NCBI RefSeq assembly: GCF_900182605.1
Contig: NZ_FXTB01000001.1
Coordinates: forward strand, 868,001-932,000
DNA: 64,000 nucleotides
Direction: 5' to 3'
DNA from: Saccharicrinis carchari
GTDB taxonomy: Bacteria; Bacteroidota; Bacteroidia; Bacteroidales; Marinilabiliaceae
Shown here: in pieces, positions 1 through 64,000 of the stretch
Layout of the letters: every line of letters starts with the position of its first letter
How positions within the stretch are numbered: position 1 is the stretch's first letter
Translations under genes and position numbers: made by a program
Notes under the pieces: generated by a model
Seen by the model: only the letters and a program-made list of their open reading frames with translations
What the model was told of the DNA's origin: nothing
Database searches by the model: none

Positions 1-2238
1 CGGTGCGGTAACCACATAATTAAGCGACTGGTCAAAGCCCTGTTCGCCGTGCACCTTTATAGTACTCCCGAATACTTTGGCGGTAAAAGGCTCTACGATT
101 ATTTTACCGTCTTTCATCACAAAATTAATATTCAAATCCTCCGCTTTAAGCTTACGGTATTTTTCTTTTTTTAATAAGTTGGCCATACTATTAAGCACCT
201 TAGAGTCTGCAACCTCCACCGATTCCGATACAAGTGTACCCCCACCGGTTATACTGCTGATTACCGGATCCATTTCCGGACCCAGCAGACTATTAAATTT
301 AAAGTCGGCCGAAATATTGCCTACAGTTTTTTTTGCAATGGGCATCAGCGAATCGATTACGCTAAACGAATGCGCCGTTTTGTTGATGTCGATATTAGCG
401 GCATCGAAATTAAAATCTACAAAGGGTTTTTTTACATCTTGCGTATTGTACTCTCCGGCCATTTTCATTTCTCCGTTTAACAAACGCATAGCTATACCAT
501 TGAGCACTACTCGCCCGTCGCGCACCGTAATTTTCCCATTGGTATTGTCTATCCGCAACTTGTCGTAAAGTATAGTGCCAAAATGCGAGGTAAACACAAA
601 ATCGATATTTTTAGGTACCTCAAAAAGCTCCATTGTTGTGCTGTCTGCTACCTCCGCGGTTTCGGTGCTGCCCATACTCAACAACATCTCATTTACATCC
701 AACCTATTGGATCGATGCTTTAAAGAACCTTTTACTGTTTCGTCTTTAAAAATATAAGGCAGGTAATTTTCAATATGGCCACTCAGGTCAAAATCCGATT
801 TCCCTACCCGGCTCACAAATTTATCTAAGGCAATACGTTGTGGTGTCAACGACATTTGCGCCTCACCTATATTTACCTTTGGCAAGTCGGGACTTGAATA
901 TAAAAAATCGTGTAACTTAAGACTGCCTTTAACCTGCACCTGGTCATAATTTTCTTTCTCCATCATTTCCATATCTCCATCCAGGGTAATATTGGCATCC
1001 ACTATACCTTTAATATCGAAACTATCTAAGGGCATAGCGTCTTTAAGTGAACCTAAGTCGATAACACCCACCATGCCCCCTTTAAATTGCAGATTGCTCA
1101 CGGGTGTTTTAAGCAGCAAGGAGGCATCAAAAGGATTACTGCCCAATTCAAAATGAAAGGTTTTAATATCGGTAATTGTATTGTCGGCCGATCCTCCCGG
1201 ATTATCTACAACCACATTAATATTTATGTCGTTAATAGATTCAGGCAAGTCGGGATATTTAATTTGTCCTTTGTCAATTTTTAACATCGCACTAAACGCC
1301 GGCAGCATATCGGTATCCATATATCGTCCTTTTGCCTTGGCCGCTAAAGCCATAACACCCTGTGTTTGTACACCCTCCATATCTGCCAAAAATTCCTTTG
1401 GCACTATACTCAACAGTTGTTTAAACGAAGTTTCCTTGGCACTGAGCTTAATATCCAAATCGTAACCTTCTTCCGGCATTCCCACACTTCCATCAAAACC
1501 CAAATTAAGATCGTTGAGCATCAAATCATTATCAGCAAAGGTAAATACCATGTTGTTCATATCGGCCATAATATCGGCTATCAAACTCACTTTTACCTTA
1601 TTCAAAAAATTGGTTCCTTCCATGCTAAGGGTAAGCTCTTCTATGCTAGCTTCTGTTGACAAGGTGCTGGCGGATGCCGACAAATCACCCGACATACTTA
1701 AATTGAGCTTTTGTATATCGGTAAGCAAATCCATCGTTTGGTCAAGGTAGGTAATTGTTGCATCGCGCACCTTAACACTTTGCAAATCAATGGTAAAATC
1801 ACTTCCCGTAGTACTTATATCCTCCGGTTCGGTCAATTCGTCCGTCTGGCGCATGATATCCCAGTTGGCGGTAGAATCGGCCAACACCTTGGCCAACACC
1901 ACGGGTTTGTCCAGTAACACATGCTCAACGGATAAGTTTCCTCTGATAGCACTCATTAGATCGGCCGACAACACAAATTCATTCAAAAACAGGAGGGTGT
2001 CCTTTTCAAACTTATCCAATCCAACTACTCTCAAACCCGACATACCAACGGATATATTGGGAAAATGCTTAAAAAGTGAAATCGAAAAGCTATCCCAATC
2101 TACCTGAGCCATCACTTGCTTATTAATTTCTCTTTTTGCCAATTCTTCTGCTTTTCCCTTAAAAAATAAAGGGGTAACTAATAGTAACAAAAAAATAAAT
2201 AGGAGTACTCCCCCCGTAATTTTTAAAATATTTTTCAT
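1..2238 (-). CDS. AsmA-like family protein, C-terminus beyond window
   Basis: Reading down from an ATG at 2238, the minus strand stays open to position 1, giving 746 codons with no stop, so the C-terminus lies outside. The protein begins MKNILKITGG followed by a hydrophobic helix (about residues 6-26) and then a sequence typical of AsmA N-termini (FSISLFKHFPNISVGMSGL, followed by references to a protected layer of repeated beta-rich segments). AsmA-family proteins are inner-membrane-anchored periplasmic proteins with repeating beta-groove folds, several of which are thought to move phospholipids toward the outer membrane. Function here is inferred from family only. It is divergent from the carbonic anhydrase across a 256-bp AT-rich spacer. 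A CAAAGTTA sequence at 2296-2303 resembles a minus-strand -7 box but has no -33 partner. Confidence 0.8.
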   Translation of the reverse strand, partial: MKNILKITGGVLLFIFLLLLVTPLFFKGKAEELAKREINKQVMAQVDWDSFSISLFKHFPNISVGMSGLRVVGLDKFEKDTLLFLNEFVLSADLMSAIRGNLSVEHVLLDKPVVLAKVLADSTANWDIMRQTDELTEPEDISTTGSDFTIDLQSVKVRDATITYLDQTMDLLTDIQKLNLSMSGDLSASASTLSTEASIEELTLSMEGTNFLNKVKVSLIADIMADMNNMVFTFADNDLMLNDLNLGFDGSVGMPEEGYDLDIKLSAKETSFKQLLSIVPKEFLADMEGVQTQGVMALAAKAKGRYMDTDMLPAFSAMLKIDKGQIKYPDLPESINDININVVVDNPGGSADNTITDIKTFHFELGSNPFDASLLLKTPVSNLQFKGGMVGVIDLGSLKDAMPLDSFDIKGIVDANITLDGDMEMMEKENYDQVQVKGSLKLHDFLYSSPDLPKVNIGEAQMSLTPQRIALDKFVSRVGKSDFDLSGHIENYLPYIFKDETVKGSLKHRSNRLDVNEMLLSMGSTETAEVADSTTMELFEVPKNIDFVFTSHFGTILYDKLRIDNTNGKITVRDGRVVLNGIAMRLLNGEMKMAGEYNTQDVKKPFVDFNFDAANIDINKTAHSFSVIDSLMPIAKKTVGNISADFKFNSLLGPEMDPVISSITGGGTLVSESVEVADSKVLNSMANLLKKEKYRKLKAEDLNINFVMKDGKIIVEPFTAKVFGSTIKVHGEQGFDQSLNYVVTAP

Positions 2239-2494
2239 TTTACAGATATGTTTAGATTATACGTTAAAATATTTTTATTTTCGGCGGATGATATTCAAAG
2301 TTAAACAATAATAGAATATTATTAAGATAATGTTCAAAATTATGCTGTTCATCTAAATTTTTCCTTTAATTATTTCCCGAAAAATTATTGATTTTATACT
2401 TTTCGACGATTAACAAAAGAGAAGAAATATCCCATGATTAAATCATCCTTTGTTTTCAATAAGCAGAGATACATAACAGTAAAAAAATATTAAA

Positions 2495-3133
2495 ATGAAA
2501 ATCGCAAGTAACCACATACAGAAAAGAAGAAAACCCTACGGGGAAATTTTATCAGCCAATAAAGCATGGGCCAAGCAAATGATTGAACAGGATGCCGATT
2601 ACTTTAAACATTTGGCTCTGGGTCAATACCCTGATTACCTGTGGATAGGATGCTCCGACAGCAGAGTGCCGGCGGCCGGAGTTTCACAGACCGAACCGGG
2701 CGAACTGTTTGTTCACCGTAATATTGCCAATCAGGTAATAACCAACGATTTTAACCTCATGAGTGTAGTTAAATATGCGGTAGACTATTTACATGTGAAG
2801 CACATTGTGGTGTGTGGCCATTACGGGTGCGGTGGTGTTATTGCTGCCATGAAAAACAACACCGACAAGTACTTAGGCGACTGGCTATCCGGAATAAAGG
2901 AGGCGTATAAAAGGAACAGTTTAGAGCTGGATGCCATATTGGACGAAAAAGAAAAGATTAACCGCATGTGTGAGATTAACGTGGAACGTCAAATAGAAAA
3001 ACTGGCCTCCTCTTCCCTTATCCAAAAAGCATGGAAAAAAGGTAAAGAACTGCAATTGCATGGCTGGATATTCGACCTGGAAACGGGTTTGATAACACCA
3101 CTCACCGAAATACATAACAAGCCAAAACAATAA
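2495..3133 (+). CDS. can: beta-class carbonic anhydrase
   Basis: This 212-residue protein interconverts CO2 and bicarbonate in the cytoplasm. The beta-class signatures are complete: IGCSDSRVPA supplies zinc ligand Cys53 and the Asp55/Arg57 dyad, and CGHYGCGG supplies His109 and Cys112. HRNIANQV (residues 74-81) is the conserved substrate-pocket segment. Length matches the family and there is no signal peptide. The ATG at 2495 follows an A-rich stretch rather than a Shine-Dalgarno sequence, normal for Bacteroidota. It stands alone: the gene upstream is divergent and the one downstream is convergent. A 9-bp inverted repeat at 3172-3215 lies just beyond the stop. Confidence 0.97.
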   Translation: MKIASNHIQKRRKPYGEILSANKAWAKQMIEQDADYFKHLALGQYPDYLWIGCSDSRVPAAGVSQTEPGELFVHRNIANQVITNDFNLMSVVKYAVDYLHVKHIVVCGHYGCGGVIAAMKNNTDKYLGDWLSGIKEAYKRNSLELDAILDEKEKINRMCEINVERQIEKLASSSLIQKAWKKGKELQLHGWIFDLETGLITPLTEIHNKPKQ

Positions 3134-3171
3134 CGCACATACTTAAAAGGTAAACACAGTAAAACAACACT

Positions 3172-3215
3172 TTCCGGAACATTTTTTAGGTGCCGGAACC
3201 TCAACTGTTCCGGAA
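3172..3215. repeat. inverted repeat downstream of carbonic anhydrase
   Basis: TTCCGGAAC at 3172-3180 is matched by its exact complement GTTCCGGAA at 3207-3215, with a 26-nt spacer that carries a further GGAACC. It is followed by TTTAAAAAAT. It may act as a weak terminator for the carbonic anhydrase gene, but there is no clean T-run and the loop is long. The remaining spacer to 3463 holds only a short CTCCG/CGGAG hairpin near 3337-3351 and no convincing gene. Confidence 0.4.
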
Positions 3216-3463
3216 TTTAAAAAATATATTCATTCCATTTCATTGAAAATATTGAATAGTAGAATCTAAACAAACCGGAAATTTTCCCCTTTTCTTGGAT
3301 GTTTGTTACTGTTTTATTTTAGTATTTCCTCTCTCCGCTAATCGGAGGGCTCGTATTGCCTTGTTCCTCATCCACCGGGAACTGCCCAACAAATTCATTC
3401 AATGTTACTATATAACATAGACCGAGGCAGTAGGTAGCATTATGCTTTAAGTAGCCAGAACTA

Positions 3464-3820
3464 TTACTCCGTAGCATTTTCTTTTTGAGTAATAGCAGCA
3501 ACCTGGTAACCTGTGTCGTTTATTTTTTGGCGCACCGAAGCAGTGTCGGGCTTTGTCTTGTTTAGGGCAACCATTACTTTGGCATTAGCATGGCTGGCCG
3601 TTACCCACTGCACCCCATCAAGCGATTCAACGGATTTAATCACGGTCTGTTCGCAGCCTGTACAAGTCATACCATCCACCGCAAGTTCAAAAATAACGGC
3701 ATCCTCCGAAGCTACTGCGTTAGTTTCTATAGTTTCGTGAGTTGTACTTTGGCTTTGCTTTTTTTGTGGACTTTGACAAGCTACGACAAATAGTAGCATA
3801 AGAAAAAGAAATGTTTTCAT
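3464..3820 (-). CDS. heavy-metal-associated (HMA) domain lipoprotein
   Basis: A 118-residue secreted protein. The N-terminus is a lipoprotein signal with lipobox FVVAC (Cys15). A Ser/Thr/Gln-rich linker of about 25 residues leads to a single HMA domain (about residues 43-110) with the metal-binding motif MTCTGC (Cys53, Cys56). HMA domains of this kind (MerP, CopZ, Atx1-like) bind Cu(I), Hg(II) or similar soft metals. The lipid anchor places it in the periplasm or on a membrane surface, so a periplasmic copper or mercury scavenger or chaperone is likely. There is no metal ATPase or transporter beside it, so the metal and partner cannot be assigned. Confidence 0.88.
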   Translation of the reverse strand: MKTFLFLMLLFVVACQSPQKKQSQSTTHETIETNAVASEDAVIFELAVDGMTCTGCEQTVIKSVESLDGVQWVTASHANAKVMVALNKTKPDTASVRQKINDTGYQVAAITQKENATE

Positions 3821-4633
3821 GATTTTTGATTTTTGAGTTGCTAATTTTGAGTTTCCCTCCTAATTAAATTACCTGCGGCAGGATGGCGTTTCACTCCATT
3901 TAGGTTTGTAAATCTGATTATCGAATTACGGTACACCTAATACCGATAACCGATTTACACCCGCCCCTAAAGATAGAAAGGAGTATCCTATTATAAAAAT
4001 ATAATTATGGGTAGGGCATGCCGAAGGCTCCACTACACAGTTATAATATTTGGTACTGTTGGATTATTAGCCCACTGTGCCGATAGATACAAAATACGGG
4101 TTGTAGATAAGGAATCCTGGGAGTATCCCGTCCCATAAGGGACGGGATATAAGGTGTAAAAGGAATGTTATTTTGATTGTCGTGCGACTTGCAAATGCCT
4201 TGGTAAACTTCGTGATAGAGATTGGGAGCGTTGGTTTTGCGGTTCGATATGATCGTGTCATATGCTTGTCTATGTGCTTTTTTCACCTGCCAAATCAACT
4301 AATCGGTTACTGTATCTTTAACGATAGTGACATTGACACTAATATGGTATAAATGCCAAAACACCAACGAGTACTTTGTTTTTACCCATCATCCAATACC
4401 ACTATCTCCTAATTAATATCACTACCCTACTTATACTTAAGTTTGACGAAAGAGTTTTATTGCTTTATTTTAAATAAAGGTATTTTGCTTTTATCTGGAG
4501 ATAGTATAAATCGTGCTTTTCAACAATGTCGCAACTGCTGTGGAAGATTTACACAAACTCCCTGTTTATCAGACTTTTTAATCTCATATTCTAAACATAA
4601 GCCAACTTTTAAACCTGCCCTGTTTGTAAACAA
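3821..4633. other. 813-bp intergenic region with hairpins, no gene
   Basis: No reading frame here has a recognisable product. The region carries a short palindrome (CCTGCGGCAGG, 3872-3882), a perfect 11-bp hairpin at 4124-4149 and the 16-mer starting CGTGCGACTTGC at 4181-4196. An 85-codon minus-strand frame (4041-4298) runs through the hairpin and has no family resemblance I recognise. The region separates two unrelated minus-strand lipoprotein genes. Confidence 0.6.
4124..4196. repeat. hairpin plus CGTGCGACTTGC element, copy 1
   Basis: TATCCCGTCCC (4124-4134) and GGGACGGGATA (4139-4149) form a perfect 11-bp stem with a 4-nt ATAA loop. CGTGCGACTTGCAAAT follows at 4181-4196. A related arrangement occurs at 5925-5965, where TATCCCGTCC begins a shorter hairpin followed at once by CGTGCGACTTGCCAAAT. 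Two copies of hairpin plus conserved tail suggest a dispersed REP-like intergenic element rather than a terminator; neither copy has a T-run. Confidence 0.55.
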
Positions 4634-5563
4634 TTAATCCATCAACACTGTAATTCCATTATCCACTGTTCCAAACCATTTATTTCCACGTTTATCGATC
4701 GCTATTTTATTTACATAATTACCTCCTAAACCATTAGCGGTAGTGTATCTCGTCCATTTTCGTCCATCATATTTAGTGGCGCCCTCTACAGTACCAAACC
4801 ATTTATTATTTTGCGCATCAATAGCAACAGAACCGACCGCAATATGATTTAATCCATCCTTTTTAGTATATGTTGTCCAATTTTCCCCATCAAACTTTGA
4901 CACTCCGCTACCCACAGCCCACACAATCCCTTGTTTATCTACAGCAATATCTATTATAAAATGATAGAACCAACCAACACTGGTATATTTAGTCCAATTT
5001 TTACCGTCAAATTTCACTACGCCGGTATACGTTCCAATCCATTTGTTTCCTTGCTCATCTATCGCAATGGCAAAAACGCTCATATCTTCACCTGAATTAT
5101 GATGAATGAAATCTTTACCATCAAATTCAACGATGCCACTAGAATTTCCTAACCACTTATTACCCTCTTTATCAATTGCTATGGCGGTAACATTGGCGAT
5201 TTCCTCATAAATTGAAATACTCTTGTCATCAAACCTTGTCAGATATCCTCCGTTAATTCCGAGCCACTTATTTCCTTCGTCATCTATTGCTATTGCCATC
5301 ACATTATCAATCGAATCATAATTTGTCCAGTTTGTTCCATCAAATTTCGTTAGGCATCCGTCATGATTTAACCCACCAAACCATTTATTGTCATCTGCAT
5401 CAACTGCAATGCTACTTATTGAAGTATTGATATTGCCGTCCGCTTTGGAATACGTGATCCAGGCCGGTTTTGTGCTTTCCTTTTCGCATGAATATGTAGC
5501 GAATCCAAGTACGGAAATAAACACTACAAATAAAATTCGATTAAAATTAAGTTGCTTTTTCAT
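4634..5563 (-). CDS. orphan two-component-regulator propeller (Reg_prop) lipoprotein
   Basis: A 309-residue lipoprotein (lipobox ATYSC, Cys26). After the signal it consists almost wholly of about seven imperfect repeats of roughly 35-45 residues built around the pattern AIDxxGNKWLG plus KFDGxNWTxY. These are Reg_prop blades, which form the periplasmic sensor propellers of hybrid two-component systems such as the one at 16568-20701. Here there is no transmembrane helix, kinase or regulator domain after the propeller, so it is a stand-alone lipid-anchored beta-propeller that may bind a ligand or protein. It is not adjacent to a SusC/SusD pair. Its function is unknown. Confidence 0.85.
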   Translation of the reverse strand: MKKQLNFNRILFVVFISVLGFATYSCEKESTKPAWITYSKADGNINTSISSIAVDADDNKWFGGLNHDGCLTKFDGTNWTNYDSIDNVMAIAIDDEGNKWLGINGGYLTRFDDKSISIYEEIANVTAIAIDKEGNKWLGNSSGIVEFDGKDFIHHNSGEDMSVFAIAIDEQGNKWIGTYTGVVKFDGKNWTKYTSVGWFYHFIIDIAVDKQGIVWAVGSGVSKFDGENWTTYTKKDGLNHIAVGSVAIDAQNNKWFGTVEGATKYDGRKWTRYTTANGLGGNYVNKIAIDKRGNKWFGTVDNGITVLMD

Positions 5564-6102
5564 CTTTAGGATAATAAAGTTTAGAAATTATTTATTTGTC
5601 TGTATAATTCTAATTAACAGTAAAACTCAGTCATCATTTCCCTATTAATTTTATTTGTTGATATCAAAAATTAATCTGGTCTATTATGTGAGATATACAT
5701 AGTGTTCAAATTAAATCATTATTCCTAACATAATCAAGTTTGCAGGCGACTTGCTGGTTTATCGGCATGCAGACATTTCACATACAACTGTTCAACCTTG
5801 CAGAACAGATCGCAGTAATATAAATGGCCATTTGAGGTGGTTTATGATGATGTTAAAGATATGGATGGAAACTCCCCCAGAGCCCTTAGCTACCTCATAT
5901 GGTAAATTAATTTGACAACAAAGCTATCCCGTCCGATCCGGGACGGAACGTGCGACTTGCCAAATATTGTTACCCCTGTTTTACCCCGTAATAATCAAAT
6001 TTTGATTTGAGTGTTAAATTACCGGAAACGCCGTAAATGCTGGCATCCCAAATACTGACAAACATATTATCATGCGCCATTCTGAATCAAATGCTGTTGA
6101 TT
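5564..6102. other. 539-bp intergenic region
   Basis: AT-rich spacer between two minus-strand genes. It contains the second hairpin plus CGTGCGACTTGC element (5925-5965) and, near 5749-5757, an isolated GCGACTTGC that matches the core of the same tail. No reading frame with a recognisable product and no clear promoter for the Reg_prop lipoprotein was found. Confidence 0.55.
5925..5965. repeat. hairpin plus CGTGCGACTTGC element, copy 2
   Basis: CCGTCC (5929-5934) and GGACGG (5941-5946) form a 6-bp stem within the sequence TATCCCGTCC...GGGACGG, followed directly by CGTGCGACTTGCCAAAT (5949-5965). The first ten bases and the tail match copy 1 at 4124-4196; the tail differs by one inserted C. The 30-bp spacer between hairpin and tail in copy 1 is absent here. 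Confidence 0.5.
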
Positions 6103-6936
6103 TTAGATTTCTTTCCATTCCCATACCTTTACATAATCAATGACCATCTCGTAGGGAAAATCTTTCGTATCGGTAACTGCTCCGGGCCAGAAATCGATAC
6201 CGGAAGAACCTTTATCGGCACAGGCATAGTTTAGGATAATATAAAAATCGGTTTCAAAGGGCCACATCGCACCATTAACCGTATTCTTTTTGTGGGTGAA
6301 GGTAGTTTTGCCATTGACCAGGAATTCAATAGAGTTTTCCGATTTTATTATTCCGTAAGTGTTATATTCGGCCCTATTAATATTTGCAGTGGTACCTGGG
6401 GCGGGTTGCAAGGCTTTGCCATCGGATACGGACTGATGGATTACCTGATAAACGAATGCATCATTATTCAAACGCTCCATAACATCAATTTCGCCTCCAT
6501 TGGGCCAACCTTTATAAACAGGATTCTGAGGCATAAGCCAGATTGCCGGCCATCCGCCCTGGCCCGAACGAGAAAATTTAGCTTTTACCTCAAACTTTCC
6601 ATATTTAAAACTGTATTTGCCCAAGGACTGGATTGCTCCGGTTTCAGGAAGGTCAGTCTGGCTATTCCATCGGGCCCTCAGGTGCAAGGCGCCATCTTTT
6701 ACTTCTGCCAATGAAGCATCGTTAGGAACTACGTATTTATTCCAGGCAGACGACCAAGGTTGGGTCTGATAACTTTCCCAATTTTCGTTTTTATAGGCAC
6801 CGCCTTCAAACTCGTCGCTAAAAACTAATTGCCAATTCATTGGAACTTCTTCATCCGGCCCATTCTCTTTCTGACATGCGAAAAAAATAACTGAGACAAA
6901 CAGAAGCAACACCATACTCTTTACAACATCCTTCAT
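6103..6936 (-). CDS. GH16 family endo-glycanase lipoprotein (PUL 1)
   Basis: I place the start at the ATG at 6936 (277 residues) because it directly precedes a lipoprotein signal (MKDVVKSMVLLLF, lipobox FFAC, Cys21); an upstream in-frame ATG at 6987 would add 17 polar residues and falls inside a terminator stem. The mature protein is one GH16 jelly-roll. The catalytic signature GGEIDVMER gives nucleophile Glu149, assisting Asp151 and acid/base Glu154, in the E-x-D-x-x-E spacing of laminarinase-type enzymes. GH16 enzymes cleave internal beta-1,3 or beta-1,4 bonds in beta-glucans or galactans, and some cleave poly-LacNAc. A lipid-anchored endo-enzyme beside SusC/SusD normally makes oligosaccharides at the cell surface. 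The neighbouring GH2 beta-galactosidase hints at a galactose-containing substrate, but laminarin cannot be excluded. Confidence 0.92.
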   Translation of the reverse strand: MKDVVKSMVLLLFVSVIFFACQKENGPDEEVPMNWQLVFSDEFEGGAYKNENWESYQTQPWSSAWNKYVVPNDASLAEVKDGALHLRARWNSQTDLPETGAIQSLGKYSFKYGKFEVKAKFSRSGQGGWPAIWLMPQNPVYKGWPNGGEIDVMERLNNDAFVYQVIHQSVSDGKALQPAPGTTANINRAEYNTYGIIKSENSIEFLVNGKTTFTHKKNTVNGAMWPFETDFYIILNYACADKGSSGIDFWPGAVTDTKDFPYEMVIDYVKVWEWKEI

Positions 6937-6976
6937 GATTAATACATTATTCTTAATTTCATTATTTTTGTAATAC

Positions 6977-7020
6977 AAAAAGGGCACCGTTACTCGTTAT
7001 TCGGAGTTGACGGTGCCCTT
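6977..7020 (-). terminator. intrinsic terminator after SusD (PUL 1)
   Basis: On the minus strand, AAGGGCACCGT (complement of 7010-7020) pairs perfectly over 11 bp with ACGGTGCCCTT (complement of 6980-6990), followed by a T-run read from the A-run at 6977-6981. The loop is 19 nt. It lies 37 bp past the SusD stop and before the GH16 start, so it should partly separate GH16 from the SusCD transcript. Confidence 0.75.
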
Positions 7021-7056
7021 AAAAACTTCACTTTTTGGAGTGATATTCTAAAATTA

Positions 7057-9087
7057 CTATTCTAAGGCACTTGCACCTGGCTCAGAAGGCCAATATGGGT
7101 TCTGGTACAAGTTAGAGTTTTCTACGCTAACCTGATCGGGCGAAGCCAGCTGCAGCTCCCTGAAGGAAATTGGTGACAGGTAATTGGCTTTACTCCAGGT
7201 ATAACCATTATAAACCTCATTATTTGCAATTACCTTTTGATAAGGACGCAAATGAGTACCCAAACTTTGAGCAGATACATTAGCTGTTGAACCACCATCC
7301 GAAATAAGCAAGGAATTACCATCCTCATCTTTATACAGATCGTCGTCGTAGGCTTGATCCCAGAGGTTAAAACCTTCGATCACGTAATCCTTTACCTGAT
7401 CCATAGCTCTCCAGCGTTTCAGGTCGTTCATGCGCATTCCTTCGCTCACAAACTCGTTACGACGCTCGCGACGGATGTTAAACAAAGTTTCGTCAACGGG
7501 TACCCCTGCTGAATAAACGCCCCAGTCATTCTCTTGGCTAAGATCGGTAGCACCAATGGTCACATTGTAATCTTCAGTAATTCCGGCCCGGCTACGGATA
7601 GCCCTCCAATATTTATCGGCGGTAGCATCGATGGTATTGTTTTTAACGTACGATGCCTCTATATAATTCAGGTAGGCCTCTGCCACACGGAAGATAGGGG
7701 ATCCAGCCGTACATGTAAGGTCGGAGCCCGGTGCTTCGTCTAATTCGTAGTTCAAGAACTTCCTGGAACGATAGCCGGTAATGTCTCTCACTTCTTCCAA
7801 ATTCAGCAGGGTTGGAACACCAAACTTAGCTACAGAGTCAATATTGCTGGAACCCGCTTTACTGATTGATTCCATTAGATCCTCCTCGCCGGCTAAAAAC
7901 AGTTGCAGTCGCTCATCGCGGTCTTCCTTGGCATCCATAATGGTTACATCACCCTGAAAACCCGATCCTGCGGCATAAATTGGCAAACCGTTTTTCATTA
8001 GGAAACCATCCACAAAACCACGTGTTAAACCGGTGTTAGCTCCACGTTCGATATAGATAGATACCCCATGTGTAATATTTAATTCCAAATCGTAATCGCG
8101 CCAAAAGAGAATCTCGGGATAGCTTCCCATATTTCTGGATCCGAACATTTCAAAGTAAGGGTTCCACCCTGATGGATTAACAGCTCCACTGGATGCAATA
8201 TCCGGATTTAATTGACCCGAATTGACGGTTAGGTCAATGCCATCAGCCACTTCTTTGGCGGCTGCCATGGCCTGTGTAAGAAAATAGTCAATTTCGCTAT
8301 CTATGTTGATGCTAAAACCACTATTGTAAGGCATGTCGGCACCGGGCCAGTTAGGTCCCCCCGGCACACGGGGTGTACCTTTGTGGTATTTGAGGAAGGT
8401 ACCCTCGAAAAGTGCTACACGCGACTTGGCCAGCAAGGCGGCATTTTTGGTCAACCTTACTTTATTGTTACCCGTGTTGTTCAAAAGCATAATTGCCGAA
8501 TCCAGATCGGACAGGATGAAACGGGCAAACTCGTTTCGGGGGGCACGCTTAGCAGCTTCAACCAAATCTCCGTGTACATCTCTCACGGTATTTCGGATGA
8601 TAGGGAAATCGCCATACCTTTTCAAGAAATCGAAATTCTCCATGGCGCGCAACATATACACCTCACCTATGTAATGATCGATATTTGCTTCGTTACCGGA
8701 TATTGCACCGTTACGCCATTTGGGCAATACCTGCTCGAAAAACCAGTTAAAATCCCGAATATTACCTAAGCCAAGGCCTCCACTAGCAGGCACTTTCCAT
8801 TCGCCCGGCACATAATATCCATAGGAAGCATTAGAGGTGGCCTGATTATCGGTATGGTCGTCAAAACGTCCTATTCCTGTACTCCATCCGCCGTGTGTAG
8901 GAAAAATACTACCATAATAAGCGATCGGGTAAGATGCTAAATCGTTTTCAGAGTTTAAAAACAACTCCGGCGTCACCCTATCCAGGGGCTCACGCTCCAG
9001 AAAATCGTCGCATGAATATTGCGACAAGCCAAAGGCACATAGCGCAACTACGTATGTCCATTTGGAAATTATATTTTTTAGTTTCAT
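7057..9087 (-). CDS. SusD/RagB outer-membrane glycan-binding lipoprotein (PUL 1)
   Basis: This 676-residue lipoprotein (lipobox QYSC, Cys26, followed by DDFLEREP, the usual start of mature SusD proteins) caps a SusC transporter at the outer surface and binds oligosaccharides before import. The N-terminal tetratricopeptide-like helical region (GEVYMLRAMENFDFLKRYGD) and the C-terminal block FNIRRERRNEF...DLKRWRAMD are classic RagB/SusD features. It is longer than the usual 500-560 residues. It is 13 bp downstream of susC in the same direction and followed by a strong terminator. The glycan bound cannot be read from the sequence. Confidence 0.97.
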   Translation of the reverse strand: MKLKNIISKWTYVVALCAFGLSQYSCDDFLEREPLDRVTPELFLNSENDLASYPIAYYGSIFPTHGGWSTGIGRFDDHTDNQATSNASYGYYVPGEWKVPASGGLGLGNIRDFNWFFEQVLPKWRNGAISGNEANIDHYIGEVYMLRAMENFDFLKRYGDFPIIRNTVRDVHGDLVEAAKRAPRNEFARFILSDLDSAIMLLNNTGNNKVRLTKNAALLAKSRVALFEGTFLKYHKGTPRVPGGPNWPGADMPYNSGFSINIDSEIDYFLTQAMAAAKEVADGIDLTVNSGQLNPDIASSGAVNPSGWNPYFEMFGSRNMGSYPEILFWRDYDLELNITHGVSIYIERGANTGLTRGFVDGFLMKNGLPIYAAGSGFQGDVTIMDAKEDRDERLQLFLAGEEDLMESISKAGSSNIDSVAKFGVPTLLNLEEVRDITGYRSRKFLNYELDEAPGSDLTCTAGSPIFRVAEAYLNYIEASYVKNNTIDATADKYWRAIRSRAGITEDYNVTIGATDLSQENDWGVYSAGVPVDETLFNIRRERRNEFVSEGMRMNDLKRWRAMDQVKDYVIEGFNLWDQAYDDDLYKDEDGNSLLISDGGSTANVSAQSLGTHLRPYQKVIANNEVYNGYTWSKANYLSPISFRELQLASPDQVSVENSNLYQNPYWPSEPGASALE

Positions 9088-9100
9088 AATATTTATTTTT

Positions 9101-12100
9101 TTAGAAATTCACATTAACACCCATCGAAATAGTTTTGCTAAGCGGATACAACTTTCCGGCACCCCAATCGCCACCTAAAAGCTCGGGATCGAACACACCG
9201 GTTATATCAGAAAAGGTAAGCAGGTTATCGGCAGACACATAAAACCTAACCGATTGTATTTTAACACGGTCGGTAAGCGATTTAGGCAACGTATAACCCA
9301 ATTGGATATTCTTTAAACGCATATACGACGCATCCTGCAAGTAACGACTTTGTGTCCGCTGGTTTTTATTGGAAGTAAACAATGGTCGGGGATAGTATGA
9401 ATTAAGGTTGGCACCCAAAGGATTATCTTCCGCACGGAAGAAGTCCCAATGCTCTTTAAATCCGGCCGATTGCCACATACCACCTGAGGCACCCCAAAAA
9501 TATGGGCCTCCCAGGGCATAGTCGCGTTTTGCAACGCCTTGCCAAAACATGCTCATATCAAATCCTTTCCAGGCAGCATCCAACGTAATACCAAACTTGT
9601 AACGTGGCGATGAGTTACCGATAATGGACAAGTCGCCATGATCGTCTAATGTATAGGCACCGGTATTAATTTCTCCGTCGCCATCTATGTCGGCATACAT
9701 AATATCACCGGCTGCCCACTGGCTACCTAAACTGCTCTGGTCTACTTTTGCCAAATGGGCATCCATTTCGGCTTGCGATTTGGCAATACCTACGGTTGTA
9801 TATCCCCAAATATCGTTGTGCATACGTCCACTATACCAGCTACCTAACGCATAACTATCGTTGGGATAGCGGGTTACTTTTTGTTGATCGTCGGACAAGG
9901 CTAATTTTGCTCCATAGGAAAAATCACCTATCCTATCGCGCCATTGTAATTCCAACTCCCAGCCGTAGGATTCCATATCGGCATTGTTTATCCTTGGCAC
10001 GCCAGTACCCAGGATAGAAGAAAGCTCGGGTGCAGGTCCTATCATATCTTTGGTAGTACGTTTAAACACATCGAATACACCAGTAAACCTTCCGTTTAGT
10101 GCAATCCAATCCAAACCAACATCCCACGACTCTATGGTTTCCCAAGTCATCAGCGCACTTACGATGCCCGGGGCACGTGAGTTGTTTGGTCTTTTACCGT
10201 CCACCAGCCAGCTTCCACTGCCAACGCCGATAGGCATAGTTTGATAGAACGGATACCAGGCATTGGTATTCATATTACCCAATTGTCCCCACGAAGCCCT
10301 TAATTTAAAGCTGCTTATCTTATCGCTTAAGCCACTAAAGAAATCTTCTCTAGCAATATTCCAGCCCGCAGAGAATGATGGGAAAGTACCCCATGTTTTG
10401 TCGTCGATAAAGCGTGAGGTTCCGTCGCGACGTATATTGGCTTCAAATAAATACTTTTCCATGTAATTGTAGTTTACACGGCCAAAGAAACCCAATGTCG
10501 ACCAATGTGCATAACCACCATATAAACTGGGTGTTTCGTTGGTTGCCGTATTTATCGTTGGAACGTCGGGCGTAATCAAGTCCTTACGGCTTCCTCCCAC
10601 ATTACGCGTTTTCATCAGCTCCACATTGGCCCCTGCAAGCACTTTAAAATAATGACCTGAATCGAATTGTTTAAAATAATCGGCATACAGATTGGTACTT
10701 ATCAGGTTTTCCTTGTATGCTGATTCAGCAACACTGGAAGAACCGGCATCGCCACCTCGCCATGGTGCAGGAAATGGGTTGCCGTCGCCATCATGACCAT
10801 AGATAGGAAGCACATCCCAATGCTGGAAAACGGTTTTGGTATTATAATTACCTTCGGCATTGATCTTCATATTTTCGATGGGCTCAAACGTAAAATGCAC
10901 CTGCTGATACAGATAGTCGGTTTGCTTTCTATCCACGCCACCATCTCTCATTTGCAGTATTTCCATACCTTCCATATAGTAACCATTAGGGTCACGCACC
11001 GGGTTGGTAGGCCAACGACGGGCAATGTTGTGGAAAAACAATCCTGTCATGTACGATGGTCTTTCATACTCTTCGCGAATCCATTTGTTGCTGTAGTTCA
11101 GTTTAATTTTTTCGGTTAAATTAGCATTTATCCTTCCATTTAAGCTGTATCGGTTAAACTCGTCCTTACCGTGGTTGATAAGACCGCGCTGATCCAAAAA
11201 GTTACTACTTACCACATAGGTTACTTTTTCTGTACCTCCTGACATGCTCAGGTTATGTTCGTGCGATGGCACCCAATCGTTATACATCTCTGCAAACCAA
11301 TCGGTATTGGCATTCGCACCCGTATAAGCATTCCATCTGTTGTTGTTCGGGTTTAAAGTTGTTCCGTCAACAGAGCCGCTAATCTCACCTTTTTGCCACT
11401 TCTGGTATTCCTCGATTCGGTCCATCACTTCAGGAGCAAAGACAGCACCCTGTCCGGAGTTTGAAGCTGCCTCATTAAAATAAGTGGCAAATTGCCAGGA
11501 ATCCATCATTTCAGGTATCTGGGCTGCATCGGCCAAGCGCAGGTTATAACCGTAATTGACTTTGGTTCTACCTGCTTTTCCGGTTTTAGTGGTAATCAAG
11601 ATAACACCAAAGGAGGCGCGCGATCCATAAATAGCGGCGGATGCGGCATCTTTAAGTACCGAAATATTTTCGATATCCGCAGGGTTGATGGCGTTCATAT
11701 TTCCTTCTACCCCATCGATTAATATCAAGGGCGAAGAAGAAGAACCAGCACCAATAGTACCCGAACCCCTGATATTTACACTCAGGGTATTGTCCAAAGC
11801 ACCCCCTCCGTTATTCTGTGAAAAATTAAGTCCCGGCACAACGCCTTGCAGTGCTTGAGCCACATTTTGTACAGGTCGTGACTCCAGCACTTTTGTATCC
11901 ACACTGGAAACCGCACCGGTTACATTTACCTTTTTCTGTGTGCCGAAACCTACAACCACTACCTCGTCCAAGCCGAGCATTTCCTCGCTTAACGTTACAT
12001 TAATTGTGCTGCGTCCGGCAACATCAATTATCTGGGTTGTATACCCGATAAAAGAAAAAGTTACCTGAGCCTCGGCACCGCTAACCGTGATGGCATACTC

Positions 12101-12346
12101 GCCATCGTAGTTGGTAATTACACCTGCAGTAGGATTGGCTGCTTCAAACACGTTAACACCCGGCAATGGTGCGCCGCTAGGGTCGGTTACTACACCGCTC
12201 ACATTTAATTGCTGGGCGGTGGCCAGCAAACTACATAGTAAAAAGATACCCAGCAGTTGAATGCCGCGATACTTTTTTAGCCTCAGGCTGTCGAGGACAG
12301 ATCCCGGGCGAATGGATTTTTTTTCCATAAAAGATTTGTTTTTCAT
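9101..12346 (-). CDS. SusC/RagA TonB-linked outer-membrane transporter (PUL 1)
   Basis: A 1081-residue TonB-dependent porin that imports oligosaccharides through a SusCD complex. Visible parts: a basic leader and hydrophobic signal (about residues 25-45), a carboxypeptidase-regulatory-like domain (about 48-119), a TonB-box-like stretch EVVVVGFGTQKK (128-139), the plug with VLKDAASAAIYGSRA, then a large beta-barrel ending in the expected aromatic residue (SMGVNVNF). The signal peptide is preceded by an unusually long charged N-terminus; an internal ATG at 12328 (Met7) is an alternative start. The 130-bp leader to the GH2 gene contains a 7-bp inverted repeat (12373-12400) but no recognisable promoter. 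Confidence 0.97.
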   Translation of the reverse strand: MKNKSFMEKKSIRPGSVLDSLRLKKYRGIQLLGIFLLCSLLATAQQLNVSGVVTDPSGAPLPGVNVFEAANPTAGVITNYDGEYAITVSGAEAQVTFSFIGYTTQIIDVAGRSTINVTLSEEMLGLDEVVVVGFGTQKKVNVTGAVSSVDTKVLESRPVQNVAQALQGVVPGLNFSQNNGGGALDNTLSVNIRGSGTIGAGSSSSPLILIDGVEGNMNAINPADIENISVLKDAASAAIYGSRASFGVILITTKTGKAGRTKVNYGYNLRLADAAQIPEMMDSWQFATYFNEAASNSGQGAVFAPEVMDRIEEYQKWQKGEISGSVDGTTLNPNNNRWNAYTGANANTDWFAEMYNDWVPSHEHNLSMSGGTEKVTYVVSSNFLDQRGLINHGKDEFNRYSLNGRINANLTEKIKLNYSNKWIREEYERPSYMTGLFFHNIARRWPTNPVRDPNGYYMEGMEILQMRDGGVDRKQTDYLYQQVHFTFEPIENMKINAEGNYNTKTVFQHWDVLPIYGHDGDGNPFPAPWRGGDAGSSSVAESAYKENLISTNLYADYFKQFDSGHYFKVLAGANVELMKTRNVGGSRKDLITPDVPTINTATNETPSLYGGYAHWSTLGFFGRVNYNYMEKYLFEANIRRDGTSRFIDDKTWGTFPSFSAGWNIAREDFFSGLSDKISSFKLRASWGQLGNMNTNAWYPFYQTMPIGVGSGSWLVDGKRPNNSRAPGIVSALMTWETIESWDVGLDWIALNGRFTGVFDVFKRTTKDMIGPAPELSSILGTGVPRINNADMESYGWELELQWRDRIGDFSYGAKLALSDDQQKVTRYPNDSYALGSWYSGRMHNDIWGYTTVGIAKSQAEMDAHLAKVDQSSLGSQWAAGDIMYADIDGDGEINTGAYTLDDHGDLSIIGNSSPRYKFGITLDAAWKGFDMSMFWQGVAKRDYALGGPYFWGASGGMWQSAGFKEHWDFFRAEDNPLGANLNSYYPRPLFTSNKNQRTQSRYLQDASYMRLKNIQLGYTLPKSLTDRVKIQSVRFYVSADNLLTFSDITGVFDPELLGGDWGAGKLYPLSKTISMGVNVNF

Positions 12347-12476
12347 GATTAATAAAACTACTTCACTTTCTGAACGGGCGGTTTATTGGGTTTGCCCGTT
12401 TAGGCTTTTATAATAAGTTGATTGGAACGGTTCTGATTGGCAGCTTGCCTATACCGAACCATTCCTCCGTTCTTCT

Positions 12477-15782
<3,306 letters not shown>

Positions 15783-15937
15783 TCAGGGGTGTTTTCATCT
15801 AAAAACCGTTAATTATTGTTCACAGGGCTCCGTGGGCATATCATTTAGAAAAGCAGGACAAAACAATCACACAAACACACATAGCCTTAGTAATAAGCTA
15901 TTTACATGATTCGCATAAGTAAGTAGGCAAGCATTAA

Positions 15938-16324
15938 TTTAAAGTGGGGAATGGAATTTAGATTAATCCCGTTGGGGTTAATATTTAAGATATGGGAATA
16001 CTGCAAACAGCCACTACATATCATAATAATTTTTTAAAGATGATGCAAACACGGGTTTTCAGAATCGGTTGCGGCGCATCACAAATCCTATAAACTAAGG
16101 GTGATAAAAATGTGATGATATCACATAAATAGTTGAGTTGAGTGTCTGTTCCTTCTGCGGCAACTCCTCCAGAGTGAGGTACATATTGCTTTTTACCCCC
16201 AGTTTTGTGGGCTCCACTGGGGATTATGCACGGATTACTCCTCCGGAGTTAAGTGGTTTAAAACCCAGCAAACATGGAAGTTATCGTTTATTTTTGCTCT
16301 ATATAGTTTAAAGTGGGTAATGGA
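15938..16324. promoter_or_regulatory. 18-bp direct repeat pair, possible regulator sites
   Basis: TTTAAAGTGGGGAATGGA (15938-15955) recurs as TTTAAAGTGGGTAATGGA (16307-16324) with one mismatch, 369 bp apart. Both lie between the GH2 gene and the hybrid two-component regulator. Paired direct repeats of this size are typical binding sites for AraC-type output domains, such as the one at the end of that regulator. I did not find the sequence upstream of susC. Assignment is inference. Confidence 0.35.
16159..16255. repeat. REP-like cluster of small hairpins
   Basis: Three hairpin-forming blocks lie in about 100 bp: AACTCCTCCAGAGT near 16162-16175, a 7-bp stem CCCCAGT (16197-16203) with ACTGGGG (16216-16222), and ACTCCTCCGGAGTT at about 16237-16250. 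The first and third share CTCCTCC and a GAGT end. The arrangement is like dispersed structured intergenic repeats seen in Bacteroidota genomes (from memory, unverified). No coding capacity. Confidence 0.4.
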
Positions 16325-16567
16325 TATTAATTTCATTGGTATTCAAAGCCTGCCTGTTGCAGACAGGCCTGTGCGAAAGAAAGTGCTTCTTTATTCCTAA
16401 ATTTTGTATTTTAGCCCAAATAATTGGTTTCGCGGAACGTTGTTTCACGTATTATTTCTACCTCCTTTTAAAAGGGGGTTCATCCCGCGAAGGCAGAACA
16501 ATCCTTGAATTTTTCATAATATCTGAAAATTAATGGATAGTTCAGTTTAATAATCTAAAAATATCAG

Positions 16568-19500
16568 ATGCTAAAACGAATGCTCTTTTTTCTGATTCTC
16601 GGACATGTTTTTTACCAAGCTCATGGTATGGACTATGAAATCAGTGCCCAATATATTACCATGCAGGATGGACTGAGCAATAATGAGGTGAACTGCATAT
16701 TAAAGGACAACCAGGGTTTTATTTGGTTTGGTACCCCGGACGGGCTCAACCGCTACGATGGTTTTGATGTAAAGCAGTTTTATCCTCCGGGCGGATCCCT
16801 TAGGGTAAATGCACTATACCAGTGCAGTAAAGGTTATATTTGGATTGGAAGCAACGAAGGTTTGCATGTATTCAATCCGCTTGACGAATCCTTTTTATTA
16901 CACTATAAGCCGGTCCTAGAAGATCAAGTTACCGAAGCTGAGTTTCCTATTACCGGCATCGCGGGCAATTTGGATGAGGGGCTACTGCTGACCACCCCTT
17001 GGGGATTGGCACAGCTCAATTTTACCAACAAGCGCCTGGATGCCAACCATGTTGTATTTAATTGGAAAGACCAAAGTAGCTTTGTGAATGCGGATATGGC
17101 AGCCACCTGCATAGTGAAACAGAGTGACGGAATATATTGGATTGGTACCAACACCAACAAAGTAATACGCTATAATCATGCTTCCCATAAAAGCAAGGTG
17201 TTTATCCTTAGCAAAACTAACCCGGAAGCTCCTATCTCTATCGTTACCGACATTACTTTTAGTGCCAACGGCGTTATTTTATCTACCATAGGCCATGGCA
17301 TATACCTATTGAATCCTGAAACAGGGGAAGAGGATTCTTTTTCGCATAACAACCAGGGCGGTTCCTACCTGAGCCATAACGATGTTTATGGTGTGGTGAA
17401 AGATAGCCATGGCGATTACTGGGCCGCTACATGGGACGGGCTGGATCGCATGAAACGGATGAATGGAACAGATGTATATGAACATTACAACTGGGATCAT
17501 CCCGATTTTTCCGACAAGCTCGAAAATCGCATGATATCCTTGCTCTACGACCCATCAGGGGTACTATGGGTGGGCACCCATGGTGGTGGGGTCGTAAAAA
17601 TTAATTTAAAAAAGAAATTTTACAAACGGGTTAAGTTTAATAGTTTGTATGAGGTAAAGGATTTTGTAGAAGACATGGACCATAAGCTGTACATAGCTAT
17701 TTATCATGGAGGAATTAAGAAGACCAATACCCCTTTTACTCCTTATATGGAAATGGAATTGGAACAGTTTTCTACCGGACAAAAGAATATAAAGCGACAA
17801 ATCCCCACGGACATTGTGCTATCGTCGGTATCTGACGAACAAGGTAACATTTTGTTTGGCACCCTTCAATCCTCACTACTTCACTACGATCCAGCAAAAG
17901 ACCACATGGACGAGATAAAAATTGTGCCGCAGAATTACCCGGACTGGAACGGCCGGATAAACACAATGCATATCGACTCGAAAAAACGTTTTTGGCTGGG
18001 TACCGATAACGGACTAATACTTTATCAACATGATAGAAACATATTTTACCTGTCACTTTCAGGGGATCAGGTAGGAGGGCAATTATCGGGAAATAACATA
18101 CGGGCTATTTTGGAGGATAAAAAAGGAAATATATGGCTGGGTACAGATGACGGATTAAACAAACTTAGCTATCAGCAGGACAGCATTTTTAAATTTAAAG
18201 CATTTAACGATCAACAAGCCTCGCCATTGGTTTTGAGCAATAAGGAGGTTTGGGCCTTGAGCGAGATGCCGGATGGTAAAATATGGATTGGATACAGAGG
18301 GGGATTGGGCTATTACGATCCTGAGCAAGGTGCAATCCGCTATTTGACCCGACAAAACGGTCTGGCCCATAATTTTGTTACCTGCATACTCCCTTACGAT
18401 GAGCAACATTTATGGATAGGGACCAATTCGGGCATTTCAAAGCTTAATACCGGGAGCCTAAAGTTTGAGAATTACTATTTGGCCAATAACATTAGGGCAG
18501 TACACAAATTCAAAAACGGTTATTTGATGTGGGGCAACAACAAGGGCCTGCTCTACTTTCATCCGGACAGTATCCAAAAGCATAACTTTGCGCCACCCAC
18601 CCGTATTACCGGTATCAGCATAAAAAACCGCCGTTTACAGCCCGGTGAAAAGGTAGGCGGTAAAACACTTTTAACTCATGCTGCCCCATTCACCTCCTCC
18701 ATTCACCTATATCATCCTACAAACAGCCTGGCCATTGATTATGTTGGCTTATCCTATCTAAACCAACGGAGCAATAAATACCAATATCGCCTGGTAAACT
18801 ACAGCAACAACTGGACACAAGTAAATGGAAGTCAACGTTCTGTTTCGTACAACAATCTGCCAGCGGGAGAATATATTTTTGAAGTACGCGCCGCTAACAG
18901 CGACGAAGTATGGGAGGAAAATCCTACCACCCTTCGCATTATTGTTCATCCGCCCTGGCATGCTACATTGTGGGGTCGTTTGCTTATTTTGTTTATCATA
19001 GCCGCACTATTCTTCACTATAATACGTTTGCGGATGCGCCAAATTTACCGTGAGCAAAAGTTAAAGGCCGAGGGTAGGAAGTTGGAATACAAACTCAGTA
19101 TTGCCAATATTGAACGGGAAAAAGAGCATGAATTGGCCGAAATGAAAACACGCTTTTTTACCAATGTTTCGCACGAGCTTCGAACACCACTCACTTTGAT
19201 TATAGCACCCTTGAAAGAAGTACTGGCTCAGGAAGATTTATCGTTGCCTATTGCCGATAAACTAAAAACCGTTCAGGAAAATGCCAATCAACTTTATGCC
19301 CTGATTACGCAATTACTTGATTTTAGGAAAACCGAAACAGGAAGTATGCCTTTTAACCCCGTAACCGAAAATGTTATACCTTTTGTTAAAAAACTTATTA
19401 AATCATTTGCTCCATACGCCCACTCCAAAGGTGTTAGCCTGAAAGTACATAAGCAAGGTTCAGATATTCTGCTCCAATTCGACAAGGAAAAGTTACATTC

Positions 19501-20701
19501 CATACTTTCTAATCTCCTTTCAAATGCACTTAAATACTCACAGAAGGGGCAAAATATTATAACAGAAATCAACAGCACCAAAACACATTGTTTAATAAGC
19601 ATTAAAGATAGTGGGCCGGGGATGGACAAAGCCGAGCAGGAACAAGTTTTCAATCGTTTTTATCAAACCAAAAAATCGGTACAACCCGGCACAGGCATAG
19701 GTCTTTCGCTGGTGCGCGAATTTGTACTGATGCACAAGGGTACTATTACCGTGGAGAGCAAACCGGGTGCAGGCGCCAAATTTACGGTTGCCTTACCCAT
19801 GATGAAACAACAACAGGCCATGAGCGATACAGAAAACGGTGAAAAAATCAAAGAGGAAGAAACACTATTAACTGCCCATTCCAACCTTGACTTTGTACAA
19901 AGCTCCACTCCCGACATTCCTAAACCTATTATAACCAACAATAACTTAGCCCCTATCTTAATTGTAGAAGACCATGATCAGCTACGCTCATATTTAACAT
20001 CGCTTTTAAGCGAGCGCTTTACGATTCATCAGGCCGGCAATGGTGAGGAGGCTTTAAAAATAATGAAGAAAGTATCGCCCGTTCTGGTTTTATCTGACGT
20101 TATGATGCCCATAATGGACGGCATACAGCTTTGCGAGGCCATTAAAACCCATGAGTCGTATTGTCACATACCGGTTATTTTGCTCACAGCAAAAAGCAAC
20201 GAAAAAGACATACTGGCCGGTTTGGAAACAGGCGCCGATGAATACATTAACAAACCCTTTTCTCCCGATATTTTAAAAATTAAGATAGAAAACCTGATTA
20301 GCACACGAGAACAAATAAAAAGCTATTACGGGCATAAGATAACATTGGCACCAAGTAATATTGTTATCGACAACAAGGATGAAATGTTTATTCGCACAGC
20401 AATCCAACTGGTAGAAGATAATTTGAACAATCCTCAATTTAACGCTGCCATGCTGGCCGAAAACCTTAACATGAGCCAGCCCACTTTATACCGAAGAATA
20501 AAAACCTTTACCGGTGATAACATCTCTGTTTTCATGCGTTCTATCCGGCTTAAACGAGCCGCCCAATTGCTGGCTTCGGGTCAGTATGCGATTAACGAAG
20601 TTTCGGAAAAGATAGGTTTTAACGATGTTGCTTATTTTAGGAAATGCTTCCACAAGCAGTTTGGGGTAACCCCCTCGAAGTACAAGGTGGAAGACCACTG
20701 A
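16568..20701 (+). CDS. hybrid two-component system regulator (HTCS) of PUL 1
   Basis: A 1377-residue one-protein phosphorelay that senses a glycan fragment in the periplasm and activates its PUL. Order: signal-like N-terminus (1-20); two Reg_prop propellers (about 30-700); Y_Y_Y domain (ending near 795); one transmembrane helix (about 803-822); HisKA with phospho-acceptor His869 in NVSHELRTP; HATPase_c (about 970-1078) with DSGPGMD (Asp1014) and GTGIGLSLV; receiver domain (about 1128-1240) with phospho-acceptor Asp1177 in LSDVMMPIMDG and Lys in INKPFSP; AraC-type helix-turn-helix (about 1275-1375, LNMSQPTLYRRIKTF to FGVTPSKYK). All residues needed for relay are present. It is divergent from the GH2-SusCD block and ends 20 bp from the convergent antiporter gene. 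Confidence 0.97.
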   Translation: MLKRMLFFLILGHVFYQAHGMDYEISAQYITMQDGLSNNEVNCILKDNQGFIWFGTPDGLNRYDGFDVKQFYPPGGSLRVNALYQCSKGYIWIGSNEGLHVFNPLDESFLLHYKPVLEDQVTEAEFPITGIAGNLDEGLLLTTPWGLAQLNFTNKRLDANHVVFNWKDQSSFVNADMAATCIVKQSDGIYWIGTNTNKVIRYNHASHKSKVFILSKTNPEAPISIVTDITFSANGVILSTIGHGIYLLNPETGEEDSFSHNNQGGSYLSHNDVYGVVKDSHGDYWAATWDGLDRMKRMNGTDVYEHYNWDHPDFSDKLENRMISLLYDPSGVLWVGTHGGGVVKINLKKKFYKRVKFNSLYEVKDFVEDMDHKLYIAIYHGGIKKTNTPFTPYMEMELEQFSTGQKNIKRQIPTDIVLSSVSDEQGNILFGTLQSSLLHYDPAKDHMDEIKIVPQNYPDWNGRINTMHIDSKKRFWLGTDNGLILYQHDRNIFYLSLSGDQVGGQLSGNNIRAILEDKKGNIWLGTDDGLNKLSYQQDSIFKFKAFNDQQASPLVLSNKEVWALSEMPDGKIWIGYRGGLGYYDPEQGAIRYLTRQNGLAHNFVTCILPYDEQHLWIGTNSGISKLNTGSLKFENYYLANNIRAVHKFKNGYLMWGNNKGLLYFHPDSIQKHNFAPPTRITGISIKNRRLQPGEKVGGKTLLTHAAPFTSSIHLYHPTNSLAIDYVGLSYLNQRSNKYQYRLVNYSNNWTQVNGSQRSVSYNNLPAGEYIFEVRAANSDEVWEENPTTLRIIVHPPWHATLWGRLLILFIIAALFFTIIRLRMRQIYREQKLKAEGRKLEYKLSIANIEREKEHELAEMKTRFFTNVSHELRTPLTLIIAPLKEVLAQEDLSLPIADKLKTVQENANQLYALITQLLDFRKTETGSMPFNPVTENVIPFVKKLIKSFAPYAHSKGVSLKVHKQGSDILLQFDKEKLHSILSNLLSNALKYSQKGQNIITEINSTKTHCLISIKDSGPGMDKAEQEQVFNRFYQTKKSVQPGTGIGLSLVREFVLMHKGTITVESKPGAGAKFTVALPMMKQQQAMSDTENGEKIKEEETLLTAHSNLDFVQSSTPDIPKPIITNNNLAPILIVEDHDQLRSYLTSLLSERFTIHQAGNGEEALKIMKKVSPVLVLSDVMMPIMDGIQLCEAIKTHESYCHIPVILLTAKSNEKDILAGLETGADEYINKPFSPDILKIKIENLISTREQIKSYYGHKITLAPSNIVIDNKDEMFIRTAIQLVEDNLNNPQFNAAMLAENLNMSQPTLYRRIKTFTGDNISVFMRSIRLKRAAQLLASGQYAINEVSEKIGFNDVAYFRKCFHKQFGVTPSKYKVEDH

Positions 20702-20721
20702 TGATGTTATTTCCTACTCCA

Positions 20722-22209
20722 TTATTTTTTCTTTTTCGTGTTAGCTGGCTTTTCCTCCAAACAAACATTAACCCTATCAATTCCTTGCTGGCTATCCGAA
20801 AGAACAACCCAAATATCGTTGGCTTTGATGAGTGTGGAGCCATTGGGTGTTATAAACTTATCATCCCGCTTCACCATAGCTATAATAGCATTTTCGGGAA
20901 AATCGAGCTCTACAATCTTTTTATCCACGGCCTTACAATCCGGCATAATCCGAATTTCCTTCATGGCCGTCTTTGGCATATTGCTCATGAGCTTGTCAAT
21001 ATCCGTAACCGGTTTTGCTTTGGCGGGTAAAGCTACACTAAGCCATTTGGCCACTATTGGCAGGGTAGTACCTTGTATTAAAACCGAAGTTACCGAAATA
21101 AAAAATACGATATTAAATATCATACTGGCCTTTTCGATACCGGCCAGCAGCGGATACGTGGCAAACACGATGGGAACCGCGCCTCTTAAACCGATCCAGG
21201 AGATGTAAAGCCGTCGCCGTAATTTCATCTTAAAAAATACCAAACTCAAAAAAACACCTACAGGACGAGCTACAATAATCAGAAACAAGGAGATAAGCAA
21301 TCCGATACCCATTAAAGGAAATACGTGCGAGGGATAAACAAGTAGACCCAGGGTAAGAAACAGCACAATTTGCATGAGCCATGCCAAACCATCATACATT
21401 TTTAATATTGTTTTTTTATGCATCAGGTTTTGGTTACCCAAGTACAGAGCACAGATATAGATGGCCAAAAATCCATTACCACCAACAAAATCGGTAGCGC
21501 CAAATGTTATAAACATAAGGGCGATGACTAATACCGGGTAAAGCCCCTCAAAATCCAGGTTTATATTATTAATTATTTTTTTACTTAACCAGCCAAAACC
21601 AAACCCCAGCAGCGCTCCAATAATCATTTGTTGAAAAAAGAGAATTACAATCGACCACACGTTTTGATCCTGATTTACCACCAATGACAAAAAAGCGATG
21701 GTAAGCACATAGGCCATGGGGTCGTTACTTCCACTCTCCAGCTCGAGCGTTGGACGAAGTTTAGATTTTAGTGCCAGACTCTTTGAGCGCAGGATAGAAA
21801 ATACGGCCGCCGCATCAGTTGATGAAACAATGGATCCGAGCAACATACTCTCGAAAATTGTAAAATCGGTGATGAGGTACACAAAGGTTCCCAACGAAAC
21901 AGCTGTAAGAAAAACGCCCGCGGTAGCCAACACAGCGCCCTGGCGGAAAATAGGTTTAACCTCCTTCCAATTGGTATCCAAACCTCCCGAGAACAAGATA
22001 AAGTTGAGTGATACGATACCGATAAATTGAGCGGCTTTGGGATTATCAAAATCGATACCTACAATGCCATCGGAGCCGGCCAACATGCCGATGGTAAGGA
22101 ATAGTAACAAGGTGGGTACACCAAATTTGTATGAAGCATTACTTGCCACTATACTTGCCAGTAATAATAAAGAGCCAACTAAAAATATATTTTCAACGGT
22201 TAAAATCAT
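20722..22209 (-). CDS. CPA1-type K+ (or Na+)/H+ antiporter with RCK_C domain (CvrA/NhaP2-like)
   Basis: A 495-residue inner-membrane antiporter. About twelve hydrophobic segments span residues 5-390. The CPA1 core motifs are visible: SSTDAAAVFS and LESGSNDPMAYVL, the latter containing the acidic transport residue. A C-terminal TrkA_C (RCK_C) domain follows (about 410-485, with EIRIMPDCKAVDKKI and the IWVVLSD end), which usually binds a nucleotide or ion and gates transport. This architecture matches CvrA/NhaP2 proteins that expel K+ or Na+ for protons. It is monocistronic and convergent with the HTCS gene, with no evident link to the PUL. Confidence 0.93.
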   Translation of the reverse strand: MILTVENIFLVGSLLLLASIVASNASYKFGVPTLLLFLTIGMLAGSDGIVGIDFDNPKAAQFIGIVSLNFILFSGGLDTNWKEVKPIFRQGAVLATAGVFLTAVSLGTFVYLITDFTIFESMLLGSIVSSTDAAAVFSILRSKSLALKSKLRPTLELESGSNDPMAYVLTIAFLSLVVNQDQNVWSIVILFFQQMIIGALLGFGFGWLSKKIINNINLDFEGLYPVLVIALMFITFGATDFVGGNGFLAIYICALYLGNQNLMHKKTILKMYDGLAWLMQIVLFLTLGLLVYPSHVFPLMGIGLLISLFLIIVARPVGVFLSLVFFKMKLRRRLYISWIGLRGAVPIVFATYPLLAGIEKASMIFNIVFFISVTSVLIQGTTLPIVAKWLSVALPAKAKPVTDIDKLMSNMPKTAMKEIRIMPDCKAVDKKIVELDFPENAIIAMVKRDDKFITPNGSTLIKANDIWVVLSDSQQGIDRVNVCLEEKPANTKKKK

Positions 22210-22419
22210 ACTTTAATTTAATTTTGTCGCACAAGATACGGTTTTAAGCGCTTTTTATAAACGAACAAGCGTCATTAATTAGAGGCAATACACCATTAAT
22301 ATTTACGTTTACATACCCTCTCTCCTATACGTAACCTCAACCCTATTAAAAAAACACCTCCTTTACACATGATAAAAAGCGCCTTTCAAACATTGATTTT
22401 TACAGTTGAACCAGCATTT

Positions 22420-22451
22420 TTTGGTGATACTTAAACACAAGCTTATATTTG
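22420..22451 (+). promoter_or_regulatory. Bacteroidetes-type promoter of the lipid cluster
   Basis: TTTG at 22420-22423 and TATATTTG at 22444-22451 are separated by exactly 20 nt, matching the Bacteroidetes housekeeping sigma consensus (-33 TTTG, 19-21 nt, -7 TAnnTTTG). Initiation would be expected near 22457-22459, leaving a leader of about 40 nt to the ATG at 22498. This is the only complete promoter match I found in the window. Confidence 0.7.
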
Positions 22452-22497
22452 TGTGTCCGGAAGAGTTATCCATTATGCAAAAGAATAAAAGCTACAA

Positions 22498-23124
22498 ATG
22501 AATAAAACTAAAATATTTTTATCACTTGTATTAGCGCTACTTTTTAATACGCTGGTAGCAGTTAAAGCATCCAATAAATCCGAAAACATTACGGAAAAAT
22601 CGATTAAATATAACATAAGTGCCCTTGGCATGAACCTGGGGCAGTTTACCGTTAAACAAAAAAGCAACAATGGCATCATAAGCATAGAAGGAATTACGGA
22701 TATTAAAGTAAAGTTATTGCTAACCTATCAGGTAAAATACATTCAGGAAACCACACATCAAAACGGACGGTTGAGGCAATCGCATTTACAAACAAAAAAA
22801 AATGGCGAAACCTATTCCGACACCTGGCTCATAGCTCAAAAAGATGATTATTTACTTATTAAAGACGGCGATTCGACTTTAATAAACGATGATATTACCT
22901 ATACCGGCAGCTTGCTTTATTTTAACGAACCCATCCATTCAAGCTATCTTTATAAAGAAAAAAGTGGAGAAAAAAGAAGAATCAAATCTACCGATGACCA
23001 CACCTACGTATTATTAAACGACAAAGGACAGGTAACACACGAGTATACTTATAAAAATGGTATATTGGCACAGGCCAAAATTAAATTCTCCATAGCGGAT
23101 ATCCGTTTAGATTTCATTCAATAA
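22498..23124 (+). CDS. secreted DUF6134-like protein (lipid cluster)
   Basis: A 208-residue protein with a cleavable signal (MNKTKIFLSLVLALLFNTLVAVKA, hydrophobic core residues 7-21). The mature part is beta-rich, with the pattern IKYNISALGMNLGQFTV and alternating charged strands resembling DUF6134/DUF3108-type periplasmic proteins, which may form a lipid- or ligand-binding barrel. Function is unknown for the family. It is the first gene after the promoter at 22420-22451 and is 12 bp from the TauE/SafE gene, so it is probably co-expressed with the whole cluster. A role in moving or sensing the cluster's product is inference. Confidence 0.7.
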   Translation: MNKTKIFLSLVLALLFNTLVAVKASNKSENITEKSIKYNISALGMNLGQFTVKQKSNNGIISIEGITDIKVKLLLTYQVKYIQETTHQNGRLRQSHLQTKKNGETYSDTWLIAQKDDYLLIKDGDSTLINDDITYTGSLLYFNEPIHSSYLYKEKSGEKRRIKSTDDHTYVLLNDKGQVTHEYTYKNGILAQAKIKFSIADIRLDFIQ

Positions 23125-23136
23125 AGCGAGCCGTAT

Positions 23137-23931
23137 ATGATATTTCACTCCCCGGTAGAACCTCTGTACTTATTATTGCCTTTAATTGGCTTAATAGTTG
23201 GTTTGTTTGGCACCGTGTTAGGAGGAGGCGGAGGCTTCTTCTTTTTGCCTGTATTAACGCTGATTTTTAATGTGCCGCCGCAAACTGCCGTTCTCACTTC
23301 GCTTGTTGCCGCTCTGCCCATTGGTATGGTAGGTATGTTAGGTCACCATAAAAAGGGGAATATAGATTTTAAGGTAGGATGGATATTTGCATTTTTTGGT
23401 GTTTTAGGCACCTTTTTAGGTGCTTATATTACCAGCCAAATTAATCCGGAGCAGCTTAAGGATTATTTTGGTTTTTACGCAATTATTTTGGCAATAAGTG
23501 TTATTTATGGTACACTCAAAAATAATATAATAAAAATAGAAAATATTAAATGGAATTTCAGACAGTACATTAGAAAAAGTAAAGCAGCATTTTTTGGGCT
23601 GGGTGGCGGTACAATCTCGGGAGCCTTTGGCACCAGTGGCACCGGCCCCGTTTTGGCAGGTTTGTTATCGATGCAAATTCCTTTAAAAATGGTGGTGGGT
23701 ACCTCCTTAATGGTTGTAACGGTAAATGCCATGTCGGCCATTACTGCCCATGCTTTAGTGGGGCAAATAGATTTAACCCTGATTGGATTTTTAACAGTCG
23801 GATCCGTCATTGGATCCATCATGGGCCCCAAAATAGTGTCAAAAGCCCAATTAGATAATAAGGAAAACAAAGCCCGTTACCTGTATGCCGTAGTGCTGAT
23901 TTTGATTGGCTTATTAATGATAATAAAGTAA
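23137..23931 (+). CDS. TauE/SafE family membrane transporter (lipid cluster)
   Basis: A 264-residue membrane protein with about eight hydrophobic segments in two repeats. Each half has the family's glycine-rich motif: VLGGGGGFFFLPVLTL in the first and GLGGGTISGAFG in the second, followed by helices with conserved Pro. TauE/SafE proteins are proposed exporters of sulfite or organosulfur anions (sulfoacetate, taurine-derived) or other small anions. The start at 23137 is 12 bp from the previous stop and the stop is 13 bp before the next gene, so it is operonic. Its presence in a lipid-synthesis neighbourhood is unexplained; it might supply or expel a small anionic precursor. Confidence 0.88.
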   Translation: MIFHSPVEPLYLLLPLIGLIVGLFGTVLGGGGGFFFLPVLTLIFNVPPQTAVLTSLVAALPIGMVGMLGHHKKGNIDFKVGWIFAFFGVLGTFLGAYITSQINPEQLKDYFGFYAIILAISVIYGTLKNNIIKIENIKWNFRQYIRKSKAAFFGLGGGTISGAFGTSGTGPVLAGLLSMQIPLKMVVGTSLMVVTVNAMSAITAHALVGQIDLTLIGFLTVGSVIGSIMGPKIVSKAQLDNKENKARYLYAVVLILIGLLMIIK

Positions 23932-23944
23932 AAATTACATAAGA

Positions 23945-24673
23945 ATGATAAAATTAATATACGGTATAATCATAGGCTATTTTGTTTTAGGCGGGATAGG
24001 CTTTTATTTTATAAACCGTAACAAAGAAAAACAGGTTGCCAAAAAAAGTTACACCAAGTTCGTTTCTTACTTTGTTATCATCCATATCTTATTTTTTAGC
24101 ATTGTAGTAAACCCCGTTTATTTTAAATATTTAAGCCTGATCATAATTACAGCGGGGTTTATCGAACTTTTTAGCTTATTTTATAAAAACAGGTATCAGA
24201 AACTGTTATTTTATTTAGTTTCAAATATCGTTTACATTATCCTATCTTTAGGCTTCTTTGTTTTCAGCGGATTGCCGAAAGAAATCATACTGTTCTCGTT
24301 TTTGGTGCTTTCAATTTTCGATAGCTTTAGCCAGATTACGGGCCAACTTTGGGGCAAAACCAAGCTATTCCCTTCCATTAGCCCGGCCAAAACATTGGGC
24401 GGAACGGTAGGAGGAGGCATGGTAGCCATAGCTAGTTCATTATTGTTGAACGATTTATACCAGGCCTCTGTTTTCAACACCATGAGCCTTGCACTCGGTA
24501 TAATTGTTTTTGCACAGGCCGGCGACTTATTAGCTTCTGTTTACAAGCGGAAGTTTAAAGTGAAGGATTATAACCAAATCATTCCGGGGCACGGTGGCTT
24601 TTTAGATCGTTTCGACAGTTTGATTGCTGGCGGCGCATGGGTAGCATTGGGAATTTACATACTTAACTTTTAA
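23945..24673 (+). CDS. CdsA-family phosphatidate cytidylyltransferase
   Basis: A 242-residue polytopic membrane enzyme. The full CTP-transferase signature is present near the C-terminus (residues 198-224): S-V-Y-K-R with KVKDYNQIIPGHGGFLDRFD, containing the metal- and CTP-binding Lys/Asp and the HGG-x-x-DR-x-D core. It also has the SPAKTLGG block (146-153). CdsA converts phosphatidate plus CTP to CDP-diacylglycerol. Bacteroidota usually carry a housekeeping cdsA elsewhere, so this may be a paralogue for a particular lipid alcohol (inference). It is followed 17 bp later by a lipid-kinase-like gene and shares an operon with a CDP-alcohol phosphotransferase. Confidence 0.92.
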   Translation: MIKLIYGIIIGYFVLGGIGFYFINRNKEKQVAKKSYTKFVSYFVIIHILFFSIVVNPVYFKYLSLIIITAGFIELFSLFYKNRYQKLLFYLVSNIVYIILSLGFFVFSGLPKEIILFSFLVLSIFDSFSQITGQLWGKTKLFPSISPAKTLGGTVGGGMVAIASSLLLNDLYQASVFNTMSLALGIIVFAQAGDLLASVYKRKFKVKDYNQIIPGHGGFLDRFDSLIAGGAWVALGIYILNF

Positions 24674-24690
24674 AACAGACACCTTTAATT

Positions 24691-25365
24691 ATGGTTAGTA
24701 TAATTGCATTATCGTTTTTTTATTTGGTAGGAATTGCGTTTTTACTAATTTTTAACGAGCTAAATTACAGAAGATTTAAAATAAAGGGGGAGATAACCCG
24801 CAAGTTTGCCCACTTTGCCTCCATCCTTGCCGTTATCCCCATGCCCTACATGTTTAACTCGCATTGGTATGTATTAATATTGGCCGCTGTGTTTTTTATT
24901 ATACTGTTAATAACACAACACAGTAAATATTTAAACTCCATACACGATATAAAGCGCAAGTCTATAGGAAGTTATTTGCTTCCCCTGGCTATTTACGCCA
25001 CTTTTTTAGCATCCTATTTATACGGTAATAAATTCTTTTTTATACTACCCATGTTAATATTGGCCATTTGTGATCCTATGGCGGCCATACTGGGTATGAA
25101 CGTAAAAAAATATAACGGTCGTATTGTGCTATTTGGGCATAAGTTCCAGAAAACATGGTTAGGATCAGGTGCATTTTTTGCCATGAGCTTGATTATTTCC
25201 CTTATAGCACTCTATTATTATCGCGATTTACTCGATTTAAAAACAGTATGGTTGTCCGTAGCTATAGCTACAGTGGGTAGCCTTGCTGAATTATTCAGTT
25301 GGCGCGGGTCGGATAATATTACCATACCCATCAGTATTTTGTTTATACTGGTAATAGGCTTGTAG
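24691..25365 (+). CDS. CTP-dependent diacylglycerol/polyprenol (dolichol, phytol) kinase-like protein
   Basis: A 224-residue membrane protein with about seven hydrophobic helices. EITRKFAHFAS near residue 34 and ICDPMAAILG (about 128-137) match the conserved loops of the SEC59/Dgk1/VTE5 family, which use CTP to phosphorylate dolichol, diacylglycerol or phytol. The family shares a fold with CdsA. Placement directly downstream of the CdsA-like gene suggests a relay: lipid alcohol to lipid phosphate, then to CDP-lipid. Which lipid is phosphorylated is unknown. The C-terminal helix ends with the stop at 25363-25365; a 139-bp gap follows. Confidence 0.85.
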   Translation: MVSIIALSFFYLVGIAFLLIFNELNYRRFKIKGEITRKFAHFASILAVIPMPYMFNSHWYVLILAAVFFIILLITQHSKYLNSIHDIKRKSIGSYLLPLAIYATFLASYLYGNKFFFILPMLILAICDPMAAILGMNVKKYNGRIVLFGHKFQKTWLGSGAFFAMSLIISLIALYYYRDLLDLKTVWLSVAIATVGSLAELFSWRGSDNITIPISILFILVIGL

Positions 25366-25451
25366 TTACTTAATTAAATTAACATATGAAACGCCCATTA
25401 TTTATGAGGCATACACTCAAAGAGATAATTGAAATCAGTTAAATGGCTGTC

Positions 25452-25467
25452 CCTGCCTTAAGGCAGG
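25452..25467. repeat. perfect 16-bp palindrome CCTGCCTTAAGGCAGG
   Basis: This palindrome lies in the 139-bp gap between the lipid kinase-like and SDR genes, 37 bp before the SDR ATG. Related short palindromes occur at 3872-3882 (CCTGC-G-GCAGG), 16352-16368 (GCCTGT/ACAGGC) and, with changes, at 36829-36848. It could be an RNA hairpin that moderates the level of the downstream genes or a mobile small repeat; there is no T-run. Confidence 0.5.
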
Positions 25468-25504
25468 TTTTGTTTCAAAATCTCTTATCTAATTTTATAC
25501 ACAG

Positions 25505-26653
25505 ATGAAGAAAATTATTATTAACGGAGCCAACGGCTATGTGGCTTCCAACTTCATAAATAGCTTACTTAACACTAATTACCAGGTAATAGCTTTGGTT
25601 AGAGGAAGTAAAAAACTATCTGCCAACGAAAGGATGTTTAAGGTACTTTCCGAAATTAACGATGCCGAATATGTACGTACCTGTCAACTCAAAGTGTATG
25701 CTTATTCGCTAACAGAAGAAAACTTTTCGATGGCGGAAGAGGACTTACAGGATATTTTTAGTGGCGAGTTTGATTATTATCATTTTGCCGCCAGCCTAAA
25801 GTACGACCGCAAATCGAAAAACGAAATATTTGGCACCAACATCGATGGGATAAAAAACTCCCTGGATGTGTATGCCCGTTATGCCAATTCAAAATCACGC
25901 TTGTTTTTTATTAGTACGGCCTACTCCTGCGGTCGTATGAGCGGGCTTTTCGAAGAAAAATTTTACGATAACGATAACATATCGGCCTTTAGGAATTATT
26001 ACGAACAATCTAAAAGATATGCCGAAAACGTAGTGAAAAACTATATAGAAGAGCATCAAATAAATGCACACATCATCCGCCTGTCGCAGGTTGTAGGCGA
26101 CAGTAAAACCGGAATTACAAAAACAGATTATGGGATTTTTGATTTTGCCAAACGGATGTTTAGCCTGGCACATCGTTATCCCAACCAAACCGTAAGGTTG
26201 AAGGTTGATCCCGAAGCCACACAAAATTTAATTCCTATCGATATTGTGGTTCATAATTTAATGCGTACTGTTGCAACCGAAAAGGTACCCACCATTATGA
26301 ATTTCACCGCAAAAAAATCCGTTAAAAACCAACATATCATTCGTGCTGTAACCCAATTGATGCCTATAAAAATTGTACCTGTCGAAAACCTTAAAAAAGA
26401 CGATATGAGTCCCCTGGAACGATTGGTTTCAGTGGGCATGTCGTTTACAGGTAACTATATCAATATAAACCTTCATTTCGATACAAAAAATACAGATAGT
26501 CTGCCACGGATAAACGGATATCAGAATTTAAACAATGAACACCAGGGCATAAGCGAAGAACAAAGCACATATAAAATGCTGGAATATTTTATTGGTACTT
26601 TGCCTGTACCCAAAGGCAGCAAAACAATATCAAAAGATGGGGCAACAGTGTAA
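25505..26653 (+). CDS. extended SDR / acyl-reductase-like (NAD_binding_4) protein
   Basis: A 382-residue cytoplasmic protein. The Rossmann motif ING-ANGYVASN (Gly8-xx-Gly11-xx-Ala14) binds NAD(P); the catalytic Tyr-xxx-Lys pair is Tyr166/Lys170 in YYEQSK. The pattern of STAYSCG and late residues around PIDIVVH resembles the NAD_binding_4 family, which includes fatty acyl-CoA and thioester reductases, as well as nucleotide-sugar SDRs. In this cluster a reductase acting on an acyl or polyol precursor is plausible. Substrate is not determined. About 100 C-terminal residues past the core show no motif I recognise. It starts 139 bp after the previous gene and ends 127 bp before the phosphotransferase. 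Confidence 0.8.
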   Translation: MKKIIINGANGYVASNFINSLLNTNYQVIALVRGSKKLSANERMFKVLSEINDAEYVRTCQLKVYAYSLTEENFSMAEEDLQDIFSGEFDYYHFAASLKYDRKSKNEIFGTNIDGIKNSLDVYARYANSKSRLFFISTAYSCGRMSGLFEEKFYDNDNISAFRNYYEQSKRYAENVVKNYIEEHQINAHIIRLSQVVGDSKTGITKTDYGIFDFAKRMFSLAHRYPNQTVRLKVDPEATQNLIPIDIVVHNLMRTVATEKVPTIMNFTAKKSVKNQHIIRAVTQLMPIKIVPVENLKKDDMSPLERLVSVGMSFTGNYININLHFDTKNTDSLPRINGYQNLNNEHQGISEEQSTYKMLEYFIGTLPVPKGSKTISKDGATV

Positions 26654-26780
26654 AACCAATACCTACTAAAGCCTAAAATAAATATCACCTGAACTTATTG
26701 CATAAACTGGATTCAGGTTCTATACAAGGCCGCATTTAACTGTATACTGATTCTTTTAATCTCAATACTATTTAATAATC

Positions 26781-27365
26781 ATGAAACAAATTATAATCAA
26801 AGGCGAAAACGTACTTAACGTACCTAATCTAATCAGCTTATACCGTTTATTGGTATTTCCACTCATCATGTATCTGGCTTTTGCCGGACAAGAAAAATGG
26901 TTTGTCATTTTGCTATGTATTAGTTTGGTCAGCGATGTACTCGATGGTAACATAGCCCGCTTATTTAAGCTGCAAACCAACTTTGGGGCTGCGCTCGACA
27001 ATCTGGCCGATATATGTACATATGCCGTAGCTTTGTTAGGCTTGTTCCTCTTTAAGTGGGATGTGATAGAACCACATGCATTGATTTTATATGTTTTTCT
27101 CACACTTTTTGTACTGAGTTACTTTGTATCTTTTTTTAGGTTCGGAAAAATCCCCGGACTACACCTATACTCGGCAGTGTCGGCCGGATATGTGCAGAGC
27201 ATCTTTTTCTTCGTTTTATTTGTATTTGGCTTTTTTCCATGGTTCTACTATCTGGCCATAGGCTGGGGTGTTGTGGCCTACATGGAAAAAATACTCGTTC
27301 TTTTTAAGCTCGACGATATTAAAATAGGAGTTAAAGGTTTGTATTGGTTAATGAAAAAGCAATAG
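26781..27365 (+). CDS. CDP-alcohol phosphatidyltransferase
   Basis: A 194-residue integral membrane enzyme with six hydrophobic helices. The complete family signature D-xx-DG-xx-AR-x8-G-xxx-D-xxx-D is at Asp52, Asp55, Gly56, Ala59, Arg60, Gly69, Asp73 and Asp77. The enzyme swaps CMP on a CDP-lipid for an alcohol (glycerol-3-phosphate, serine, inositol phosphate and so on). Which alcohol is used is not evident, and this length fits several subfamilies (PgsA, PssA, archaetidyl transferases). Operon partners (kinase, CdsA) would supply the CDP-lipid. The next gene begins 13 bp after the stop. Confidence 0.93.
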   Translation: MKQIIIKGENVLNVPNLISLYRLLVFPLIMYLAFAGQEKWFVILLCISLVSDVLDGNIARLFKLQTNFGAALDNLADICTYAVALLGLFLFKWDVIEPHALILYVFLTLFVLSYFVSFFRFGKIPGLHLYSAVSAGYVQSIFFFVLFVFGFFPWFYYLAIGWGVVAYMEKILVLFKLDDIKIGVKGLYWLMKKQ

Positions 27366-27378
27366 TACGTTAAGTGAA

Positions 27379-29835
27379 TTGTATGCTATGTTAAGATATA
27401 TTATTGTTTCCTTACTGATTTTATCTTGTTCAGGAATCTATTCACAAAAAATTTCAGGCTATGTGATGGATAAGGAGAACGGCGAAGGGGTACCTTTTGC
27501 CAATGTTTGGGTAAAAGGCACTATACAGGGTACACAAACCAATGTGGATGGTTATTTTGAATTAAACAACCCGCAAAGCGATACGCTTTGTGCTTCATCG
27601 GTAGGTTATATTAGGGAGCAGCACTTTATAAATAAAGATGCCAACCAAAAAATGAAGCTATACCTGAAAAAAGAAGTACAGTTACTAAAGGATATTACAA
27701 TAAATGCAAAGATGCCTATCACCAAGGTTATTTTTAAGCGGATACAGGAACATAAAAAAGAAAATAGCAAACAAATAAACAATGTGGGCAATTATAAATC
27801 GCTGCAAAACACCACCGTTTACCTTGCCTTAGACACCGCTTCGAGAGCCAGCCGCCTTTTTAAAAATGGCAATGATGTAGTGCTGAAAACCAACGACAAC
27901 GAACCGTTAAGCTTCTCGCCCATTTATTTATACGAAGAGGCCACCAGTGTTGATGGGTTTAAGGACAGTATTGTTTACAGTAAAAAAGACGGGATATTCC
28001 CCCGGATGAACCAAGCCATCGAAACCTATGTATTGCGCAACATTGTGGTAGATATGGATTTTTATAAGGAACAGATCATCATTATGGATCGCGGTTTTGT
28101 TTCGCCCATCAGCAGTTCGGCCATGAGTTATTACCACATTTATTTCAACGACAGCCTAAGGGTTGACGGTAAAAAACATTATTGTTTTTCTTTTGCTCCT
28201 AAAAACAGATATAACCCCCTGTTCTCGGGACGTTTTGCTGTTGAAGAGGGCAGCTATGCCCTTACCGAAATTCATGTCCATATTCCCAAAGAAGCCAACC
28301 TGAATTTTGTGAACGGTTTCAATGGCGCGGTCTCCTATAAAAAAATGCCCAACGGAAAATGGTTCTACGACCAACAAAAGGTGGATATCAACATGTCGCT
28401 CATCATTAACAAAGACAGCACTGTAACCTATGATTCGGAACGGGTAGAAAAGGTGGAGAGCGGCAACTGGCTTATCAGTAAATCAACTATATATTCAACT
28501 TCCCCCCTGCTGGAAAACATGACGGCCAGCAGCTGGAAATATCAGGAAGCTTTTGCCAACAACCGATTGGACGACGGCACCTTTAAAAGGTTGGATAATA
28601 TCAAAGAAAACAAATATGTTAAAGCCATTGATGCCATTGGTGGCTTGTCTTTATCGAGTTATCTGAATGTGGGTAAAATAGATATAGGCCCTGTTTTTGA
28701 TATTTACAGTACCAACAGCATCGAGGGTACTCGCTGGACTCTTCCGCTGCGTACAAGCCAAAAAATGTTCGAAAACTTTTATGTGGGCGGTTTTCTGGGT
28801 TACGGTACACAAAGCAAGGAGTTTAAATATGGGGCCAACGTGGCATACAGACCATTGGATACGGACAAGTTTATTTTAAGAGCCAGCTATTCCAACGATT
28901 ACCACCTGGTATCGATAAATAAGTACAATCGTTTTGTAAAAAACAACCCCAACACAAAGGGAACCAGCAACTTTATTGCGGCGGTAACCTCCAAAAGTAA
29001 AAACCCTTACCTGAAAGAAGAAACGAACGTGCAGATGCGCCTGGAATATAACGGCGTAAATGATTTCCATGCCGAAGTATCGCCCTATTATCAAAAAAAC
29101 ACGCAAACACCTGCGGTAAAATTCGTAAAAAACGGTACGGAATATAACGATTACGTCACCTATGGCGCTTTAGTAAATTTCAGGTACGCTTTTGCGCAGC
29201 CGTACGATCTGTATTTTTTCGATCGTGTTTACTATTCTACTCCCAAACCCATCCTTAACCTGGGCTTTGATTTTGGCGAAACCGTGTTGCCTAACCAAAA
29301 CATGGGCGAAGCCGGAATGTACGGCCAGGTACATGGCTCGGTGCAAGGGCGTATTGTTATGGGCAAGGTGTTTTTGAGTTACTTGCTCAATGCCGGATTT
29401 TTATGGGGCGATGCACCTTACGATTTATTGGATCAGCCGGCAGGTTCCATGTCCTTAGGATATGCTAAATACAACTTTAACCTGCTGCACCACGCTTCGT
29501 TTGCTCATAATCTATACAGCAACACCCATTTTCATTTTAATGGGGGCGGCATTATCTTAAATCATATTCCCCTCATTCAGAAGTTAAAATTGCGCGAAAT
29601 AGTCTCATTTAAAGGTCATTATGGAGGCTTAAACAGTTCGTACAATGGTGTTTTTGATTTGCCCGACTATTACAGCAACCATACAAACAAGCCTTATGCC
29701 GAGATAGGTTTTGGCCTGACCAATATTTTAAAGATATTGCGTGCTGAATATGTTATGCAATTAGGAAACACCTATCGCAATAAAAGTTACACCTATAATC
29801 ATGGCCTCTTTTTTAGAGCCGAAATGAGTTTTTAA
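27379..29835 (+). CDS. DUF5686-like outer-membrane protein with carboxypeptidase-regulatory-like domain
   Basis: An 818-residue secreted protein. A signal sequence (residues 1-22, ending near IYSQ) is followed by a carboxypeptidase-regulatory-like domain (about 24-100, ISGYVMDKENGEGVPFANV), a long central region (about 110-420) typical of DUF5686 proteins, and a C-terminal half with amphipathic strands ending in FRAEMSF, consistent with an outer-membrane beta-barrel. ILSCSG at 15-20 resembles a lipobox, but signal peptidase I cleavage after Gln fits better. Met4 is an alternative start. Function unknown; location in the outer membrane and 13-bp spacing from the CDP-alcohol enzyme suggest a role in placing or handling the lipid product (inference). 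Confidence 0.8.
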   Translation: MYAMLRYIIVSLLILSCSGIYSQKISGYVMDKENGEGVPFANVWVKGTIQGTQTNVDGYFELNNPQSDTLCASSVGYIREQHFINKDANQKMKLYLKKEVQLLKDITINAKMPITKVIFKRIQEHKKENSKQINNVGNYKSLQNTTVYLALDTASRASRLFKNGNDVVLKTNDNEPLSFSPIYLYEEATSVDGFKDSIVYSKKDGIFPRMNQAIETYVLRNIVVDMDFYKEQIIIMDRGFVSPISSSAMSYYHIYFNDSLRVDGKKHYCFSFAPKNRYNPLFSGRFAVEEGSYALTEIHVHIPKEANLNFVNGFNGAVSYKKMPNGKWFYDQQKVDINMSLIINKDSTVTYDSERVEKVESGNWLISKSTIYSTSPLLENMTASSWKYQEAFANNRLDDGTFKRLDNIKENKYVKAIDAIGGLSLSSYLNVGKIDIGPVFDIYSTNSIEGTRWTLPLRTSQKMFENFYVGGFLGYGTQSKEFKYGANVAYRPLDTDKFILRASYSNDYHLVSINKYNRFVKNNPNTKGTSNFIAAVTSKSKNPYLKEETNVQMRLEYNGVNDFHAEVSPYYQKNTQTPAVKFVKNGTEYNDYVTYGALVNFRYAFAQPYDLYFFDRVYYSTPKPILNLGFDFGETVLPNQNMGEAGMYGQVHGSVQGRIVMGKVFLSYLLNAGFLWGDAPYDLLDQPAGSMSLGYAKYNFNLLHHASFAHNLYSNTHFHFNGGGIILNHIPLIQKLKLREIVSFKGHYGGLNSSYNGVFDLPDYYSNHTNKPYAEIGFGLTNILKILRAEYVMQLGNTYRNKSYTYNHGLFFRAEMSF

Positions 29836-29836
29836 T

Positions 29837-30631
29837 ATGAAAGAGCTAAAAAATAAAGTAGTTTGGATAACTGGTGCCTCTTCAGGCATAGGCGAAGCCC
29901 TGGCTTATACCCTGGCCAGGGAGGGAGCCCATTTAATTTTAACGGCTCGTAGCACGGAGAAACTCCAAAAAGTTAAAAACAACTGCCTGCAACATACAAG
30001 TACGGTTATAGTGCAAGCAATGGATCTTTCAAAAACAGCGGGAATAGAAGACACGGTAAATTCGCTTATAAACCAAACAGGCCGTATTGATGTATTGATA
30101 AATAATGCAGGACGCAGTCAGCGCTCCCTGGCCAAAGATACACCCCTGACCAACGACCGAAGTATTATGGAGCTTAACTTTTTTAGCCCTGTAGCACTTA
30201 CCAAAGCGGTTTTGCCACACATGCTAAAAAACAAGGCCGGACATATTGTGATCGTAAGCAGCATCTCCGGAAAGTTTGGTTTTCCGTGGCGCACTGCCTA
30301 TGCTGCCTCCAAACATGCGGTGCAAGGTTTTTTTGAGTCGCTCAGGGCCGAGTTGCACGAGCAAAGTATCCAAGTAACCATTGTTTCACCGGGAAGAATA
30401 AAAACAGATATTTCGCTCCATGCCCTTATCGAGAATGGACAGTCCTACAATAAAATGGACGATGGTCAGGCCAATGGCATGCCGGCTAAGGAGTGTGCAA
30501 AAAAAATAGTAAAGGCTATAAAGAAAAATAAAAAAGATGTACTGATTGGTAAGCAAGAAGTATTAATGGTTTACATACGAAAATATTTACCTGCATTGTA
30601 TTATAAGATAGTCAGCAAAATAAAAAATTAA
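29837..30631 (+). CDS. short-chain dehydrogenase/reductase
   Basis: A 264-residue classical SDR. Cofactor motif TGASSGIG (residues 12-19), NNAG (89-92), catalytic Ser in IVSSISG (about 142) and Tyr155/Lys159 in AYAASKHAVQ are all intact, so it should be an active NAD(P)H-dependent oxidoreductase. Its start is only one base after the stop of the DUF5686-like gene and its stop is 11 bp before the VOC gene, giving strong translational coupling. Candidates include reduction of a keto group in a lipid base or alcohol. It has no transmembrane helix; the C-terminal MVYIRKYLPALYYKIV is hydrophobic and could associate with membrane. Confidence 0.9.
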   Translation: MKELKNKVVWITGASSGIGEALAYTLAREGAHLILTARSTEKLQKVKNNCLQHTSTVIVQAMDLSKTAGIEDTVNSLINQTGRIDVLINNAGRSQRSLAKDTPLTNDRSIMELNFFSPVALTKAVLPHMLKNKAGHIVIVSSISGKFGFPWRTAYAASKHAVQGFFESLRAELHEQSIQVTIVSPGRIKTDISLHALIENGQSYNKMDDGQANGMPAKECAKKIVKAIKKNKKDVLIGKQEVLMVYIRKYLPALYYKIVSKIKN

Positions 30632-30642
30632 ACACAAGCTTT

Positions 30643-31704
30643 ATGATGACGAAAAAGAATATATGTGGTATCCAACAGATAGGTGTTGGGGTTAAAAATG
30701 CGAAAGAAGCCTGGAAATGGTATCGCCAAGCTTTTGGTATGGACATCAACGTGTTTGAAGATACTGCCGTTGCAAAACTGATGTTGCCCTACACCAACGG
30801 AAAAGTGTACAAGCGCTACGCAGCCCTGGCAATGAACATGGAAGGTGGTGGAGGTTTTGAAATATGGCAACACAGCGATTTTGAACCACGTCCTCCGGTT
30901 TTTAAAGTACAGCTGGGCGATTGCGGCGTGTTTATTTGTAAAATGAAATGTCGTGATGTTAAAAAGGCCTTTGATAAACATCAGGAAATGGGCTTGGATA
31001 TATTGGGCTTAATTTCCAACGACCCACAAGGAAAACTTCATTATTATTTGAGAGATCCTTACAATAATATTTTTGAAATAGTTGAGGATAAAAATCATTA
31101 CAAAAAGCAAAAATCCGTAACCGGTGGTGTGGCCGGTGCTGTAATAGGGGTGTCCGACATTGAAGAAGCAAAAAAGGTGTATTGCGACATTCTGGAATAC
31201 AGCGAAGTAGTTTATGATAAATCAGGTAGCTTTGATGACCTGGCTCCCATACCCGGCGGAAAAGAAAAATACCGTAGGGTTCTGCTCAAACACCAACCAC
31301 GTACCGGCCCTTTTAGTAAATTATTAGGTCCTACACAAATAGAGCTTGTTCAGGCACTGGAACGCACGCCGCGCAAAATATACGAAAATCGCATTTGGGG
31401 CGAACTGGGATACATACACCTTTGCTTCGACATAATGGGTATGGACCTGTTGAAAGAAGAAGTGAAGCGCAAGGGATTCCCGTTTACCGTAGACAGCTCC
31501 GATGGCTTCGATATGGGTGTAGCAGCGGGTCAGTTCTCCTATATCTCGGATCCCGACGGCACCCCTATCGAGTTTGTGGAAACACATAAACTACCCATCA
31601 TCGAAAAGCTGGGCTGGTATATGAAATTAAAAGGACGTGACCCTAAAAAATCCCTCCCCAACTGGATGATCAATACCCTGAGCTTTAATAGGGTAAAAGA
31701 ATAA
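30643..31704 (+). CDS. double-VOC (glyoxalase/dioxygenase fold) protein
   Basis: A 353-residue protein of two vicinal-oxygen-chelate modules: residues about 5-150 (ICGIQQIGVGVKN, ending FEIVEDKNHY) and about 165-320 (AVIGVSDIEEAKKVYCD, YIHLCFD, IEFVETHK). VOC proteins use a bound metal for isomerisation, ring opening or oxidation. In the first module the usual opening His is Gln (IQQIG), while Glu residues in FEIWQ and FEIVE remain; in the second, His in IHLCF and Glu in IEFVE remain, so the second may be the metal site. Two ATGs (30643, 30646) are in tandem. It is the last gene of the cluster; its reaction is unknown. HPPD-like size, but HPPD signatures are absent. Confidence 0.82.
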   Translation: MMTKKNICGIQQIGVGVKNAKEAWKWYRQAFGMDINVFEDTAVAKLMLPYTNGKVYKRYAALAMNMEGGGGFEIWQHSDFEPRPPVFKVQLGDCGVFICKMKCRDVKKAFDKHQEMGLDILGLISNDPQGKLHYYLRDPYNNIFEIVEDKNHYKKQKSVTGGVAGAVIGVSDIEEAKKVYCDILEYSEVVYDKSGSFDDLAPIPGGKEKYRRVLLKHQPRTGPFSKLLGPTQIELVQALERTPRKIYENRIWGELGYIHLCFDIMGMDLLKEEVKRKGFPFTVDSSDGFDMGVAAGQFSYISDPDGTPIEFVETHKLPIIEKLGWYMKLKGRDPKKSLPNWMINTLSFNRVKE

Positions 31705-31717
31705 AAGGGCATTATAA

Positions 31718-31768
31718 CCCGCATTATATATCACATTACAACATGATGAATATAAATGCGGGGTACCC
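31718..31768 (+). terminator. possible terminator hairpin ending the lipid cluster
   Basis: CCCGCATT (31718-31725) pairs perfectly with AATGCGGG (31755-31762); with one bulged A the stem extends to 11 bp. A GGGTACCC palindrome (31761-31768) overlaps its end. There is no T-run and the loop is about 29 nt, so termination is only a suggestion. It sits 13 bp past the VOC stop and precedes the convergent FKBP gene. The rest of the spacer has two small palindromes: CTGTCGGCGACAG (31821-31833) and GAAAATTAATTTTC (31835-31848). Confidence 0.35.
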
Positions 31769-31880
31769 TAACTTAGCTGAACCCTTTTGGGGGTGCGAAA
31801 ATAAAGGCGAAACTTAGTTGCTGTCGGCGACAGGGAAAATTAATTTTCAGGAAAGCAGCTCTCCATGCAAATTTAAAAAA

Positions 31881-32438
31881 TTACTTACTCAAGTAAGTAA
31901 CTTCAATATCGTAAATGGCAGTTTGGTATTGTTTATTGTCAAGTAGAGATGGGATGATAACTTTGCTTTTGCCGTATTTTCGCATATACGTAACCGCCTC
32001 TTCAATACCCGGCTGCACCCCGGACTGTCCACCAACCACAAAAATTAAGGGATTACCGGTGCCATAATTGGTAACCGGTTCAGACAAACCCACTTCGCCA
32101 TCTTCGTAGGTGCCAATTACCGACCTGTAATAGTAAATCCCCACTTCTTTACCTACAGTTACTACATCACCTGTACCAGTTTCCTTTTCAAAATAAATTA
32201 ATCCTGTTTCAAGCGATTTATCAATTGTGTCCACTGCCTGTCGGGTCCAATATTCTTTCCAATTCAACTTATCGGGATTACTAACCACACTGTCGTGAGG
32301 CACGGTATTTAAAAAAGTATTTAACCTTTCTTGTTCTTTGGCGAACAGCTGACGCGAGGTTTCAATTTTTTTGGTATCGCAACTAACGGCAAGCACTACC
32401 AAAAGCAAAGCAAACGCCTTTATCACTAATTTTATCAT
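31881..32438 (-). CDS. FKBP-like lipoprotein (degenerate peptidyl-prolyl isomerase)
   Basis: I use the ATG at 32438 (185 residues): it opens into a lipoprotein signal MIKLVIKAFALLLVVLAVSC (Cys20), whereas the longer frame from 32492 adds 18 residues before it. The mature part has an FKBP-like end: VQPGIEEAVTYM, then KVIIPSLLDN, then YDIEVTYL. The glycine-rich turns and active-site aromatics of FKBPs are partly lost and IP-SLLDN replaces the usual IP-xxxAYG, so catalytic activity is doubtful. It is 72 bp downstream of a second FKBP lipoprotein and may act as its partner in folding outer-membrane or gliding-related proteins. Confidence 0.72.
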   Translation of the reverse strand: MIKLVIKAFALLLVVLAVSCDTKKIETSRQLFAKEQERLNTFLNTVPHDSVVSNPDKLNWKEYWTRQAVDTIDKSLETGLIYFEKETGTGDVVTVGKEVGIYYYRSVIGTYEDGEVGLSEPVTNYGTGNPLIFVVGGQSGVQPGIEEAVTYMRKYGKSKVIIPSLLDNKQYQTAIYDIEVTYLSK

Positions 32439-32509
32439 TATATAAGCATCTAAGTTTATTAATACGCAAAGTAAATGTTTTATTATATTCATTCAAATAA
32501 AGGCGCTCA

Positions 32510-33040
32510 TTATTTGTTCTTTTTCAAATCAACGAGCTCTACTTTATAGAGCAATATGGAACGCCCGGGTATTTTATCGTCATCGCCCACCAAACCATGT
32601 GCTCTGTGTGGAGGCATTATAAAAGTAGCTTTGGCTCCTTTTTGCATCAACAGAATCCCCTCTTCAAGGCCGGCTTCAACTCCCCCCTGCCCTACTTTAA
32701 ACGATCTGTAACCCAATGAATCGGAACTGTAACATGGCGTTCCATCGAGCAAATAAATATCGTAAGCAATTTTAACAACATCCCCGTTGTCGGCATACTC
32801 ACCATCGCCTGCCTTATCAATTTGGTACCAGAGTCCGGTTTCCGTTTCCAGCATATTATAGTTATTTTCTTCGGCATATTTTTTAATTACCGAAGCATCC
32901 TTCCCCACCATATAACGATTTACCGATATAAGCTCTTCAGCGGTTACCTTTCGTTTATCAGGCTTATCTTTGTTTTGTATTTTACATGCGCTTGCACAAA
33001 GCAATAAAAGCACCATAATACAACTGTATCTATATCTCAT
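32510..33040 (-). CDS. FKBP-type peptidyl-prolyl isomerase lipoprotein, GldI-like
   Basis: The start at 33040 gives 176 residues opening into MRYRYSCIMVLLLLCASAC (lipobox, Cys19), preferred to 33094, which lies 18 codons earlier. The FKBP domain occupies about residues 85-172: GEYADNGDVVKIAYDIYLLDG, then KVGQGGVEAGLEEGI, FIMPPHRAHG and ILLYKVELV. These match active FKBPs, which catalyse cis/trans isomerisation before Pro. Lipid-anchored FKBPs next to NrnA in Bacteroidota are often called gliding-motility protein GldI, which assists folding of secreted proteins; that assignment rests on position and domain. The start overlaps the end of the nrnA gene by 11 bp, implying coupling. Confidence 0.82.
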   Translation of the reverse strand: MRYRYSCIMVLLLLCASACKIQNKDKPDKRKVTAEELISVNRYMVGKDASVIKKYAEENNYNMLETETGLWYQIDKAGDGEYADNGDVVKIAYDIYLLDGTPCYSSDSLGYRSFKVGQGGVEAGLEEGILLMQKGAKATFIMPPHRAHGLVGDDDKIPGRSILLYKVELVDLKKNK

Positions 33041-34055
33041 TATTTTTAAATTTATTGTAAAAATTGGGCAGTTCATTTTTAAATCTATCCACACATTCTT
33101 TTAATGAGGAAGCAGATTCGCCACCCGCCGCGTTGCGATGTCCGCCGCCCGAAAAATGAAGTTCCGAAAACTTGTTTACCGGAACCTCGCCACGCGAACG
33201 GAACGAACATTTTATTTTATCGTCCTGCTCCAAAAAAAAGCCAGAAATATTTATCCCTTCAATACTTAATGGATAATTAACAAAGCCTTCCGTATCACCG
33301 GGTTGAAAATGATGCTGTGCCAGTTCGTTTTTATCCAGGTATATAAATGCGGCTTCCTGATCGGGCATCAAAAACAGTTTATTAGCCAACACATGCCCCA
33401 ACAACTTCATCCTACTGAAAGAATTACTGTGAAATACGAGTTGATGAATCTTGTCCTTATCTATACTTTTCTCTAACAGTCCTGCTATCATCCTATAGGT
33501 TTCGGGCCTGGATGAATTATAGCTGAGTGAGCCGGTATCGGTCATTATTCCCGTGTAAAAACATTCTGCGGCATCTACTCCCACCTGTTCGTTCCATCCC
33601 ATTTTATTGATGAGGTGATAGCTTAATTCGCAGGTAGAGGAACTGGATGGTACCGATATCATCACATCCGCAATGGAATCGGGATACGGGTGATGGTCTA
33701 TCATCACCTTTTTGCTTTTCAGCTTTTCCAATTCCTTCTCCAGTTTACCGGTACGCTTTAAACAATTAAAATCTACATACATCAATAAATCTGCTTTTTT
33801 TAACAAGGCTATTGCCAGCCCACTATCCTTTTCAAAGTTGATAGTGTCATCCGCACCTTTCATCCATCCAAGAAACATTGGATAGGCTGTCGGGTTGAGC
33901 ACAGTAGGCTCTTTACCCATTTTTTTTAATACATGCCACCAGCCCAACGAAGCCCCCATAGCATCGCCATCCGGATTTAAATGGGGCACGATTACAATCC
34001 GATTGGACGTTTGAATTAACTGTTTTAAGGATTCTACTAATGTGCTATCTGTCAT
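33030..34055 (-). CDS. nrnA: DHH/DHHA1 phosphoesterase, NrnA (oligoribonuclease/pAp phosphatase)
   Basis: A 341-residue cytoplasmic enzyme that degrades nanoRNAs from the end and dephosphorylates 3'-phosphoadenosine 5'-phosphate. The DHH core motifs are present: HLNPDGDAMG (residues 25-34, metal ligands His25, Asp29, Asp31), YVDFNCL (93-99) and IDHHPYPD (119-126). The DHHA1 signature GGGHRNAAGG is at 303-312. Length and domain order match NrnA. Pairing with GldI-type FKBPs is a usual Bacteroidota arrangement. Divergent from ndk over 224 bp; CAAAGATA (34074-34081) is a tentative minus-strand -7 box. Confidence 0.95.
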   Translation of the reverse strand: MTDSTLVESLKQLIQTSNRIVIVPHLNPDGDAMGASLGWWHVLKKMGKEPTVLNPTAYPMFLGWMKGADDTINFEKDSGLAIALLKKADLLMYVDFNCLKRTGKLEKELEKLKSKKVMIDHHPYPDSIADVMISVPSSSSTCELSYHLINKMGWNEQVGVDAAECFYTGIMTDTGSLSYNSSRPETYRMIAGLLEKSIDKDKIHQLVFHSNSFSRMKLLGHVLANKLFLMPDQEAAFIYLDKNELAQHHFQPGDTEGFVNYPLSIEGINISGFFLEQDDKIKCSFRSRGEVPVNKFSELHFSGGGHRNAAGGESASSLKECVDRFKNELPNFYNKFKNNEI

Positions 34056-34279
34056 ATACTCGTTTTAAGTGGTCAAAGATAGATAAATAATGACAAACGG
34101 ATTTTGACTATGCACAAATAATTACTAATATTATCTGCCTTTATACCATGCTTTGCAACAGAGATAAAACAAGCCCTCTTTTGCAGACCTTAGATTAATA
34201 TTATTTGACTTGAACAAGCCGGCCTGTTTGGCATAGGCTGATATAAGTTACTGAACAACAACCAAAAAATAAATTTAAT

Positions 34280-34711
34280 ATGGCCGGAAACAAAACATTG
34301 ACAATTATTAAACCCTTTGCGGTTAAAAACGGCAAATTGGGTGCTATCCTTCACAAAATAGAAGAATCGGGCTACCGTTTTGCAGCGATTAAAACCTTAA
34401 AACTCGAAAAACACGAAGCCGAAGAGTTTTATGCCGAACACCAGGGTAAGCCTTTTTTTGACGACCTCACTGATTTTATGTCGTCGGGACCTATAACCGC
34501 TGCCATTTTAACCAAAGAAAATGCCGTTGAAGATTTTCGTTACCTGATTGGTGCTACTGATCCCAGTGAAGCTCAGGAAGGAACCATCCGAAAAATGTTT
34601 GCCACTAGTAAAACGCGCAACGCTATTCACGGCTCCGATAGCGACGAAAGTGCCGATCGTGAATGTGACTTTTTCTTTAGCCGCCGCGAAAGGTTAAAAA
34701 CAGATATTTGA
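34280..34711 (+). CDS. ndk: nucleoside-diphosphate kinase
   Basis: A 143-residue cytoplasmic enzyme that transfers the gamma phosphate of ATP to nucleoside diphosphates through a phospho-histidine. The active site RNAIHGSDS places the catalytic His at 117. The N-terminal TLTIIKPFAVKNG block is the expected first strand; the usual KPDA is KPFA here. A short insertion (LTDFMSSGP) matches the family's Kpn loop. Its length is standard for bacterial NDKs. It is a single-gene unit closed by the terminator at 34740-34769. Confidence 0.97.
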   Translation: MAGNKTLTIIKPFAVKNGKLGAILHKIEESGYRFAAIKTLKLEKHEAEEFYAEHQGKPFFDDLTDFMSSGPITAAILTKENAVEDFRYLIGATDPSEAQEGTIRKMFATSKTRNAIHGSDSDESADRECDFFFSRRERLKTDI

Positions 34712-34739
34712 TAAAAGAGAATATTGTATTCATTCAATG

Positions 34740-34769
34740 GAGGCTGTATTATAGCAGCCTCTTTTTTTT
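34740..34769 (+). terminator. intrinsic terminator of ndk
   Basis: GAGGCTG (34740-34746) pairs with CAGCCTC (34755-34761), followed at once by eight T (34762-34769). Seven-bp GC-rich stem, 8-nt loop and full T-run make this a good rho-independent terminator, 28 bp past the ndk stop. Confidence 0.9.
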
Positions 34770-34907
34770 CATAGCTGACCCGCATAAGTAAATCCCTGGC
34801 CTTTATTAAAGCATAGGATGCTTATCTATTTTGCCTATTCTTCTTTAAATTATTTAAAGCTCCACATAATAAAAAAGGTATATTAATCAATTATATTGGC
34901 TTTGGTT

Positions 34908-36785
34908 TTACAATTTTATTTCCTCACCAAAAGGAAATGCCAACTCAAAAATATGACCTTCCATAAGCATTACCATTAGATTGCCCTCCCGATTAAGCAT
35001 TAATTTATTTACGGAGGAGTTGCCCAGTTTATAACGGTAGATCAATTGACCCCCATCCGTATTTATGGCAAACACCTCACCATTTTTAGTACCTCCGTAG
35101 AGTACGCCATTCTGCTCAATCATGGGACATGGGTTATGCTCATAGCCAAAACCGCAATCCAAAGCCCATAGTTCACCTTTTTCCGGGATATCGGTGGGGT
35201 AAGCCACCACGGTATCGTTCATTAGCTTGGCAAACATATATTCTTTATCGGCCGACATGCCCATGGATTCGCGCACTTGATGCTCATTGGTGCGGTACAA
35301 CTGCTTGCCGGTTTTCAGATCGAGAACGGTAAAATACCGGTCCGGCGCCACCAAAAACACTTTACCCTTAGCCACCGCCGGCACAACATTACCGGGTGAA
35401 TAAAGGATAGCACCGTGTCCGTTGTTCCATTTCCAGTTCAGCTTTCCCGTGGTTTTGTCTACACAATACAAATGACGATCCCAGGCTCCAAATATTACCT
35501 CTTTATAGGTAACGCAAGGTTTTACCTGCACAAAACCCTCCACATCATTGAACTGCCAAACCAACGTGCCGTTTGATGCATTGATACTGGCCATGCCGCC
35601 TTTGCCAAGAGATATGAAAATTTGATCGCCATCCACCACCCCTTCACCAAAAATGGGATGAGCAAATTCTGTTTCCCATACGGGCATACCGTCGGCCACG
35701 TTAAATGCCCGCACTTTACCTTGTGAGGTTCCAACTATGAGCATATTTTTGTAAAACACCGGCGTACCGTATTGCGGGGTACCCAAATGGTGTTCCCAAA
35801 GCATTTGCTTATCGGTTTTGTTGATGCAGCGCAAATAGCCATCAGAGCTTAGCCAGGCCAACATGCCCGAAGGATGCATATCAAAACCACCCAAAACAGA
35901 AGCACTATCGGTATAGTCCCATTTTACCGCTACCCTTTCAAATTGTTTGTTGATATCGTAATTGGGTAGTTCCGATATGGACAAACCCTCAATTTGCTTT
36001 GATTCATGGATGTTCCAGGCAAACATCTGTTCCGGCGTTTGTCCCAACTTTTTCTCACTTACCCACACCGAATCGCCTTTAAGCTCTACGAGGTTATAGC
36101 CCTGGTCTGTTTTGTCGCGACTAAGCAGCGCACGGCCCATAATTCCGGTTATGCCGTTAAAATTCATCATTTGCAGTTTATGGCCATGCCCACAGAGGGC
36201 CATTTTAACATTTTGTTGTTTCAATGTTTCTGTTATTTCGGGCCAGTTGTCCAGTCCATCCGCCAAGGGATAGTGGGCCATAGCAATAATGTGTTTCGAT
36301 TTATCGCCTGAGGACAGGGTCTTCTGTAACCAGGCCATATCTTCTTGCTTTACATGGCCGTCGCCCATTTTCATATAGGGGCCGGTATTGAATCCCACAA
36401 AACGATAGGTATCCTGATTAAAATCGAATCGATCGTCGCCGAATACCTTTTTATAGGTAGCACCTCCGGTTTCAGACCAATTGGTTTCGTGATTACCTGG
36501 TAATATATAATAGGGTTTGTTCAGGGAATCCAGGATGGCTTTTACCGCATTGAGCTCGGCATCGGAACCCATATTGGACAAATCGCCGGTGATGACCACA
36601 AAATTGGCATCACTGCGGTTTATTTCGCCTACTGCCCGGGCAAATACCATTTCGTTCTCGTTACCCGGAACAACATGAATGTCGGTAAGAAAAGCAAACT
36701 TTACCGAATCGGAGGATTGGCACGACCATAGCAATACGGATAAAAGCAGAAGAAGTATGGCTTTGGGATAGAAATGAACTTTCAT
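34908..36785 (-). CDS. metallophosphoesterase lipoprotein fused to PQQ-type beta-propeller
   Basis: Start at 36785 gives 625 residues; MKVHFYPK leads into a lipoprotein signal with lipobox LLWSC (Cys22), while the upstream in-frame start at 36821 adds 12 residues. Residues about 30-250 are a calcineurin-like phosphoesterase with all metal motifs: TDIH (Asp35, His37), GDLS (Asp68), GNHE (Asn98, His99), AHYP (His171) and GHGH (200-202). Residues about 280-620 carry PQQ/pyrrolo-quinoline-type propeller blades with recurring LVW.., GKLNWKW and GGQLIYRYK sequences. Substrate may be a phosphodiester or phosphomonoester at the cell surface. It is the last of the minus-strand run and separated from the T9SS gene by a terminator. 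Confidence 0.9.
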   Translation of the reverse strand: MKVHFYPKAILLLLLSVLLWSCQSSDSVKFAFLTDIHVVPGNENEMVFARAVGEINRSDANFVVITGDLSNMGSDAELNAVKAILDSLNKPYYILPGNHETNWSETGGATYKKVFGDDRFDFNQDTYRFVGFNTGPYMKMGDGHVKQEDMAWLQKTLSSGDKSKHIIAMAHYPLADGLDNWPEITETLKQQNVKMALCGHGHKLQMMNFNGITGIMGRALLSRDKTDQGYNLVELKGDSVWVSEKKLGQTPEQMFAWNIHESKQIEGLSISELPNYDINKQFERVAVKWDYTDSASVLGGFDMHPSGMLAWLSSDGYLRCINKTDKQMLWEHHLGTPQYGTPVFYKNMLIVGTSQGKVRAFNVADGMPVWETEFAHPIFGEGVVDGDQIFISLGKGGMASINASNGTLVWQFNDVEGFVQVKPCVTYKEVIFGAWDRHLYCVDKTTGKLNWKWNNGHGAILYSPGNVVPAVAKGKVFLVAPDRYFTVLDLKTGKQLYRTNEHQVRESMGMSADKEYMFAKLMNDTVVAYPTDIPEKGELWALDCGFGYEHNPCPMIEQNGVLYGGTKNGEVFAINTDGGQLIYRYKLGNSSVNKLMLNREGNLMVMLMEGHIFELAFPFGEEIKL

Positions 36786-36806
36786 AATTTTAAAATTAGT
36801 ATCGGG

Positions 36807-36903
36807 TATCAAGAATATCAAGACATAACCTGTCCCGCCTTAGCAGGAAGTATCAAGTATCAAGATAAAAGTATCAACACAACCTGTTCTGCCATAGCGG
36901 AAG
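36807..36903. repeat. TATCAAG heptamer cluster and degenerate CCTG repeats
   Basis: TATCAAG occurs at 36807-36813, 36816-36822, 36851-36857 and 36858-36864, with a variant TATCAAC at 36872-36878. Two longer related units alternate with them: AACCTGTCCCGCCTTAGCAGG near 36827-36848 and AACCTGTTCTGCCATAGCGG near 36881-36900. The block lies directly upstream of the metallophosphoesterase start, in the region that would be its leader. No palindromic spacing typical of CRISPR is present. Confidence 0.6.
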
Positions 36904-36958
36904 AGACAATAAGACTTAGGTGTGACGTCAACAAAGGCTACGTACGCTGTCGGGTCAT

Positions 36959-36991
36959 AAAAAAGGCTGCCGAATATTAAGGCAGCCTTTT
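36959..36991 (-). terminator. intrinsic terminator of the 37010-38386 gene
   Basis: Perfect 11-bp stem AAAAGGCTGCC (36961-36971) with GGCAGCCTTTT (36981-36991) and a 9-nt loop. On the minus strand it ends in at least six T (A-run 36959-36964). It is 18 bp past the stop of the T9SS-tailed gene. Confidence 0.85.
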
Positions 36992-37009
36992 AGTATCAAT
37001 TACAAAAAA

Positions 37010-38386
37010 TTACTTAACCATTACTTTTTGTTTTACGGTTTGGCCGTTGGCTTTAACTCCTGAAATCACATACAGTCCTTTTAATCCGTCCACGTTAATT
37101 TCATTGGCATTGTTTATCGAATGAATTAACCTGCCCGATAGGTCGTAAAGATTTACTTTTGCCATTTCGGTATTGAATCTTACCACTCCCGTTGCCGGGT
37201 TATTTACCACAAATTTATCCGCAGCCAACTCACCGCCTACGGAAGTGCCCGGATCCATCGTAAGCTTATAACAAGCAATACCGTTGTTGGCTACCATCAT
37301 AAACAATAGCACTTGCTCAGGCTGAACATCCACAGCAACCGGATAAGAAAAGGAAGTGTTTTTTTCGGAACCCATACCTAAGGCAGGTATGATACCCAGG
37401 GAAACGGCTGCCTCAAAACTACCACCGGGCAATTCAAATAATTCAAAAGCGTTTAAAGGTGTACCAGCCCAGTTGGTTGTAGGGGCAAACACAAAGTCGC
37501 GATCCTTGAACTGAAACCAACTACCACCTGAAACACCTTCCTGCTGCGTAGTCACCTCCCCGGTAAAGCTGGCCAGCATATTACCATCCATATCGAAAAC
37601 CATAGGTTGTGTTCCATGTCCGTCAACCATAAAGGTAGTTTCATTTATTGGGAATAATTGGGGCGCAATCCCCAAGCTTACAGGGGCTCCCTCGGCCGGT
37701 GCGGGCACGGACTCTAACAGTTCAATGATGGTTGGTTCGGCAACAACAACGCCATTCACAAAATCCCAGCGCAGTACAAACTTATCGCTTGCAGCAGCGG
37801 TAATCAAATAACCATTTTTACCATCGGCAATGTCGCCGTAAAAATTCATACCATCACCTAGTCGCATTCCAGGATAAACTGCATCGCCCACATTGTGCCA
37901 CATAAATAATGGGGTAACGGCATTTCCATTGTCCGGATCTACCATATAAGCCCTAAAATGGCCATTGGGCTCACCAGATTCTGCATCAACAGACTGGGTG
38001 TTGCCAGCCAAACTCGTAATAATAATCTTACCCGACTCGGTAACGGCAATACTGTTGATGGGCAAAGTTCCACCAGAAACATCTTCTGGTGCCAAAGTAA
38101 TAGTTTCTGACGGAATTTCGAGACCTGTGGCCGCATCCAAAACAACAATCTTGTTGCCACCATTTCTGGATGCAATATAGATCTTACCATCCATGTGGGT
38201 CATTCCACGCTCTGTTGTTCCTCCCATCCATGCGGGTGCATCTCCCGGTATCCATTCTTCTTCCACCGGATCCCAAGTCGCATTACTTTGTTTACTATGA
38301 TCCCATACTTTCTCGACCATGGGGGTCTGTGCAAAAGCTGTAAAGGTTAAAAACAGCCCTGTTAACAAAAGAGTAAAGTTTTTCAT
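37010..38386 (-). CDS. T9SS-sorted propeller-like surface protein, function unknown
   Basis: The ATG at 38386 gives 458 residues with a clear signal peptide (MKNFTLLLTGLFLTFTAFAQ); an alternative start at 38410 adds eight residues. The mature part has repeated beta segments (GKIYIASRNGGNKIVVLDAATG, FVVNNPATGVVRFNT) suggestive of a beta-propeller that reports on a scored quantity, but I cannot place the family with certainty. The last 75 residues (from NNPATGVVRF through NLYDLSGRLIHS and a final KQKVMVK) are a Por_Secre_tail T9SS type A sorting signal, so the protein is exported across the outer membrane. It ends the transcript at a strong terminator and follows the amidase gene by 92 bp. Confidence 0.8.
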   Translation of the reverse strand: MKNFTLLLTGLFLTFTAFAQTPMVEKVWDHSKQSNATWDPVEEEWIPGDAPAWMGGTTERGMTHMDGKIYIASRNGGNKIVVLDAATGLEIPSETITLAPEDVSGGTLPINSIAVTESGKIIITSLAGNTQSVDAESGEPNGHFRAYMVDPDNGNAVTPLFMWHNVGDAVYPGMRLGDGMNFYGDIADGKNGYLITAAASDKFVLRWDFVNGVVVAEPTIIELLESVPAPAEGAPVSLGIAPQLFPINETTFMVDGHGTQPMVFDMDGNMLASFTGEVTTQQEGVSGGSWFQFKDRDFVFAPTTNWAGTPLNAFELFELPGGSFEAAVSLGIIPALGMGSEKNTSFSYPVAVDVQPEQVLLFMMVANNGIACYKLTMDPGTSVGGELAADKFVVNNPATGVVRFNTEMAKVNLYDLSGRLIHSINNANEINVDGLKGLYVISGVKANGQTVKQKVMVK

Positions 38387-38478
38387 GACAATTAATTTTA
38401 GGTTAAACAAAACATGAATACAACAATAATATAATTGATAGATACGGGCAGGAAAACAGAGCCCTCCTGCCCATACAT

Positions 38479-40986
38479 TTATTTTACTTGAATTTTAGCG
38501 TAGCTTCGTCCACTTCTGGTGTAAACCTCCACCAAATATACACCTGCAGGCAAACGCTCCACATTCAGCGTAGCTTTGTCCGAGCCCATATGCTCCATCA
38601 TCATCAATTGCCCGGAGATAGAATGGATACGCACTGTTTTTATGGGTTCATCCGCATGTATATTGAGTATATTTTGTACCGGGTTGGGGAAAAGTTTAAT
38701 CTCTGCATCACCATTTAACTGTGGAACGGAAGTACCGTTATCGGGTGCAAGGAATCTAAACTGATCGAAATATAAAGTACCTTTTTGCGCACCTCCCGTT
38801 ACATATCGGAAATGAAAGCCATCCAAACGAAAATCGGTACCATCCAGCACGCCGTTTCCATTTACCCAGGCATACACCGGATCGTTACTCAAATCCCAGG
38901 AAATCAATTTCCAACCCATCCAATCTATGGAATACCAGGGACTGGCCTCATACTTTTGGTCGCCATCGCGAGCCATAAAGCGGAACTCGGTATTGGACCC
39001 ATCGCCAAAAACATATACCTGCAATAAATCTTCGATATTGTATCTATTTGTATTTTGTGCAGCATCGGGGTGCAGATAGAGCCGTATGTAGGGTGCACCG
39101 ACATCCATATCCCAACTATAGTTGAAACGCATACTTCCCTGGCTACCCTCCGAAAGGTTGGCCACGGAAGCATCATAGCTGCGATCGGTTTCTTCGGTTA
39201 TGATACCAGCGGTAGAACCGGACTGTTGGGGTTGCCACCAGCCAGAGATAGTGCCATCAAACGGATCGATAAGGTTGATGCTACGTGGAGCAATGCTAGG
39301 CAGCGAAAAACTATAGCTGAATGCTTCCGTTGTATTGCCGTAAAAATCGGCAAGCCCAGCGGCCACATCAACTTGATAAGTGGCTTCCTGGTTTAAATCG
39401 ATGGCAGGGAAAAAGTGGATTACACTCTGCCCGTTCACCACTTTATGCGTTACCTGACCCGTAACCATGTCCTCCGAAGGCATCAGTTTTAGGCTGACGG
39501 CATCGGCACCCACGGACGCGTCGTTAAGTTCTTCGTCATAAACCAAACGCAGGATGGGTCGCAATTCCGTTATGGCCGCATCTGTTGCAGGCCAGGAATC
39601 CATCAGCACAGGGGCATCGGTATCTTCGGCAGAAGTGGTGAATACCAATTGGTAATTACCACCCGCTATCCCATCTGCATCCCCATCGAGGAACTGATCA
39701 GTTAAAGTATTTTTTGCAATGCTTCCGTCTATCGTGAGTGTATATTGGGTAACAAATTCCAATCCGCTCATACTCACCTCAAGGGTAAAATCGTTCTGCC
39801 AATTATAAGTGAGCCCTACCAGTGCATCGCTGAGCGTAATGGCCGACTCCACGGAAGTTTTATCCATCTGCCGGCTAAAGGTAAACTGCAATTTGGTACC
39901 GGGTTTAAGCATCCCTAACTCGTTAGAAGGCTCCACCCCGGATACCAAAGGTGGAATAGTGCTTGTTAATTGAACATCGAGAAAACTCAGATTTTCGTGA
40001 GTACGTCCATTCGGGTTGGAATCCACATGAAGCATCATACTTTTGGTTTCGTGATTATCAGCGGTAAAAACCACCTCAACATCTGCTCCGGGCGTTAAGC
40101 CTTCTATGAAGTAAAAACCGTTTCGGAGTTCCTCAGGGTCGTTAGAGTACTGGTTAAACAAGGATTCGTAGGTGTCAGTAGTATATTGTTTGTCGGCAAT
40201 GCTTACCGTAACTCCATTGATAGGCAGGCCACTGTCTGCATCCGTAATAATTCCGGTGGCAACGCCTATGGCAGGCCTATCGATGCCGCCCCACTCCAGG
40301 ATGGAACGGAATGCAGACAAAGCTTCCAGTTTCTTCCATTCGGCATTGAGGTTTTTTTGTTGCTGTCCGGGATTGGTGTGAAAACCCGCCTCACTTAACA
40401 AAGATGCCATATTGGTGCGTCTGTTCACGGCAAGGTAAGGAAATTGATTGTCGTGGTGATATTCACCTCTCAGGTAAAAATTCCTGTCGGCCCAGTTGCC
40501 CCGGGTGTCGATTCGCATAACACCCGAGAGATCTGCATCAAGGATATCGCCCAGCGCCTTGCCCCCGTTGGGCTCCTTTTCAACGGTTACCCCATTGTTG
40601 GTCCAGCCCCCATGCAACATTAAAGTACTGTTAACCGAAGGCGATCCGGCATCGCTGTGTATAGAGTAATAAAAGTCGGCGCCCAATGTGTTGGCCAAAT
40701 CAGTCCGGGCCGCCAATGTAATTTCATCCTGATCGCTTAGCCGGGATAAAAATACTTGTGAGATATCGGTTTGTTGCTCTAACATATCCCGTAAGGCCCA
40801 AGCCACGCGCAGCACTTTTTCCGCTTCGGAGTAATTGTACAATCCCATATTGCCGGTTTTATCATGACCGGGATCGATAAAAAGTGACCAGTCGCTCAAC
40901 CCAATAATGGGTGCTTCCTGCGCTTTTAAATTAAAAGAACAGAGTGCTATAGTTATAAAAAAAAGTGATGGTATAACTTGTTTCAT
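38479..40986 (-). CDS. N-acetylmuramoyl-L-alanine amidase (Amidase_3) with Ig-like domains and T9SS tail
   Basis: Start at 40986 (835 residues) opens into a signal peptide, MKQVIPSLFFITIALCSFNLKA in sense; the longer frame to 41049 adds 21 residues before it. Residues about 33-210 form an Amidase_3 domain: zinc ligands His41 (DPGHD), Glu54 (YSEAEK) and His110 (SIHSDAG), and catalytic Glu199 in LLSEAGFHTNP. These enzymes cut the bond between MurNAc and the stem peptide of peptidoglycan. It is followed by a carboxypeptidase-regulatory-like domain, a Big_5-type region (PLVSGVEPSNELG onward), a galactose-binding-like block and a T9SS sorting tail (LFPNPVQNILNIHADE). Surface or secreted action on foreign cell wall is therefore likely rather than self-remodelling (inference). 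Confidence 0.9.
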   Translation of the reverse strand: MKQVIPSLFFITIALCSFNLKAQEAPIIGLSDWSLFIDPGHDKTGNMGLYNYSEAEKVLRVAWALRDMLEQQTDISQVFLSRLSDQDEITLAARTDLANTLGADFYYSIHSDAGSPSVNSTLMLHGGWTNNGVTVEKEPNGGKALGDILDADLSGVMRIDTRGNWADRNFYLRGEYHHDNQFPYLAVNRRTNMASLLSEAGFHTNPGQQQKNLNAEWKKLEALSAFRSILEWGGIDRPAIGVATGIITDADSGLPINGVTVSIADKQYTTDTYESLFNQYSNDPEELRNGFYFIEGLTPGADVEVVFTADNHETKSMMLHVDSNPNGRTHENLSFLDVQLTSTIPPLVSGVEPSNELGMLKPGTKLQFTFSRQMDKTSVESAITLSDALVGLTYNWQNDFTLEVSMSGLEFVTQYTLTIDGSIAKNTLTDQFLDGDADGIAGGNYQLVFTTSAEDTDAPVLMDSWPATDAAITELRPILRLVYDEELNDASVGADAVSLKLMPSEDMVTGQVTHKVVNGQSVIHFFPAIDLNQEATYQVDVAAGLADFYGNTTEAFSYSFSLPSIAPRSINLIDPFDGTISGWWQPQQSGSTAGIITEETDRSYDASVANLSEGSQGSMRFNYSWDMDVGAPYIRLYLHPDAAQNTNRYNIEDLLQVYVFGDGSNTEFRFMARDGDQKYEASPWYSIDWMGWKLISWDLSNDPVYAWVNGNGVLDGTDFRLDGFHFRYVTGGAQKGTLYFDQFRFLAPDNGTSVPQLNGDAEIKLFPNPVQNILNIHADEPIKTVRIHSISGQLMMMEHMGSDKATLNVERLPAGVYLVEVYTRSGRSYAKIQVK

Positions 40987-41127
40987 TTTTAATATCTTAT
41001 TTGTATGCACCAACTTACGAACGCTTTGTTCAGGTCCGGCCAGGGGCACAGATTAATTATTTGTGTGTTTCGCTCAAGAGTCCGGGCTACGTTTCAACTA
41101 TTAGCAGCCAAGCGTCACATCCTACCT

Positions 41128-42075
41128 CTACTTCAAACGGGCTTTATAAATAGCTCCATCGAGTGAGTTCTCAAATAATAGATATTTTCCGTCGCTGGAT
41201 ATATCCGGGTTCATGGCTACCATATCTTCTTTATCAAGCAGGGGCATATATTCGCCCGTTTGCACGTTAACTGTGTATAGCTTGCCGGAGGTTATTCTGG
41301 ATCCATCGTCATCCACCATAGTAACCACTATATATATTCCATCAGGAGTCCAGCTAGCCTGCTCGCCCTTACCCAGTTTTTTAAGGTTTTGACCACTTAC
41401 ATCGGCCACGTACAATCCCAGACCACTCACTTGAAACACCACTTTGTTACCAGCCGGAGATATGGCACTATTGAAGACATAACGGCCTTTAAATTCGGGA
41501 AATTTAACCTCCACAGGCACCTTAGATGATGCCAGCACTGGCATAAGGGCACCACTGAATAAAATAGCTTCCTTTTGTGGTGTACCAGTATTTTTTAGCG
41601 CTGGTATACCCGATGATTTTTTTTCCATGTTTTTACCCAGCATCATGGCCACAAGGCCATCGCCATTGCTAAACACAGGTAAACCTTTTAAATTACGCGA
41701 CTTTTCTAATATAAGGTGTTCCGTACCCACACGTACATCATAAAGCTTTACGTTGTGATACTTTCGAAAACCCTGTGAAAAAACAGAGCGAGCCAGGATA
41801 AACTTACTATCGAGTGACCAGGAGAAACCAAAGCCGGCGCCCGGGTCGGAAGTAAGCTTAGTCAGATTTTTTCCATCAGCGTCAACCACCCATATTCCAT
41901 TGTGCTTATCACCCGAAAAAGCAATCATTTGGCCATCCGGCGACCAAACGGCATTCATGTATGATACTTCATCAGAAAAAAGAATTTTCACGGGCTCGTC
42001 CACAATACGTGGTTGCCCAAAGGCGGCGGATACAATGAAGCTAAGCGTTAAAAGTAAAAGGTAATTTTTCTTCAT
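41128..42075 (-). CDS. TolB-like PD40 beta-propeller protein
   Basis: A 315-residue secreted protein with a signal peptide (MKKNYLLLLTLSFIVSAAFG) and about six PD40/TolB-type repeats (AVWSPDGQMIAFSG, FSWSLDSKFILA, SPAGNKVVFQV, SWTPDGIYIVVT, NPDISSDGKYLLFE). Such propellers bind proteins or ligands and are found in Pal/Tol partners and surface enzymes. It has no T9SS tail and no lipobox. It lies 141 bp upstream of the amidase gene and 298 bp downstream of the GHL10 gene, suggesting a separate promoter; CAAATATA (42129-42136) is a -7-like sequence on the minus strand without a matching -33. Confidence 0.82.
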   Translation of the reverse strand: MKKNYLLLLTLSFIVSAAFGQPRIVDEPVKILFSDEVSYMNAVWSPDGQMIAFSGDKHNGIWVVDADGKNLTKLTSDPGAGFGFSWSLDSKFILARSVFSQGFRKYHNVKLYDVRVGTEHLILEKSRNLKGLPVFSNGDGLVAMMLGKNMEKKSSGIPALKNTGTPQKEAILFSGALMPVLASSKVPVEVKFPEFKGRYVFNSAISPAGNKVVFQVSGLGLYVADVSGQNLKKLGKGEQASWTPDGIYIVVTMVDDDGSRITSGKLYTVNVQTGEYMPLLDKEDMVAMNPDISSDGKYLLFENSLDGAIYKARLK

Positions 42076-42373
42076 TGGAATCGTATTTAAATGAGTAAAG
42101 ATTTATAAATTTTCCAATAGTTGTCATACAAATATAATAAAGTAATTATACAATCTCCAGACTTTCTTTACAATTTTTTACACATAATTTAAAAAGAATA
42201 ATTCTTTGAATTATTGATACTTACACAAACTAATATTATGGTATAGTCCAAATTATTCAAAAACTTATCCATATTCATAGAAAAGCTACAAAGTAAATGT
42301 ATGATAAGATATAAGCTACAGCATACTAAACATAAACACTCATTTTCAACAATATGCTAAAGAAACACTTGTA
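42076..42373. other. 298-bp AT-rich spacer
   Basis: No gene and no terminator hairpin that I can see between the GHL10 stop and the PD40 start. AT content is high, as for a Bacteroidota promoter region; the tentative -7 box is described with the PD40 gene. Confidence 0.5.
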
Positions 42374-45169
42374 CTACATCCTTTTAATCACCTTTAGTGT
42401 TTTTCTACCAAAATCTGAATCAATAGTCAGAAGGTACAGGCCTTTGCTGAGATTAGCTGAGGGAATCAAAAGGTTATGTCTGCCCTCCGGCTTATTACCC
42501 AGCTGCCATTTCATTATTGTATGACCGGTAAGATCGGTTAGATACAATTGAACAAATGATCCGGAAGGCAACTCATAAACCACATGAGTTTCGCCCTCCA
42601 TCAAATAGGTTGGACAAGAAAGTGCATAAACCAATTTACCATGCGTGTGGATATCTGTTGTTAACAACGAAAATGTAGTTGCGGCAGACCAATCTGTTTT
42701 AGAATTGTATCCATAATGGGCTCTTGCCCTCAGATAGTAATTACCCTCTTCCAGGTTATCGAAGGTTACGGTATAGATATTGGCCTCCACGGTTTTTACC
42801 TTTATATTGGTAAACGGAAAGGTAGCTACCGGCGACAATTCTATCCTAAAACCTGAAGCCAGTTCATCGTCTTCCCAAATTACCTGCACACTATTCCCTT
42901 CTAGGTCTGCACCGTTTTGCGGCGAAATAAACACAGGAACCGAGGCAGGGCTCTGTATCGTTGAGAATGAGCGCACCTGGGACCAAACGGAGGTAAAATC
43001 ATCTTTGGAGGCTGAAACCCGCAAGTAATAGGTGGCATAAGAAACTAAAGTACCACCGGGTACTTGATATTGTAATCCTTGTACACTTTCTAAATCCAAT
43101 ACATTATTTGTAAAGGAATTGTTTGTAGCGATCTGAATATGATAATTATAATCCGTGCCAAATGATTCCCATTCGATAATAGGTCTTAGATCAACCTCCG
43201 CGGCATTGGCTAAGGGCTGGAGAATAACGGGTTTGGGTGGCGAAACAAGCTCAAAGGATCGGGTTGCAGAAACGGCATCTGCTGTACCCACCATCCGGGT
43301 TCGTACCCTCCAATAATAGGTATTGCCTTCTGCTAAAGAAATATTTTCGGCTGAAAAAGTGGCGGCGGGTATCTCCCTTCTACATATCACTTGTTCAAAT
43401 CCATTATCCGATGCCAGCTCAAATACATAACCAACAGCACCTTCCACTGGTGTCCAGCTAAAAGAAAAGGGAAGAAAAGCAGCAGACATGTCTGCCGGAT
43501 ACGAAAGCTCTGCAGCCACATTTGACAGCGGCGTATGCCCCATCAAGGCAGGTGTAAACTCATTCCCAAACCTATCCATCACTGCCACACCAAAAGTATG
43601 CGTATCCATCAGATCAGTATATTCGGATAAGTCGAAATTTTTATCGTACGAAATGCCCAACAAGTGATGGTTAGTGCTAAAGGCCATGGGATTATTTACC
43701 TGCTCGTTGGGTATGGCATAAACTACGTAGCGCTCATTGGTTTCTACACAATCCCATTTAAAAACATTGCCTTCGAGCCTTAGGTTGTTGGGCACACTTT
43801 TTTCTACATACGATTTCCAATGGATGGCCGGAGGCAATGATTTGTACTGAAATTCGTTGGCCGTAAGATAATTGGTAAAACCTTGCGTTGAAAACTGAGC
43901 CGCCCGGAAGAATACGCTTCCCGGTGCATCGTTTTTGTCGGATATACGGTTCCAATAAATTTGCAGTCCCCACTCGGTGGGTGCCGCTTTAAGGCTTGCG
44001 TCCTCTGCTTGTGCCATATATTCGATCATGGACAGGCCCTTGAGAAATGAAAAGTCCGCTGAAGTAGATTTTAATTTACCCAATGCCGCATAATTAGAAG
44101 GTTCGAGGCCCGACAAGCTGTGGCTGGAATAAAAATGACGCTTGAATCTGGTGGAGAGGTCGGACCACCAGGGAGCCAGCTTTTTATAATCCTGCCCGCT
44201 ACTGGTTGTAGGCCAGTACAACTGCGGCGACACATAATCCACCGTACCCTTCTCCAACCAGGCCACCGGATCGCAATAAATGGAGGCATAAGCGTTCATA
44301 CCAGTAATACCCTCGGGCAGCGTTATGCCGCGCGCGGCGGCCACATTTTGGTCGGTGGTCCATATCCCAAAAGGAGACAATCCGAATGTTACCCACGGTT
44401 TTACGGTTTGAATGGTCGCATAAACATCGGCCACCATTTCATTTACATTGGCCCGCCGCCAATCGTGCAGATCCATGCCTATCGGCTTATATAAATTTTG
44501 CGAATACTGATCCAAGGCAGTTGGCGTTCCCCCATAAGCATAGAAGTAATCGTCAAATACCACACCATCTACATCGTAATTTTGCACCACCTCTTTAACG
44601 ATGTCCACGATACGTTGGCGCACGTCCGGATTTCCGGGATCGAGGATAGCACCGCCGCCAGAGTATTCCAACACCCATTCGGGGTGGCTTTGGCGGTAGT
44701 CACCGGCCTTTCCGGCATATTTCCCCACTGTTGATTCGAACCTGTAGGGGTTCATCCAGGCATGCACCTCAATGCCCCGTTTATGACATTCATCTATCAC
44801 AAATTGCAGGGGATCATAATCCAAGGTGAAATCCGAATTCATTCGGCGGTCTGTTATTAAATGTGCCGACCAAGGTTCATAAGTTGATGGGTACATAGCA
44901 TCGCATTCGGACCGTATCTGAAAGTTAATGGCATTGATGTTGGATGACGCTAAACGGTTTAAAATAGTTATCAGATGACTTTTTTGCTGATTAATGTAAT
45001 AGGTTTGCGAACCGGTAACCGGAATCTTTGTTGAGGGCCAGTCCAAGCCCCAAACCGTGGTCAACCAAGCCGAGCGCATTTCGCGCTTAGGCGAATCGCC
45101 TGCCTTAACATCCAAATTAAACAGTAAAATTAAACCCAAAAACAGAGCCACAGTGCGAAATATGTTCAT
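42374..45169 (-). CDS. GHL10 (DUF187, DigH-like) glycoside hydrolase with FnIII domains and T9SS tail
   Basis: The likely ATG is at 45169 (931 residues, MNIFRTVALFLGLILLFNL signal); the open frame continues two codons to a TTG. Residues about 28-350 are the GHL10 domain: REMRSAWLTTVWGLDWPS, NFQIRSECDAMYPS, HAWMNPYR and DGVVFDDYFYAYGG are its hallmark blocks. E. coli DigH (YddW) in this family cleaves denuded peptidoglycan strands; other members act on different glycans. About four fibronectin-type III or similar repeats (about 480-850, with PVILQPLANAAEVDLRP and SPQNGADLEG) and a T9SS sorting tail (LYLTDLTGHTIMKWQ) follow. Located directly beside the phosphodiester glycosidase, 36 bp apart. 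Peptidoglycan specificity is inferred. Confidence 0.9.
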   Translation of the reverse strand: MNIFRTVALFLGLILLFNLDVKAGDSPKREMRSAWLTTVWGLDWPSTKIPVTGSQTYYINQQKSHLITILNRLASSNINAINFQIRSECDAMYPSTYEPWSAHLITDRRMNSDFTLDYDPLQFVIDECHKRGIEVHAWMNPYRFESTVGKYAGKAGDYRQSHPEWVLEYSGGGAILDPGNPDVRQRIVDIVKEVVQNYDVDGVVFDDYFYAYGGTPTALDQYSQNLYKPIGMDLHDWRRANVNEMVADVYATIQTVKPWVTFGLSPFGIWTTDQNVAAARGITLPEGITGMNAYASIYCDPVAWLEKGTVDYVSPQLYWPTTSSGQDYKKLAPWWSDLSTRFKRHFYSSHSLSGLEPSNYAALGKLKSTSADFSFLKGLSMIEYMAQAEDASLKAAPTEWGLQIYWNRISDKNDAPGSVFFRAAQFSTQGFTNYLTANEFQYKSLPPAIHWKSYVEKSVPNNLRLEGNVFKWDCVETNERYVVYAIPNEQVNNPMAFSTNHHLLGISYDKNFDLSEYTDLMDTHTFGVAVMDRFGNEFTPALMGHTPLSNVAAELSYPADMSAAFLPFSFSWTPVEGAVGYVFELASDNGFEQVICRREIPAATFSAENISLAEGNTYYWRVRTRMVGTADAVSATRSFELVSPPKPVILQPLANAAEVDLRPIIEWESFGTDYNYHIQIATNNSFTNNVLDLESVQGLQYQVPGGTLVSYATYYLRVSASKDDFTSVWSQVRSFSTIQSPASVPVFISPQNGADLEGNSVQVIWEDDELASGFRIELSPVATFPFTNIKVKTVEANIYTVTFDNLEEGNYYLRARAHYGYNSKTDWSAATTFSLLTTDIHTHGKLVYALSCPTYLMEGETHVVYELPSGSFVQLYLTDLTGHTIMKWQLGNKPEGRHNLLIPSANLSKGLYLLTIDSDFGRKTLKVIKRM

Positions 45170-45211
45170 TTTCAAAAGTGTTATTGTTAGTATTAATTAA
45201 TATTGTTCTTC

Positions 45212-47665
45212 CTATTTCTTAAGCAGTTTTCCGTTGATTTTTCCGTGCTTCCCAAGTATCGAATACATGTACATTCCCTTGTGGAGCATATTTAGATTGA
45301 TATAGGCTGGTGCCGAATTGTTGCCAAAATGTATTTGTCGGGTTAAAACAAGCTGACCGCTTATTTTATAAACATTTAAATTAACCAAACCCATATCCTT
45401 TACGCCAGCTATGTAAACACCATCCCGGATAGGGTTAGGATAAATCAGATATGGCTGCGACTTATTAACAGTTGGTATTGCTGTGCCCGGATCCGCTTCG
45501 GGATAGGTCACCTTGAGCGCTTTAAGATAGAAAGCACTCTGGTAGGTTTCGCCCTTTACATAAGCGGGGTCTTTTTCTACGGTCAACCTCAAATCTTTAA
45601 AAAACAAGGGATAATCGACCTGTTGGATATCGCCCACCCGTATAGGTGATTTAAACACTTGCTTATCGCTACCAACGAACGACGGTATGGAGGATATTCC
45701 TGCAGGATGGTCGAGCGACATGATGAACGATGCTTTGTAACCATTACCCGTTGCTTCGAGCAACAAGGAATCGGGCATGCCATAAAGCTGCATCCGGCGC
45801 GACAGGTTGATGTATGCTGTCCTTCGGGCGTACGTCATGGTGTACGCTACTTCAAGCATCTCTTCTCCCAACGTTTCATGCATCACGCGCGATAAGGTAA
45901 CATCGTTAAGCCAACTGCTTGTAACAGTCCATAAGGATGGATCCGAAAAATCATCTATCATGATATGGCCTCTGCCCACCTCTACATGAACCGTACAAAA
46001 ATCCTCAAAGCTTTGGTCCTGGGTGGCTACCCTAATACTTACCACGCCATCCTGCAGGCCTCTAAAAACACCGTTGGCATCTACTGTACCAATGCCTGGA
46101 TCCAGGGATTCAAACATGAGCAAATCATTACTGACCAAATATTTTACGCCATCTTTATCTGCTCCATAAACCTCAAACTTATACTCATTCAGGTGATCGA
46201 TAGTGAGATTGTCCAACGAAAAGGAGAGGCCGGATGCAGGCAGCACCTTAACCCAAACCGTTTCTGTTTTACCTTGCCACTGTGCAATTATTTTCCCGCT
46301 ACCGGAACCCGTGGCAGTAAACAATCCATTGGCATCAACCGAGCCAATAGCGCCTTCTACCTGATAAGTTATACCGGAGGCATTTCGGTAGTCCACCACA
46401 TCGCCATATTGGTTATACGTACTTGCATTTAACTGATATTTATTTCCGAAGGGTACCCTGACATAATGGGCATTCAGGCTAAAATCCGCCGCCGGTGCCA
46501 GGGGTGCTTCGGAAATAAACAACAGCGCATTGGCCACGCGCCTCTCCGAACCATCGGAGGACACATTGGCCACCTGGTTATGTACAACCATGGAAGATGA
46601 ACCTCCACCATCCAAATTAATGGCATTGGCGGCACCCGATAACAGCTGCAGTTCTGCCAATTGTTTGGTTGTAACCCCCATGGATTCTGCAGAACGACCT
46701 TCGACCATAATCAGGTAAAGTGTATTTTTATCCGCAGAGTACCCTAGGGAAGTCCTTGGATGCAATTGTGGCCAATCATCCGGATTTATTGTGCCATCGA
46801 TCAAAATTTGCCGATTACCCCCAATCATGTTTTTTATTGGCGGTAAAGTACCGCCACCCTTAATGCTAAGGTCTATATCAATTTCCAAGGTTTCGCCAAC
46901 CGACATACCGTCGAGCAATGCCTTGGCAGTTCCGTGCCCAGATAATATTGCCTCTCCGGGCATCAGGGTGTTAGAACCCTTACCTACTATTATTTCTTTA
47001 ACGGTTAACGTCACCCTGTCGTTAATGGCCCAGCTTCCGTTTTTCAGTTCTAACACTACTTCGGTACCGTAATTGTTCGTTTTGGTTGTACTTCCGTTAA
47101 ACTGGTTGAATAGAATCAATTGGTTGGTACCACGTGCTGCATTCACATTATCAATCGGAATATCTTGTCCCTTATATTTTAAGTTCCCCTGATAAGCCAA
47201 TACATTAATAAAGGGGTGTTTATCAAAATCAAAAGCCACCACAGAGCGACTCGTATGCGGTTTTTTAGCCAGCTGTCCGTTTGTAGCATGACCATTGACC
47301 GGCAAGCCGATATCTAAACCTGATGTGGTATAAAAATCGCCGTTGATAGCCGCCACGACACGGTGTCCCGGCCGGGTTTTCCGGATGGCCATTTTAGAAG
47401 GAGCTTCCAGGTTGCGAAGCGAATCGTGGCTCAAGTTGGACAGCACTTTTAGGTAGGGATTGCTTAGGTCAATTTCGGTTACATGTACATTGAGCGGCAC
47501 ATCCGGGAAACGATAGGAGGTGTACATGCTGCCCAAACCCACATCATGTTTAAATATAACGGTATCTACCCGTTGTTTGGCACCGAGAAAAAACAGACTG
47601 TCCTGGGTAGTACCAATTTGAAATACGAAAAACAGAGATAAGATAAAGAGTAGAATGTGTTTCAT
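45212..47665 (-). CDS. phosphodiester glycosidase (NAGPA domain) with Ig-like repeats and T9SS tail
   Basis: An 817-residue secreted protein with a signal peptide (MKHILLFILSLFFVFQIGTT). The NAGPA domain covers about residues 90-390: INGDFYTTSG (108-116), MIGGNRQILID (280-290), the HPRTSLGYS block (302-310), VEGRSAESMG and NLDGGGSSSM (350-359). Human NAGPA removes GlcNAc from GlcNAc-alpha-1-phospho-6-mannose. Ig-like (Big_2) repeats around 400-570 and a T9SS sorting tail (YLIYPNPIRDGVYIAG to the end) follow. Substrates of bacterial members are mostly unknown; the wall teichoic acid linkage GlcNAc-alpha-1-phospho-6-MurNAc has the same chemistry (inference). Confidence 0.9.
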   Translation of the reverse strand: MKHILLFILSLFFVFQIGTTQDSLFFLGAKQRVDTVIFKHDVGLGSMYTSYRFPDVPLNVHVTEIDLSNPYLKVLSNLSHDSLRNLEAPSKMAIRKTRPGHRVVAAINGDFYTTSGLDIGLPVNGHATNGQLAKKPHTSRSVVAFDFDKHPFINVLAYQGNLKYKGQDIPIDNVNAARGTNQLILFNQFNGSTTKTNNYGTEVVLELKNGSWAINDRVTLTVKEIIVGKGSNTLMPGEAILSGHGTAKALLDGMSVGETLEIDIDLSIKGGGTLPPIKNMIGGNRQILIDGTINPDDWPQLHPRTSLGYSADKNTLYLIMVEGRSAESMGVTTKQLAELQLLSGAANAINLDGGGSSSMVVHNQVANVSSDGSERRVANALLFISEAPLAPAADFSLNAHYVRVPFGNKYQLNASTYNQYGDVVDYRNASGITYQVEGAIGSVDANGLFTATGSGSGKIIAQWQGKTETVWVKVLPASGLSFSLDNLTIDHLNEYKFEVYGADKDGVKYLVSNDLLMFESLDPGIGTVDANGVFRGLQDGVVSIRVATQDQSFEDFCTVHVEVGRGHIMIDDFSDPSLWTVTSSWLNDVTLSRVMHETLGEEMLEVAYTMTYARRTAYINLSRRMQLYGMPDSLLLEATGNGYKASFIMSLDHPAGISSIPSFVGSDKQVFKSPIRVGDIQQVDYPLFFKDLRLTVEKDPAYVKGETYQSAFYLKALKVTYPEADPGTAIPTVNKSQPYLIYPNPIRDGVYIAGVKDMGLVNLNVYKISGQLVLTRQIHFGNNSAPAYINLNMLHKGMYMYSILGKHGKINGKLLKK

Positions 47666-47720
47666 GGTGAGATTTTAAGATTTGAGGTTTTTAGCTAAGA
47701 GACCAATAGAGAAGGGATAT

Positions 47721-47800
47721 GGAGCGAAGCGACATCCCGCCTCTTTTAGTTTAATTTCGGCGGAAAGAGGTTAGCCATCTGGGGCGAAGCACATCCCGCC
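47721..47800. repeat. 60-bp-spaced direct repeat in intergenic region
   Basis: GGAGCGAAGCGACATCCCGCC (47721-47741) and GGGGCGAAGCACATCCCGCC (47781-47800) are near-identical, one G deleted in the second. Between them, CCTCTTT (47740-47746) and AAAGAGG (47764-47770) form an inverted repeat. The block sits between the PKD lipoprotein and the NAGPA gene, with no T-run. Confidence 0.5.
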
Positions 47801-47892
47801 ACCCAATGTTTAAATAGGCGGGAAGCTATTTTAATCACTCGGAGGAAGGGATATTTTATTTTTCCCTCCCCCAAATTAAAAATTGCTATTGC

Positions 47893-49563
47893 TTAACGCA
47901 AGGTTTGGTCTATGGCAATACCATAGGCTTCTACGCCTTCTATATAATATTCAATATTAGCAGAAACAGGATCGGCCAAAGGTACTCTTTTAATACCCGA
48001 ACGATACATCGGATTTTCCGTATAAAATGTTTCGGGATCGACACCTTCGGGTACCTCGGGGCCACGATAGGCCCAATAAAGATACTCGCCGTCGATGGCC
48101 ATGCCGGTCACAAACAAGGCTTCCACACCGCCTTCACCATCCGTATTGTCGATGCTTCGGTAATTCATGATAGTTCTGTCCCTTTCTTCGGACAAGATGT
48201 AACGACGCACCCTGAACGCTGCCTGGTCGGAGTAATAAAGCACCTGGTTCGCCTCGTCGAATACCATGCCGCGTATTTGTCTGTTGGAGAGTATTCTTCC
48301 GGCCGCCGGAACAGGATCGGACTCTACCCTGTCGCGACCCAGTATATCTGCCTCTTCGAACCGGAATACGCCGGCTCCCAGGGTATGCTTACCCCACCAC
48401 CAAAGGCCGTTGGCTTTTAAGAAGGGGCCGTTTTGATTACCCCAGGAGATACCATTGCCATAATATCCCAGCCAGGTATTCTGGAACACATAAGGCTCTG
48501 CACCTTCGGGCTGTCCGCTATCGGCCTGGCGTACCAGTTTGGAATTACGGGTGCTTATAGGAATCTTCATCACCCCGTTGCGGCGATCGGACCAGTATAT
48601 CTGTCCGGCCTCCTCATCGATATAACCATAATAAAAATCCAGGAAGGTATTACCTCCAAAATTATTAATAATATTCTCTTTACCGGAGCCATCAACCGGT
48701 ATGGCAAATATTTCGCCATCGCCTGCGGTAGCAAAAAAATCTGCCCCCACATAACCGGTAAAAGTACCGGCATCAAAAACATATAAACGATCGCCGCTAA
48801 ACTGCAAGGAAAGCGGATGCTTACCGGACCTAAAGCCCATATCAAAAGCTCCGTTTAGGGCAGGATCAATACCATCAATTAGTTTCGATGCCATTATGTT
48901 TCCTTCTTTTACAGCGTAGTATAGGGTTTTAACCGGCTTGTCGTAATTTACGGATACGTTCACATTAATAGGGTCCAGATTCTTTTCGCCCAGCTTAACT
49001 GCCAAAGCCACTTTCTGGCTCCCTATGGTGCCAAAGGTTACGGTAGGTGATTTAGCACTGGAGTTAAAATTATCGTCTATCGCTTCGCCCTGCGTACCTC
49101 TTGGGAAGGTCCACTGATAACTCACTTTGAGGTTTTCCGGATTGAGTATCTGTACATCAAAGGACACCTCCGACTGTTTATAGACAATAGATGGGTCAGT
49201 TGAAGAAAAAGTAACCACTGGTACTATATCGCTAATCATGATGTTTTTTTGAGCTTGATACTCCCCCCCATCAACTATTAACTTTACCTTATAATTACCA
49301 GGTTCGGTATATTTGTATACAGGATCCCTTTCTGTCGAACTCCCACCGTCGCCAAAATCCCACTCGAAGCTGGTACCCAGGATCGATTTGTTGATAAAAT
49401 TTATTTCCTCTCCTATCACATAATGGATTGAGCTGGATGTATAGGTAAAATCAACCCCTTCGCTTGCAAACTCCTCCGTTTTAATATCATTTTCGCAAGC
49501 GTTATATCCCACCAGGGTGGCAATCATCAGCATCAAGTACAATGTTTTATATAAATTTTTCAT
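47893..49563 (-). CDS. PKD-domain lipoprotein with propeller-like C-terminal region
   Basis: A 556-residue lipoprotein (lipobox GYNAC, Cys23). Residues about 40-110 are a PKD domain with the hallmark EWDFGDGGSS and YTEPGNYKVKL; about 115-200 is a second Ig-like region (YQWTFPRGTQG). The remaining 340 residues (from PVKTLYYAVKEGNIMA) carry repeated blocks of the LDL-receptor-YWTD type, such as GQIYWSDRRNGVMKIP, NQVLYYSDQAAFRVRR and EYLYWAYRGP, likely a six-bladed propeller. It is 25 bp from the preceding lipoprotein and four genes from SusC, a position typical of SusE/F-type surface glycan-binding proteins. What it binds is unknown. Confidence 0.82.
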   Translation of the reverse strand: MKNLYKTLYLMLMIATLVGYNACENDIKTEEFASEGVDFTYTSSSIHYVIGEEINFINKSILGTSFEWDFGDGGSSTERDPVYKYTEPGNYKVKLIVDGGEYQAQKNIMISDIVPVVTFSSTDPSIVYKQSEVSFDVQILNPENLKVSYQWTFPRGTQGEAIDDNFNSSAKSPTVTFGTIGSQKVALAVKLGEKNLDPINVNVSVNYDKPVKTLYYAVKEGNIMASKLIDGIDPALNGAFDMGFRSGKHPLSLQFSGDRLYVFDAGTFTGYVGADFFATAGDGEIFAIPVDGSGKENIINNFGGNTFLDFYYGYIDEEAGQIYWSDRRNGVMKIPISTRNSKLVRQADSGQPEGAEPYVFQNTWLGYYGNGISWGNQNGPFLKANGLWWWGKHTLGAGVFRFEEADILGRDRVESDPVPAAGRILSNRQIRGMVFDEANQVLYYSDQAAFRVRRYILSEERDRTIMNYRSIDNTDGEGGVEALFVTGMAIDGEYLYWAYRGPEVPEGVDPETFYTENPMYRSGIKRVPLADPVSANIEYYIEGVEAYGIAIDQTLR

Positions 49564-49588
49564 CGTATCATCTTTTATCCGTTATTTA

Positions 49589-50431
49589 CTAATTTACCGA
49601 AATTATCTTCTCCTCGGAAAAATTGAGGATGTCATTGCCATTTACCACCCCAAACTTTGAGATCAGTTTGTACGACTTGGTATAATTTGCTTTGTACTTA
49701 AAATCGATAGGGTCGTAAACCAACTCTTTCAATTCCACTTGCCGCAACCACCCGAGCAATACGGAACCCGAGCCTTCCTTCACCACCTTTGTGCTGATTA
49801 CCTCTCCCGTAACCGGATCGGTTTCTTCCACCGTGTCAAAATTCGTATCAAAAGTATCTTCGTCAGTCAACTCAAACCTTACCACCAGCACATCTTTTAG
49901 CAGCTCATAGTCCATAGAAGCAAACAAACCGGCATAAAAGGCATCGATAACCGAAGGGGGAAAAAACTTGTCTATTTGTTGCTGATTGTATTCTAAGGGA
50001 TTTTCGACCTGAACCTGCGACAAAGTAAAACTAATGGGGAATGATCCATTGATAACATACGCCCTTTTATCCGGATCGTAGTTATCGGCATGATGATCAA
50101 ATGCTTGTATCATCTCCGGTACACGAGCCTCCAGCATCGAATCTAAAGTGAAGCTGAAATTATTTATGCCGGATATAATATCAAACTTAAACTCCGTTTC
50201 GATGCCGTACCAAAGCCCCAAGGCTTTAAATTGGTCGTCCACAGACCAGTACTCGGCATAAAAATCGACCATTGCCCCTGCCTTGCTGTTGGTATTGGGC
50301 ACTTCGTAATACACGTTGGCAGCAAAATTCCCCGTGCGCACTACGTCGCCTATGGGATCATTGATTTCGCATGCATTAAGCAACAATAAAACGGCAATCA
50401 GCTCTCCAAAATATTTTATTTTCTGTTTCAT
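49589..50431 (-). CDS. lipoprotein of unknown function (PUL 2)
   Basis: A 280-residue lipoprotein (lipobox LLNAC, Cys21). I do not recognise a family. After the anchor it is rich in beta-strand patterns with acidic runs (FELTDEDTFDTNFDTVEETD, about 186-204) and ends in alternating hydrophobic strands. It lies 30 bp after SusD and 25 bp before the PKD lipoprotein in the same direction, and so probably belongs to the same transcript, as an accessory surface protein of the SusC/SusD complex. Confidence 0.75.
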   Translation of the reverse strand: MKQKIKYFGELIAVLLLLNACEINDPIGDVVRTGNFAANVYYEVPNTNSKAGAMVDFYAEYWSVDDQFKALGLWYGIETEFKFDIISGINNFSFTLDSMLEARVPEMIQAFDHHADNYDPDKRAYVINGSFPISFTLSQVQVENPLEYNQQQIDKFFPPSVIDAFYAGLFASMDYELLKDVLVVRFELTDEDTFDTNFDTVEETDPVTGEVISTKVVKEGSGSVLLGWLRQVELKELVYDPIDFKYKANYTKSYKLISKFGVVNGNDILNFSEEKIISVN

Positions 50432-50461
50432 TTTTATACTTTTTTATCGTTTACCAGCCCC

Positions 50462-52039
50462 TTACTGCCGCCCCCATATCATTGGTTTCTTTAACCATTC
50501 AGGGTTACGGAAAGCACCCAATTTCTCCAACTGGGTACGATTGTATTTTTCTTCCGTCTCGGGATCGTAATTAAGCCGTTGAATCCAGGTATTTTCGTCG
50601 CCCCAATAGGCTTCGTATAAATTATGCGGACGGTTCAAGCCCGGATATATAGCACGTTCATCATACTGGATTCCGTTACCCTCGTTACTGTAGGCATACC
50701 TTCGCAGATCGTTCCATTGCTCGGGTTGCAGGTACATGGCTATATATTTTTCGCGCATAATATGGCTCAGGTTTAAGTTAGCCGTACCAGGCACCACCGA
50801 TGAGTTCAGCATGTACGCATCGATAACGGTCGCAGGCACCCCCATACGATTCATATGATAACGGGTACCCATCTTCATGTGATCGAGTGCTTTGGTTTTA
50901 TCGCCGGCCCAATAGGCTGCCTCGGCTACAATAAAATGGAGTTCGCCCTTGGTGAGCAAGCAGATGGTAGAGGTATCGGTGGTAAGGCTTTTGTCATAGA
51001 ACTCCGGATACCAGTTAATTTGATGTGTTGCCGGCATACCTATATTGTTTTCGAGATAGCGGTAAGTAGTATCAATACCTTTTCCTTCGTCGCCTCTTGC
51101 CTTCATCAAATACTTCAATCTGGGATCCGGCGAGGTTTCTGATTGTGGATCGTACATCAACATGTTTTCCATCAGAAATTTCGAGGGTATTGCGCCATCC
51201 AGGTCATTGGCTCTGCTTTCCCAGCTGTTTACCGGGCGATTGGTTCTTCCCCAAAAGCAATTTTTCTCTACACTATTGCCACCGTCGAACTTGTAGTTAG
51301 GATCAACCCATCCGTTCAGTGCATTTTCGCCGGCCACAATAATCCGGTTGCAAATGTCGGCATTGGTATTGATATTGGGTAAGTTTCGCAACAATATACG
51401 GGCTTTTACGGCATAGGCCAGTTGTTTCCACTTGGCCATGTCGCCTCCATAAATCCTGTCTTGCTTTTTTGTCATAGGCTGATTGGATGCCTTAAGCACA
51501 TCAGAGGATGCAAACAAGGCAATCAGCTCCTCCGCCTCGTTCTCCATCCATTCGTATATACTCTCTTGTGATTCATATACCGGGTTTTCGGTATAAGCCG
51601 TTGTTAAAGGCATATCGCCAAAAATATCCGTTGTTTGTTGTACCGACAGCAATCTGATTAAGCGCGTAACGGCAAGGTAGTTAACAGAACCATCTGCCTG
51701 GGCGTAACGAACCACATTATTGGCGTTGGATCCCACATCGAAAAAATGACGGCGCCATTGCGGATGACGGTTCATGCCCATAAACTCCCAGCCACTGCGA
51801 TAGGCATAGGCCCCTGTTTGGCTTCGGCCTGCCGTGGTAAGACACTGGCTCAGATAAGTGCCGTACTCGCTATGGTCGTAGTTCTGCAATACCGCATAAA
51901 ACAGCACCGTAGGCATTACCAAATCCATTGACACTTCCACAGGGCGATCGGGATCCAGGTTGTCGCCCAAAAAATCATCACAAGAGGTTAATGGACCCAG
52001 CGCGACAATTAAAACCACTATATAATTTAAATACTTCAT
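50462..52039 (-). CDS. SusD-like lipoprotein (PUL 2)
   Basis: A 525-residue lipoprotein (lipobox PLTSC, Cys20, then DDFLGDNLDPDRP). The N-terminal LDPDRP motif and blocks such as RLIRLLSVQQTTDIFGDMPLT and LLTKGELHFIVAEAAYWAG are typical of the SusD-like_2 subgroup, which often pairs with transporters for peptides or varied oligosaccharides rather than starch. It is 11 bp downstream of the SusC gene. Together they should form one outer-membrane importer. The subgroup is consistent with a non-polysaccharide or peptide-bearing ligand, but this does not prove it. Confidence 0.95.
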   Translation of the reverse strand: MKYLNYIVVLIVALGPLTSCDDFLGDNLDPDRPVEVSMDLVMPTVLFYAVLQNYDHSEYGTYLSQCLTTAGRSQTGAYAYRSGWEFMGMNRHPQWRRHFFDVGSNANNVVRYAQADGSVNYLAVTRLIRLLSVQQTTDIFGDMPLTTAYTENPVYESQESIYEWMENEAEELIALFASSDVLKASNQPMTKKQDRIYGGDMAKWKQLAYAVKARILLRNLPNINTNADICNRIIVAGENALNGWVDPNYKFDGGNSVEKNCFWGRTNRPVNSWESRANDLDGAIPSKFLMENMLMYDPQSETSPDPRLKYLMKARGDEGKGIDTTYRYLENNIGMPATHQINWYPEFYDKSLTTDTSTICLLTKGELHFIVAEAAYWAGDKTKALDHMKMGTRYHMNRMGVPATVIDAYMLNSSVVPGTANLNLSHIMREKYIAMYLQPEQWNDLRRYAYSNEGNGIQYDERAIYPGLNRPHNLYEAYWGDENTWIQRLNYDPETEEKYNRTQLEKLGAFRNPEWLKKPMIWGRQ

Positions 52040-52050
52040 TGTTGGCTATA

Positions 52051-55000
52051 TTAAAAATTTGCACTGATGTTAAAAGATAAAGACCGGGTGTTGGGCGTCC
52101 TCAAATAATCGACACCATAGGTACCGGCGCCACCCGAATTACCCGTGTAATTAACGATGGGGTCGGAACCGGAATAGTTAGTCCATAAAAATAAATTACG
52201 CCCACTTACCGATAGCTTTAAGTGGCTTATCCCAATTTGTTTTGAGAGATGGCTTATATCGTAGGCCAGAGTAAGATTTGCCAGCCTCACCAGGGAGCCG
52301 TCCTCGATAAAGTTGGTGCCCACGGGCGCATAATAATTAGAATAATACAACTGATCGAAAACTACGGGTTTGGTGTTGGGCACATAGCTACCATCGGGCT
52401 GTTCCACAACGCCTTTTACCACAATTTGCCGGTTCCGGTAATCCTCGAGTGTTTTGGCCATACCGCTGCTCAGCAGGCTCGACTTGGTACCATTGACCAC
52501 ATCGCCCCCCTTACGCATGCTTATTAGTGCAGAAAGCGACCAATTGGCGTACTGCCAGGTATTTTCGAACCCGATGGTAAAATCGGCTTCCCGATTGGCA
52601 ATCAACAAAGAACTACTGCTATTAATTAATGGGATACCGTCTTGGCCCACGATCACCTGGCCGGCGTCGTTACGCAAATAATCTTTGCCTGAAACTCCGA
52701 AGATGGGCCCATGCTCGTAGGAGGCCGGGCGGATGGTACCCACCTGCCCCGCATAATGATATATTTCCTTTACGTCGCCGGGCAAATCACCCACCGTTCC
52801 GTCATTGTGCGCAAAGTTAGTAGTGCTGTACCACGAGAACCTTCCGCTGCTAAGTATTTTCTGGTTCCAGGTTATCTCCACCCCTTTATTGGATATATCG
52901 CCCTCGTTACGCGTTTGCAAAATATTGCCGGTTGTGGGGCTCACCCTTACGGTAACAATCTGTCCGTCTACAAAAGTGGAATAATAGGCAAAGTCTAAAC
53001 GTGTTTTATCGTTGAACAACCTAAAGTCGGCACCTACCTCCCAGGATGTTGTAAACTCCGGGTCGAGGAAAGGGTTCCCACTGCTGACCGGATCCACACC
53101 ATAACCCTCGTCGGGGTGCTGCGGCCATGCCTTAAAGTAGTTATGTTGCTTGTAAGGGTTGGTATCCTTGCCCACCTTGGCCCAGTTGGCTCTGATTTTA
53201 CCAAAACTGATGAGATTAGAATTGATATTCAGCAACTCGGTGAAAATAAAACCACCGCTGTAGGAGGGATAAAAATAGGAATTCTTGTCCTCAGCAAGGG
53301 TAGAAGACACATCGTTACGGCCGGTAACCCCTACGTGGGCAATACCCCTGTAATCCAGTTTTAACTCCCCGAAAATACCATATATGTCCTTTCGGCTTCT
53401 GTTAAGGTAGATATCTTCTTGCAGGATGGTGCTTAGGTTGCTAAAACTCTCCAAGCCCGGTGTTTTAAAATGGTATCCTTTGAAACCGGTAGACCGACCT
53501 TGCGATCTTTTAAAATCGACACCCGCCAACAAGTCAAAAGTAAAATCCTCATTTACAACATACTTATATTGAGCTAGTCCGCCAAAGTTGAGTACAGTGC
53601 CCTTACCATCGGATTGTGACATAGAGCCCAGGTGGGGTAAGTCCTCGGCTGTAGGCTGATCCCGTCCCTCGGGTAATCCCCATCGCGGGGTAGTGGTATA
53701 CAGCCCTTCCGAGTTGGTTAAATCATAGCCTATACGACCCGTCAAATCCAAGTTTTTAATGGGGCTCCACTTTATGGTACCCTGAAGGAGTGTTCTGTAA
53801 GATTCACTTTTACCGGAATCCTCATACCTCGACCAGAACGGATTAAGCGGGGAGTCGTACCTGTTGTTGGGGTTTACGTACAACCACCTTATGGATCCAT
53901 CCGCATTTTTATAATTCAACATATCGTTGTCGATGGGCCAACTATATATGCTACCCATGGAACCGGCACCTCTGGATTCTCTGTTACTGATGTTCGCCAT
54001 CAAGCCCAGCGATAGATTTTTGCGTATGTCATAGTCCGATTTGAGCAGCACGGTAAAACGTTTTAGGTAATCCTCGGGCACAATACCGGTATGGTCGCTG
54101 TAGGATGCCGATGCGTAGGTGGTAAATTTTTCGCTTCCTCCCGATACAGACAGATCGTATTTTTGATAGATACCGTTTTCGAGATAGTTCTCCACATTAT
54201 CAAAGGTGGTTGTTCCGGCCGGTTTCATGGGCCCCCAACCGCCTTTGGATTCGTGGCGATATACCCCAAGCCCTCCTCGCAGGTATGTGCTTTGCAATTC
54301 GGGCACCCTTGTGGCTCTGTCTATTTGCACGGTACTGTTCAGGGAAACTTTTACCGCCCCGGCCTTACCCGATTTGGTGGTTATCATAATAGCGCCGTTG
54401 GCAGCCTCCGATCCGTAAAGTGCCGCTGCAGCTGCTCCTTTAAGTATCGTTACATTTTCGATATCATTGGGATTTATTTCGGCCGCTTTAGAGGCGCCAC
54501 CGGAAACATGCATACCGTTGAGTATAAATATGGGTTCATTGCCCATCCCCGGATCGATGGAGGAAACCCCCCGGATAACAATTTGGGAGTTGGCACTTGG
54601 CGATCCACCCGCTCCGGAAATTTCAACACCGGCCACCCGCCCCTGGAGGGCATCCACAAAATTGGACTGCTTGTCACGGGTTAATTCCTCCGCGTTAACC
54701 GCCTGTACCGCAAAATTCAGATTTTTCTTTTCGGCCACAACCCCCATAGCTGTAACCACCACTTCGTCCAGTCCTAAAGTTTCAGCACTAAGTACAATGT
54801 CAATACGTTCTCTGCCGGCTACCTGCACTTCCTGTGTTTGAAATCCTATAAACGAAAAAACCAAGGTAGCTGCGGATGACACTTCCAAAGCATACTCGCC
54901 GTCGAAATTAGTTATAGCGCCGTTGGTGGTACCTTTTTCGAGGATGTTAACCCCCGGTACCGCCATACCGGATAGATCTATCACTTTACCTTTAACCAAA

Positions 55001-55200
55001 ATGGTAGTGACCTGATGAGATTGTTCAAGCATTACATTGCCAAGCGGGCCTTTAGGTTCTCTCTTATCATTTGCCCACCCACTTTGCGGAAGCACTAACA
55101 AAGCGAAGCTGAACAGCAAAAAAAACCCGGCCATTTTTTGTAACCGATAATTGAGCATAATTTTAAATTTTTGTTCCATCTCATTATTATTGTTAACCAT
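52051..55200 (-). CDS. SusC/RagA TonB-linked transporter (PUL 2)
   Basis: A 1049-residue TonB-dependent importer. Residues about 68-139 are a carboxypeptidase-regulatory-like domain (KGKVIDLSGMAVPGVN), then a TonB-box-like stretch (DEVVVTAMGVVAEKK, 145-159), the plug (VTILKGAAAAALYGSEAANG) and a beta-barrel ending SLSFNISANF. The N-terminus MVNNNNEMEQKFKIM is unusual; signals starting at Met8 or Met15 (about 55179 or 55158) would fit better. An operator-like inverted repeat (55225-55241) lies just upstream. It pairs with the SusD 11 bp downstream. Confidence 0.95.
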   Translation of the reverse strand: MVNNNNEMEQKFKIMLNYRLQKMAGFFLLFSFALLVLPQSGWANDKREPKGPLGNVMLEQSHQVTTILVKGKVIDLSGMAVPGVNILEKGTTNGAITNFDGEYALEVSSAATLVFSFIGFQTQEVQVAGRERIDIVLSAETLGLDEVVVTAMGVVAEKKNLNFAVQAVNAEELTRDKQSNFVDALQGRVAGVEISGAGGSPSANSQIVIRGVSSIDPGMGNEPIFILNGMHVSGGASKAAEINPNDIENVTILKGAAAAALYGSEAANGAIMITTKSGKAGAVKVSLNSTVQIDRATRVPELQSTYLRGGLGVYRHESKGGWGPMKPAGTTTFDNVENYLENGIYQKYDLSVSGGSEKFTTYASASYSDHTGIVPEDYLKRFTVLLKSDYDIRKNLSLGLMANISNRESRGAGSMGSIYSWPIDNDMLNYKNADGSIRWLYVNPNNRYDSPLNPFWSRYEDSGKSESYRTLLQGTIKWSPIKNLDLTGRIGYDLTNSEGLYTTTPRWGLPEGRDQPTAEDLPHLGSMSQSDGKGTVLNFGGLAQYKYVVNEDFTFDLLAGVDFKRSQGRSTGFKGYHFKTPGLESFSNLSTILQEDIYLNRSRKDIYGIFGELKLDYRGIAHVGVTGRNDVSSTLAEDKNSYFYPSYSGGFIFTELLNINSNLISFGKIRANWAKVGKDTNPYKQHNYFKAWPQHPDEGYGVDPVSSGNPFLDPEFTTSWEVGADFRLFNDKTRLDFAYYSTFVDGQIVTVRVSPTTGNILQTRNEGDISNKGVEITWNQKILSSGRFSWYSTTNFAHNDGTVGDLPGDVKEIYHYAGQVGTIRPASYEHGPIFGVSGKDYLRNDAGQVIVGQDGIPLINSSSSLLIANREADFTIGFENTWQYANWSLSALISMRKGGDVVNGTKSSLLSSGMAKTLEDYRNRQIVVKGVVEQPDGSYVPNTKPVVFDQLYYSNYYAPVGTNFIEDGSLVRLANLTLAYDISHLSKQIGISHLKLSVSGRNLFLWTNYSGSDPIVNYTGNSGGAGTYGVDYLRTPNTRSLSFNISANF

Positions 55201-55224
55201 TTATCGCTATATACTTTCATTTAA

Positions 55225-55241
55225 AACATGTATGACATGTT
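55225..55241. promoter_or_regulatory. perfect inverted repeat, likely operator of PUL 2 SusC
   Basis: AACATGT (55225-55231), ATG (55232-55234), ACATGTT (55235-55241) form 7-bp arms with a 3-bp centre, 25 bp from the SusC start and beside a candidate -7 box. The size and symmetry suit binding by a dimeric helix-turn-helix regulator. There is no regulator gene in the 29-kb run, so the protein would be encoded elsewhere. Confidence 0.45.
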
Positions 55242-55567
55242 AACACGAATCAAATTTATTAATTTTATTTTGTTTTTTTAACATTAAACGCTTTTTTTAT
55301 TTATTTTTTTATCTTTCCTCTAATCTCCTTACACTTATTAACCTTTGGCAACACTATAACTGGCTTATTTAAGTGTAGGCATACGCTTTAAAAATACATC
55401 ATACATATTCAAGCATTCATGCCATTTACATTAAAACTCACCTCAATTGGGAACGAGCAAATTGTTTGAACGATGTTTTTAGTTAGGCATGATTTGTGAA
55501 TTTATTTACATCCCCGGATCTACCCCGTGTGCACAAAAAATATAAAGCCGGATGTTTATTCAGGCAT

Positions 55568-55603
55568 AAAAAAAGCTGTCTCGTTACCAAGACAGCTTTT
55601 TTT
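55568..55603 (-). terminator. terminator after the SusD at 55623-57239
   Basis: The 14-nt arms AAAAAAAGCTGTCT (55568-55581) and AGACAGCTTTTTTT (55590-55603) form a stem with an 8-nt loop; GC-core GCTGTC/GACAGC. On the minus strand it ends in a T-run, 20 bp past the SusD stop. It is symmetric and could work in both directions. Confidence 0.85.
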
Positions 55604-55622
55604 TATTTAAAATCTAATACTC

Positions 55623-57239
55623 TTAATAACCATCGTTTTGCACAATCAATCCCCCCGAGTTATCCACCTCGCTTTGTGGAAGTGGGAAGAACATGTTCTT
55701 AGGCATTTCAAGAGCAGTAGCCTTAAAGATAGGCTCCCCGGAATCGGATACTGTATAGGTGCCATCGCCATTACGAGCCAGGGCAGCCTTTACTTTATAG
55801 CCATCTGTTTTCAGTTCTTTCACCAATCTGCCTGTCCGCACTAAGTCGTGGAAACGATGTCCTTCGCCGCAAAGCTCCACCCTACGTTCGTGATAAATGG
55901 CATCGAGTAAGGCCTGTCCACCGGCGGTTACCTCCGGCAATACAGAGGCATTCCCGTTACGCGCTCTTTCACGTACTTTTTCGAGGTAGATGCGTGCATT
56001 CCCTTCCTCGCCGGTATGGTAACAAGCCTCGGCATAAAGCAGATAAATATCCGAAAGACGTATGATACGCTCATTTACAGGCGAATTACGTGTATTACCC
56101 ATAGCAAAATATCTTTCGCGCGACAAGTAATGTTTGTAATTACTAAACCCTGTTAAGTCCTCGTTTACCGTGGGCACGGTTCCGTCTGTATCTACCCATT
56201 GATCGGCAAACTGCAGGGAGTTAATCAAGGATGCGTCTCTACGCGGGTCGCCGTTCTCGAAGGCTAAATATAAATCATAGGTGGCCTGATATCTTCCATA
56301 AGGATCGCCGGCACCCAGCCACGGCATGTTCAGGAATGTGGTAAAGTTACCGTTATTGGTAAAAGCGCCGTCGTCCTTGGGGGAATCGTAGAATTGCACC
56401 TCGAAAATAGACTCAACTCCATTTTCTCCTTCTTCGGTAAACATATCGCGGTAATTGCCCATATATAAATCGTACTCGCCCAATGCAAACAAGGCTTCGG
56501 CGTGTGTTTTAGCTTCCTCCCATTTTGCGGTATTATAAAACTCCTGTGTAGCATAACCCGGACTGGCCTGCGACACACATACTTTAACCAGCAAAGCCAG
56601 TGCGGCTCCTTTAGTGATGCGTCCCATGTCTTTATCAGGATTATACTCCGATTTTTTGGGAAGTACTGCGGCCGCCTCTTTCAAATCCTTTTCTATTTGC
56701 TGATATATTACAGAAGCAGTGGCTCTGGTTTCATTCAATTCTTCCAGAATTAAGGCTTTTAAAACCAAGGGTACGCCACCAAAATTTTTCACCATATCGT
56801 AGTAATAATAAGCACGTAAAAATTTTGCTTCGCCCACTACTCGCTTCTGGAGGTCTTTATTCTTCACGCCTGGAATATCCACGCCTTCCACTTTTTCTAA
56901 CAGCTGATTAGCCATTAATATACCCCTATAGTTGTATCTGTAATTATAGGTAAATAAAAATGCGGTGGAATTAAAAGTAAACTCCCTCATTTTAAGATCC
57001 TCTCTATCCACAGCATCGTCGGTGGTAGAATTGCCAAAAGTGGTGCGTCCCCAATTATAATGGTACTCCCACAAAGGCGAATAACAAGCATTTGCAGCCT
57101 TTAACAAATCGGAGTCGTTGGCATAAAAACTATCTTTGGTCTGCTCACCAATTTTTACGGTATCCAGAAAATCCTCACTACAAGCTCCCAAAACAAGAGC
57201 GAGCAGTGCTATTATAAATATATTCTTCATCTTTTTCAT
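55623..57239 (-). CDS. SusD/RagB lipoprotein (PUL 3)
   Basis: A 538-residue lipoprotein (lipobox VLGAC, Cys20, followed by SEDFLDTVKIGEQTKDSFY, the standard mature SusD start). A helical region (GEAKFLRAYYYYDMVKNFGG) and the C-terminal RRVELCGEGHRFHDLVRTGR are classical RagB/SusD features and the length is typical. It is 12 bp downstream of its SusC. The pair is separated from the next unit by a terminator and spacer, so the region has two independent import systems on the same strand. Confidence 0.97.
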   Translation of the reverse strand: MKKMKNIFIIALLALVLGACSEDFLDTVKIGEQTKDSFYANDSDLLKAANACYSPLWEYHYNWGRTTFGNSTTDDAVDREDLKMREFTFNSTAFLFTYNYRYNYRGILMANQLLEKVEGVDIPGVKNKDLQKRVVGEAKFLRAYYYYDMVKNFGGVPLVLKALILEELNETRATASVIYQQIEKDLKEAAAVLPKKSEYNPDKDMGRITKGAALALLVKVCVSQASPGYATQEFYNTAKWEEAKTHAEALFALGEYDLYMGNYRDMFTEEGENGVESIFEVQFYDSPKDDGAFTNNGNFTTFLNMPWLGAGDPYGRYQATYDLYLAFENGDPRRDASLINSLQFADQWVDTDGTVPTVNEDLTGFSNYKHYLSRERYFAMGNTRNSPVNERIIRLSDIYLLYAEACYHTGEEGNARIYLEKVRERARNGNASVLPEVTAGGQALLDAIYHERRVELCGEGHRFHDLVRTGRLVKELKTDGYKVKAALARNGDGTYTVSDSGEPIFKATALEMPKNMFFPLPQSEVDNSGGLIVQNDGY

Positions 57240-57251
57240 TGTTGTAAAAGG

Positions 57252-60200
57252 TTAAAATGTTAAGCTAGCACCAATTGAAAACACCCTTGCTTGCGGATAA
57301 GTTCCGTAATCGATACCCTGGGTTAAAGAAGGGGCATTGGAACTTGATGCGCCAATTTCCGGATCGAGACCTGAATAACCCGTAAAAGTAAGCAGGTTTT
57401 GACCGGAGAAATACACCCTTAAGCCAGACATACTGGGCAATAGGTTACGAAAAGTATAACCCAACTGAAAGTTTTTAAGTCGCAAATAAGAACCGTCCTC
57501 CACATAAAAATCCGAGGCCACCAGATTATCTTCAACGGTAGCGGCGTTCAATCCGAACATCGTGTTTGATTTGTTTTGTGCTGTCCAGTGATTTTTGTAG
57601 TCGTTAGCCAAAGCAAAGCGTTTGATATCGGCATAGTTATAATATTTAAATCCATTGAATATGTCGTTGCCCTGCACGCCCTGAAAGAACATCGTGCAAT
57701 CCCAATTCTTATAATTTAAATCGATATTCAGTCCGTAAAACCAATCCGGATTTGGGTCACCAATCATTGTACGGTCGTCGCCGTTGATTACCCCGTCTGG
57801 TTCTTCCATTACGCCATCGCCGTCTTTGTCGGTCCATTGGTCTTTAAAGCGGAAGTCACCCGCCCCAATCGGTTCTGATTTTTGTGCACTTGCCGCCACC
57901 TCTGCAGCGGACTGAAACACGCCTTCCACCTGGTATCCATAAAACGAACCGATGGGCAATCCCTCTGCTGTACGGGTAACACTACCCACCAGACTAACGC
58001 TCCCATCTATAATGGGTACACCACCACCCAGCGAAGTCACCTCATTATCGACGTGCGAAGCGTTTAGATTTACCCTAAACTTGAGATCGTTGCCTATGGT
58101 GCCACGATAACCCAAATCCAATTCAATACCCTTATTTTCCACAGTTCCTGCATTCACAAAAGGGCTACCGTCATACCCGGCATACTCCGGAAGTGGCACC
58201 TCAACAAGCATGTCCTTGGTTTCCTTGGAAAAATAATCGACCGACAAGCTCACTTTATCGTTAAGGAAAGCCAGATCGAGACCTATATTTGTCGATTGTA
58301 CGGTTTCCCACTGTATGTTAGGATTGGCCATTTTTACCGGTGCACCACCGGCATACTCGGCATCGCTAAACACATAACTGTATTCTAAGCGGCTATCACT
58401 ACTCTGGATGGTAGAAGCAAAGGAGTAAGGATCTATTTTAGCATTACCTACTCTCCCCCATCCTGCTCTCACTTTTATACGGTTCACCACATTTTTCGGA
58501 ATAAAATCCATAAAACTTTCGTTCCTCAACCTCCAACCTGCCGAAGCAGAGGGGAAATTACCGAAGCGTTTGTTGGGGCCAAAAACCGAAGATCCATCCC
58601 TACGAACCGATGCTGTTAGAAAATACTTACCCGCATAATCGTAATTTACCCTGGCCAAATAAGAATACATTCTGGTATCTACACCCGAATTCCAGGCATC
58701 GGTGCTCTCTTTGTCGAGCGATGCCGAAATATATTGAAGTTCTTCGCTATCATTGGGAATGTTGTTTCGGGACGCGCCTATATATTCCGACAGATTTTTT
58801 TCGGCTGTAAAACCGGCCAACACACTAAAATTGTGGTTATCGTTAATGTCAAAAATATAATTAACGGTATTTTCGCTTAGATAACCATTGAACTCCCGGC
58901 TGGTTTTTGAAATGCTGTTGGTACTGTTTAAATCGGCACCATAATCATAAGTAGGCAAGTATGTTTTTTCTTTTGATCTGCCTAAGTTTAAACTGAGCGA
59001 GGTTTTTATAAATAGATTGTTTATTGGTTCAATCTGTAAGTACGAATTGGCCAAAACACGCAAATATTCATTTTCTCTAACATCTCTATTTAGCTGTCCT
59101 ACAGGGTTACGCAAATCAGAATACGGTGTGGATGCAAACTCTCCCGACTCCTGATATACCGGTGTTATGGGATCAACACGCTGGGCCAACGTTAAAATAC
59201 CACTGATAGCGTTGCCTGTTACCTGATCGGTACTTGTATTGGATATCGAAACATTAAACCCCGCCTTCCACATTTCACCCATGCTGTAATTGTTGTTTAA
59301 GCGGGCATTGAACCTCTCATATGCTGAATTAAGAATGATACCTTCGTTTTTAAAGTACCCCACACTAACCATGGTATTTGCTTGCTCATCGCCCCTGGAA
59401 AAACTCACATTGGCTTTATGCACCTTACCCACGCGTGTTACTTCATCGAACCAGTCGGTGGTTCTGTTTACATCATCCGACGGGGGCAATAATTCCAAAG
59501 GTTTATAAGCCGATGATCCTGTAAATGCCGCTGCATTGGTTTGCGCTTTGTTGTATGTTTCGAGCCAATCTTTTGAGTTCATCAAATCCGGTTCTGTCCA
59601 GGCTTGCTGCAAGCCACTCATTAGCTCAATATGCACAGCGACATCTTCTGTAGCACCTTTTTTTGTTTGGATCAGAATAACACCGTTGGCTCCACGCGAG
59701 CCGTATATGGCCGTGGCGGATGCATCTTTTAGCACCTCCATACTACCGATGTCGCTGGGGTTGATATGGGATATATCGTCAAGCAATATACCATCTACCA
59801 CATACAAAGGAGATGAATTATTCACTGTACCGGTACCTCTAACCCTCACGGAAAGTCCCGCACCGGGTGCACCCGATGTTTGGGTTACCATTACTCCGGA
59901 AGCACGTCCCTGCAGCATGGTAGCCGCACTGGACACGGGCTGGTTCTGAAGCACCTCAGCATCTACGGTAGCCACTGCACCAGTAATATCGCTCTTTTTT
60001 TGCACACCATAACCAACGGCTATTACCTCATCCAAGCCAACAAAATCGGCTTGCAGCATTACGTTGATGGTTGTTCTGCCATTGACAGCTACTTCCTGGC
60101 TTTTCATTCCGATAAAACGGAAAATAAGTACATCGTTGGGCGAGGTGTTGATTGTATATTTACCGTTCACATCGGTAATGGTTCCTATGGTGGCATCACT

Positions 60201-60335
60201 TTTTAATACAACGCTTACGCCGGGTAAAGGTAGATTATCCTGATCCTTTACCACTCCTGTTACCGTATTGGTTTGGGCCTGACCCAAAAGGGGAAACCAA
60301 CACAGTACGAATAAAATTAATAGATTCTTTTTCAT
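57252..60335 (-). CDS. SusC/RagA TonB-linked transporter (PUL 3)
   Basis: A 1027-residue importer: signal peptide (MKKNLLILFVLCWFPLLGQA), carboxypeptidase-regulatory-like domain (about 24-95, GVVKDQDNLPLPGVSV), TonB-box-like LDEVIAVGYGVQKK (101-114), plug (MEVLKDASATAIYGSRGANG) and barrel ending SIGASLTF. It has all expected parts of an active TonB-dependent transporter. It follows the D-lactate dehydrogenase gene by 148 bp (60336-60483) and might have its own promoter there; I see no match to the -33/-7 pair. Confidence 0.97.
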   Translation of the reverse strand: MKKNLLILFVLCWFPLLGQAQTNTVTGVVKDQDNLPLPGVSVVLKSDATIGTITDVNGKYTINTSPNDVLIFRFIGMKSQEVAVNGRTTINVMLQADFVGLDEVIAVGYGVQKKSDITGAVATVDAEVLQNQPVSSAATMLQGRASGVMVTQTSGAPGAGLSVRVRGTGTVNNSSPLYVVDGILLDDISHINPSDIGSMEVLKDASATAIYGSRGANGVILIQTKKGATEDVAVHIELMSGLQQAWTEPDLMNSKDWLETYNKAQTNAAAFTGSSAYKPLELLPPSDDVNRTTDWFDEVTRVGKVHKANVSFSRGDEQANTMVSVGYFKNEGIILNSAYERFNARLNNNYSMGEMWKAGFNVSISNTSTDQVTGNAISGILTLAQRVDPITPVYQESGEFASTPYSDLRNPVGQLNRDVRENEYLRVLANSYLQIEPINNLFIKTSLSLNLGRSKEKTYLPTYDYGADLNSTNSISKTSREFNGYLSENTVNYIFDINDNHNFSVLAGFTAEKNLSEYIGASRNNIPNDSEELQYISASLDKESTDAWNSGVDTRMYSYLARVNYDYAGKYFLTASVRRDGSSVFGPNKRFGNFPSASAGWRLRNESFMDFIPKNVVNRIKVRAGWGRVGNAKIDPYSFASTIQSSDSRLEYSYVFSDAEYAGGAPVKMANPNIQWETVQSTNIGLDLAFLNDKVSLSVDYFSKETKDMLVEVPLPEYAGYDGSPFVNAGTVENKGIELDLGYRGTIGNDLKFRVNLNASHVDNEVTSLGGGVPIIDGSVSLVGSVTRTAEGLPIGSFYGYQVEGVFQSAAEVAASAQKSEPIGAGDFRFKDQWTDKDGDGVMEEPDGVINGDDRTMIGDPNPDWFYGLNIDLNYKNWDCTMFFQGVQGNDIFNGFKYYNYADIKRFALANDYKNHWTAQNKSNTMFGLNAATVEDNLVASDFYVEDGSYLRLKNFQLGYTFRNLLPSMSGLRVYFSGQNLLTFTGYSGLDPEIGASSSNAPSLTQGIDYGTYPQARVFSIGASLTF

Positions 60336-60483
60336 TGACTTTAGTTTTAATTAATTAGTAATTGATTTTTATTTTAATCACAAAAAGCCTTGACCTTTTA
60401 AATCCAACATCTTGTTCAAAAAAAACCAAGAACTTTGAAAACCTCATTAAACATTCATCTTTCATAGTAAATTTAATTTGTAT

Positions 60484-63303
60484 TTAGTTTATTTCTATTT
60501 CATTTCTCACCGTGGCCTTGTCCACTAAAAATAAAATCGATTGGTAATTCAGTCCGCTGTGAAGTGACAGGCCAATTTCGCAAGTGCGACTGGTGCTGTA
60601 TCCAGCCACTGCACGCGCGGGCACTTCGTCTTTTAAATATTTGAGGGCACTGGTATTTAGTGCCGGCAGATTAAAGCCTTTGTCGCCGGCCCATCCGCAA
60701 CAGCCCGTTTTTTCAGGATTGATTACTTCGGTAGCACAAAGTTGTGCCAGCTGCACCAACTTGTCGTTGAGACCCATTTTAGTGGAGCTGCACGTAGAAT
60801 GCACCATCACCGTTTCGTTTTGCTGCGTAAATGCCAATTTATCCTTTAAATAATCTAAGGTAAAAGCAATCGGTTCGTAAAGTTTCAATTTCTTATCCAT
60901 CCGCTCTTTCATTCTGTATAAACAGGGACTCATGTCACAGAGCACGGGAATATCGCCCTTCTGTGAGGCAGTAAGAAGTGCCTTTTCGAGCTCATGCAAC
61001 TTATTTTCACCCTCCCGCTTAAAGCCTTTGCTATCGAAGGCCATACCGCAGCATAGCTTATTTATATTATCGGGATAGATGATTTGATACCCTGCTTTTT
61101 GCAAGAGCTGTTGGGTAAGCTGAGATAGGGCTGCCTCCTCTCTATTACTGCTATCATTTCCGAACATGCGATTGATGCAGGACGGAAAGTACAGCACTTT
61201 ATCAGGAGATTCAAGATTGCTACCGGTATTCACCTGTGGTGCTCCTATAGGCATATTCCGATTCCAAAGTGGTATGCTTCTGCCTGATATTTTATGTAAG
61301 GCCATACCGCCGGCTTGCATCACAGGGGTGGGCAATAAACGATGCAAAACATGCACTCCATTCAAGACATGGCGTGCTATGTTAGTAAGTTGCGCAAAGT
61401 GATTGGCCATAAAACCGGCCATACGCCTGGCGAATTTAGTTTTTTGTTTAAAGCGCAGCTCTTTAATCATTTTACCTGTATCAATTCCTACCGGGCAGTT
61501 GAGTGCACATAGCCCGTCGGTGGCGCAGCTCTCATCGCCTTTATAACGATAGGCTTTGTGCAATTCCTTCAACTGTCGCGAATCAATGGCCTGGTTATTC
61601 GTCATGGCACGAAACACGGCAATGCGTTGGCGCGGTGTCAGTGTTAAATTTTGCGAGGGACAGCTACTTTCACAAAAACCACACTCAATACAAGTATCGA
61701 TGATGGGATGTGCCAGGGGCAAAGGTTTGATATTTTTTACGTAAACCTCAGGATCGTCGTTAATGAGTACGCCGGGGTTCAATATATTTTTTGGATCGAA
61801 GGCTGCCTTCACTTTCTTCATCAGCTCATAAATCTCGCTTCCCCACTCATATTCTACAAAAGGTGCCATATTGCGCCCGGTACCATGTTCCCCTTTTAAG
61901 CTACCGTTAAACCTATCTACCACCAGATATACCAGCTTGTTCATAAACGCTTTGTAGTTTTGCAGCTGCCCTTGTTTCTCAAAGTCGGGCATAAGCAAAA
62001 AGTGGATATTGCCATCGAGCAAATGGCCCCAGGTTACCGAATCTTTGTATCCGTGCTCCTCCATGAGTTGCTGTATGGCAGGCAAAGCCTCTTCCAGGCG
62101 GTCGCCGGGAAAGGTTACATCTTCGATGATACAAGTAGTTCCGTTGGGCCGTGTTGCAGCGGCCGAAGTAAAAAGCCCTTTGCGCACTTTCCAATAGGTA
62201 TTGTAATCCCTGGCATTATCGGTAAAAGAGATTGGGAATAAAGTATGTATATCTACCAGTTTTTCTATAATTTCTTGCTTTTGCAGTAGCAGTTGCGCCT
62301 TACTTTCTGCTGATGTTTCCACCAATAAAGCTGTTGCACCCTGAGGTAAATCCTTTAATAGTGCAGGAAGTCCCTCTACCTCTTCCACGGCTCTAAGCGC
62401 GTTGCGATCCATCAATTCGGCAGCACTCACCTTGCATTGCCGTAAGGGAATAATTGTTTTGGCAGCCTCTTTAATATCGGGCAAAAACAAGAGGACGCAT
62501 GTTTTTTCGGAATTATCTTTAATGGTATTAAAGCTTAGCTCTGATATAAAACCAAGCGTTCCTTCGGAACCCACCATTAAATGAGCAATAATATCCACCG
62601 AATCGTCAAAGTCTAAAAAGGAATTCATACCATAACCTGTGGTATTTTTTATGAGGTATTTGTGCTTAATTTTTTCTAACAATTGGGGTGAGCGTACTAT
62701 CTGCTGCTTTATTTCTGCTATTTCCCGAAGCAGATGTGCATGGCTAGTTTTAAATTCGCGTTTACTCTCATCACAAGCGGTATCCAGCACCGTACCATCG
62801 ACCATAACGATACGCATAGACTGGATGGTATTGTAACTGTTGGTAACAATTCCATAACTGGCACCGCTGGCATTATTGGCTACAATACCGCCAATTTTAG
62901 CCGCATTGATGGATGCCGGACTGGGACCGATTTTATATCCGTATTTGGCCAGTTGCAAGTTGGCAAAGCCTCCCCTTACACCGGGTTGCAAAACTATTTT
63001 TGCCCCCTCTTTCTCAATCTTATATTTGTTAAAGTCGGGACCTATCTCTATTAAAACAGCATCGCTTATGGTTTGTCCGCTCAAACTGGTTCCGGCGGCC
63101 TTAAAGGTCACCGGGATATTCATGGAGTGCGTGAGCTCAAGTATCTTTATGATTTCCTCTTCGCTGTTGGCCACTACTACCAGTTGCGGTATGAGTCGAT
63201 AAAAACCTGCATCGGTGCCCTTTGCCAGTCTATCGATATATTGATCGTAGATTTGTTTCGGTGGCAGTACGTCTTGCAGTTTTATTTTTAATTTTTTTAT
63301 CAT
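60484..63303 (-). CDS. FAD/Fe-S D-lactate dehydrogenase, Dld-II type (GlcD-GlcF fusion)
   Basis: A 939-residue protein that oxidises D-lactate (or a related 2-hydroxyacid) and passes electrons to the quinone pool. Residues about 40-230 are FAD_binding_4 (VTFKAAGTSLSGQT), 240-510 the FAD-oxidase C-terminal domain. The Fe-S part begins with CIECGFCESSC (Cys538, 541, 544, 548); the second cluster motif is CATDGLCALNC (Cys593, 599, 603), where Asp596 stands for the second Cys. As far as I recall, this Asp is usual in the Shewanella Dld-II type. CCG-type pairs (SCINRMFG, CCGMAFDSKG, CCGWAGDKG) end the protein. No signal peptide. Glycolate or 2-hydroxyglutarate oxidation is an alternative. Confidence 0.9.
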   Translation of the reverse strand: MIKKLKIKLQDVLPPKQIYDQYIDRLAKGTDAGFYRLIPQLVVVANSEEEIIKILELTHSMNIPVTFKAAGTSLSGQTISDAVLIEIGPDFNKYKIEKEGAKIVLQPGVRGGFANLQLAKYGYKIGPSPASINAAKIGGIVANNASGASYGIVTNSYNTIQSMRIVMVDGTVLDTACDESKREFKTSHAHLLREIAEIKQQIVRSPQLLEKIKHKYLIKNTTGYGMNSFLDFDDSVDIIAHLMVGSEGTLGFISELSFNTIKDNSEKTCVLLFLPDIKEAAKTIIPLRQCKVSAAELMDRNALRAVEEVEGLPALLKDLPQGATALLVETSAESKAQLLLQKQEIIEKLVDIHTLFPISFTDNARDYNTYWKVRKGLFTSAAATRPNGTTCIIEDVTFPGDRLEEALPAIQQLMEEHGYKDSVTWGHLLDGNIHFLLMPDFEKQGQLQNYKAFMNKLVYLVVDRFNGSLKGEHGTGRNMAPFVEYEWGSEIYELMKKVKAAFDPKNILNPGVLINDDPEVYVKNIKPLPLAHPIIDTCIECGFCESSCPSQNLTLTPRQRIAVFRAMTNNQAIDSRQLKELHKAYRYKGDESCATDGLCALNCPVGIDTGKMIKELRFKQKTKFARRMAGFMANHFAQLTNIARHVLNGVHVLHRLLPTPVMQAGGMALHKISGRSIPLWNRNMPIGAPQVNTGSNLESPDKVLYFPSCINRMFGNDSSNREEAALSQLTQQLLQKAGYQIIYPDNINKLCCGMAFDSKGFKREGENKLHELEKALLTASQKGDIPVLCDMSPCLYRMKERMDKKLKLYEPIAFTLDYLKDKLAFTQQNETVMVHSTCSSTKMGLNDKLVQLAQLCATEVINPEKTGCCGWAGDKGFNLPALNTSALKYLKDEVPARAVAGYSTSRTCEIGLSLHSGLNYQSILFLVDKATVRNEIEIN

Positions 63304-63386
63304 TATTAGATACTCATCTTTTATTTAAAACCCTTACAAAGAAACCTTTCTACTCCTCTTACATAAAGCTTTAGCACATACAGCAG

Positions 63387-64000
63387 CTACAATTTTATTA
63401 CGCCAATACCGGGTTTATTATTTAATGTAATTTTGCCTTTCACCACTTTAAGCCCCTGGTACACATCGTTAGATATAAGCAGGTTTCCATCCAGGTCGGC
63501 CCAATCTACTAAGGGAGAAAGCTGTGCGGCTGCCGATATGGGGCAGGAGGTTGCTGTCATGCATCCTATCATCACTTTCATATCCAAGGCTCTGGCAATA
63601 GTTATCATTTTACGGGCTGCCCGGAGTCCGCCACATTTCATCAGTTTAATGTTGATACCTGAGTAAACACCTTTTAAGGGCAGCACGTCGGCGACGGTTT
63701 GCAGCGCCTCATCGGCAATAGTGGGCAGCGGGCTATTTTGAGTAAGCCATGCCATATCGTCTCTTCCTTCTTTAGACTTCGGCATGGGCTGTTCCACAAA
63801 CAGCACCCCTTTTTCTTTGAGCCAATAGATCAAATCCAAGGCTTCGTGTTTATCTTTCCATCCCTGATTCACATCCACGCATAAAGGCACATCGCTAACC
63901 GAGCGAATAGTTTCAATCATTGCCTTATCATTGCCTTTGCCCAGCTTCACTTTTAAAATATTATAAGCTGATGCCTCCTTAACTTTCTTCCTCACCACCT
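63387..64000 (-). CDS. dipeptide epimerase (L-Ala-D/L-Glu type, enolase superfamily), N-terminus outside window
   Basis: Partial gene: about 204 C-terminal codons to the stop at 63387; the frame continues past 64000. The residues of the enolase-superfamily barrel are visible: catalytic Lys in ILKVKLG, metal ligands in CVDVNQG, FVEQPMP and IADEAL, and the opposite Lys in INIKLMKCGG. ADLDGNLLI near the end resembles the D-x-D loop of epimerases that convert L-Ala-D-Glu into L-Ala-L-Glu during peptidoglycan breakdown. It lies 83 bp upstream of the D-lactate dehydrogenase in the same direction. Specificity for another dipeptide is possible. Confidence 0.9.
   Translation of the reverse strand, partial: VVRKKVKEASAYNILKVKLGKGNDKAMIETIRSVSDVPLCVDVNQGWKDKHEALDLIYWLKEKGVLFVEQPMPKSKEGRDDMAWLTQNSPLPTIADEALQTVADVLPLKGVYSGINIKLMKCGGLRAARKMITIARALDMKVMIGCMTATSCPISAAAQLSPLVDWADLDGNLLISNDVYQGLKVVKGKITLNNKPGIGVIKL

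Follow-up and report, generated by a model that had tools for sequence, protein, structure and literature searches.

The nine genes at positions 22498 to 31704 on the forward strand of a 64,000-nucleotide stretch of the Saccharicrinis carchari genome (the whole stretch analysed, hereafter the window) may encode an accessory pathway for a second, non-housekeeping class of phospholipid that would be delivered to the outer membrane. Based on sequence comparison, the chances of this explanation are judged to be evenly balanced. A narrower claim is held more tentatively, namely that genes 2 to 7 form an undescribed route from a free lipid alcohol to an outer-membrane phospholipid, with two CTP steps, a CDP-alcohol transferase and dedicated transport by MMPL and LolA-like proteins or DUF6134 together with a DUF5686 protein, and that this route has spread laterally in Bacteroidota. 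In support of a dedicated pathway, extra cdsA and CDP-alcohol genes sit in the cluster beside housekeeping copies. A core of genes 3, 4 and 6 recurs, also in diverged form, and catalytic motifs are intact. An earlier sequence-only reading of this DNA recognised no named pathway with this set of genes, and no publication on the nine-gene set was found among the open-licence papers listed.

All nine open reading frames described in that reading were found, and Pfam supports eight of the nine above the family cut-off, the exception being gene 4 (16.2 bits against CTP_transf_1, with a cut-off of 24). The single consensus promoter proposed ahead of the cluster was also recovered. A scan for TTG-N18-21-TANNTTTG in the 200 bp preceding each of the nine starts gave only one match, the Bacteroidota-type TTG-N20-TATATTTG at 22421 to 22451 (forward strand), 46 bp 5' of gene 1. 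The whole window contains seven promoter-type matches on the forward strand and four on the reverse strand, with approximately 2.7 per strand expected from a first-order model. The gaps had been described as mostly 1-17 bp, which holds for six of the eight and fails for those between genes 4 and 5 (139 bp) and genes 5 and 6 (127 bp). The 139-bp gap contains a putative terminator-like hairpin (25452 to 25467, forward strand), a class of site that was not enriched in the scan (8 observed, 9.5 expected from shuffles). Because of these two gaps and the hairpin, the nine genes may comprise more than one transcription unit. No Rfam match reached the gathering threshold within the window.

The 25 loci used for comparison were collected via gene 4, which is therefore present in all 25 by construction. 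The gene order recurs in Marinilabiliaceae, Prolixibacteraceae, a Salinimicrobium and Saprospiraceae, so conservation extends beyond close relatives, and the named carriers include Saccharicrinis aurantiacus, Mangrovibacterium marinum, Natronoflexus pectinivorans and Alkalitalea saponilacus. Gene 4 is accessory in the family, being present in 17 of 60 family genomes. All 17 carriers have a cluster-borne extra cdsA and 16 have a cluster-borne extra CDP-alcohol gene; in the remaining genome (G039) the contig stops before it. The S. carchari genome itself has another cdsA outside the cluster, as well as a pssA-like gene, which rules out the nine genes as the housekeeping phospholipid genes. A search of the genome with PF01066 gave two matches, the pssA-like gene and gene 6. 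The check proposed in the sequence-only reading, for a second cdsA and pssA or pgsA elsewhere, thus turned up a cdsA and a pssA-like gene, while PF01066 found no further PgsA. Neither of the two observations that would have refuted that reading, sole copies in the genome or an order confined to close relatives, was made. The core genes 3, 4 and 6 occur together in 23 of 25 loci, and both exceptions lie at contig ends. Three diverged loci from two other families have the core without genes 5 and 7 to 9, and among the diverged loci the order is 6-3-4 in L101 and L103 and 6-2-3-4 in L105. In the tree, the Saprospiraceae copies nest with those of Natronoflexus and Alkalitalea (support 100/97), which is consistent with transfer of linked genes, and lateral transfer is the probable means by which the cluster spread among Bacteroidota.

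The claim that these genes could phosphorylate, activate and couple a lipid alcohol would fit this three-gene core, which recurs without most of the other genes. Gene 3 (23945 to 24673, forward strand) is a second CdsA-type cytidylyltransferase of 242 aa, matching PF01148 (CTP_transf_1) with 129 bits. It is present in 25/25 loci, the columns of its GHGG and DRFDS signature are invariant in 17 sequences, and it would perform CDP-lipid synthesis. Gene 4 (24691 to 25365, forward strand) encodes a putative 224-aa membrane kinase related to the CTP-dependent phytol/dolichol kinases (VTE5-like). Residues D128, K154, G158, E200, D208, N209 and P213 are invariant in 15 sequences. Of the 17 carrier genomes, 12 have an orthologue that attains the CTP_transf_1 cut-off; one of these does so only with its neighbours in frame, and two of the matches run through a stop codon. 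A close relationship of gene 4 to gene 3 was rejected, as their profiles gave no significant match (hhalign 2.6%), and a PDB sequence search with gene 4 found no relative at E 1. For these reasons, the phosphorylation of a lipid alcohol by gene 4 is suggested from weak homology. A different recurring cluster, which includes DUF3419, UbiA and HMG-CoA reductase, also contains a gene-4-like kinase.

Gene 6 (26781 to 27365, forward strand) is a 194-aa CDP-alcohol phosphotransferase (PF01066, CDP-OH_P_transf, 75 bits) that would attach the headgroup. The motif DxxDGxxAR-x8-GxxxDxxxD is intact in all 30 homologues, and the gene was found in 23 of 25 loci; both absences lie at contig ends and one was recovered on another contig. 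None of the NCBIfam headgroup enzymes was matched at cut-off (ClsA 53 bits against 240, PgsA 45 against 109, PssA 33 against 107, PIPS 33 against 170). These scores bear on an unlikely alternative in which the cluster makes an ordinary anionic lipid, phosphatidylglycerol or cardiolipin, otherwise missing in the host. Gene 4 would then convert diacylglycerol to phosphatidic acid, gene 3 would form CDP-diacylglycerol and gene 6 would be a divergent PgsA or a eukaryote-type cardiolipin synthase. ClsA is indeed the best NCBIfam match and PgsA also scores, the best PDB sequence match is PgsA 7drj (27 bits), PF01066 found no other PgsA in the genome, and the core is present in genomes without gene 5. 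Several of the named carriers are from saline or soda habitats, which was also counted for this alternative. However, gene 6 falls far below the ClsA and PgsA cut-offs, a second CdsA and a kinase would be superfluous beside the housekeeping CdsA, and genes 5, 7, 8 and 9 and the MMPL/LolA-like pair would be left unexplained.

Gene 5 (25505 to 26653, forward strand) encodes an extended SDR of 382 aa (PF07993, NAD_binding_4, 114 bits), is present in 24 of 25 loci and is possibly an acyl-thioester reductase. It scored 78.7 bits with the Thioester-redct model TIGR01746, under the cut-off of 213. A Foldseek search with its predicted structure (pLDDT 80) gave thioester-reductase domains (4w4t, 4u7w and 8v1x) as the best matches by E-value, and sugar epimerases exceeded these domains in TM-score by target length (0.75 and 0.70). 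By sequence, the nearest PDB entries are ten ketone/aldehyde reductases of the alcohol-dehydrogenase, Gre2 and dihydroflavonol-reductase types (best E 6e-7). In the Geofilum locus L032 (G043) no close homologue of gene 5 was found, the best distant match having 83 bits, and genomes G738, G842 and G732 have none at E 1e-10. In core-bearing genomes without gene 5, the alcohol would come from another source.

Gene 8 (29837 to 30631, forward strand) is a classical SDR of 264 aa (adh_short, 193 bits) found in 17 of 25 loci. It exceeds the cut-off of PRK06181 (260 bits against 215), residues N114-S142-Y155-K159 are conserved in 28/28 rows, and we take it to resemble the human reductases DHRS7 and DHRS7B. 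In the part of the source available, the substrates of DHRS7/DHRS7B are given as acyl/alkyl-glycerone phosphate (PMC13200781). Gene 9 (30643 to 31704, forward strand) encodes a double-VOC protein of 353 aa (Glyoxalase 45 bits, Glyoxalase_4 34 bits) and is present in 15 of 25 loci. Glyoxalase I-like VOC metalloenzymes have the ligand set [Q/H]-E-H-E, and a metal site of this type is predicted at Q/H12, E73, H259 and E310. E73, H259 and E310 are found in all 36 rows, and position 12 is Q in 34 and H in 2. The predicted model of gene 9 is poor (pLDDT 49), too low for a check of the site. No named glyoxalase or epimerase model was matched at cut-off, the best being GloA with 29.6 bits against 165. 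Homologues of gene 9 occur in 119 of 295 class genomes, and genes 8 and 9 are found in many genomes without the core. Some of the nine genes may not belong to the set: genes 8 and 9 also occur apart from the core, and DUF6134 is found in 4 of 25 loci. An assignment of function to the SDR-VOC pair through neighbouring genes was dropped because the one neighbour shared by more than two of 20 stand-alone loci, the SDR excepted, is an acyltransferase. Two of the five acyltransferases found by clustering were scanned, and both matched an acylglycerol-phosphate acyltransferase model below its cut-off.

These two SDRs have a place in a specific form of our best explanation, the synthesis of an alkyl (ether or fatty-alcohol) phospholipid, the probability of which is included in that of the explanation as a whole and is about half as great. 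Gene 5 would provide a fatty alcohol, gene 8 would act like an acyl/alkyl-dihydroxyacetone-phosphate reductase and the core would add the headgroup. The thioester-reductase domains that head the fold matches of gene 5, the presumed likeness of gene 8 to DHRS7/DHRS7B and an acyltransferase gene that accompanies the gene 9 homologue in 6 of 20 loci (five by clustering and L098 by Pfam) favour this form, whereas the occurrence of the core where gene 5 is missing and the ketone/aldehyde reductases nearest to gene 5 by sequence speak against it. Ether lipids made via alkyl-DHAP synthase were set aside, as a clear synthase was not found in the genome. The genome has two FAD-oxidase_C proteins, in frames of approximately 950-980 aa, one of which was scanned and contains an Fe-S domain.

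A ceramide- or capnine-based lipid, in which gene 8 would be a 3-ketosphinganine or 3-ketocapnine reductase and the core would lead to CDP-ceramide, is highly improbable. Gene 8 matches the KdsR model with 141.5 bits, but the cut-off is 400; in L097 a gene 9 homologue lies beside an oxoamine-synthase-family enzyme and an SDR, but that enzyme reaches no cut-off. Serine palmitoyltransferase exceeds its cut-off in four of 60 family genomes (2/17 carriers and 2/43 others), and the best match in the S. carchari genome (355.7 bits) is below the cut-off of 640. For these reasons, a sphingolipid pathway was rejected. In addition, a 420-aa oxoamine-synthase relative, which we read as CapB-like, is absent among the E 1e-90 matches of carriers G023, G032, G033, G039 and G045 and present in many non-carriers. 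Both the sphingolipid and the sulfonolipid versions are disfavoured.

The remaining genes may serve transport. Gene 1 (22498 to 23124, forward strand) encodes a DUF6134 protein of 208 aa (PF19630, 83 bits). The upstream position holds an MMPL and a LolA-like gene in 12 of the 25 loci, DUF6134 in four, neither in nine and both in none; the pair was confirmed by Pfam in L029, L108 and L109. The one MMPL scanned (L108) matched the HAE3 and HpnN models below cut-off. Homology of DUF6134 to LolA was rejected, as the hhalign alignment covers the signal peptide alone; that DUF6134 might replace the MMPL/LolA-like pair is thus an argument from position. Gene 2 (23137 to 23931, forward strand) is a TauE/SafE-family transporter of 264 aa (PF01925, TauE, 149 bits) found in 21 of 25 loci, and it adjoins the CDP-alcohol gene in the diverged loci L102, L104 and L105. 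Gene 7 (27379 to 29835, forward strand), present in 19 of 25 loci, encodes a presumed outer-membrane protein of 818 aa with DUF5686 and CarbopepD_reg_2 (91 and 64 bits). It was called from a TTG, but translation more probably begins at the in-frame ATG at 27388. L031, which lacks gene 7, has an Omp85-type protein after gene 6. The export proposed in the sequence-only reading is thus made plausible, for relatives, by the MMPL/LolA-like pair directly upstream and by the Omp85-type protein.

For the pathway favoured here, a non-housekeeping phospholipid made from a lipid alcohol, we infer the following reactions, substrates, directions of transport and locations. Gene 4 would phosphorylate a long-chain lipid alcohol with CTP, gene 3 would convert the lipid phosphate and a second CTP to a CDP-lipid, and gene 6 would put a polar headgroup in the place of CMP. 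The alcohol would be provided or altered by gene 5, for which reduction of an acyl thioester to an aldehyde or an alcohol is the likeliest reaction. Gene 8, as a ketoreductase, and gene 9, as a glyoxalase-I-like metalloenzyme, may adjust a keto or hydroxy group of the backbone or headgroup. Gene 2 may carry a precursor or by-product, small and anionic, through the inner membrane. Outward transport would involve the DUF5686 protein together with an MMPL exporter and a LolA-like carrier or, in S. carchari, with DUF6134. If true, the cluster would offer a compact group of genes, open to testing in named strains, that extends from synthesis through the outer membrane. In our judgment, it is rare for a new bacterial membrane lipid to be assigned to genes, and complete routes that cover both synthesis and delivery to the outer membrane are rare too. 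The operon also gives a context for DUF6134, DUF5686 and the widespread SDR-VOC pair; no open-licence paper naming either DUF was found, and the papers listed there on the polar lipids of the carrier strains yielded nothing decisive.

Several known systems resemble the cluster in part. The BT_1522-BT_1526 inositol-lipid cluster likewise uses a CDP-alcohol phosphatidyltransferase for an additional phospholipid in Bacteroidetes (PMC9246714, in part). However, Pfam found no inositol-phosphate synthase or phosphatase lookalikes among our nine genes, and in the available portion of that paper neither a lipid kinase nor a CdsA of its own is named among the five. Sulfonolipids, as described in the available parts of PMC11211663 and PMC12927429, are also a class of outer-membrane lipids of Bacteroidota whose synthesis includes an SDR step; by Pfam, in contrast, the nine genes include neither the cysteate synthase nor the fatty acyltransferase of that pathway. 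CDP-diacylglycerol synthesis by CdsA with PssA or PgsA shares the cytidylyltransferase and the CDP-alcohol transferase, with catalytic motifs intact, but in the cluster both are dedicated second copies, accompanied by a kinase-like gene as well as by reductases and genes for export, and its gene 6 is below every named cut-off. The phytol/dolichol kinase family comprises VTE5, SEC59 and DGK1. The likeness to it lies in the orthologues of gene 4 that reach the CTP_transf_1 cut-off, while gene 4 itself is a short bacterial version that stands alone as a protein and shares its operon with CdsA and a CDP-alcohol transferase. Lastly, aryl-polyene and hopanoid export use MMPL (and LolA-like) proteins, and such a pair lies upstream of the cluster in 12 of the 25 loci, whereas the S. 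carchari genome carries DUF6134 in that position.

The nine genes form a real, conserved and accessory lipid cluster. They are nine open reading frames on the + strand at window positions 22498-31704, with Pfam assignments, in order, of DUF6134 (gene 1), TauE/SafE (gene 2), CTP_transf_1 or CdsA (gene 3), CTP_transf_1-like with a weaker match than gene 3 (gene 4), NAD_binding_4 (gene 5), CDP-OH_P_transf (gene 6), DUF5686 with CarbopepD_reg_2 (gene 7), adh_short (gene 8) and Glyoxalase/Glyoxalase_4 (gene 9). The nine-gene cluster described in the sequence-only reading was borne out, and its statement that most gaps are 1-17 bp held for six of the eight, the exceptions being 139 bp between genes 4 and 5 and 127 bp between genes 5 and 6. 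A Bacteroidota-type promoter match precedes gene 1 at 46 bp. Judged by its core proteins, the cluster is closest to Saccharicrinis strains. The G+C content of the cluster is 35-42%, compared with about 40-43% immediately upstream, so composition alone does not flag it as foreign. Elsewhere in the window, a protein at 34908-36821 fuses a metallophosphatase domain to a PQQ/BamB-like propeller, and positions 38479-49563 hold a series of presumably secreted proteins: an amidase with Big_5 and a Por sorting tail, a GHL10 hydrolase, a PKD protein and a NAGPA phosphodiester glycosidase with a sorting tail.

If these were the only cdsA and CDP-alcohol genes in the genome, the cluster would be housekeeping. 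This alternative fails, since the genome (GCF_900182605.1) has a separate full-length cdsA on a different contig (190 bits; the cluster copy scores 121.5 bits) and a pssA-like gene (TIGR00473, 100.3 bits, slightly below the cut-off of 107). Gene 4 is present in 17 of 60 family genomes (the carriers) and in 4 of 9 genomes of the genus sample, this genome counted in both. All 17 carriers have a second CTP_transf_1 gene (117-147 bits) at the cluster, and one of the 43 non-carriers (G027) has two full-length cdsA genes. Sixteen of the 17 carriers also have an additional CDP-alcohol gene there, at the cluster; the contig of G039 stops ahead of gene 6, and the cluster of G013 is spread over two contigs, the second opening with genes 6-7-8-9. 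Among non-carriers, 34 have one CDP-alcohol gene, seven have two or three and two have none. The cluster is therefore accessory, not housekeeping. In G027, at C9:61551-62890, another second cdsA adjoins a divergent CDP-alcohol gene.

The cluster order is conserved. A search of genome contigs with gene 4 returned 29 loci, 15 close relatives and 14 distant ones (27-42% identity). Order was compared in 25 loci: the 15 close ones, six of which are contigs from the 16 other family carriers, and ten further family loci from the remaining carriers. Genes 3 and 4 were found in 25 of 25 loci, gene 5 in 24, gene 6 in 23, gene 2 in 21, gene 7 in 19, gene 8 in 17, gene 9 in 15 and gene 1 in 4; loci cut by a contig end (including L025, L148 and L150) were scored as misses, and the second contig of G013 would raise genes 6, 7, 8 and 9 by one each. 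Strand and order were identical wherever the genes were present. Copies in Saprospirales/Saprospiraceae and Salinimicrobium carry this order beyond close relatives, as the sequence-only reading needed. Elsewhere in samples of the phylum, close copies are rare: the gene 6 profile at E 1e-40 matched only this genome among 395 sampled phylum genomes, and the gene 4 profile at E 1e-12 matched 69 of the 395, all except this genome at no more than 131 bits.

In a tree of joined genes 3, 4 and 6 (29 rows), two Saprospirales/Saprospiraceae MAG copies, comprising genes 3-8, adjoin Natronoflexus and Alkalitalea (support 100/97). The Salinimicrobium copy, comprising genes 2-6 with 8-9, falls inside a 12-row group of Prolixibacteraceae and Marinilabiliaceae (94/92), its placement within that group not being resolved. 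Lateral transfer of linked genes likely explains these placements, with binning error possible for the two MAG copies.

Among 149 order-sample genomes, seven had a match to the profile of gene 6 (E 1e-12): this genome, G006 and five genomes with seven diverged copies. Genes 3 and 4 come directly after diverged copies L101 and L103, and genes 2, 3 and 4 after L105. Gene 2 adjoins L102 and L104, second copies in the genomes of L103 and L101; none of these genes adjoins L100 (at a contig end) or L106. Because diverged loci keep genes 3, 4 and 6 together, the minimal unit is kinase, cytidylyltransferase and transferase, often with TauE alongside. The gene 6 motif was kept in 30 of 30 homologues and the gene 3 signature columns were invariant in 17 of 17 sequences; gene 6 attained no NCBIfam cut-off, ClsA and PgsA being among the nearest names. 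The predicted kinase reaction is the weakest of the proposed steps, since the gene 4 window protein falls under the Pfam cut-off, which the orthologues of 12 of 17 carriers attain, and its profile gave no match to that of gene 3. Distant gene 4 relatives (L037-L043) exceed it in length, reaching 546 aa, and also have a second membrane half, which is DUF92-like (VTE6-like) by eye. A gene-4-like kinase also lies within another recurring cluster (L151-L155, in G123, G217, G415, G075 and G337), with DUF3419 (BtaA-like), PEP-synthase-like and UbiA homologues in all five loci, HMG-CoA reductase in four of five and an NAD_binding_4 reductase in L153.

Among nine genomes searched, a close gene 5 was found in this genome and G022, and none in G043, G738, G842, G732 or three non-carriers of the genus. 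In gene 5, Y166, K170 and a glycine-rich start are invariant. With the AlphaFold2 model (pLDDT 80, pTM 0.84), the top Foldseek matches by E-value were thioester-reductase domains (E 2e-16, TM about 0.70, 16-18% identity), followed by sugar epimerases (TM about 0.6 when scaled to query length, reaching 0.75 when scaled to target length). The nearest PDB entries by sequence were alcohol-dehydrogenase/Gre2/dihydroflavonol-reductase-type enzymes. Taken together, these matches make thioester reductase the likelier reading of the modelled protein, with the others standing beside it.

The catalytic tetrad of gene 8 was kept in 28 of 28 sequences. The glyoxalase I ligand set is Q/H-E-H-E, with Q or H alternating at the first position. 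In gene 9, E73, H259 and E310 occur in 36 of 36 rows and position 12 is Q in 34 and H in 2; E234, E313 and K102 are equally invariant. Residues 10-55 match the beginning of a methylmalonyl-epimerase model, and residues 253-315 match the end of glyoxalase models, all below cut-off, as expected if the predicted site is built by the first and fourth modules; the structure model is poor (pLDDT 49). Of 295 class genomes, 119 encode a homologue of gene 9. In 20 loci (L080-L099) sampled from 19 of these, a gene 8 homologue adjoined or lay one gene off in 10 and an acyltransferase gene was near in 6. This SDR-VOC pair of gene 8 and 9 homologues is widespread in the class; at L097:8181-11279 three adjacent genes encode a homologue of gene 9, an enzyme of the oxoamine-synthase family and a homologue of gene 8.

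Immediately upstream of the cluster, MMPL with LolA_like was found in 12 of 25 loci, DUF6134 in 4, both in none and neither in 9, where "neither" means no BLAST match to two reference pairs, upstream sequence being short in some of these loci. In three of the 12 pairs searched with Pfam, MMPL was above cut-off in all and LolA_like in two, falling below in L109. An Omp85-superfamily protein comes next behind gene 6 in L031 and a 659-aa protein with no Pfam match in L033; L034 has a cluster without TauE, preceded by a Na/Pi cotransporter gene.

In the proposed pathway, gene 4 would use CTP to convert a lipid alcohol to a lipid phosphate, gene 3 would convert this with CTP to a CDP-lipid and gene 6 would join the CDP-lipid to a headgroup alcohol, giving a phospholipid. 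Gene 5 may supply or alter the alcohol, genes 8-9 may tailor it, gene 2 may transport a small anion, and export would fall to MMPL/LolA-like or DUF6134 proteins together with gene 7. Judged from sequence, a CTP-driven lipid pathway delivering to the outer membrane is an evenly balanced proposition. That the cluster is a truly new outer-membrane phospholipid route is a tentative proposal, rated a little short of even.

Searches of open-licence papers found no publication on this gene set. A sphingolipid pathway was considered and is probably not the answer, SPT being above cut-off in only 4 of 60 family genomes, two of them carriers, and below it in this genome. In the portions of the sources consulted, both the Bacteroidetes inositol-lipid genes (PMC9246714) and the sulfonolipid genes (PMC11211663, PMC12927429) differ in gene content from the nine genes of the cluster.
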